This document shows, piece by piece, positions 1-33,511 of a DNA stretch of 33,511 bases; positions within the stretch are counted from its first letter, which is position 1, and every line of letters begins with the position of its first letter. The DNA lies in contig NZ_CFGI01000006.1 in assembly GCF_001347015.1 (NCBI RefSeq), positions 141,940 through 175,450 of the forward strand, written 5' to 3'. Source of the DNA: Streptococcus pneumoniae (lineage in GTDB: Bacteria; Bacillota; Bacilli; Lactobacillales; Streptococcaceae). Made by a program: the position numbers and the translations under genes. The notes beneath the pieces are model-generated. The model did no database searches and was not told the origin of the DNA. It saw only the letters and a list, made by a program, of their open reading frames with translations.

Positions 1-51
1 CCGGGGGACATTTATATCGTAAGATAAGTTATTTTTTAATAGGGGATATTT

Positions 52-822
52 TCAAATTTCCTGAATTCTTCTTTTTTCCAAACAATAAACCGCTAAAGTG
101 AATACAAAAAACAAGATAAACAATAAAAAGAGAGAGAGTTCTTTGGATAACCACATTTTTTCACTTATATTCATTTCAAATAAAATAAAATCATTCAAAA
201 TTATTAGAGGATTCCAAAAAAGATACGTGTAAAATATCGTGACTTCCTTTCCTAATAAACTAGCGAATAAAGTTGGCATTGAGATTGAAAACATCAATAT
301 CAAATTTACAGGTGTCATGATTGCATTAACTTTAGACATACTCTTAATAAATAAGGAAATTAATATTCCTAATGGATACATCACTATAAAAATAATATTT
401 GAAGCAATACTAAGATGGATAATGTGAGTATACATATTTTTCACTATTGATAAGAACAAAAGTAAAAGAGGTAGTTGGAATACATTAAACAACAAGAGCA
501 TAGCTACAAAAGTACCAATATAAAATTCTAGATTACTAACATCAGTATGTGATAAAAAATTAAAAAAATTTGTTTGTCTTTTTTCTGTAAAACTACTAAT
601 GTTTAAAGTGAAAGAGAATGATAAAACGAGTAGCATCAAACTCATAGGTAAAAATTGCCCATAGAGTAACAAACTTATAATATCTGTGTTATTTAATATA
701 TTTTTAATTGCTAGACCAATAATTAAAAATACAGTAGATGGAATAATTGAACCGATAATGATTCCATAATTTCTCATATTTTCTAAAAAACTAAACTTAA
801 TCATCCGTAATATTTTTTTCAA
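52..822 (-). CDS. ABC-2 type transporter permease
   Basis: A 256-residue integral membrane protein with about six hydrophobic segments (residues ~18-42, 48-72, 103-125, 135-160, 168-188, 232-248) and no catalytic motif. It lies 3 bp downstream of the ATPase gene at 826-1530, so the two are almost certainly co-transcribed and together form an exporter in the cytoplasmic membrane. The length and topology fit ABC-2 membrane subunits of the kind found in bacteriocin self-immunity and peptide-export loci. The substrate cannot be read from the sequence. The divergent Rgg-type regulator at 1736 is a likely controller. Fairly sure of the class, unsure of the role. Confidence 0.8.
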   Translation of the reverse strand: MKKILRMIKFSFLENMRNYGIIIGSIIPSTVFLIIGLAIKNILNNTDIISLLLYGQFLPMSLMLLVLSFSFTLNISSFTEKRQTNFFNFLSHTDVSNLEFYIGTFVAMLLLFNVFQLPLLLLFLSIVKNMYTHIIHLSIASNIIFIVMYPLGILISLFIKSMSKVNAIMTPVNLILMFSISMPTLFASLLGKEVTIFYTYLFWNPLIILNDFILFEMNISEKMWLSKELSLFLLFILFFVFTLAVYCLEKRRIQEI

Positions 823-825
823 TAT

Positions 826-1530
826 TTAAATCCTCTTTTCATATATTGTCTTCCCAGTAACTGCCAAATATAAATCTTCTATGGTATTTACTTTATAGTT
901 AGAGAACAGATTATTATAGTCTCCACAACACTTGACATTACCATTATCTAAAATTATCAAATCACTCGTGAATAACTGCATATCCTCTAATTCATGACTA
1001 ATAACAATGAATAATTTATCAAGATAATTTTGGGATAAGTACTGATTGAGTTCTTTCTTCTTTTCAAAATCCAACTCTGAAAATGGTTCATCCAAAATTA
1101 CAATTTTCTTATTCATTACTAATGAAATGAATATTGATAGGGATTTACGCTGTCCACCTGATAAAGATTTCACCTTTTTCTTTAAAATATTAGCAATCTC
1201 AAGAAAATTATAGAGCTCCTGATCAAACCGATACGACGAGACCGAAGATTTAAAAAAATTGATTACTTCTGACACTTTCAAATTTTCTAGTATATTAAAA
1301 TGCTGAGGTTGATAAGCTATTTCTCTATAAAATTGAACCTTTTTATTATAAGTAATACTGCCCTTATAGCTTATATGCCCTGCGATACAATCAATTAAAG
1401 TAGATTTTCCTGATCCGTTTTTTCCAAGTAAAAAATACCTCTTACCTTTTTCCAATTCTAGATTTACATCCCTTAAAGCAACTGTGTCTTTGTATGTTTT
1501 AATAACATTAGATATAACTAATTTTTCCAT
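826..1530 (-). CDS. ABC transporter ATP-binding protein
   Basis: A 234-residue ABC ATPase with a complete motif set: Walker A GKNGSGKST at residues 36-44, a Q-loop in YQPQ near residue 74, signature LSGGQ near 123, Walker B ending ILDEP near 145 and the switch histidine in SHE near 177. It energises the permease encoded 3 bp downstream. The ATG has SD TAGGAG at a good distance, and that SD overlaps the stop codon of an upstream stop-free frame (1540-1677, see findings). The protein is short and lacks a fused membrane domain, as in two-component exporters for antimicrobial peptides. The substrate is unknown. Confidence 0.88.
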   Translation of the reverse strand: MEKLVISNVIKTYKDTVALRDVNLELEKGKRYFLLGKNGSGKSTLIDCIAGHISYKGSITYNKKVQFYREIAYQPQHFNILENLKVSEVINFFKSSVSSYRFDQELYNFLEIANILKKKVKSLSGGQRKSLSIFISLVMNKKIVILDEPFSELDFEKKKELNQYLSQNYLDKLFIVISHELEDMQLFTSDLIILDNGNVKCCGDYNNLFSNYKVNTIEDLYLAVTGKTIYEKRI

Positions 1531-1675
1531 TTTTATCTCCTATTCTACTGCAAACGCGAAAACTGGCATTTGGGTATTCAAAGAATTCTTAGTCAGACCA
1601 TAAAATTCAACAAGTCTAATTCCCGCAAAAACTGTTCCTCTAGTTTCTTTTCGAGTAGCTAAAATTGATAACTGA

Positions 1676-1701
1676 TTTTATTTATTGTACAATAAATAAA
1701 A
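1676..1701. promoter_or_regulatory. 26-bp perfect palindrome between the divergent Rgg and ABC genes
   Basis: Two 13-base arms (TTTTATTTATTGT and its exact complement) meet with no spacer. The site lies 35 bp before the Rgg start and about 145 bp before the ABC ATPase start. It contains TTGTAC on both strands, which could act as a -35 element in either direction, although no strong -10 follows. A perfect dyad in a divergent intergenic region next to a helix-turn-helix regulator is the expected arrangement for an autoregulatory operator. Binding by the Rgg protein is an inference. Confidence 0.55.
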
Positions 1702-1735
1702 ACGGATTTAATTTTTGTTGGGAAAATGGGAAATT

Positions 1736-2587
1736 ATGAAATCAAAACTTGGCATCACACTTAGAAAAGTTCGTAAAGGAAAACAAATTAGTCTATGCTC
1801 TGTAGCAGATGAACACCTTTCAAAATCTCAAATATCTAGATTCGAACGTGGGGAATCAGAGATATCTTGTATTCGACTTATCAATATTTTAGACAAATTA
1901 CACATTTCTTTAGACGAGTTTCTTGTATTACATGATGAAGATTATACTAATACTGAATTATTCGCTAATTTGGTTCAATATATTCGTAAGCAATATTCAT
2001 CACAAAACATCAAAAATATAGCTGCTCTACTTTCTGACTCATCACATTACACTTTAAATTCTTTCGAGAAAACAATGATAAAATCCATTCTACATACAAT
2101 GGATTCCAGCATTATTCCATCAAATAAAGAATTACTTCAATTGACAGATTATCTCTTTAAAGTTGAAAAATGGGGTTACTATGAAATCACTTTATTAGGT
2201 AACTGTGTACGAACAATAAACTACAACTCCTACTTCCTATTAACAAAGGAAATGTTGAACAATTACATCTACTCTTCATTGAATAAAACAAATAAGCGAA
2301 TTGTCACTCAATTAGCCATCAATTGTCTAATTCTGAGCGTAGATAAGGAAGAATTTTCAAACTGTACTTATCTAATCACCGAAATAAAAGCATTATTAGA
2401 TAATGAATTAAACTTTTATGAACAGACAGTTTTTCTCTATGCAACTGGTTACTTTGAATTTAAGCGTCATTCAGATAGCGGAATTGAAAAAATGAAACAG
2501 GCCATACAAGTGCTTGATATTTTAGGAGAAGACAAGTTAAAATTACACTATACTAGCCATTTCGATAAACTGGTAAACAAAGAATAG
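1736..2587 (+). CDS. Rgg/MutR-family transcriptional regulator
   Basis: About 283 residues from the ATG at 1736. A TTG at 1715 would add seven residues, but the ATG brings the protein into register with the usual Rgg N-terminus. Residues ~5-60 form an XRE-type helix-turn-helix containing [16 protein letters not shown], and the rest is an all-helical TPR-like domain, as in the Rgg/GadR/MutR family, whose members bind short peptide pheromones and control adjacent transporters, bacteriocins or virulence genes. It is divergent from the ABC exporter at 52-1530, which is the obvious target. No clear hydrophobic SHP pheromone gene is visible beside it. Family call is firm; ligand and target are inferred. 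Confidence 0.85.
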
Positions 2588-2688
2588 ATGAAATGATTCT
2601 CTACTATTTAATATTTTACAAATCAAGGGTGTCTCCATAAACTCACAACATCTCTAATGATTTTACCCTGATAGCAATAGACAGTTAA

Positions 2689-2721
2689 AAAGCCCTGAAA
2701 TCAGCTAAATTTCAAGGCTTT
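2689..2721. terminator. bidirectional terminator between rgg and smc
   Basis: A 13-bp stem (AAAGCC.TGAAAT paired with ATTTCA.GGCTTT, one mismatch) around a 7-base loop. It has T-rich sequence on the right and an A run on the left, so it can end both the rightward regulator transcript and the leftward rnc-smc transcript. Confidence 0.75.
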
Positions 2722-2780
2722 CTTTATATGCTATTGTATCAATTTACTTATTCCGATTTCTGTTGCTACTAGTTTAATTG

Positions 2781-5700
2781 TCATCTTTCAATACTTTCTA
2801 AATCTTTTAACTTCACCGAAACAATTTTTGAGACACCTGATTCTTGCATGGTCACTCCATAGATGGAATCAGCCGCTGCCATAGTTCCCTTACGGTGGGT
2901 TACGACGATAAACTGGCTGTCCTTGTCAAATCGATTGAGGTAATCCCCAAAACGTTTTACATTGGCTTCATCCAGCGCAGCTTCCACCTCATCCAAGATG
3001 ACAAATGGAATGGTCTTGACACGGATAATGGAGAAGAGCAAGGCAAGAGCCGATAAAGCTTTTTCACCACCACTCATAAGGTTTAGAGACTGAATTTTCT
3101 TACCTGGCGGTTGAACAGAAATCTCAACCCCAGCTGTCAGCAAGTCTCCCTCAGTCAATATCAAGTCTGCCTGACCTCCGCCAAACATCTGTTTGAAGGT
3201 CACTTTAAAGGACTCACGAATAGCTTCAAAGGTTGATTTAAAGCGTTCCTTGACCTCATCATTCATCTCTGTAATGGTCTCAAGGAGCAGGTTTTTCGCT
3301 GACAAAATGTCATCACGTTGGCTATTCAAGAAATCCAGACGATTGTGGACTTCTTCGTACTGTTCAATAGCATCCAAATTGACAGGACCCAGTGAGCGAA
3401 TAGCCTTCCCTAAATCCTGCACCTCTTGCTCTGCCAGATTGAGATTTTCCAACTCATGCGCCTTTTCTAGAGCTTCAGTATAGCTAATCTGATACTGGTC
3501 TGTTAATTGATTTTGTAAATGACGCAAGCGCTCGCTGACCTTTTCTTTCTTAGCTTCAGCACGAGTTTGCTTGCGAATCCACTCTTCATTCTGCTGGCGA
3601 GCCTGATCCAAATGACTAGCAATATCATCCAGTTGACCCTCAATATCATCCAACTCAAACTGCTTGCGAATCAAACCTTGTTGGAGATTTGTTTTCTGAG
3701 TTTTGGCTTCTTCGACCTGCTGACTGAGCAAATCCGTATCAACTTTCTCAAGATTGTCAACTTTTTCTTGAAGAAGGCGCTGGATTTCCTCTTGTTCGAT
3801 ATTCAGGTTGTCCAATTCCTTGCCTAAACGCTCAATATCAGCTACTTCATAACGCTTTTGTCCTTGCAGTTCTGTCTTAAACAAGCGAGCTTGTGCTAGC
3901 TCTTCCTGCAAGTTTTGATAGCGTTCTTGGATGGCGTTTTTATTAGACTTAATCTCTTCAATCTCAGCTTCCAGATTTTTCTTGTCACTGGCGATTGCAG
4001 CAAGGCGCTCTTGGCATTTTTCCTTATCCGCTTGCCAATCTCCCTCAGAAAGACGATTTAATTCCTCTTCTTGGAGTTTCCAAAGAGTTTCCAGTTCTTC
4101 AACTTGCTGACTGGTCTGCTGATAAGTGAGGGACAAGGCTTGCTCCTGAATACGAGCCTGCTCTCCTTGAGATTTGATAGCTTCTAATCTTTCTGTCAAT
4201 GCAGTCATCTCATTTTGCAAGATCTTCAAACTCACCTCTTCTGTACGCAAGCTTGCTTCTTCTTCAGCAATTTCTTTTTGTAATTGCTCCAGCTCTGGCT
4301 TGATAAAAATACTATTATTCTGGCGATTAGCTCCACCTGCGTAAGAACCACCTGTGCGCAACTCTGTACCGTCCAAAGTCACCATACGAACCTGATAACG
4401 AACCTGGCGAGCTGCTGCACGCGCATGCTCTACAGTATCAAAAATAGCGGTCGTAGCTAGCAAGTTCTTGAAAATAGCTTCCAACCTATTATCGAAAGTA
4501 ACCAGCTCATCTGCCATCCCAAGGAAACCTGGACTTGCAGCGATAGCATCTTGATTCTGACTAGAAATCGTACGCGCCTTGATCGTTGTCAAAGGAAGGA
4601 AGGTCGCGCGACCGGCTCTGTTTCGTTTGAGGAAATCAATCGCCTTGGTTGCTGACTCTTCATCTTCTACGATGATATGCTGGCTACTCGCCCCTAAGGC
4701 AATCTCTAGAGCAGTTTGATAATGCACATCAAAGGCCAGATGCTCACTGACTGCCCCAATAATCCCACCAAGGCGGTCTTTTTCTTGGAGAACACTCTTA
4801 ACACCTGCATAAAAGTTACTATGATTTCTCAAGATATTTTCCAAACTTTGGGCTCTAGCCTGTTTGTTCTTGAGATTATCCAGACGGTCAAAGAGTTGAC
4901 TTTGTTGAACTTGATAGGAAGCTTTCTGCTCCTCTTGTTCCTTGGCAATAGCTTGGTAGTCGGTCAATAATTTCTGAACCTGTTCCTTGGCAGTTTCAAG
5001 CTCTTCCTTTTGCTGACCAGCCTTCTCTTTAGCTGTAGCCAGTTGTTCTTTGAGCTTTTCTAGTTGATCTGCTTGTTTTTGAGAAAGCTGACGACTATTT
5101 TCCAACTCGTTTTCGATACGGGTCAGTTGATTTGAGACATCTGCTTCTTCTTGTAAAAGAGCTACAAAGCGTTCACGCAAGAGCTCAATCATCTGATCAG
5201 GATCATCTGAAAAAGCCAGTAATTCAGCCTCGAATCGATTGAGTTTTTGATTATTTTGGACTAGCTTCTCTTCTAAGAGGGCTAAAGAGCTTTCTTTATC
5301 AGATTTTTCTTGGCTGAGTGAATTTCTCTTATCCTCTAAAGCAGCCAAACGAGCTTGTGCTTCCTGTTGATTCAAGGCTACTTGCTCAGATTCTAATTTC
5401 GACAGGGCTAATTTTCTCTCTAAGTCACTAATTAGACTGGTCAAATCCATCAAACTGCCCTGGTCTTTGGCCATTTCAGCCTGTAAATCTTGGCGTTGCT
5501 TTTTAAGATTCTGATTTTCTTCTTCTAATTTTTCACGCTTTTGGTAGTAGCTCGTCAAGAGTTCCTGAACCTGTGCCAACTCTTCTTCTGTCGACTCTAG
5601 TTCAGACTTATTTTCCTTGATTTGAGCAACAATGACATCCAAGTAAATAGCCTTGCGTTGACTTTCCAAGTCTAAAAACTTACGGGCATTCTCAGCTTGC

Positions 5701-6320
5701 TTCTCAAGAGGCTTGATTTGATTATCCAACTCGTAGATAATGTCCTCTAAGCGGTCTAGATTATCCTGAGTTTGTTGTAGTTTACTCTCAGTTTCTTTTC
5801 TGCGAGTCTTGTATTTCAAAACACCTGCAGCTTCTTCAAAAATAGCTCGGCGTTCTTCGGGCTTGGAATTAAAAATCTCCTCAACCTTTCCTTGGGAAAT
5901 GATGGAGAAGGAATCTCGTCCCAAACCTGTATCCAAGAAGAGGTCATGAATATCACGCAGACGGACTTTCTTGCCGTCAATCTTGTATTCGCTATCTCCA
6001 CTACGATAGATATGGCGTTCCACCCTGATTTCTTGACCTGCATTCTTGATAAATCCGTCATGATTATCCAGAGTCACAACTACAGAAGCATAATTGAGCG
6101 GTTTGCGACTTTCTGTTCCAGCAAAGATGACATCCGGCATCTTGCCCCCACGGAGACTCTTGACACTAGACTCCCCCAAAGCCCAACGCAGACTTTCTGT
6201 AATATTGGACTTTCCAGATCCATTGGGTCCAACAACTGCCGTCACACCTTGGTCAAAAACGACCTTAGTCTTATCAGCAAAAGACTTGAATCCCTGAATT
6301 TCGATTTCCTTTAAATACAT
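2781..6320 (-). CDS. smc: chromosome segregation protein SMC
   Basis: A 1179-residue SMC ATPase of usual Gram-positive length. It has an N-terminal Walker A (GPNGSGKSN, residues 31-39) and Q-loop Q143, a first coiled-coil arm (~170-500), a hinge (~515-640, glycine-rich around the GGSYAGG motif), a second coiled-coil arm (~670-1000), then signature SGGEK (1083-1087) and Walker B with D1110/E1111. It forms the condensin complex with ScpA and ScpB, compacting and segregating the chromosome. Its start overlaps the end of rnc by 10 bp, so the two are translationally linked, an order common in streptococci. The terminator at 2689-2721 follows it. Confidence 0.98.
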
Positions 6321-7009
6321 GAATCCAGCCCTTTCTCAACGGCATTTTTGGCAGCTTCCTGCTCTGCTAATTTCTTAGAACGACCTTGACCTTGACCAAT
6401 GCTCTTACCTTCAACCAGAACTTCTACATCAAAGACCTTATCGTGGGCAGGACCCGTTTCAGAAATCACCTGATAACGAATAGCCACATCCCCATTGACC
6501 TGAAGTAACTCTTGGAGATGGGTTTTGTAGTCTGTAATCATCTCAAACTCGCCTGCTTCAACCTTAGGAATCATGACTTGATAGATAAATTCCTTGACCT
6601 TGGCCACATCCTTGTCCAAAAGGAGGGCACCAAGAAAAGCTTCAAATGCATCACCAAGAATGGTGTCACGATTGCGACCACCAGACTTTTCTTCCCCCTT
6701 ACCCAGCTTGATAAACCGATCAAACTGGCAATCACGCGCAAAACCAGCCAAACTCTCCTCGCGAACAATCATGGCACGGAGTTTAGACAAGTCACCCTCA
6801 GGCTTTTTAGGATATTTTTTATACAGATATTCTGAAATCAATAACTGTAGAACAGCGTCTCCTAAAAATTCCAAGCGTTCATTGTGTGAAATTTTTAAGA
6901 GGCGGTGCTCATTGGCATAACTCGTATGAGTAAAGGCAGTCTCCAGTAACTTTTTGTCTGCAAATTTGATTGCAAAATGGTTCTTTAGTACAGTTTGTAA
7001 TTCTTTCAT
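6311..7009 (-). CDS. rnc: ribonuclease III
   Basis: 232 residues, the standard streptococcal length. The RNase III signature [10 protein letters not shown] is at residues 44-53, with catalytic E47 and D51, and the second acidic pair D120/E123 lies in the ILGDAFEAF segment. A double-stranded RNA-binding domain covers about 155-230. The enzyme cleaves dsRNA in rRNA and mRNA processing. The gene precedes smc with a 10-bp overlap. SD AAAGAGG stands before the ATG, and a promoter candidate lies at 7044-7072. Confidence 0.97.
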
Positions 7010-7043
7010 ACCAACCTCTTTCTAACTGATAACAGTCCTTTTT

Positions 7044-7072
7044 ATTATATCAAAAAAAGCCCCCTGAGTCAC
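7044..7072 (-). promoter_or_regulatory. probable rnc promoter
   Basis: Perfect -10 TATAAT (7044-7049) with a 17-bp spacer to a weak -35 GTGACT (7067-7072), about 35 bp before the rnc start codon. Confidence 0.5.
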
Positions 7073-7150
7073 TCTAAAACGGGACTGGAGAGCATTTGGG
7101 CATTCTTTAGAATGAAGTTTTCAGTTTTAGAGGCAAATTGGGGGCAAGAT

Positions 7151-7176
7151 AAAAAAAGCCCTATTAAAGGCTTTTT
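7151..7176 (-). terminator. terminator downstream of tRNA-Arg
   Basis: On the minus strand a short GC-containing stem (AAAAAGCC/GGGCTTTT) is followed by a T run, 12 bp past the tRNA 3' end. Confidence 0.75.
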
Positions 7177-7187
7177 AGGATGTTTAC

Positions 7188-7261
7188 ATCCACCCTGAGG
7201 GAATCGAACCCCCATCTAAAGAACCGGAATCTTACGTGATATCCATTACACTAAGGGTGGA
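7188..7261 (-). tRNA. tRNA-Arg (anticodon CCG)
   Basis: A 74-nt cloverleaf read on the minus strand. The acceptor stem TCCACCC pairs with GGGTGGA. The anticodon loop is TTCCGGT, giving anticodon CCG, which reads codon CGG (Arg). The T-arm contains GGTTCGATTCC. The CCA end is not encoded. It lies between guaC and rnc with its own promoter (7272-7300) and terminator (7151-7176). I see no integrase or att-like repeat beside it. Confidence 0.93.
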
Positions 7262-7271
7262 AACTTGTTTT

Positions 7272-7300
7272 ATTATAACAGAAATTTGCTCTAATAACAA
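7272..7300 (-). promoter_or_regulatory. promoter of tRNA-Arg
   Basis: -35 TTGTTA (7295-7300), 17-bp spacer, perfect -10 TATAAT (7272-7277) preceded by TGT (extended -10). The tRNA 5' end is 11 bp downstream. Confidence 0.75.
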
Positions 7301-7326
7301 GTTTTTTTCTGGCCATATAGCCTGTC

Positions 7327-8313
7327 TTAGTGGGAAGCATCCCCATTCCAGATAGAGTTTTTCACAATCACATAATCAACGTGTTTAAGGTCAGCAACCT
7401 GACGTCCACCTGCATAGGAAATAGCACTTTGAAGGTCTTGTTCCATCTCAGTTAAAGTGTCTTGCAGATGACCTTTTGCAGGAAGCAAGATGCGTTTGCC
7501 TTCCACGTTTTTGTAAGCACCTTTTTGATATTGTGAAGCTGAACCGTAGTACTCTTTGAACTGTTCACCATCAACTTCAATCGTTTTCCCTGGACTTTCA
7601 ATATGTCCTGCAAAGAGGGACCCAATCATGACCATGCTAGCACCGAAGCGGATAGACTTAGCAATATCGCCGTGAGTACGAATTCCTCCATCAGCAATAA
7701 TCGGTTTACGTGCAGCCTTAGCACACCAGCGTAGAGCAGCCAACTGCCAACCACCTGTACCAAAACCAGTCTTGACCTTAGTGATACAAACCTTACCAGG
7801 ACCGATTCCGACCTTAGTAGCATCCGCCCCAGCATTTTCCAATTCACGTACAGCTTCTGGAGTTCCCACATTTCCAGCAATGACAAAAGTATCTGGCAAT
7901 TCTTTCTTGATGTGTTGAATCATAGAAATCACGCTATCCGCATGACCATGAGCAATATCAATCGTGATGTACTCAGGAGCATCAGCCTTGAGCTGGCTAA
8001 CAAAATCATACTCATAATCCTTAACACCAACAGAGATAGAAGCAATAAGCCCTTGATCGTGCATACGCTTAATAAAAGGAATGCGTCCTGCCTCATCAAA
8101 ACGGTGCATAATGTAGAAGTAACCACCTTTAGCCAGTTGCTCTGCTACATTTTCATCCAAAATCGTCTGCATATTAGCTGGCACAACAGGTAGTTTAAAG
8201 GTGTGATTTCCTAGAGTGATGCTTGTGTCCGCTTCTGCACGGCTTTTAATGACACATTTATTTGGAATCAATTGAATATCTTCGTAATCAAAAATTGGAA
8301 ATTCATTTAACAT
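7327..8313 (-). CDS. guaC: GMP reductase
   Basis: A 328-residue IMPDH/GMPR-family barrel. It converts GMP to IMP with NADPH and ammonia release, salvaging guanine nucleotides into the adenine branch. The active-site loop GIGPGKVC places the catalytic cysteine at C176, followed by the phosphate-binding segment with [14 protein letters not shown]. The CBS domains of IMP dehydrogenase are absent and the length fits GuaC rather than GuaB. It stands alone with a strong promoter (8391-8419) and a structured 70-nt leader. Confidence 0.96.
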
Positions 8314-8347
8314 ATCGATGTCTCGTTTCTTTTGTAATGACCTACCT

Positions 8348-8379
8348 ATGCTCTCGCATCACTACGTCTTTTCCGACGT
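8348..8379 (-). promoter_or_regulatory. two stem-loops in the guaC leader
   Basis: Between the guaC promoter and its SD the transcript can form ACGTC/GACGT (8364-8379) followed by ATGC-GAGA-GCAT (8348-8359), the latter closed by a GNRA-type tetraloop. I do not recognise a named riboswitch. Regulation by purines would be plausible but is not shown by the sequence. Confidence 0.4.
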
Positions 8380-8390
8380 TTCCTTAATTT

Positions 8391-8419
8391 ATTATAAACC
8401 AAAGTAAGGTTTTTGTCAA
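8391..8419 (-). promoter_or_regulatory. guaC promoter
   Basis: Consensus -35 TTGACA (8414-8419), 17-bp spacer, consensus -10 TATAAT (8391-8396). The predicted transcript start near 8384 leaves a leader of about 70 nt. Confidence 0.85.
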
Positions 8420-8486
8420 ATAATTTTATAAATTAAAATGTATCGTTCGGATTTTATTATGTAAATAACAAAATAAAGAGAAGAGA

Positions 8487-9806
8487 TTATTTTCTCCCCA
8501 CTTCTTTAGTAATATTTCTTTTAAAAGATTCTTCGGATCTTTCCATCATTTCACAAAATTCACTATAGGATGAAAACTCCTGAGGAATTTGGATAGACCA
8601 TTTCTTTAATAAGGCTCCGTACCCTGCTAGCTTTCCTATCTCATTATCAACCACCTTGTCCTTGCTCGGGAAAATAAGACCAGCCTTCTCAGCTTTTAAA
8701 ATATAAGAATAGGAAATCAGCTGGAACAAGTCCTCACGATTTATTCCTTTTTCAGCCTTTTCAAGCTTTTTATATTTAGCATCTAATACTATTTTAAGCT
8801 CTTCTTGATAAAAATCTGGATATACTTTTCTTTCTTGACTAGAAAATACTGAAATTCCGTCCGTCTTATCTTTATTCCGTGGATGGATAAAATCTTTTGG
8901 CAACAAAATATGAACATACTCTTCCCAAAGCCAGGCAACATCAAAAAGAATACCATGAATTTTTTGATTTTGATACCCTAAACCGTGCTTTTCTTGGTTT
9001 AGAATCATCAGACAAAGTTCTTGTAACTTTCTGTACTCGTTAAAGTATGCATGACGTAGAGGTTTAGATTGATTTCCCCGAATAATCTTCGCACGATCAG
9101 CTAGTTTATAAGAAGGAGTTACCCGCACGATTTCTGCTACATTTTCACGACTAGTTAAGAGACTATCAAGAACCCCTTGCCCAATGCTTTTCTGATTCTT
9201 AATGTATTCAATAGTATGACGAATCAACTGCATGAGGGGATTATCATAGGTGAACTCTCTCGTTGTGTAGGCAATATTTCCCGTGAAAGGAAGATTTTTC
9301 TTGAGATGGTTTCTTACATCAATCACTCCCTTAACATGACTGTCGTTATGAGAAAATCTCTGGTATTCCTTATAAAGACCTTTTCGGAGAGCAGCTTGAA
9401 GATACTTGGGAAAGAGGTAAACCAAGAGTTGATAGAGTTTATCCTCTGGAGATAGACCAACATCCAAACTAGTCAGATTGATATGAAGAACCTTTTGTAA
9501 GAGATAATGCAAAAAATAGTCATCACCTTTAACCGAAAAACGAGAAGATATCGTTAATCTCTCCTGACCGTAGCCCAGAAAACCAATCACATTACCTGTT
9601 TTAATTTCCTGATTAACTGTTTCAAAGATTTTTTGGTCCTTCTCTAAGTCAGGAGAATTCTTCAAATCACTTGGAAAAACAAAAATACCATTATTTTGAG
9701 AAAGATTCGCTAAGGTCCTATCTAGAAGTACTTGACTTAGTTTGGGATAAGAAGTGACAAGCTCTTCTTTAGTAATTTTATACTGATTATCAGTTATCCT
9801 CATCAT
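8487..9806 (-). CDS. mcrC: McrC-type restriction nuclease subunit
   Basis: About 439 residues from the ATG-ATG pair at 9806/9803. A longer frame to 9857 exists but would overlap the McrB gene by 68 bp. The N-terminal and middle parts match the McrC/LlaJI-type 'specificity' family, and the C-terminal third carries a PD-(D/E)xK core: YPDF, then a strand ending LDAKYK, then the helix QLISYSYILK. McrC pairs with the McrB motor at 9790 to cleave modified (or otherwise recognised) foreign DNA. The start overlaps the McrB stop by about 17 bp, so the two are translationally coupled. Probable antiphage restriction; the recognised modification is unknown. Confidence 0.87.
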   Translation of the reverse strand: MMRITDNQYKITKEELVTSYPKLSQVLLDRTLANLSQNNGIFVFPSDLKNSPDLEKDQKIFETVNQEIKTGNVIGFLGYGQERLTISSRFSVKGDDYFLHYLLQKVLHINLTSLDVGLSPEDKLYQLLVYLFPKYLQAALRKGLYKEYQRFSHNDSHVKGVIDVRNHLKKNLPFTGNIAYTTREFTYDNPLMQLIRHTIEYIKNQKSIGQGVLDSLLTSRENVAEIVRVTPSYKLADRAKIIRGNQSKPLRHAYFNEYRKLQELCLMILNQEKHGLGYQNQKIHGILFDVAWLWEEYVHILLPKDFIHPRNKDKTDGISVFSSQERKVYPDFYQEELKIVLDAKYKKLEKAEKGINREDLFQLISYSYILKAEKAGLIFPSKDKVVDNEIGKLAGYGALLKKWSIQIPQEFSSYSEFCEMMERSEESFKRNITKEVGRK

Positions 9807-11709
9807 CACTCTCAACGCTTTCATCGTCACTCTTATCTGACTGACTTGCTTCCTCACTAGTTGTTTTGTTAAATGCTTTTTTCAATGTTTCAAGGGTTTC
9901 ATCTTCCTTATAAAAACCACGCAAGTAGTCTTCCAAAAGCGGTTCGAGATAATCAGACCAAAGTAATTCATAGTCAAAGTCTACATCCTTCAACTTAAGG
10001 AAATAACTTGGCCCTATATGGTAATGACTGTTTAATTCCTGAACGTTTTCAATAGCAGCATTCAAATTTCTAAGACGAAGTTTTGCTTCTTCCGCACCGT
10101 CTTTGAGTTCTTCATCTAGCATTCCTAACTGACTTTCAGCTGTTATTTCTACAAAACGAAAGCGACGACGCATAGCAAAATCAAAGGTATCCACCGAACG
10201 GTCAATGTCGTTCATGGTTCCTATAATATAGACATTCTCAGGAATATAAAACTTGTCATCACTTTCGTGTAGATTGGCATATTGGGTAGAAACACTTCCC
10301 TTTTCACCACGATAGCTAGGATCAATTGAGAAAAAGAGTTCTCCAAAAATCTTAGAAATCTCACCACGGTTGATTTCATCGATGATGAAGACGAAGTTTT
10401 TGTCTGTATCAATCGTTGGAGACACATAATCACATAAGCCATAACTTTCTTTCATGTGATCTAAAACGATTTTTTGATAAGTTTCGTACTTTAACTTAGT
10501 CTCCTCACTCTTGTACAAAAGATACACTTTTTCTTTGGTAGCAACAGGAGAATCAAACTTCACATTCCCTTGACTATTTAAACTGGCTGGAACCGAACTA
10601 CGAGGGAAGAAGTATTGTCCTTGCTTTTCATTGATAGCATCCGTTAGCTTAGCCCACGTTTCTTCAAAATTATCTTGTCCTCCAGTTTTCTGAGCTTCTT
10701 TCGCTTTCTGACAGAACTTCTTAAAAATACCGTCTTGAGGCTTAAATCCAATAAATCCATCCACATTTGATACCGGTCTCAAACCCTCTACAAAATCCGT
10801 ATAATCATAGGATGGGTGAAATTGTACAAATCCGATTTGGTTTTCATTGCCATCCGTTAATTCTTTAGCGATTTCTTTAGCAAGATAAGTTTTTCCCGTA
10901 CCTGGTGCACCTCGAAGGATGAGGTTTTTTGATTGTAATAAGATATTACTCAAGGGATGATGGATATTATTTTGTTCAGACATTTCTTTCTCTCCTTGCT
11001 TATCATCACTATCTATAAAATATTTTGAATATTCAAACAAAACACTACCCAAAATTGAAGGTTCTAGTTCAGGATAGGTTTTAGAAAATAGTTTACAAAT
11101 CTCATGATTCTGAAGATAAGGCCCCCCTTGATTTTTTTGAGGAAGTAGCTTGTTCCAGAATCTCTTTTGACTATTAAGATTTATGCCTAAGAAAGGATAT
11201 CCCTCAGAATAGATACAAAGCAGTTTTGTAACAACTGCAGAACGCCCAATAAACTCATTCTTTGACTTTTTAATGTCAAAAATAGGATTATTGAAATCTA
11301 ACTTTCTACCAGCTTGGATAATCTCATACAAATCAGATTTTAATTTGTTAAACCGATCTTCTAGTTCTGATTCTGGAATGATTTTATTAGCTTGATTCTT
11401 ATATCGTTTGGTATCCTCATTCCAATAAATACCAAATTTTGAAGAACCTCCTCCGCCAATACCCATAAATAATGATTGGTACTTTCCTATCTCAAGAGCA
11501 TAGCAAAATGAGTTGTTTTTCTCCCCCTTTCCAATAACATAATCATCAATAGACATGGTTAAAATTCTATCAAGTGGCCACTCTCTAAGAAATTCTTCAC
11601 GTAATTGTTCATTGTAAATACTATATTTAGATGCATCTTCTCTTAATCTTATTTTATTTTCTTGGTACCAATCATAAAAATCTTCCAAACTAACTTTTCT
11701 TTTATTCAT
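9790..11709 (-). CDS. mcrB: McrB-type AAA+ GTPase restriction subunit
   Basis: About 639 residues from the ATG at 11709, which has SD AAGGAG 8 nt away; a TTG one codon earlier is less likely. The N-terminal ~240 residues are a separate domain with a glycine-rich segment (FMGIGGGGSS) and are the likely DNA-reading part. The motor follows: Walker A GAPGTGKT (267-274), Walker B IIDEIN (D444/E445), the McrB-type motif MNDIDRS (499-505) and arginines RRR (514-516). The last ~25 residues are a Ser/Asp/Glu-rich acidic tail. It forms hexamers that translocate DNA and activate McrC. The pair sits alone between guaC and the leucine operon, typical of a swapped-in restriction cassette. Confidence 0.88.
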   Translation of the reverse strand: MNKRKVSLEDFYDWYQENKIRLREDASKYSIYNEQLREEFLREWPLDRILTMSIDDYVIGKGEKNNSFCYALEIGKYQSLFMGIGGGGSSKFGIYWNEDTKRYKNQANKIIPESELEDRFNKLKSDLYEIIQAGRKLDFNNPIFDIKKSKNEFIGRSAVVTKLLCIYSEGYPFLGINLNSQKRFWNKLLPQKNQGGPYLQNHEICKLFSKTYPELEPSILGSVLFEYSKYFIDSDDKQGEKEMSEQNNIHHPLSNILLQSKNLILRGAPGTGKTYLAKEIAKELTDGNENQIGFVQFHPSYDYTDFVEGLRPVSNVDGFIGFKPQDGIFKKFCQKAKEAQKTGGQDNFEETWAKLTDAINEKQGQYFFPRSSVPASLNSQGNVKFDSPVATKEKVYLLYKSEETKLKYETYQKIVLDHMKESYGLCDYVSPTIDTDKNFVFIIDEINRGEISKIFGELFFSIDPSYRGEKGSVSTQYANLHESDDKFYIPENVYIIGTMNDIDRSVDTFDFAMRRRFRFVEITAESQLGMLDEELKDGAEEAKLRLRNLNAAIENVQELNSHYHIGPSYFLKLKDVDFDYELLWSDYLEPLLEDYLRGFYKEDETLETLKKAFNKTTSEEASQSDKSDDESVESDDEDN

Positions 11710-11820
11710 CAATCTAACTCCTTTTACTAATGATGTTTAAATATTGGCATTACTTATTAGCATATATTCTATAACTAGAATACCATATCCTATAGAAAAA
11801 GAAAAGAATTTCTAAAGAAA

Positions 11821-11863
11821 AAGCCTAGTGTAGAGAGCTTTATTACCTCTTAACACTAGACTT
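11821..11863 (-). terminator. terminator of the leucine operon
   Basis: On the minus strand an 11-bp stem (AAGTCTAGTGT with ACACTAGGCTT, one G-U pair) closes a loop with a further AAGAGG/CTCT pairing and is followed by TTTTTCTTT. It lies just past the YrdC-like gene, the last gene of the operon. Confidence 0.8.
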
Positions 11864-11872
11864 CTTTTTATC

Positions 11873-12652
11873 CTAATAATACTCACCCTGACGGTAGTCC
11901 CATGAGTTAAAGGTGTCTGACAAGTGCATCATAATTTTATCAATGTCAAGTCCTTTACGGATCACAACTGGAGCTGGTGAAGTTGAACGTGCTCCTCCTT
12001 GTTCCGGGATGAGTTTGCCGTCTTTATCGACCATAGAGACCATCACACCTTGCTCGTAGCGAGTTTCAATCGTTTTGTCAGGCTGGATAGATGCCACATA
12101 GTCGTCTGCCTCGATAACAAGGTCAACTGCCCCTTCGATACGTTCTCCGATACCTTCTACCTTTCCACGGTTTCCTTTTCCAGATGGGTTAGCTGATGAG
12201 GCATAAACCATCTTGCCTTCTTCCCAAAGTTTGGCAGCCAATTGTTCACCTGCTTTCCCGAACTTAATAACGAAACAGCTAGTACCACGCACGTCAGTCA
12301 TCAGTTCTTCACGGCCATCACCGTATGCTTTGAGTTTTTCAAAGGCTTCTGGTTTCCAAGGAAGGATACAACCAATAAGAATATCTTCATCCCAATGTTT
12401 TTGGTAAAAGGCTTCAATTTCTGGGTTGAGTTGTGCTAAGGCGCGAAGCTCATCCATGCTACCGCAGAGAACCACACCTGGTTTGTTACGGTTACGTTCT
12501 TTAGCTTCAAACTTACGTTCAAGACCAGCCTTGTCACTAGTCATGATGATATAACCAACTTTTGTAGGGCAAACGATACATCCGCCCTCACCTTTTAAAA
12601 TGTCATAGCCTTCTTGTGAAAGTGTTCCGTTCCATTGAATGTGTTTTGTCAT
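11873..12652 (-). CDS. Sua5/YciO/YrdC-like protein
   Basis: 259 residues with a YrdC-type fold: the N-terminal segment GGCIVCPTKVGYIIMTSD matches the 'P-T-x-T-x-Y-G' nucleotide-binding start of the family, and ASSANPSGKGNRG near residue 150 is the conserved SSAN-SG motif. TsaC/Sua5 enzymes make threonylcarbamoyl-AMP for the tRNA t6A modification, but this paralogue is divergent and has an extra C-terminal part, so that reaction cannot be assumed. It starts 26 bp after leuD and is followed by the operon terminator, so it is probably co-transcribed with the leucine genes. Confidence 0.75.
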   Translation of the reverse strand: MTKHIQWNGTLSQEGYDILKGEGGCIVCPTKVGYIIMTSDKAGLERKFEAKERNRNKPGVVLCGSMDELRALAQLNPEIEAFYQKHWDEDILIGCILPWKPEAFEKLKAYGDGREELMTDVRGTSCFVIKFGKAGEQLAAKLWEEGKMVYASSANPSGKGNRGKVEGIGERIEGAVDLVIEADDYVASIQPDKTIETRYEQGVMVSMVDKDGKLIPEQGGARSTSPAPVVIRKGLDIDKIMMHLSDTFNSWDYRQGEYY

Positions 12653-12678
12653 AGTTCTATTTCCTTTTCTATTTTTTT

Positions 12679-13272
12679 CTAATCCTGCCAGTAGGCTGGT
12701 CGTTGTTTTTCATAAGCAGCAATCAAATCTTCGTACTGCAAGGTAATTCCGATATCATCTAAACCATTTAAGAGTTTGTGTTTCCATTCGCTATCGATTT
12801 CAAAAGTGAAGTTTCCAACTGGTGAGATGATTTTTTGTTGTTCCAAGTCCACAGTTACCTGGTCACTTGCTTCTAGCTGGGCTAGTTTCTCTCTAACCTC
12901 TCTAGGCTGTACAATAGGTAACATACCATTATTGAGTTCATTATTGTAATGAATATCCCCAAAAGACCCTGCAATCACAACCTTAAAACCATAGTCTGCT
13001 AGAGCCCAAGCTGCATGTTCCCTCGAAGAACCTGCGCCGAAGTTATCCCCTGAGATGAGGATAGTTGCTTTACGGTATTCAGGTCGGTTAAAGACAAAGT
13101 CTGGGTCCTCAGTGTACTTGTCATCCAAATATCGCCAAGCATACATGAGGTACTTACCAAAGCCTTTCTTATCAATTAACTTGAGAAACTGCTTGGGTAG
13201 GATTTGGTCAGTGTCGATGTTATCATTCATAAGAGGAACGGTTGTTCCTGTATAAACTGTGAATTTCTCCAT
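12679..13272 (-). CDS. leuD: 3-isopropylmalate dehydratase small subunit
   Basis: 197 residues, the usual length. It carries the small-subunit swivel-domain motif with [15 protein letters not shown] near residues 77-91, which completes the active site of LeuC. The LeuCD enzyme isomerises 2-isopropylmalate to 3-isopropylmalate through an Fe-S cluster. It starts 9 bp after leuC. Confidence 0.97.
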
Positions 13273-13281
13273 ATCCCCTCC

Positions 13282-14664
13282 TTACTGGGCCTCTGGCATT
13301 AGCCGAACATCTACGAAGCGCCCTGCGATAGCTGCTGCAGCTGCCATGGCTGGGCTACAGAGATGGGTCTTAGCGCCAAAGCCCTGTCTGTCTTCAAAGT
13401 TACGGTTACTAGTTGAAGCACAGTGGACACCATCAGGTACCTTATCAGGATTCATCCCTAAACACATGGAGCAACCTGGGTCTCTCCACTCAAAACCAGC
13501 ATCCAGAAAAACCTTGTCCAAGCCCAACTTCTCAGCAGCTCGTTTGACAGGACGAGAGCCCGGAACCACAATTGCTGTTAGATTGGGAGCGATTTTCTTC
13601 CCTTTAACAAACCGAGCAGCCAGCTGTAAATCGCTGAGACGAGCATTGGTACATGAACCTATAAAGATATATCCTAGTTCAATATCCGCTGGCTTTTGAC
13701 CAGGCTCCAAGTCCATGTAATTGTAAGCTCGTTCATCATTCATATCCTTAATTTCTGGGAAACTACTGTCAAAGTCAACACCCATAGCAGGATTGGTTCC
13801 CCAGGTCACCATGGGAGCCAAGTCTGAGACATCCATCTGGATAACCTTATCATAAACGGCATCATCATCACTGACAATTGTTTTCCAATCCGCCACAGCC
13901 TCTTCAAAGTCCTCTGGAACACATTCCCGTCCCTTGAGATAATCATAGGTGGTTTGATCCGGATTCATGATTCCCATCTTAGATCCAAACTCGATCGACA
14001 TATTACAGATGGTCATTCGTTCTTCCATGCTCAGTGCATCAATAGCCTGACCTCTATATTCCACCACGTAGCCAACACCGCAAGCAACACCGTACTTGGC
14101 AATCAAGGCTAAAATGAAGTCCTTGGAATAAACTCCTTTTTGAGGGACACCAGTGAATTCTACCAACATTTTCTTAGGTTTAACTTGCCAGAGGGTCTGG
14201 GTAGCGAAGACATGCTCCACCTCACTAGTCCCAATTCCAAAAGCGATTGCTCCGAAAGCCCCGTGAGTTGCTGTATGACTGTCTCCACAAACAATGAATT
14301 TTCCTGGTTGAGTTCTTCCTGTTTCTGGACCTACCATGTGTACGATTCCTTGCTTTTCAGAACCGTGGGCAGCATGTTCAATTCCAAACTCCTCAACATT
14401 TTCAGCTAGCTTATCAATTTGCGCTTTCGAAATGACATCTCGAATATCGTAGATATTAACCGTTGGGACATTGTGGTCAAAGGTGCCAAATGTCAAGTCT
14501 GGTCGTCTCAATCTGCGACCTGCGTCTCGTAATCCTTGAAAGGCTTGGGGACTGGTCACCTCGTGGATATAGTGCTGGTCCACATACATGAGTTGGGGTT
14601 GCCCCTCTTCTCCTGTGATGACATGACGTTCCCATAATTTATCAAAAATCGATTTTCCTGCCAT
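13282..14664 (-). CDS. leuC: 3-isopropylmalate dehydratase large subunit
   Basis: A 460-residue aconitase-family protein. The [4Fe-4S] ligands are the cysteine in [11 protein letters not shown] and the pair in [10 protein letters not shown]. The early motif [13 protein letters not shown] is conserved in the family. It works with LeuD, encoded 9 bp downstream, in leucine biosynthesis. Its start lies 3 bp after the DUF1294 gene, so it belongs to the same transcript. Confidence 0.98.
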
Positions 14665-14667
14665 CCA

Positions 14668-14937
14668 TTACCTCCAAATAATATATAAGGCTACTAGTGT
14701 GGTCACCATCCCAAGAAACCAAACTGTTTTAAAATACCATTTTCTAGTCTTGTGATGAAAAGTAATTCCTGCTAACCAGGCACCAAAACCACCACAAGTA
14801 AGGGCTAAAATGAGTAAGATTTTCTCTGGGATGCGCCAAACTCTTCTCCTTGCCTTGGATTTGTCAATACCATAAATCAAGAAAACCATGACATTCCAAA
14901 TCAAAAGGACTAGAGTAATTTTTTCGTCTAACTTCAT
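14668..14937 (-). CDS. DUF1294 small membrane protein
   Basis: 89 residues with three hydrophobic helices (~8-24, 38-60, 68-88) and the DUF1294 pattern: DKSKARRRVWRIPE after the first helix and GGFGAWLAG in the second. No enzymatic function is known. Its ATG overlaps the leuB stop as ATGA, and leuC begins 3 bp after its end, so it is locked into the leucine operon between leuB and leuC. The position is unusual for a protein with no known part in leucine synthesis; I cannot say what it does. Confidence 0.85.
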   Translation of the reverse strand: MKLDEKITLVLLIWNVMVFLIYGIDKSKARRRVWRIPEKILLILALTCGGFGAWLAGITFHHKTRKWYFKTVWFLGMVTTLVALYIIWR

Positions 14938-15971
14938 AACCTTGCGATAATAGCTTCCGTCATTTCCTTGGTCGAAGCCTGTCCACCTAGATCTCTTGTT
15001 AAAATGCCAGCCGCTAAACTAGCTTCAACAGCACGTTCGATATGCTCTGCATCCTCATAACGTCCAAAACTATCTCTCAACATCATGGCAACTGATAAAA
15101 TCATGGAGATAGGATTGGCAATTCCTTGACCTGCAATATCAGGAGCTGAACCGTGAATGGGCTCATAGAGGCTTGGACCCTTTTCAGAATGACTGGCTGA
15201 TGGCATAACCCCAAGTGTGCCAGATAGAACGCTTGATTCATCAGAGAGAATATCTCCAAAAAGATTCTCCGTCACGATGACATCAAACTTGCCAGGATTG
15301 GTAATCATAAGCATAGCAGCTGAGTCCACCAACTGGTGTTCCAAGGTCACATCTGGGAAATCTTGTGCGACTTCCTCAGCCACTTTTCTCCAGAGTTTTG
15401 ATGTTGCCAAAACATTTTGCTTATCAATGCTGGTAACGATTTTTCTGCGATTTCTTGCAATTTCAAAGGCTTTGCGAATAATTCGCTCCACTTCCTCATA
15501 GCTGTAGTCATTGATATCACGCGCTTTGCGCTCTTCAAGGATATGATCTCCAAAGTAAATCCCTCCTGTCAACTCCCGCACCACGACAAAGTCTACACCA
15601 GCAATTCGTTCTGGTTTGAGTGGTGACAAATGCTTGAGACTGTCAAAGATTTTTACAGGGCGAATATTAGCGTAGAGATTAAGTTCCTTACGGAGAGCCA
15701 GCAAGCCTTGTTCAGGCCGAACCGTTGCTCCATCATACTGAGGACTACCGATAGCCGCTAGGAGAATGGCATCTGCTTCTCTACTTGCCTTGAGGGTTTC
15801 ATCAGGTAAGGGATGCCCTGCTGCATCGATACCTGCACCTCCAAAAGGTCGTCTATCAATCTCATAGTCAAAATCTGTTTTTTCAGCTAGAGCCTCCAGA
15901 ACCTCTAAACCAGCCTCCATGATTTCCGGGCCGATTCCATCCCCTGCTAGAGTTACTATTTTCTTTGTCAT
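14934..15971 (-). CDS. leuB: 3-isopropylmalate dehydrogenase
   Basis: A 345-residue NAD-dependent decarboxylating dehydrogenase of the isocitrate/isopropylmalate family. It opens with the GDGIGPE motif and ends with the nucleotide-binding signature EPIHGSAPDIAGQGIANP. It oxidises 3-isopropylmalate to 2-oxoisocaproate. It starts 11 bp after leuA and overlaps the DUF1294 gene by 4 bp (ATGA). Confidence 0.98.
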   Translation of the reverse strand: MTKKIVTLAGDGIGPEIMEAGLEVLEALAEKTDFDYEIDRRPFGGAGIDAAGHPLPDETLKASREADAILLAAIGSPQYDGATVRPEQGLLALRKELNLYANIRPVKIFDSLKHLSPLKPERIAGVDFVVVRELTGGIYFGDHILEERKARDINDYSYEEVERIIRKAFEIARNRRKIVTSIDKQNVLATSKLWRKVAEEVAQDFPDVTLEHQLVDSAAMLMITNPGKFDVIVTENLFGDILSDESSVLSGTLGVMPSASHSEKGPSLYEPIHGSAPDIAGQGIANPISMILSVAMMLRDSFGRYEDAEHIERAVEASLAAGILTRDLGGQASTKEMTEAIIARL

Positions 15972-15982
15972 AGCCTTCTCCT

Positions 15983-17545
15983 TTACACACTAGGCATATC
16001 GCGATAGGAAACGCTACGTCCCATCTCACCAGCATTCTCTTTTTGAACAAAGGTATTAGCATTGATGTAAGCAATAGCCGAAGCCTTCAACACATCAAAG
16101 TCCAGACCTGCTGCATTAAATATGGTTTCTGTATCTCTGTTTTCAACAGTGACCAAGACCCGAGCCTGGGCATCAATACCATCTGTTACCGCATCAATGG
16201 TATAGGACACCAAGCGGACGGATTGATTAAAGAACTTGTCGATAGCGTTGAAGATAGCCTCAACAGAACCTTGTCCTGTCGCATTAAATTCGACCTTCTC
16301 ACCATCCATATTAGCCAGGCTAACGAGCGCTTCAATGTCATTATCTGCATGAGTTTGAAGTTGTAAATCATCAAAATGGAAGCCTTCTGGGTTTTCAACC
16401 ATGGTTCCAGCTACCAGAGCTCGAATATCTGCATCTGTGATTTCTTGTTTCTTATCGGCCAGTGCCTTGAACTTAGCGAAGAGTGGTTTGATGTCCTCTT
16501 CTGTAAAGTCTAGGGCCAATTCTCTTAGTTTTTCAACAAAGGCATGGCGACCAGACAATTTTCCAAGTGGAAGACTATTACTCTTAACACCAACTAATTC
16601 AGGGGTGATGATTTCATAGGTAAGAGGATTTTTAAGGACTCCGTCTTGGTGAATACCAGATTCGTGAGAAAAGGCATTGCCACCGACCACAGCCTTGTTT
16701 TTAGGAACTGGAATTCCTGAGAAGCGAGAAATCATTTCTGACGTATTGATGGTCTCATTTAGGACAATACTGGTTTCTGCTTGGTAGTAATCTTGGCGAA
16801 TACTGAGGGCTACTGCAATTTCTTCCAAAGCAGCATTTCCAGCTCGCTCCCCGATACCATTGATAGTCCCTTCAACACGTCCTGCTCCGTTCTTGACAGC
16901 AGCAAGGCTATTAGCCACTGCCATTCCAAGGTCATCATGACAGTGAGGTGAATAGATAATCTGACGATCCGTCTTGACATTCTCAATCAAGTGTTTGAAG
17001 ATAGCTCCGTATTCCTCTGGTGTGGTAAATCCTACCGTATCAGGGATATTGATATAAGACGCCCCTGCATCAACCGCTGTTTGAACGACTTGTAAGAGGA
17101 AATCCAACTCTGTTCTAGTCGCATCTTCAGGAGAGAATTCAACCACTTCAAACTTAGAACGGGCATAAGAAACATGCTCACTGATTGCTTCCAAAATCTC
17201 TTCCTTGGTCTTATTGAGTTTATACTTACGATGAATCGGACTGGTAGCAATAAAGACGTGAACTTGTGGATACTTGGCGTCCTTGAGGGCCTCATAACAA
17301 GCATCAATATCAGACTTGACCGAACGTGCCAAACCAGTCACCGCCGTTTTCTTCAAGACCTTAGCAATCTCCTGCACTGCTGTGAATGAGTCTGGGCTAG
17401 CCGCTGGAAAACCAGCTTCGATGGCTGAAATACCCCATTTCTCCAGCTGCCTTGCAATGGCAATTTTTTCCTTGATTGAAAAGTTAACACCCGGTGTCTG
17501 CTCTCCATCCCGAAGGCTGGTATCTAGAAATTCAACTGTTCGCAT
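15983..17545 (-). CDS. leuA: 2-isopropylmalate synthase
   Basis: 520 residues, the bacterial LeuA length. The catalytic HMGL-like barrel opens with [13 protein letters not shown] (residues 8-20), contains [13 protein letters not shown] with the metal-binding histidines, and ends near 270. The C-terminal LeuA dimer domain (~385-515) holds the leucine feedback site. It condenses acetyl-CoA with 2-oxoisovalerate, the committed step to leucine. It is first in the operon, downstream of the leader peptide and attenuator at 17574-17711. Confidence 0.98.
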
Positions 17546-17580
17546 AAGATTTCCCCTTTTCCAAATGTGATTTTAAAAAA

Positions 17581-17610
17581 ACATCTCGCTCAGAAACCCA
17601 AGCGAGATGT
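17581..17610 (-). terminator. leu attenuator terminator
   Basis: On the minus strand a perfect 10-bp stem ACATCTCGCT/AGCGAGATGT with a 10-base loop, followed directly by T7, 35 bp before leuA. The 5' side of this hairpin (CGCTTGG, 17598-17604) can instead pair with CCAAGCG at 17622-17628, which would dissolve the terminator. A further hairpin (17639-17663, GGNCTARTGC/GCATTAGTCC) begins at the leader-peptide stop. Together these are the three alternative structures expected for ribosome-mediated attenuation. Confidence 0.85.
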
Positions 17611-17657
17611 TGATTTACTCCCGCTTGGTAAGCCAAACAGGACTAATGCTTTTTGCA

Positions 17658-17711
17658 CTAGCCCGAGTACCTCAACAACAAAGCAAATTGATTAAACTTA
17701 GCTGTTTTCAT
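17658..17711 (-). CDS. leuL: leu operon leader peptide
   Basis: A 17-codon ORF encoding MKTAKFNQFALLLRYSG, with SD AAGGAGAAAG at good spacing before the ATG at 17711. Three consecutive leucine codons (TTG-TTG-TTG) lie at positions 11-13, followed by AGG, a rare arginine codon. A ribosome stalled there for lack of charged tRNA-Leu would leave the downstream antiterminator (17622-17628 with 17598-17604) free to form and keep transcription running into leuA. The peptide itself is probably dispensable. The mechanism is established for leu operons elsewhere; its use here is inferred from the layout. Confidence 0.85.
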   Translation of the reverse strand: MKTAKFNQFALLLRYSG

Positions 17712-17747
17712 GTTTGACTTTCTCCTTCGTTTGATATCTTGTTTAGT

Positions 17748-17776
17748 ATTTTAGCATAGGCAAAAGCACTTGTCAA
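17748..17776 (-). promoter_or_regulatory. leu operon promoter
   Basis: -35 TTGACA (17771-17776), 17-bp spacer, -10 TAAAAT (17748-17753). The transcript would start near 17741, 30 nt before the leader-peptide ATG. No clear CodY box was identified by eye. Confidence 0.8.
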
Positions 17777-17858
17777 GAAAAAATCCAATATTTTCTGAAA
17801 ATTTCTTCAGTAGAGAATATTTAGCTAATTGAAAGTTATTGAAAATCCTTGAAATATT

Positions 17859-18515
17859 TCATTTTTTAGTGGTTAAGTTCCAACTTTTTTCTATCAATTC
17901 TAACACTTCTTCATCTGATAAAGTATCATCAAGCGCCACACTAATCCAGTAACGTTTATTCATATGAAAAGCTGGATAAATGCCCTTTTGTGAAAGCAAG
18001 TCCGCTACTTGGTCGTGTTTTAGATTGACTGCTTCGACTAGACCTTCTCTACCCTTATCTAGCCTATCCCAAGGTATTCTCATCAAAACAGCATACCATT
18101 TTTGATTGCCTTCATGACGTAACACTGCCGTATCAGGAGATTTCTCCCACAGATATTCCAACTGATTTCCGTACTTTTCCTGAACTTGAGTCATAATACG
18201 CTTAGTTTGAGGACAGATAAAATCCTGCACATCAAAACAAGCCTTCCGAATCTGGTAAAGAGTCTCCAAACAAGCCTCACGGACACTTCCTACAAAACTT
18301 CCACGCATGCTTTCCATATGAACTTGAGGATAGAGATCACCAGTCTCCTGGTCAAAGACTTGAAAACTCACATTATCAGCAGTGATGGACACAGTCATGA
18401 CAAAGTCGCCCTGCAAAATCTGGCTGCTATAAGTCCAGACTCCCCTATTTTCTACAAAACCAAAAGCTTTAGCCTTTTCGTGATTAAACTGATAGGATTT
18501 AAAAATTTCAAACAT
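17859..18515 (-). CDS. MmcQ/YjbR family protein
   Basis: 218 residues. The C-terminal ~110 residues have the YjbR fold pattern: the segment with KWYAVLMRIPWDRL, then VEAVNLKHDQVADLL, then GIYPAFHMNKRYWISVAL, which is the diagnostic HMNKxHW-like motif. An extra N-terminal domain of about 100 residues precedes it. YjbR proteins are small CyaY/MmcQ-like putative DNA-binding proteins without a defined role. It follows cutC by 43 bp and the two are probably co-transcribed. The ATG has no adjacent SD; the nearest AAGGA is on the far side of a perfect hairpin (18523-18546). Confidence 0.82.
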   Translation of the reverse strand: MFEIFKSYQFNHEKAKAFGFVENRGVWTYSSQILQGDFVMTVSITADNVSFQVFDQETGDLYPQVHMESMRGSFVGSVREACLETLYQIRKACFDVQDFICPQTKRIMTQVQEKYGNQLEYLWEKSPDTAVLRHEGNQKWYAVLMRIPWDRLDKGREGLVEAVNLKHDQVADLLSQKGIYPAFHMNKRYWISVALDDTLSDEEVLELIEKSWNLTTKK

Positions 18516-18522
18516 AAGTTAA

Positions 18523-18546
18523 AACTGCTACCCAAAGCTAGCAGTT
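18523..18546 (-). promoter_or_regulatory. hairpin between SD and start codon of the yjbR-like gene
   Basis: An 8-bp perfect stem AACTGCTA/TAGCAGTT with an 8-base loop. AAGGA (18546-18550) sits at its 5' foot and seven nucleotides separate its 3' foot from the ATG at 18515. Folding would bring the SD to a near-ideal distance. It could also act as a weak terminator after cutC, since TTTT follows the stem. Confidence 0.5.
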
Positions 18547-18558
18547 CCTTTCTATTTT

Positions 18559-19191
18559 TTAAAAGACAACCTTAGTTCCGTGCAATTGTGTCACGCCCAG
18601 CTGGTCAATAAAGGTTTGACGGTTGTCAAGGTCAATCCCCCCACCTGGTAGAATTTCAATTTTACCTTTAGCGTGCTCCAAAATTCTGTGATAGTGAGCA
18701 AAACGTTTGTCTAGTGAATCGCCAGACACACCAGCGCGAGTTAGGATACGAGTGACACCAGCTTGACTAAGCCAGTCAATAGCTTCTAACTGGTCTTCTT
18801 CGCTCAATTCATCAAAGGCCATGTGAAAGACAATTTCCATTCCTTTTGATGCAGCTATCAACTTCTCAAGATTTTTCTTATCCAACTTCTTATCAGCAGT
18901 TAAAGCTCCAAATACAACCCCTTGACTTCCAGCCTGAGCAGTCAACCGAATGTCTTCTAGCATAATAGCAATTTCTAGGTCATTGTAGACAAAGTCGCCA
19001 CCACGTGGACGAATCATGGTCATGATGGTCGTATCATAGTTAGCTGCCAATTCAACCGCTGCCTTGGTCACTCCATAGCTGGGAGTTGTCCCACCAACTG
19101 CAAGATTATCACAGAGTTCGATTCGACGAGCTCCAGCCTGCATCGCTTTTTCAAGCAAGGTCACATTTTCAGCACAAAATTCGTAAATCAT
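18559..19191 (-). CDS. cutC: CutC family protein
   Basis: A 210-residue TIM-barrel of the CutC family, recognisable by the start IYEFCAENV, the segments RIELCDNLAVGGTTPSYG and MIRPRGGDFVYND, and the C-terminal ILPGGGI. CutC was linked to copper tolerance in E. coli and enterococci, but the enzymatic activity is uncertain. SD AAGGAG precedes the ATG. An inverted repeat lies over its promoter (19227-19248). It is followed by the yjbR-like gene. Confidence 0.93.
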   Translation of the reverse strand: MIYEFCAENVTLLEKAMQAGARRIELCDNLAVGGTTPSYGVTKAAVELAANYDTTIMTMIRPRGGDFVYNDLEIAIMLEDIRLTAQAGSQGVVFGALTADKKLDKKNLEKLIAASKGMEIVFHMAFDELSEEDQLEAIDWLSQAGVTRILTRAGVSGDSLDKRFAHYHRILEHAKGKIEILPGGGIDLDNRQTFIDQLGVTQLHGTKVVF

Positions 19192-19221
19192 TTGATTCTC
19201 CTTGAAGATTACTTTGAATTT

Positions 19222-19248
19222 ATTATAGCATATTGTTGTGAATATGCT
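19222..19248 (-). promoter_or_regulatory. cutC promoter with overlapping inverted repeat
   Basis: An extended -10 (TGC-TATAAT, TATAAT at 19222-19227) lacks a good -35. In its place is an inverted repeat with 8-base arms AGCATATT/AATATGCT and a 6-base centre (19227-19248). A dyad where RNA polymerase must bind is a candidate operator; the cognate regulator is not in this window. Confidence 0.5.
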
Positions 19249-19281
19249 TTCATTTATATCAAGGAAAACAGATACTATTTT

Positions 19282-19641
19282 TTATTCTTTGTCCGGAATG
19301 ACCTTGAAGAGATAATAAGTGATAAAGATGGTCAAGGCTCCCAGACCGATTTTGACTGGTAAGAGAGGGGCAAAATAAATGGAAATTCCCATCAAGATGT
19401 AGATAGAGACGATAATTTTTTTCTTTCGTTCACGCGCAATAGACTTGGTCTCCCGAAAATCAGCTACATATGTTTGATAGAGCTTGGTATGATAAAGCCA
19501 ATCTTCGAAGCGCTTGGAACTTCTGGAGAAACAAGCAATAGACAACAAAAGGAAAGGCGTTGTCGGCAACAAGGGTAAGACGACCCCAACAATAGCCAAG
19601 GCTAGTGATAAAAAACCAATAATTAGATAGATAAGACGCAT
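19282..19641 (-). CDS. YbaN/DUF454 family inner membrane protein
   Basis: 119 residues. Family hallmarks are GVVLPLLPTTPFLLLSIACFSRSS in the N-terminal half, the RFEDWLYHTKLYQTYVADF segment, then two closely spaced hydrophobic helices at the C-terminus. The function is unknown in bacteria. A BOX element (19657-19851) ends 15 bp before its start codon and may contain or modulate its leader. Confidence 0.88.
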   Translation of the reverse strand: MRLIYLIIGFLSLALAIVGVVLPLLPTTPFLLLSIACFSRSSKRFEDWLYHTKLYQTYVADFRETKSIARERKKKIIVSIYILMGISIYFAPLLPVKIGLGALTIFITYYLFKVIPDKE

Positions 19642-19656
19642 AACTTCTCCTAGTTA

Positions 19657-19851
19657 ATACTCTTCGAAAATCTCTTCAAACCGCGTCAACGTCGCCTTGC
19701 CGTATATATGTTACTGACTTCGTCAGTTTCATCTGCAACCTCAAAACAGTGTTTTGAGCTGACTTCGTCAGTTCTATCCACAACCTCAAAGCAGTGCTTT
19801 GAGCAACCTGCAGCTAGTTTCCTAGTTTGCTCTTTGATTTTCATTGAGTAT
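19657..19851 (+). repeat. BOX element (A-B-B-C)
   Basis: A 195-bp BOX repeat of the pneumococcus/mitis type. boxA (57 bp, with CGTCGCCTTGCCGTA) is followed by two tandem 45-bp boxB units, each starting CTGACTTCGTCAG and ending TTTTGAG or CTTTGAG, and a 48-bp boxC ending TTTTCATTGAGTAT. The termini are complementary (ATACTC...GAGTAT), so transcripts fold into a long stem. It fills most of the 301-bp gap between the topA and DUF454 genes. Confidence 0.93.
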
Positions 19852-19942
19852 AAAATAATCCTCTTCTAGTTTCGCATACAATAATGAATTTTGTCAAGTA
19901 CTAATCAAAAAGAGCCTGAAATTCACTTTCAGGACTCTCTTC

Positions 19943-22030
19943 TTATTTAATCTTTTCTTCTTCGTAGTCACCCTTACTACATACAATCTGCTTGCCACCA
20001 CCACGGACTTTTTTCTCCATGAGGAAGTTGCCACATTTTGGACAGTCACGACCAACAGGCTTGTCCCAAGAGGTAAATTCACAGTCAGGATAGCGATTGC
20101 AACCATAGAAGAGACGATTACGTTTAGTTTTTCGCTCAATGATTTGTCCCTGATGACAACTTGGACACTCAACACCAATCTCTTTCACGATTGCTTGGGT
20201 ATGGCGGCAATCTGGGAAATTGCTACAAGCGTAGAACTTACCAAAACGACCAAGTTTAATGACCATTGGACTGCCACACACTTCACAGTCAAATCCAGCT
20301 GGTTCATCCTTGATTTGGATTTTTTCCATTTCTTCTTCAGCCTTTGCAACCTCTTTAGAGAATGGTTTGTAAAAGGCATCAATAACACGTTGCCACTGCT
20401 CTTTTCCGACTTCGACATCATCCAGCTTGCCTTCCATTTCAGCTGTGAAGGTCACGTTTACGATATCTGGAAAATATTCAACAATGAGCTTGTTAACAAT
20501 TTCTCCCAACTCTGTCGGTTCAAAACGTTTGGCTGCAAGGCGAACATAATAACGTTTTTGAATAGTTTCAATGGTTGGCGCATAGGTGGACGGACGTCCA
20601 ACACCATTTTCTTCCAAGGTCTTGATCAGTGTCGCTTCAGAATAACGAGCAGGCGGTTGGGTGAAATGTTGCTCTGGTTTGCTATTGACCTGTTTGACCA
20701 CATCTCCAACAGCCATATCTGGTAACATCTTATTCTTATCAGAATCATTATAAATGGCAAGATAACCATCAAACTTAACCTGACTACCATTGGCAGTAAA
20801 TTGAACCCCATTTTGAGACAATTTAACAGCCATGGTATCAAAGACAGCAGCTGTCATCTGGCTAGCCACAAAACGATTCCAGATAAGAGTATAAAGCTTG
20901 AGTTGATCCTTATCCAGATACTTAGCGATGCTTTCAGGTGTATTAAAGACACTAGACGGGCGAATAGCCTCATGGGCATCCTGAGCACCTGATGCATTTT
21001 TGACCTTGCTACCATGCTTAGAATACTTACTACCAAAACGGTCCGTAATGAAACTTGCTGCTTCATTTTGCGCTACAGGACTGATACGAGTCGAATCGGT
21101 ACGCATATAGGTAATCAAACCTTGAACACCAGAACCGATATTGATCCCTTCATAAAGCTGTTGGGCAACCATCATGGTCTTTCGAGTACGGAAATTGATT
21201 TTATTAGCAGCATCCATCTGCATAGATGAAGTAGTATAGGGTAAAGGAGCATTGCGCTTGCGCTCTTTCTTATCTACCTGATCCACTGAAAAATCTTTAC
21301 CAGTCAGACGAGACATAACTTCCTTGACCTCGTCATTGCTAGTCAGTTTCAGTTTTTTGCCATCTATCCCATAGAAGGAAGCCTGAAATTGCTTGGTTCC
21401 CTTTTTAAAGACAGCATCAATTGTCCAATATTCTTCTGGTTGGAAGGCATTGATTTCATTCTCACGATCAATGATTAACTTAAGGGCAATAGACTGAACG
21501 CGACCTGCTGACAAGCCCTTCTTAACCTTTTTCCACAAAATAGGCGAAATCGAATAGCCTACCAAGCGGTCCAAAACACGGCGTGCCTGTTGAGCATCGA
21601 CCAAGTCCATATCAATCTTGCGTGGCTCTTTGAAAGCATTTTTGACCGCATCCTTGGTGATTTCATTGAAGACCACACGGTTGGCATCATTTTCATCCAA
21701 GTTGAGAATGTGGGCCAAATGCCAAGAAATCGCTTCTCCTTCACGGTCCGGGTCACTTGCGAGAAAGACTTTATTAGCTTTTTTGGCTTCTTTTTTCAAG
21801 TCATTGATAAGAGGACCTTTTCCTCGGATATTGATATATTGTGGTTCGTAATTATTTTCAATATTAACGGACATACTGGATTTCTTCAAATCACGGATAT
21901 GGCCGACACTGGCTAGAACCTTATAATTTCTGCCTAGATATTTTTCAATCGTCTTGGCCTTAGCAGGCGACTCCACGATTACTAGATTTTTTTTAACTGT
22001 TGATTTTTTCTTTTTTGTTGCCGTAGCCAC
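19943..22030 (-). CDS. topA: DNA topoisomerase I
   Basis: 695 residues from the GTG at 22030 (SD AAAGG 8 nt away); an ATG six codons upstream is less likely because the mature family N-terminus begins at this GTG. The Toprim domain has [12 protein letters not shown] (E20) and the acidic triad in DPDREGEAI (D93, D95, E97-99 region). The catalytic tyrosine is Y308 in [12 protein letters not shown]. Three C-terminal Cys4 zinc-ribbon repeats bind DNA. It relaxes negative supercoils. It has its own promoter at 22066-22094. Confidence 0.97.
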
Positions 22031-22065
22031 AGTATCACACCTTTTCAAAGTAATAAACTTTATAA

Positions 22066-22094
22066 AGTGTAAACCATTTTTTGAACCCTGTCAA
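22066..22094 (-). promoter_or_regulatory. topA promoter
   Basis: -35 TTGACA (22089-22094), 17-bp spacer, -10 TACACT (22066-22071), about 35 bp before the GTG start. Confidence 0.75.
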
Positions 22095-22196
22095 GACTTA
22101 GCTATTATAATAGAAGAAAAGTTTTATGCTTAAGACCTCAGTCTCCCTTTGATATACATAGAAGACTCACGAGAAAAACCAGCTATTCTCAAGAAA

Positions 22197-23240
22197 TTAT
22201 TGCTCCTCAGACTCTGTATCAAATTTATTAGCTTTTTCCTTTTCTTTTGCTTCCTTATCTTTGATATACTGGAAGAAATACTCCACCAGTTCTTCCTTGC
22301 TAAGTTGTTCTGAATCAGACAATTGTGAAACTTGAACAGAAACATCACTTAAACCATAGTCCCCCCTCTTACTTGAAATCATATCGAGTTCTTCTTCTGT
22401 CAAATAATTTCCTGAAATGGTTAGCTTTAGGGTATGAGTCTTTTTAGAATAGGTTTTTTTCAAAATATTATGCCCATGAAATTGCTCTGATATAAATTTC
22501 TTAAGGGACTCTTTTTTCAACGTTTCTCTGACTAAAGTCGTTGCAGAGATGAAACTCGGAATCATCAGTAAAACAGCAACTAGAAGCAAAATCCTGCGCA
22601 TTTTAGAGTCTTCTTCATTATCTCTAAAATAGTGCTTCTTAACCATCATCAACCTGACACCTATATAAGTCGCAATGACAATGAAGCTACAATTGATGAG
22701 GAATAGGTAAGAAGAGCCTATGATAAATTTTAGATTAGCAGAAGCAATAGCATAACCTACCGTACAAAGAGGAGGCATCAAGGCAGTTGCAATGGCCACA
22801 CCAGGGACAATATTATTGGTCTCTTTTTTCCTAGCACCAATAATACCTGCTATCCCTCCTACAAAAGCAATGAGAACATCCCAAATAGTCGGAGAGGTTC
22901 TAGCAACAATCTCCGAACTAGCATACGAAATAGGAGAAAGATAAAAATAAAGTGTTGAAGCTATTAAACTGGCAAGAATTTGAATAGCTAATATTTTAAA
23001 AGATTTTCTTAACAATTTAAAATCAAATATAGCTAGAGAGAGCCCCACCCCCAGAATAGGTGTCATCAAAGGAGAGATTAACATGGCTCCAATAATCACG
23101 GGAGTCGAATCCATATTTAATCCGATAGAGGCGATAAGCATGGCACATAGCAAAATCGCTAAATCACTTCTGGAGAGTTCTAATTCTTCATATATTTTAT
23201 TTCTAAATTCTACCAACGAATACAGTTTATTATTTGTCAC
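22197..23240 (-). CDS. DUF389 family membrane protein
   Basis: 347 residues. The first ~225 form six or so hydrophobic helices with the DUF389 pattern: LCAMLIASIGLNMDSTPVIIGAMLISPLMTPILG and later GVAIATALMPPLCTVGYA. A charged soluble C-terminal domain of ~120 residues follows. Function is unknown; transport has been guessed for the family. The start is GTG with SD AAAGGAAG six bases away. It is preceded by a short BOX element (23274-23386). Confidence 0.86.
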   Translation of the reverse strand: MTNNKLYSLVEFRNKIYEELELSRSDLAILLCAMLIASIGLNMDSTPVIIGAMLISPLMTPILGVGLSLAIFDFKLLRKSFKILAIQILASLIASTLYFYLSPISYASSEIVARTSPTIWDVLIAFVGGIAGIIGARKKETNNIVPGVAIATALMPPLCTVGYAIASANLKFIIGSSYLFLINCSFIVIATYIGVRLMMVKKHYFRDNEEDSKMRRILLLVAVLLMIPSFISATTLVRETLKKESLKKFISEQFHGHNILKKTYSKKTHTLKLTISGNYLTEEELDMISSKRGDYGLSDVSVQVSQLSDSEQLSKEELVEYFFQYIKDKEAKEKEKANKFDTESEEQ

Positions 23241-23273
23241 AAATATCTTCCTTTCCTAGCTAACTAGTCGCTA

Positions 23274-23386
23274 ATACTCTTCGAAAATCTCTTCAAACCA
23301 CGTCAGCTTTATCTGCAACCTCAAAGCGGTGCTTTGAGCAACCTGCGGCTAGCTTCCTAGTTTACTCTTTGATTTTCATTGAGTAT
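23274..23386 (+). repeat. short BOX element (boxB largely deleted)
   Basis: 113 bp with the same ends as the full BOX at 19657-19851: it starts ATACTCTTCGAAAATCTC and ends TTTTCATTGAGTAT. The 3' part of boxA and most of one boxB are missing. It lies between the DUF389 start and a promoter-like site at 23627-23655. Confidence 0.88.
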
Positions 23387-23509
23387 AAAATCCTAACAAA
23401 CTCAATACTTTAGTAGTCTGATATGCCAATCTCATGAGGTCTTTTTATCATTTTCCATCACATCCTGACGCAAATGTCTACTGCTATCTCTCATCAGTTT
23501 CATTTCTAG

Positions 23510-23601
23510 TAAATGAAAATCAAACTCGGAAGCTCACCGTAGCTTGCTCAAAACACAGCAAGGCAAAGCTGAGCTAATTAAAAAAGATTTTCGAAGAGTG
23601 T
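23510..23601 (-). repeat. degenerate BOX-like repeat, reverse orientation
   Basis: It begins with TGAAAATCAAACTCGGAAGC and ends GATTTTCGAAGAGTGT, the two termini of a BOX element read in the opposite direction, with a diverged centre containing AGCAAGGCAAAGCTGAG. Probably an old copy facing the intact one at 23274-23386. Confidence 0.65.
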
Positions 23602-23626
23602 CATCATAAATTTCAGACCATTTTTT

Positions 23627-23655
23627 ATAATAACCATTTTATTTTTATCTGTCAA
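23627..23655 (-). promoter_or_regulatory. promoter candidate upstream of the DUF389 gene
   Basis: -35 TTGACA (23650-23655), 17-bp spacer, -10 TATTAT (23627-23632). It is nearly 390 bp before the GTG of the DUF389 gene with two BOX-type repeats in between, so it is uncertain whether it serves that gene. Confidence 0.45.
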
Positions 23656-23859
23656 GGTCTTTGAATTCTTTCTTAGACAAGCCCTTGTAATCTCTACTCT
23701 TGAAGAATTTATTTTTCCTTACTGACAAGATGTTAGATGATAAGTCCCCCTAACAGTAAGCTAAGCAAGATTAGTCACAAGCAACTCTCCTTTCTCAATT
23801 ACACTAAATTGCTTTCCTTCCTATGGGAAAAGTCCTCCACTCCACTTATTCACTTAGAA

Positions 23860-23905
23860 AAAACGCATAATATCAAGTGCTGAAAAACCTGATAAAATGC
23901 GTTTT
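23860..23905 (-). terminator. dprA terminator
   Basis: A 9-bp outer stem AAAACGCAT/ATGCGTTTT with an inner TGATA/TATCA pairing. On the minus strand it is followed by TTTTTTCT, 70 bp past the dprA stop. Confidence 0.7.
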
Positions 23906-23974
23906 ATTGTGGGGATATTTACTTCATTTTCTATTAAAAATTGATTTTTCTTAGAATTCTAGCTTAGGTCATTT

Positions 23975-24823
23975 TTAAAATTCAAATTCCGCAAGAACAT
24001 CTTGCCCGCTGGTGACTAATTTTGCTCCTTCTTGAATCAAATGATGGCAACCGTCTGATAGTCCATCTAAAATACTTCCAGGAATAGCAAAGACGTCACG
24101 CCCTTCTTCCATTGCTCGCTCACAGGTAATGAGACTACCTGAACGCATCTTAGCCTCTGCTACAATCACACCACGGCAAAGTCCAGCAATAATGCGATTA
24201 CGGGCAGGAAAATGAAATTTCAGAGGCTGTTCACCAGGTCCATATTCACTTAGAACTAGATGATCATTTCCGATATAGTCTTGCAAACGTTTATTGGCTT
24301 TAGGATAAAACACATCCAGTCCTGTTCCAATCACTGCAATGGTTTTCCCGCCATTCTGAAGAGCTGCCATATGAGCTGCTGTGTCAATGCCCTTGGCTAA
24401 TCCACTGACAATAACCAGTTCATTTTCCAAGCCCTGAATGACTTTTTCAACTGACTTAGCTCCCTGTTTGCTACAAGCACGACTCCCCACGACAGCTACT
24501 TTTGGAAATTTCAAGAGGTCAAGATTTCCCTTGTAAAATAAAAGTACAGGCGCATCGTATATTTCACTCAAATCCCAAGGGTAACAGTCATCTAAAATAG
24601 AGAAAGATGGAAATTTTTGAAACTCCTTCTCCAAATGCGCATCGTCTATCTGAAAATAACGTTCCATAAAAACGGCTGGATTACGGCAACCTGATATATC
24701 TGCAATATCACCTAACAACAGTTCTTGATCGACATTTTCACCATATTCTAGGACATTCAAAATCTGTTGATTGCTCAAACCTGATTTTTTTAACTTATAG
24801 ATTTCATAGTTTGTGATTTTCAT
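23975..24823 (-). CDS. dprA: DNA processing protein DprA
   Basis: 282 residues from the ATG at 24823; four codons upstream another ATG exists but has no SD, whereas TGGAG lies before this one. An N-terminal SAM-like region (~1-105) is followed by an extended Rossmann fold with VAVVGSRACSKQGA, VSGLAKGIDTAAH, FHFPARNRIIAGL and SGSLITCERAMEEGRDVFAIPG. DprA loads RecA on incoming single-stranded DNA during transformation and shuts off competence by binding phospho-ComE. A ComX box at 24857-24864 marks it as a late competence gene. It nearly matches pneumococcal DprA as I recall it. Confidence 0.97.
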   Translation of the reverse strand: MKITNYEIYKLKKSGLSNQQILNVLEYGENVDQELLLGDIADISGCRNPAVFMERYFQIDDAHLEKEFQKFPSFSILDDCYPWDLSEIYDAPVLLFYKGNLDLLKFPKVAVVGSRACSKQGAKSVEKVIQGLENELVIVSGLAKGIDTAAHMAALQNGGKTIAVIGTGLDVFYPKANKRLQDYIGNDHLVLSEYGPGEQPLKFHFPARNRIIAGLCRGVIVAEAKMRSGSLITCERAMEEGRDVFAIPGSILDGLSDGCHHLIQEGAKLVTSGQDVLAEFEF

Positions 24824-24856
24824 AAATAACTCCATTTCTTTTTCTAGTCATCTATT

Positions 24857-24864
24857 TATTCGTA
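24857..24864 (-). promoter_or_regulatory. ComX (SigX) box of dprA
   Basis: The minus strand reads TACGAATA, the exact combox/cin-box -10 used by the alternative sigma factor ComX in streptococci, 34 bp before the dprA start. No sigma-A -35/-10 pair is obvious alongside. This supports competence-induced expression. Confidence 0.9.
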
Positions 24865-24912
24865 AAAAAATCAAAAAACATCCGACTATTTATAATCCCC
24901 CAATAATGAAGT

Positions 24913-24967
24913 ATATTGAAAAATCTCCAGACTAGAGAACTCATTGACGGTTCCTAATCTGGAGATT
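24913..24967 (-). repeat. 55-bp terminator-like repeat, copy 1
   Basis: Identical over 55 bp to 29492-29546 and in the same orientation. On the minus strand it folds as AATCTCCAGA/TCTGGAGATT, 10 bp, with an inner GAAC/GTTC helix, and ends in TTTTTCAATAT, so it can act as an intrinsic terminator for leftward transcripts. It lies just upstream of dprA and marks the left edge of the accessory block. Confidence 0.85.
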
Positions 24968-24996
24968 CCTTATTTGCACTTTTCTTGTACAACCTC

Positions 24997-25183
24997 ATAA
25001 TCTTCGAAAGTCTCTTCAAGCCGCGCCAACGTCGCCTTGCCGTATATATGTGACTGACTTCGTCAGTCTTACCTACAACCTCAAAAACATGTTTTGAGCT
25101 GACTTCGTCAGTTCTATCTGCAACCTCAAAGCAATCCTTTGAGCAACCTGCGGCTAGTTTGCTCTTTGATTTTCATTGAGTAT
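24997..25183 (+). repeat. BOX element (A-B-B-C)
   Basis: 187 bp: boxA 57 bp, two 45-bp boxB units each starting CTGACTTCGTCAG, and a boxC shortened to 40 bp. It ends TTTTCATTGAGTAT. The repeat has run into the 3' part of a small leftward ORF starting at 25213, whose last codons and stop are supplied by boxC. Confidence 0.92.
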
Positions 25184-25213
25184 CAATCCAATGATTTTCA
25201 GTAATTCTTCCAT
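25154..25213 (-). CDS. 19-codon ORF fused to a BOX element
   Basis: ATG at 25213 with a strong SD (AAGGAGGG, 6 nt spacing) opens an ORF beginning MEELLKIIGLIL. After twelve codons it enters boxC (LNENQRAN then stop). The good SD and upstream promoter elements suggest the start of a real gene whose body has been lost or replaced by the BOX insertion, or a genuine small hydrophobic peptide. I do not recognise the product. Confidence 0.35.
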   Translation of the reverse strand: MEELLKIIGLILNENQRAN

Positions 25214-25336
25214 GGGCTTCCCTCCTTGTTTTTCAACTTTATAGTTAAATAAAATACAAACCGAACAGATTGATTGGGAAATTAAAACCAATTTCTAACA
25301 ATATTTTATAAGTCAGGTTGTACTATAACAGATTCA

Positions 25337-25357
25337 TTTCGATATAGTATATCGAAA
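25337..25357. promoter_or_regulatory. 21-bp perfect palindrome, operator candidate
   Basis: Arms TTTCGATATA and TATATCGAAA flank one central base. It lies 9 bp upstream of an extended -10 (TGT-TATAGT, 25322-25327) on the minus strand, where the missing -35 would be. The downstream ORF starts at 25213. No regulator gene is adjacent. Confidence 0.5.
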
Positions 25358-25390
25358 AAAGTCTTTAAAATTAGACAAGCTCATATCACG

Positions 25391-25476
25391 AAGGGCGAAA
25401 AAATGCGGTAGCACGATTAGACGGCTCGCAGCACCACCATTTCTCTGGATTAAGACACTGAAAATCAATTCTCAAC
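25391..25476 (-). ncRNA. possible decayed T-box leader
   Basis: The minus-strand transcript starting near 25476 contains AGAGAAATGGTGGTGCTGCG, resembling the AGAGA and distal-loop motifs of T-box stem I, then GTGCTACCGCATTTTTTCGC and CCTT, resembling the T-box proper (normally TGGTACCGCG) and its terminator side. The two are about 20 nt apart instead of the usual ~100, and no aminoacyl-tRNA synthetase or amino-acid gene follows. Best read as a T-box leader with an internal deletion; it may be coincidence. Confidence 0.4.
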
Positions 25477-25482
25477 TTTCAT

Positions 25483-25510
25483 ATTATATCGTTTTTTAAG
25501 CTTACGTCAA
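25483..25510 (-). promoter_or_regulatory. promoter of the T-box-like leader
   Basis: -35 TTGACG (25505-25510), 16-bp spacer, perfect -10 TATAAT (25483-25488), pointing into the leader remnant. Confidence 0.65.
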
Positions 25511-25627
25511 CTGGTACTCGTCTCACTTCCGACACCATATAAAAAACAGTTTGTCTACATACTCCAATATCTCTAAAAACAGCGGTGAATCAATATTTAT
25601 ATCTTGGGGATTTGTTTCCCCCCTCAA

Positions 25628-26417
25628 TTACATCAATTGATTGTAGAAATTTAAATCTTCAATGTCTTCTCTAGCCATTATCTTGATTCCACGAAAATAA
25701 CCTAAGTAACTATCAACAGTAGCGTGACTAGCAAGAGTCAATATCATAGCTTCATTATTTTCCACATCGCTTAAGGGACTTTTTGAGAAAAGTCTCTCAC
25801 ACTGCTTTAAGTAATCAATTTTTTTGTGAGCTCTTCTAACTCTAGAACTCACACTGGGTAAAGTCACATCTGTTTGCAAATCAGATAAAAAATTACGTAT
25901 TCCAAACTTACATTCATAGAAAGACAGGGTCTTTGTTCTAGTATTTTTATAAACTACATCACATTTTGTATTAGCAAAAAGCTCTCCACGAAATAATTCC
26001 TTTCGCTTATATTTCACTAATGGTTCAAAAGCTACTTTGCCATCCCTTCCAGGTATTTTTTTCCATCGCATGACTAGATATTCAAAATATCCAGTAAAAA
26101 CAGCCTGATAAGAATGATGAGATACTCTGGGATTTTCAAATAAATTTAAAATCAGGCTTTTTAGGCTATTAAAAACAGTTTGATTAACATTAAAACCATG
26201 CAATCCTTGCTCTCTTTTTAAACTATCTAATCTACTTGAGATTTGTCTCCTAGTATCAGAATTAGTCCTATGAGTAAAAAAGAACTCATTAACTATTCTG
26301 TAACAAGAATAATCTTGAGAAATATACCTATATAACTGAATGATGGTATTATTTCTTACTGGAGAATTAGTTGTTGAAATTTTAAAACGAATATGTTTGA
26401 TTTTATATTTCTGAGTC
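25628..26417 (-). CDS. putative PD-(D/E)xK nuclease of the accessory cluster
   Basis: 263 residues from the ATG at 26417 (MTQKYKIKH). A longer frame to 26587 exists, but the extra part is antisense-like coding inside the preceding gene and this ATG has GGGAG upstream. The first ~95 residues are basic and helical. The C-terminal half has the order expected of a restriction-endonuclease fold: E113 in the helix FEYLV, D154 in KCDVVY, and E169-x-K171 in SFYECKF, with a following helix. It overlaps the preceding gene by 15 bp and is last in the second transcription unit. The catalytic assignment rests on motif spacing only; substrate unknown. Confidence 0.62.
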
Positions 26418-26816
26418 ATTGTCTTTTGACTCCCAAAATCTATAAGGAATAGTAAGAGAATTAAATTTTGTATCGCTGAGTAATTCATACAATCTATACT
26501 GAACATATGGTTCAACAATTTCAAATAAAATAAAATTACTTTCTCTCTCTTTGAGGTTAAAATCATCAATACAACTTGTAAATTCAATGATATGAGATAT
26601 CTTTACTAAAATTGTTTCATCGTCTCCCTCAACGATTCTCATTAAAAAACTAACAGTAGCCTTAAAATTATTTTTATTATTACCTTTTAATTCATCAACA
26701 ATCATCCCAATCTGTATATCTAAATTTGAGTTTGGGATAACTTTTTCCTCAAATGTATTAATATTGAATTTCATTTCTGAAGGATAAATTGCTGAAATCA
26801 ACTCTATTTTTCTCAC
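26403..26816 (-). CDS. probable SecB-like protein (second in the cluster)
   Basis: 137 residues from a GTG at 26816 with strong SD AAAGGAG, 7 nt away. It overlaps the preceding gene by 59 bp in another frame. The C-terminal part (FEIVEPYVQYRLYELL, then SLTIPYRFWE) has the layout of the SecB helix and terminal strand: an aromatic 'PY' at the helix start, about twelve residues, then a hydrophobic 'IP' turn. The preceding part alternates strand-like segments. SecB-fold proteins bind unfolded clients, and some act as chaperones for antitoxins. The match is weaker than for the gene at 27510, so treat as tentative. Confidence 0.5.
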   Translation of the reverse strand: MRKIELISAIYPSEMKFNINTFEEKVIPNSNLDIQIGMIVDELKGNNKNNFKATVSFLMRIVEGDDETILVKISHIIEFTSCIDDFNLKERESNFILFEIVEPYVQYRLYELLSDTKFNSLTIPYRFWESKDNDSEI

Positions 26817-27270
26817 TTGTATTCTCCTTTGGGAAAGATATAATGTAATTATTTATTTCTATACTTTGGTCTGATTTTTCTTCAAATTCCGACTCATAAG
26901 TACTATAAATTTCTTGTAATTTATTATTTAATTTTTCATCCGTCGAATATAATATATTAATCGAAGTTTCGACATCGGCGCCATCATATAGGAAACTATT
27001 TTCCTCACAAATAATCTCATTATAAAATCCAATAAATTTTTTTAACTCACTTGAATATTTTCTTTGTATCGTTTTATCAACTTTAATATGATCTAGGCTT
27101 GTTACCTTGGAACGACTTGAAATAACCTTTGTAAAATAATACTTAAGGCTTTCATCATCTCGTATAAATTTTTCAATAGTGATATAAAAAGCTTTCATAT
27201 TCTGTTTATAATCAGATATTAATTGATTAATCTCATCATTCTGATGAACATTCGATACCATAATATACAT
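26758..27270 (-). CDS. uncharacterised protein of the accessory cluster
   Basis: 170 residues, ATG at 27270 with SD GAGGAGG seven bases upstream and a strong promoter at 27307-27335. I do not recognise the family. It is acidic and mostly helical (long helices at ~10-35 and ~65-90, charged region ~110-140), has no signal peptide or membrane segment, and ends in a polar tail. It is first in the second transcription unit, overlapping the probable SecB-like gene by 59 bp, so the products are likely made together. By position it could be a client, antitoxin or sensor; nothing in the sequence decides. Confidence 0.6.
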   Translation of the reverse strand: MYIMVSNVHQNDEINQLISDYKQNMKAFYITIEKFIRDDESLKYYFTKVISSRSKVTSLDHIKVDKTIQRKYSSELKKFIGFYNEIICEENSFLYDGADVETSINILYSTDEKLNNKLQEIYSTYESEFEEKSDQSIEINNYIISFPKENTSEKNRVDFSNLSFRNEIQY

Positions 27271-27306
27271 AAACTATCCTCCTCATTATTAGCAAGGCTT
27301 CTACTG

Positions 27307-27335
27307 ATTATAACCTAATTCTTAGACTATTTCAA
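27307..27335 (-). promoter_or_regulatory. promoter of the second cluster unit
   Basis: -35 TTGAAA (27330-27335), 17-bp spacer, perfect -10 TATAAT (27307-27312), 37 bp before the ATG at 27270. The -35 sits within the imperfect dyad TTAGTCTTGAAATAGTCTAA. Confidence 0.8.
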
Positions 27336-27509
27336 GACTAACTGTCCAATATAAGCTACAGATAAATCATCCACTCTTAATCAAATTTTATTCAATCCAT
27401 CTACTCATTTCCAAAAGTTTGGATTTCTTATAAAAGGTTGATATACAATGCAAGATATTTTTCTTACTACTTTTACTTTTCCTTATCCTTAATCTAGTGA
27501 GCTAATAAA

Positions 27510-27908
27510 TTATTCTTCTTCAAGATGTTGAGATTTATCTAATAATTCTAAAACATTAATGGTAGGTAGCAACATTGCTTCACTGTTATCAATTGCTGAA
27601 ACTATTGAAACAATAGAACGTAAATAAGGATAAAGAATAGCAGTACCATTTACGTATAGAACATCGATGATATTTTCGTCTATGTTTATTTCAAAATATC
27701 CTATTACAGTTACAGCTATTTTTTTCATGGCATCTTTGTCAACCAAAGAAACACTAAGTTTTACGGCTCCATGAGTATAATCATCTGTATGACCAACCTC
27801 TGCATCAAGGTTAAATGTTTCTGATTCATGGTCATCGCTAGTAAGGTTTCTAGAAACTAATAAGCTATCAACTTCGTATCTTTTTAGATTTATTACAGGT
27901 TTATTCAT
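27510..27908 (-). CDS. SecB-like chaperone of the accessory cluster
   Basis: 132 residues, ATG at 27908 with SD GAGAGGG. The protein follows the SecB order of four strands and a long helix: strands around 3-15, 45-55 (KLSVSLVD), 63-72 (AVTVIGYFEI), then VNGTAILYPYLRSIVSIV and the terminal LLPTINVLELL. This corresponds to the SecB C-terminus, in which a 'FPYxR' helix is followed by 'LxPxNF'. Firmicutes lack classical SecB-dependent export, and SecB-like proteins in Gram-positives or on islands often serve other clients, including antitoxins in TAC systems. It ends the first transcription unit, 240 bp before the next gene. Confidence 0.72.
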   Translation of the reverse strand: MNKPVINLKRYEVDSLLVSRNLTSDDHESETFNLDAEVGHTDDYTHGAVKLSVSLVDKDAMKKIAVTVIGYFEINIDENIIDVLYVNGTAILYPYLRSIVSIVSAIDNSEAMLLPTINVLELLDKSQHLEEE

Positions 27909-27920
27909 ATCGCCCTCTCT

Positions 27921-28739
27921 TTATATCACCATATTAATATTAAAAATTTCTCTATTTATTCTATTCGGTTTAGGTGTAAATTTATAATCAAAAGTTTCTT
28001 CTTGTTTGTACTCATCTTTACTATATACGGCGTCTTTTGTTAGAAATAATGTATTATGATATCCAGTTAATTGAAGTTCATTAATGTTCTGACGTAATTC
28101 ACTAGTATCGATGTGTTTAACCCTATCATTAAATATATCAACGAAATCATCAGTGTTAAAACTTTTAGATGACTTACAATAATTGATATAATCGATTTCT
28201 GGCAAAGGAACAAAAGATGAACTATCAAAATATTGAGGCATTACTATAAAAGGTTTATTATGACTGTCTATTAATCTTCCAAATACTGTAGTATAGGATT
28301 CATCCAGTCTGATTTCTTTATCAAGACAAACCCTTTGTTGTTCATTTCGTAGTTCTTCAAGCAATTCATTTATATCAATATAATTAAAAGTTCCCTGAAC
28401 AGTTAGCTCTTCACTAGGTAAATATTGATCAAGGTCATTTATATCAAGCATACTTTGATTTTTTTTACCTTTATCATATGTGTACTTATAAATATCGCCC
28501 TGAAATAAATCTCTAACATTAGTATCACATTCAATACAAGTTATAATTCGATTATATTCTGAGTTAGCTAAAATAAAGGAAACTTCACCTTTATTCGGTT
28601 TGTAGCTATTAACAAAACCAATTTGTACTCTCCCTGCTAGCTCCACACAAAATAAAACTGGAAAGCTAAAATTGATTATTTCAAAGTAATTATCAAAATT
28701 TTCATTAATTTTTTTTAATATTTTATTCATTAATTTCAT
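27921..28739 (-). CDS. uncharacterised protein of the accessory cluster
   Basis: About 272 residues starting at one of the ATGs at 28742/28739/28730; GGAGG lies six bases before 28739. Every choice overlaps the end of the preceding gene, so translation is coupled. I do not recognise the family. Visible features are a basic N-terminal helix, a beta-rich middle with LFCVELAGRVQIGFVNSY, a pair of cysteines (IECD and earlier C), and a polar C-terminal half. No membrane segment or signal peptide. It lies 12 bp before the SecB-like gene and may be its client or partner. Confidence 0.6.
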   Translation of the reverse strand: MKLMNKILKKINENFDNYFEIINFSFPVLFCVELAGRVQIGFVNSYKPNKGEVSFILANSEYNRIITCIECDTNVRDLFQGDIYKYTYDKGKKNQSMLDINDLDQYLPSEELTVQGTFNYIDINELLEELRNEQQRVCLDKEIRLDESYTTVFGRLIDSHNKPFIVMPQYFDSSSFVPLPEIDYINYCKSSKSFNTDDFVDIFNDRVKHIDTSELRQNINELQLTGYHNTLFLTKDAVYSKDEYKQEETFDYKFTPKPNRINREIFNINMVI

Positions 28740-29358
28740 CATCTTCCTCCAATAACCGGAACTCCTCAGATATATTGCCAAAATTCTCTATCGGCATTCC
28801 CGTTTTATTTTTCCAAAAGGATATATGTTTGAATTTTGGAGCCGGTTTTGTATATTTTTTGCTTCTATGAAGTAAACCATTCCCAATATCAATATCCCCT
28901 TTTAAAATTCTAATCTCTTCAGTATTTCGAGTGACTTTATCTTTTAAGCCAAGTAAAACTTGGTTTGAATTACAGTTATCTACACCATTCTGTACAAGAA
29001 AAAACGAAGTGGAAGAATTATCATTGCTAAATCTGCCTTTATTTTTAAAGTTACAAATTAACTCATTCATTTTTTCAATAGACGACTCGTTAGGATTACC
29101 ATCATGAGAACAATCAAATAAGAATTCATCAATTTGTTCGCAGACATGAGAGGGGAGAAAGAAATAGCTTTGGCTATAACTAGTATCTTCCGTTAATTGA
29201 CTAATAGATTCATAAAAACTATTTCTAACAACTCTTGTCAAATCTTTTACGTTCTTTTCATAACGGTTATCATCATCAAAATGCAAGGTTTCAAATTCTG
29301 TCTCGAAGGCATAAGGAACACCATCTCTATAATCTTCAAATATTTCATGTAACTTCAT
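28723..29358 (-). CDS. uncharacterised protein of the accessory cluster
   Basis: 211 residues, ATG at 29358 with a modest SD (GGAGAT, further AGGTTG). Family not recognised. The N-terminal half is acidic; the middle carries a Ser/Asn-rich stretch; the C-terminal ~50 residues are basic then acidic (HISFWKNKTGMP then EEFRLLEEDDEINE). It is soluble, with no signal peptide. It is first in the cluster, preceded by a promoter (29430-29458) and a dyad at the likely transcript start. Confidence 0.6.
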   Translation of the reverse strand: MKLHEIFEDYRDGVPYAFETEFETLHFDDDNRYEKNVKDLTRVVRNSFYESISQLTEDTSYSQSYFFLPSHVCEQIDEFLFDCSHDGNPNESSIEKMNELICNFKNKGRFSNDNSSTSFFLVQNGVDNCNSNQVLLGLKDKVTRNTEEIRILKGDIDIGNGLLHRSKKYTKPAPKFKHISFWKNKTGMPIENFGNISEEFRLLEEDDEINE

Positions 29359-29407
29359 AAGTCATCAACCTATTTATCTCCATTTTATCGTCAAATCTTT
29401 GAGATCA

Positions 29408-29458
29408 AGTAATATTTATTACTCCAATTATTCTATCAATTTTTTTGGTAAATTTCAA
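29408..29458 (-). promoter_or_regulatory. promoter and dyad of the first cluster unit
   Basis: -35 TTGAAA (29453-29458), 17-bp spacer, -10 TAGAAT (29430-29435). Directly downstream, at the expected transcript start, is an inverted repeat AGTAATA-AA-TATTACT (29408-29423). It could be an operator. The same -35 hexamer and spacing serve the second cluster unit. Confidence 0.6.
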
Positions 29459-29491
29459 ATATTGAATCAAACAATCGCGTCATAACAGGGG

Positions 29492-29546
29492 ATATTGAAA
29501 AATCTCCAGACTAGAGAACTCATTGACGGTTCCTAATCTGGAGATT
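29492..29546 (-). repeat. 55-bp terminator-like repeat, copy 2
   Basis: Identical to 24913-24967 in the same orientation. It lies 68 bp beyond the stop of the surface-protein gene and is its likely terminator (10-bp stem AATCTCCAGA/TCTGGAGATT, T run on the minus strand). It marks the right edge of the accessory block. Confidence 0.85.
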
Positions 29547-29613
29547 TTATTATTTCCTCATCATAGCTACAAAGCTACTCACTCAGTTCCTGAAAGTAGT
29601 GTTTTCTTCAAAA

Positions 29614-32420
29614 CTAGACTTCTTCTTTGAGTTGACTGAGAACAGTCTTGATTTCAGAAATTAGTTCTGCTTCTTTTTGAGGATCTTTTTGCTGGCTATC
29701 TACAAAGGTTCTTGCCTTCTTAGCTAATTTTTTAGCCTTGCCTAGACCTTTTTTATCCTTGTCACTAGCCTCTAGCTCAACTAGAAGTTGATTCAATTCT
29801 CTTAAAAGCTTATCTAGTTGAGAATTTTTCTTACGAGCCAACGCAAAGAGGAGAGCTCCTAGAAGAGAGAGCACTGCAGCTCCAAAGACACCATATAGAG
29901 GGACATCTGTCGCATTTGTAGGTTCCTTGGCGCTTCCTACTTCCTTATTTGAGTTCGACGCAGACTGACTCTTATCAGCTGATATACCAATTTGTAGAGA
30001 ATTGAGAGCCTGTCTAACTTTAGCAAGGAGATCTGCCAATTCTTGAGCTGTTAAGTTTTCATTAGCAAGAGCTGCTTGTGCCTCTCTCAAGATACGCTGT
30101 GCTTCCTCAAGTGCTTCAGGGGATAGACCTGCTATATCTTGCAGGCGACGTTCCAGCTCCTCTACTAGAGACTGAAGTTCTGACTTGTCCACAGCCGATG
30201 GAGTTGTACCTGTTTGGGAGTTCCCTACAAATCCTACACTTCTACGAGCGCGACGTGGAGGAGTTCTGCGATTTCTTGTCGCAGATGGTGGAGGAGTTTG
30301 ATCCTTATCTTGATTAGACTGTCTTCTACCATTAGCTCTATCAAAAGCTTGATCCAGAACCAGATCTATATTAGATAACCCTTCTTGCTTGGCTTGATCA
30401 ACACCACCTTGGTCTTGTGCTTGGTCAATTTGACGGGTCGCTTCGTCCGCTTTAGACTTGATGGCTGCTTTCGCTGCCTTCTTCTCTGTCTCTGACAAGT
30501 TGTTGTTGCGGTCTACAGCTTGGTCTGCGTCGTTCTTCGCTTGCGTAACCGCATTCTTAGCTCCATCCCTATCCACCGGATTCGTCGGCCTGATAGATTC
30601 ATTAGATAAAGGTGAAACAAAGTCACTGCTGATTGGATTATTTGTATTTTGCTGAACGTAAGCAGTAACCAAGCGCAAGGTTTGATCACCTATAGATTCT
30701 TTTAGATATTGAGGCGGAGTAATATACCCCGTTCCTTTTTCTCCTATTAGTGCCCACGCAACAATGTCATAATCCTCTGCATTAGTTGCTGTACCGCCAA
30801 ATGTTTCATTTCTTCCACCTCGAACTAAGAAGACTCTCAACTGACCCTTAGGAGGAATATTAGTTGAGTCTATTCTTCCATTTGGTGGTAAAGGGACTTT
30901 CACTTGCAATACAGGCCTGTCGTTTCCCTTGGCTTTGGCTTTACCCTCCACATCTTGCTGAGCTGTACGCCCTGTCCCTAATGGAGATAAGTCAAATTCC
31001 GCTCGTGGAAGTTGGTACCTAACTTGTTGAATCCTACTCTGTTCATTTCCACTATTTAGGGTTACATTTAAGTTTACATTATATAGTCCGTATATATTTG
31101 AGGGTGTTTTACCCCTAACCGTTATCAGCGCTCTTTTTCTATCGTTAGAATAAGTTGTAGTGATTGTCGCCCATTTCTTACCCCCAACAGTATCCGGAAA
31201 GCCTGTTAATGTAAACTCGCGAATTCCTCCATTTTCTACGGTAGCAATAAATTTCATCGGTGCGTCGTTCAGATCAGAACCATTCAATAATGCTACACTA
31301 TCTCTTCCACTGCCGTCCGAATTCGTCCATCTCCTCTCGTGTCCTGGTCTTCCAGTAGCCAGCCCATAGACAAGTCCAGAAACAGTGTTAGAGGTACTTC
31401 TTCGACTCCTAGAACTCCTAGTTCCCTCTGCACCTTTTTTTAGTTGACTAGCCTTTTTATATTCCTCAAGAGCAGCATTAAAGACCTCCTGGTCAACAAC
31501 CCCATCTTCCTTTGTCTGCAATGCTTCATTTAGTTTATCGTATGCTTCCTTCAGTTTTTGGACTTGTTCTGGATTTTCAGTGCTGGTCTTCAGCTCTTGG
31601 AGGAGTTTATGGATGTTTTCTGATAGAGGATAGCTACCTGGACCATTGGTGTAGTCTGTAGCTTCTTCCGCTGTTTCCTTGGTTTCTTGATTTTCTGCTG
31701 GTGCTGGCGTGGCAGGAGGGGTTAGTTGCCCTCTACGCCCTCGTCCTCGTCTAGGAGTTGGGCTTGGTTCACTTAGAGTCGCCCCACTTCCTTCTCCGAG
31801 CTCAGCTGGGGATGTGAGTCCACCAGCCAAAGCCTTGTTGACCTCCTCAGTCAAGGTTTTCATGACTTGAACTTGGGCATTGACCTCCTCTTGACTGGAA
31901 TTTGGATTTTCAAGAACAGCCTTAGCTCTTGCTAGACCTGCTTCTACACGAGCGTGGAGTTCTTTCATAGAGTCCAGTGTCAGATTGGCAAGTAAAGCTT
32001 GTAGACTGGTTTGTGCAGACTCGGCAAGTGACTTATCCACAGTAGGACGGTTTACCTCTGCTTGTTTTTCTCCCTTGCCTTCTTCGCTATCTTTTACTAG
32101 AGACTTGTTTTCATTTGAAACTTCTTGATTTTCTCGATTACCTTGCTTAGATGGCTCGGGCTGACCTGGGTCTGTATCAGGAGTTTTTTCACTTAGCTCT
32201 TCAGATACCCCCCCCCCGAGGAATCGCTTACAAGGGCGCTGGTTCTAGTCGTTCCACTCTCTGTCGCTGGGGAAATTTCAGGTGTTTGTGCCTGTACTGT
32301 CCCGTTGGCAAAAAACATCAGCGCCGCAACGGCAACGCTAGCAGCACCGAAGTGGTACTTCCTTATTGAGTAACGAAAAACCTTTTCCCCTTTGCGATCT
32401 TCTTTACTTTTTAGTTTCAT
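29614..32420 (-). CDS. YSIRK surface protein, out of frame at a G10 tract (probably phase variable)
   Basis: A single gene split by a frameshift. With one more G the product would be about 935 residues: YSIRK signal peptide (YSIRK at 17-21, hydrophobic core, cleavage near VQA-Q at 44), low-complexity linker, a FIVAR-like helical region, a Ser/Arg-rich linker, a large beta-rich domain (~330-600), a DUF1542-like helical repeat (AKNAVTQAKNDADQAVDRN onward), further helices, then a hydrophobic segment (YGVFGAAVLSLLGALLFALA) and a charged, helical tail of ~70 residues. There is no LPxTG. The downstream part alone could start at a GTG (32040). Last gene of the cytolysin unit. Probably an adhesin; partner unknown. 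Confidence 0.75.
32193..32420 (-). CDS. truncated N-terminal fragment of the YSIRK surface protein as read
   Basis: In the sequence given, translation from the ATG at 32420 (SD AAGGAAGGA, 19 bp after the amidase stop) runs through the YSIRK signal peptide and stops after 75 codons, six codons past the G tract. As it stands the gene would yield only a short secreted peptide. It is part of the gene described at 29614-32420 rather than a separate function. Confidence 0.75.
   Translation of the reverse strand: MKLKSKEDRKGEKVFRYSIRKYHFGAASVAVAALMFFANGTVQAQTPEISPATESGTTRTSALVSDSSGGGYLKS
32208..32217 (-). repeat. homopolymeric G10 tract (phase-variation switch)
   Basis: Ten consecutive C on the plus strand (G on the coding strand) between codon 68 and the continuation of the surface-protein gene. 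The downstream frame (VSEELSEKTPD...) is joined when the tract has 8 or 11 G. G10 gives an early TAA. A tract this long is prone to slipped-strand mispairing. Confidence 0.85.
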
Positions 32421-32439
32421 TCATTCTTCCTTCCTTTTT

Positions 32440-33186
32440 CTATTTGATTTCTTCTGTATAGTCTAGTGCGATCCAGCCCCTACCCGACTTCAGCAAGCCC
32501 CAAGTATAGCCATCTGCTTCTTCTACCTGCATGATAGTAAAAGTCCCAAGAGGACAAAAACCTTGGTCAGGATAAGCCAGGCCTGGACCTGTTCGGATGT
32601 AGAGATCATCATCTACCACACGCACTAGGCGCTCTCCATCCCCATCTCGTGGCTGTTCCTCTTTTGACATTTGGAAACAATCTCCAGCAAGAATCTCAGC
32701 CGCCATCTGGATGAGCCGATTTAGATCAATTCCACCAGGACAATCTGTAGCTGTAAATTCTTGATGAGGATGGATGGTCTCACGATTGATTGGTAAATTA
32801 TAACGATTACAAATATCTGCAATCAAACGTGCTGAGTTCCTGTAGGTTGCCTCTGCAATCGTCCAGTCAGGTTCTCCACGGTTATTTAAGTGTTCAATAC
32901 CAATCGAATGCTGATTGACCTCATAGTTGCCAGCATGATAAGCGACGCTCTCTTCACCAACACACCCCCATATCTTATCAGGAGTCACCTGATAGTGAGC
33001 AGATGTGCCATGACCTGTGGAGACATACCAAGTACTTCTAGCCCCCTCATCACTCAGCCCACCATTATGGTGGATGACAATAGTATCAATATCAAGGCGA
33101 TTTTGATCGCTATTCATGATTTCCTCATCCACATCTGTGATAAGTCCTGAAAACAAATCGCCCCTTACTCTTTTTGTCGCAAACAT
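32440..33186 (-). CDS. N-acetylmuramoyl-L-alanine amidase with SH3b domain
   Basis: 248 residues. An Amidase_2/PGRP-type domain (~30-165) has metal ligands H39/H40 in VIHHNGG and the IHPHQEFTATDCPGG motif (H141, D148/C149). It hydrolyses the amide between MurNAc and the stem peptide. The C-terminal ~65 residues are a bacterial SH3 wall-binding domain (DDDLYIRTGPG ... GRGWIALDYTE). No signal peptide and no choline-binding repeats, so it resembles a prophage-type lysin. The ATG lies 9 bp after the cytolysin stop, with SD AGGAGGG overlapping that stop, so the two are co-transcribed and likely coupled. A role in releasing the leaderless cytolysin is inferred. Confidence 0.88.
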   Translation of the reverse strand: MFATKRVRGDLFSGLITDVDEEIMNSDQNRLDIDTIVIHHNGGLSDEGARSTWYVSTGHGTSAHYQVTPDKIWGCVGEESVAYHAGNYEVNQHSIGIEHLNNRGEPDWTIAEATYRNSARLIADICNRYNLPINRETIHPHQEFTATDCPGGIDLNRLIQMAAEILAGDCFQMSKEEQPRDGDGERLVRVVDDDLYIRTGPGLAYPDQGFCPLGTFTIMQVEEADGYTWGLLKSGRGWIALDYTEEIK

Positions 33187-33195
33187 TCTTCCCTC

Positions 33196-33511
33196 CTAGT
33201 CATTTTCTACCTTATCTTCTACCTGAGGATAAAGAGTCGTTCCCCAAATAGAAATCGTCCGCTTACGCACTAGGGGCAAATCGGTTTTTTCATAAACCGT
33301 ACGCCACCATTCCCAGGCAAGTCCGGTACACTCCCTAATTTTGATAGAGAGATTGCGAACATTCCCTTTTAAAGGAATACTAGTGGTAAAATGAGCCGTC
33401 AAATCCTGCCCATTTCTGTCCCAAGCCTTAGGAGTCAAAACTTCTTTACCTTGATAATCATAGGATAATTCATCCCAAGTAATGTAATATTGGGCAACAT
33501 AGGCACCACTA
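33196..33511 (-). CDS. ply: cholesterol-dependent cytolysin, pneumolysin/mitilysin type (C-terminal part)
   Basis: The last 105 codons of a gene running off the right edge. They form domain 4: the undecapeptide ECTGLAWEWWR, the loop with the Thr-Leu cholesterol pair (WGTTLYPQ) and the end VEDKVEND. The sequence is almost the same as pneumolysin as I remember it, with small differences such as WDELSYDYQ, which fits mitilysin or a pseudopneumoniae allele. The protein binds cholesterol and forms pores in host membranes. Pneumolysin has no export signal and depends on lysis for release; the amidase gene follows 9 bp after the stop. Confidence 0.93.
   Translation of the reverse strand, partial: SGAYVAQYYITWDELSYDYQGKEVLTPKAWDRNGQDLTAHFTTSIPLKGNVRNLSIKIRECTGLAWEWWRTVYEKTDLPLVRKRTISIWGTTLYPQVEDKVEND

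Follow-up and report, generated by a model that had tools for sequence, protein, structure and literature searches.

The window analysed here, i.e. the whole stretch of 33,511 nucleotides taken from a Streptococcus pneumoniae genome of 2.16 Mb, holds six open reading frames (ORFs) that all lie on the - strand between dprA and a surface-protein gene (Table 1). With observed lengths of 132, 137, 170, 211, 286 and 319 aa, these ORFs exceed what is expected by chance, because the longest same-strand ORF in 500 dinucleotide shuffles of positions 25600-29400 had a mean length of 57 aa and a maximum of 103 aa; the six-gene cluster proposed in a preliminary description of the sequence is thereby confirmed. 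Genes 2 and 6 probably have shorter starts, at 28739 (272 aa) and 26419 (263 aa), downstream of Shine-Dalgarno-like sequences, and gene 5 starts with GTG. Shine-Dalgarno-like sequences precede all six ORFs, that of gene 1 being the weakest. Genes 1 and 2 overlap by 17 nt and gene 3 follows after 12 bp, while beyond a spacer of 239 bp genes 4 and 5 overlap by 59 nt and genes 5 and 6 by 17 nt. The layout is operon-like and falls into two units, 1-2-3 and 4-5-6, within which neighbouring genes overlap or follow one another closely, in agreement with the earlier division. The promoters that were said to drive both units are matched by a promoter-like site before each of them, but such sites are no commoner in the region than in shuffles (29 versus a mean of 28.4).

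Table 1. Features of the cassette and its surroundings (positions in the window)
Feature	Position	Strand	Remarks
dprA	23975-24835		
Direct repeat, dprA side	24894-24967		copy of a dispersed element
Second dispersed repeat	24994-25188		about 200 bp, within the cassette; also occurs close to the decayed piece of G039
Gene 6	25628..26419	-	263 aa, unit 2; probable PD-(D/E)xK nuclease by motif
Gene 5	26403..26816	-	137 aa, unit 2; GTG start; SecB fold by prediction
Gene 4	26758..27270	-	170 aa, unit 2; proposed chaperone-dependent antitoxin
Promoter-like site before gene 4 (unit 2)	27307..27335	-	TTGAAA-17-TATAAT, 11/12
Gene 3	27510..27908	-	132 aa, unit 1; CmdC-family SecB-like chaperone (PD-T4-9_C) by sequence
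Gene 2	27921..28739	-	272 aa from the preferred start, unit 1; ORF reaches 28781
Gene 1	28723..29358	-	211 aa, unit 1
Promoter-like site before gene 1 (unit 1)	29430..29458	-	TTGAAA-17-TAGAAT with TG
Direct repeat, surface-protein side	29473-29546		inverted-repeat arms 29490-29514 and 29533-29557
Surface-protein gene	29614-32040		

The region is AT-rich, as had been remarked (GC 27.5-28.8% in 26001-29000, versus 45-46% in 30001-33000 and 39-46.5% in 12001-22000), though positions 1-2000, at the opposite end of the window, are equally AT-rich (GC 26-29%). The direct repeats reported to flank the cluster share 88% identity across 74 nt, including a core of 55 nt without mismatch (counted by eye), and the element to which they belong is dispersed over 17 of 197 Streptococcus genomes, the host genome included. 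The end of the surface-protein gene was found in three other Streptococcus genomes. In one of these (locus L106 of genome G085) dprA and the surface-protein gene, at 95% and 91% identity, are joined via a single copy of the repeat, which marks this place as the empty site and the six genes as part of an insertion about 4.5 kb long; no dprA match was obtained for L105 and L107, the remaining two, within the stretch taken. No integrase is present among the ORFs listed for the insertion, and our guess is that the cassette moved by recombination between dispersed repeats in a genus that is naturally transformable. A McrBC-like gene pair lies 14 kb from the cassette.

Judged by its sequence, gene 3 encodes a SecB-like chaperone of the CmdC family: it matches the PADLOC model PD-T4-9_C with an E-value of 2.2e-15 and PHROG 21664 with 1.7e-23, and Pfam SecB with 1.4e-4, which is below that model's cut-off. 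PD-T4-9 is, according to PMC9519451, the same system as CmdTAC, which PMC11618068 describes as a proven phage defence in which new capsid protein draws CmdC off, after which ClpP degrades CmdA and CmdT is freed. A surplus of CmdC is reported to lead to loss of the defence. Gene 3 matched 18 places in the 197 Streptococcus genomes. Twelve are uninterrupted triplets of an ART-like gene, a short antitoxin and a SecB gene and one more has a disrupted ART-like ORF (the ART being recognised by motif, by eye); the other five are the window itself, two pieces of a decayed copy in genome G039 and the loci L025 and L026, which were left out. One of the twelve CmdTAC-like triplets (L002) lies on another contig of the host genome. 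Among 46 viral loci with CmdC relatives, an upstream ART-like ORF was found in 30 by a motif rule and in 8 more by eye, the remaining eight being L117, L127, L132, L136, L139, L142, L146 and L148; genes 1, 2, 4, 5 and 6 had no protein-level match in these 46 loci at E 0.01. CmdC-type chaperones elsewhere do have other partners, given that L146 pairs one with PD-T4-10-like genes.

The sequences of genes 1 and 2 are unlike the CmdT and CmdA sets. Together with gene 4 they reached no Pfam or NCBIfam cut-off (only rows with E >= 0.03) and obtained from PHROG weak rows of unknown function, the best at 0.0042. PADLOC gave no row for gene 4 and none for genes 1 and 2 at E 5. A unit 1 with a CmdT-type ADP-ribosyltransferase toxin is spoken against by hhalign comparisons of genes 1 and 2, as single sequences, with nine aligned CmdT-like proteins (probabilities of 0.9 and 1.4%; the PADLOC toxin model itself detected just 2/7 CmdT-like proteins), and by the lack of a CmdT motif: gene 2 aligns over 22 columns with the YHGT region of CmdT, where it reads YHNT near its end (by eye, around residue 225-235), the sequence beyond is too short for the rest of the CmdT domain, and LGxGxY is absent (both by eye). 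The C-termini of genes 1 and 2 read EINE and NMVI, and the ClpXP-type AA tail, which is present in 6/9 CmdA-like proteins and hence not universal, is absent from all candidate antitoxins.

For unit 1, the best explanation would be a toxin-antitoxin-chaperone (TAC) system whose effector differs from the CmdTAC ADP-ribosyltransferase. A specific form of this explanation, which we regard as possible but rather doubtful, is that a toxin-antitoxin pair of the PD-T4-10 type (gene 1 as A, gene 2 as B) has recruited a CmdC-type chaperone. This architecture is seen in the viral locus L146, the three genes of which match PD-T4-10_A (E 0.0087), PD-T4-10_B (E 3.8e-6) and PD-T4-9_C (E 1.8e-12), and genes 1 and 2 overlap like the two ORFs described for PD-T4-10 (PMC9519451). 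Gene 1, moreover, aligns with the first gene of L146 with a BLASTP E-value of 0.004 as a single pair, and 9/1000 shuffles reach its local alignment score and 4/1000 its semiglobal one. This similarity is suggestive, but it is lost after correction for the ORFs searched: when all 46 viral loci with their 484 ORFs are searched, it has an E-value of 1.9 and ranks fourth in the BLASTP list, and it is not among the six phmmer rows listed. Against the same reading stand the comparison of gene 2 with the second gene of L146, which is not significant (542/1000 local and 81/1000 semiglobal shuffles reach the score, or 269/1000 and 30/1000 for the N-terminal parts alone), the abovementioned lack of PADLOC rows, and the fact that the PD-T4-10_B model found no match in the host genome, in a search that gave no match anywhere. 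As to the roles within unit 1, gene 2, which adjoins the chaperone gene, would by position be the chaperone client, in contrast with PD-T4-10, where the second protein is given as the toxin and the first as the antitoxin (PMC9519451).

None of the unit 2 genes obtained a PADLOC row. The structure prediction that had been suggested as a check for a SecB fold nevertheless supports such a fold in gene 5, the best model of which (pLDDT 70, pTM 0.65; the five models range from 34.7 to 70.2) has four strands followed by a long helix and yields a fold search in which SecB structures take the first four PDB rows, Rv1957 with a ChAD peptide among them. A profile link between gene 5 and CmdC was not found (hhalign probability 0.9%, with a score of 16.1 that was equalled by 6/100 column shuffles), and gene 5 is thus assigned a SecB fold by predicted fold only. 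As had been claimed, SecB-like proteins would therefore be present in both units, in unit 1 by sequence and in unit 2 by prediction, which also bears out the resemblance to TAC systems. Gene 6 is a probable PD-(D/E)xK nuclease. In this case the motif that had been pointed out is indeed conserved: the single D154-x14-E169-x-K171 stretch is the best-conserved 26-residue window between two homologues (21/26 identical versus 122/263 overall). Its model, on the other hand, is poor (pLDDT 47.7) and the fold search gave no support for a nuclease fold; the elements in that model (H101-109, E112-121, E152-156, E166-175, H192-212, E219-228) have a predicted order that would fit a restriction-endonuclease-like core. 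In gene 4 no recognisable antitoxin domain was found (Pfam, NCBIfam, PADLOC, PHROG). Compared with its Streptococcus cristatus homologue, 62/138 residues are identical in the core and 8/29 in the last 29 residues, a divergence that would be in keeping with a tail of variable sequence.

Because of the analogy with CmdTAC and with HigBAC, which is triggered by the major tail protein of lambda (Mets et al. 2024, cited in PMC11980606), we propose that gene 4 encodes an unstable antitoxin, the tail of which would need the SecB-fold protein of gene 5 to remain folded, and which would restrain the toxin, the putative nuclease of gene 6. During infection, the chaperone would become occupied by a structural protein that the phage produces, upon which gene 4 would be degraded and the gene 6 nuclease be freed to cut nucleic acid and thereby stop the infection. 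An unlikely alternative to a toxin-antitoxin system in unit 2 is that the SecB-fold protein serves as a sensor and holds the nuclease directly, or delivers it, with gene 4 as an adaptor. Such an arrangement would agree with the position of the chaperone gene between genes 4 and 6, both of which it overlaps, and with the lack of an antitoxin domain in gene 4, but in the papers cited it is an antitoxin on which the SecB-type chaperones of comparable operons act (PMC11618068, PMC9519451, PMC5105189, PMC11980606).

The distribution of the genes indicates that the units are separable. In S. cristatus S22 (G184:C14 and NZ_VSJJ01000021.1, presumably one record) homologues of genes 4, 5 and 6 occur in the same order with 42, 53 and 48% identity, downstream of a divergent ORF for a tyrosine recombinase (recognised by eye), and the searches of the genus genomes gave no match to genes 1, 2 and 3 in that genome. 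The cluster had been taken as one six-gene system, which is not supported because unit 2 stands without unit 1 in another species. This is the only other intact unit 2. Gene 1 was matched in 2/197 genus genomes (one weak), gene 2 in 1/197 and, in the order search, in 6/395 (five weak), gene 4 in 7/197 (four weak, which leaves the host G000, G039 and G184), gene 5 in 1/198 order genomes (G184 was not matched there, presumably as it was not drawn) and gene 6 in 3/197 genus genomes (one weak and partial, with stops); the weak matches were all taken as chance. The decayed piece in G039, which lies near copies of the repeat of about 200 bp, consists of two blocks about 98 bp apart there: the first (91%) begins within gene 3, takes in the spacer and reaches the beginning of gene 4, and the second (95%) continues into gene 4. 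Units 1 and 2 were therefore linked in a second genome too. In 94 codons of the decayed gene 4 we counted 3 silent versus 9 amino-acid changes, a pattern that carries no sign of strong constraint. Whether the genes co-occur elsewhere is in this way answered in part, by one homologue of unit 2 and one decayed junction between the units.

Sparse presence, a decayed copy, flanking dispersed repeats and the integrase-like ORF beside the S. cristatus unit would all be in line with a selfish addiction or stabilisation element that has no anti-phage role; the related CmdTAC is, however, a proven phage defence (PMC11618068) and the McrBC-like pair lies nearby, and we consider this reading improbable. 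It is hardly credible that the SecB-like chaperones of genes 3 and 5 serve a general or export function and have unrelated genes as neighbours, in view of the overlapping, operon-like genes, their patchy presence and the CmdC-family match of gene 3.

In comparison with known systems, unit 1 is like CmdTAC in that a CmdC-family chaperone comes third, after two genes, and in that a CmdTAC-like triplet is present in the same genome, but it differs in that genes 1 and 2 have no CmdT-type motif, CmdT profile link or CmdA-like AA tail. With the classical TAC systems (HigBAC, MqsRAC, Rv1955-1957) the cassette shares a SecB-fold chaperone that accompanies a putative toxin-antitoxin pair. The TAC toxins named in the literature cited are, however, endoribonucleases or an ART and not a probable PD-(D/E)xK protein as in unit 2, and the chaperone gene of unit 2 is in the middle, whereas it comes last in the loci seen in this analysis. 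PD-T4-10, finally, consists of two overlapping genes, as do genes 1 and 2, of which the first has the weak similarity via L146, but it is described without a chaperone (PMC9519451) and the similarity of genes 1 and 2 to it is not established. The cassette is thus set apart from CmdTAC membership and resembles the known TAC kind with unfamiliar partner proteins. Further literature was consulted (PMC4257090, PMC5105189, PMC10440598), and the arrangement of the units was not found in the titles and abstract openings of the published, mostly open-access papers covered on SecB-like TAC systems and their links with phages, on SecB and anti-phage activity in Streptococcus, on SecB-like chaperones with nucleases in abortive infection, on TAC systems with restriction endonucleases, or on PD-T4-10 with a chaperone.

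On balance, we favour the view that the cassette consists of two separable three-gene modules that act like TAC abortive-infection systems, the functional steps and the toxin and antitoxin roles all being inferred by analogy. Gene 3, the CmdC-like chaperone gene of unit 1, would guard gene 1 or gene 2 in the way proposed for unit 2. The defence role suggested earlier is strengthened by the membership of gene 3 in the family to which the chaperone of the anti-phage CmdTAC belongs. More tentatively, and as a proposal that we hold with less than even confidence, unit 2 could represent a new class of chaperone-gated abortive infection, in which a highly diverged SecB-fold protein encoded between antitoxin and toxin controls a PD-(D/E)xK nuclease, and unit 1 could be a TAC system with a new effector; the mobile cassette would then stack two chaperone-gated alarms, each responding to another phage protein, while the genome has a third, CmdTAC.

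The divergence of gene 5 suggests that such chaperones can evolve past detection by sequence, and catalogues of defence systems can miss them, as illustrated by the PADLOC result for unit 2. If the proposed reading is true, chaperone gating would not be peculiar to a few mRNA-attacking toxins, and SecB-type chaperones would be general, exchangeable phage sensors that are joined to unrelated killer enzymes, nucleases included.

In addition to the two units of the cassette, an uninterrupted CmdTAC-like triplet lies on a different contig of the same genome (L002 in the table) and constitutes a third SecB-type module. CmdC-type chaperones also accompany other gene pairs on viral contigs. At one viral locus (L146) the chaperone gene is found with genes resembling both members of the two-gene PD-T4-10 toxin-antitoxin system (E 0.0087 for A and 3.8e-6 for B), and this may represent a toxin-antitoxin-chaperone (TAC) form of PD-T4-10; a literature search (without preprints and most subscription papers) for such a combination with a chaperone returned only the original PD-T4-10 paper. 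At three others (L127, L132 and L136), possibly HEPN TAC systems, the chaperone gene comes after a HEPN-like ORF and a second ORF. The HEPN-like ORF matched Pfam HEPN at 0.0019 in L127 and 7.7e-4 in L136, both under the cut-off, and was recognised by eye in L132; the second ORF ends in LAA or ALAA (L127, L136) or LLAA (L132).

Features in the window and at the compared loci
Feature	Location	Content
McrBC-type restriction pair	window 8487-11712	McrBC component (9.4e-82), AAA ATPase
Surface-protein ORF	window 29614-32040	large ORF
YSIRK-type start	window 32193-32420	by eye
L002	G000:C9 327-1764	ART-like, antitoxin with VAA end, CmdC-like
L146 (IMGVR_UViG_3300033463_005351)	2761-4225	PD-T4-10_A/B-like, CmdC-type chaperone
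L127, L132, L136	about 3110-4320	HEPN-like ORF, second ORF, CmdC-type chaperone

The restriction pair lies about 14 kb from the cassette. The surface-protein gene beside the cassette (29614-32420) looks interrupted, since its YSIRK-type start and large ORF are, by eye, in different frames. In the Streptococcus genome with the closest DprA among those compared (G001, locus L088), the genes upstream of dprA differ from those in the window and appear, by eye, choline-metabolism-like; the site upstream of dprA is therefore variable in the genus.
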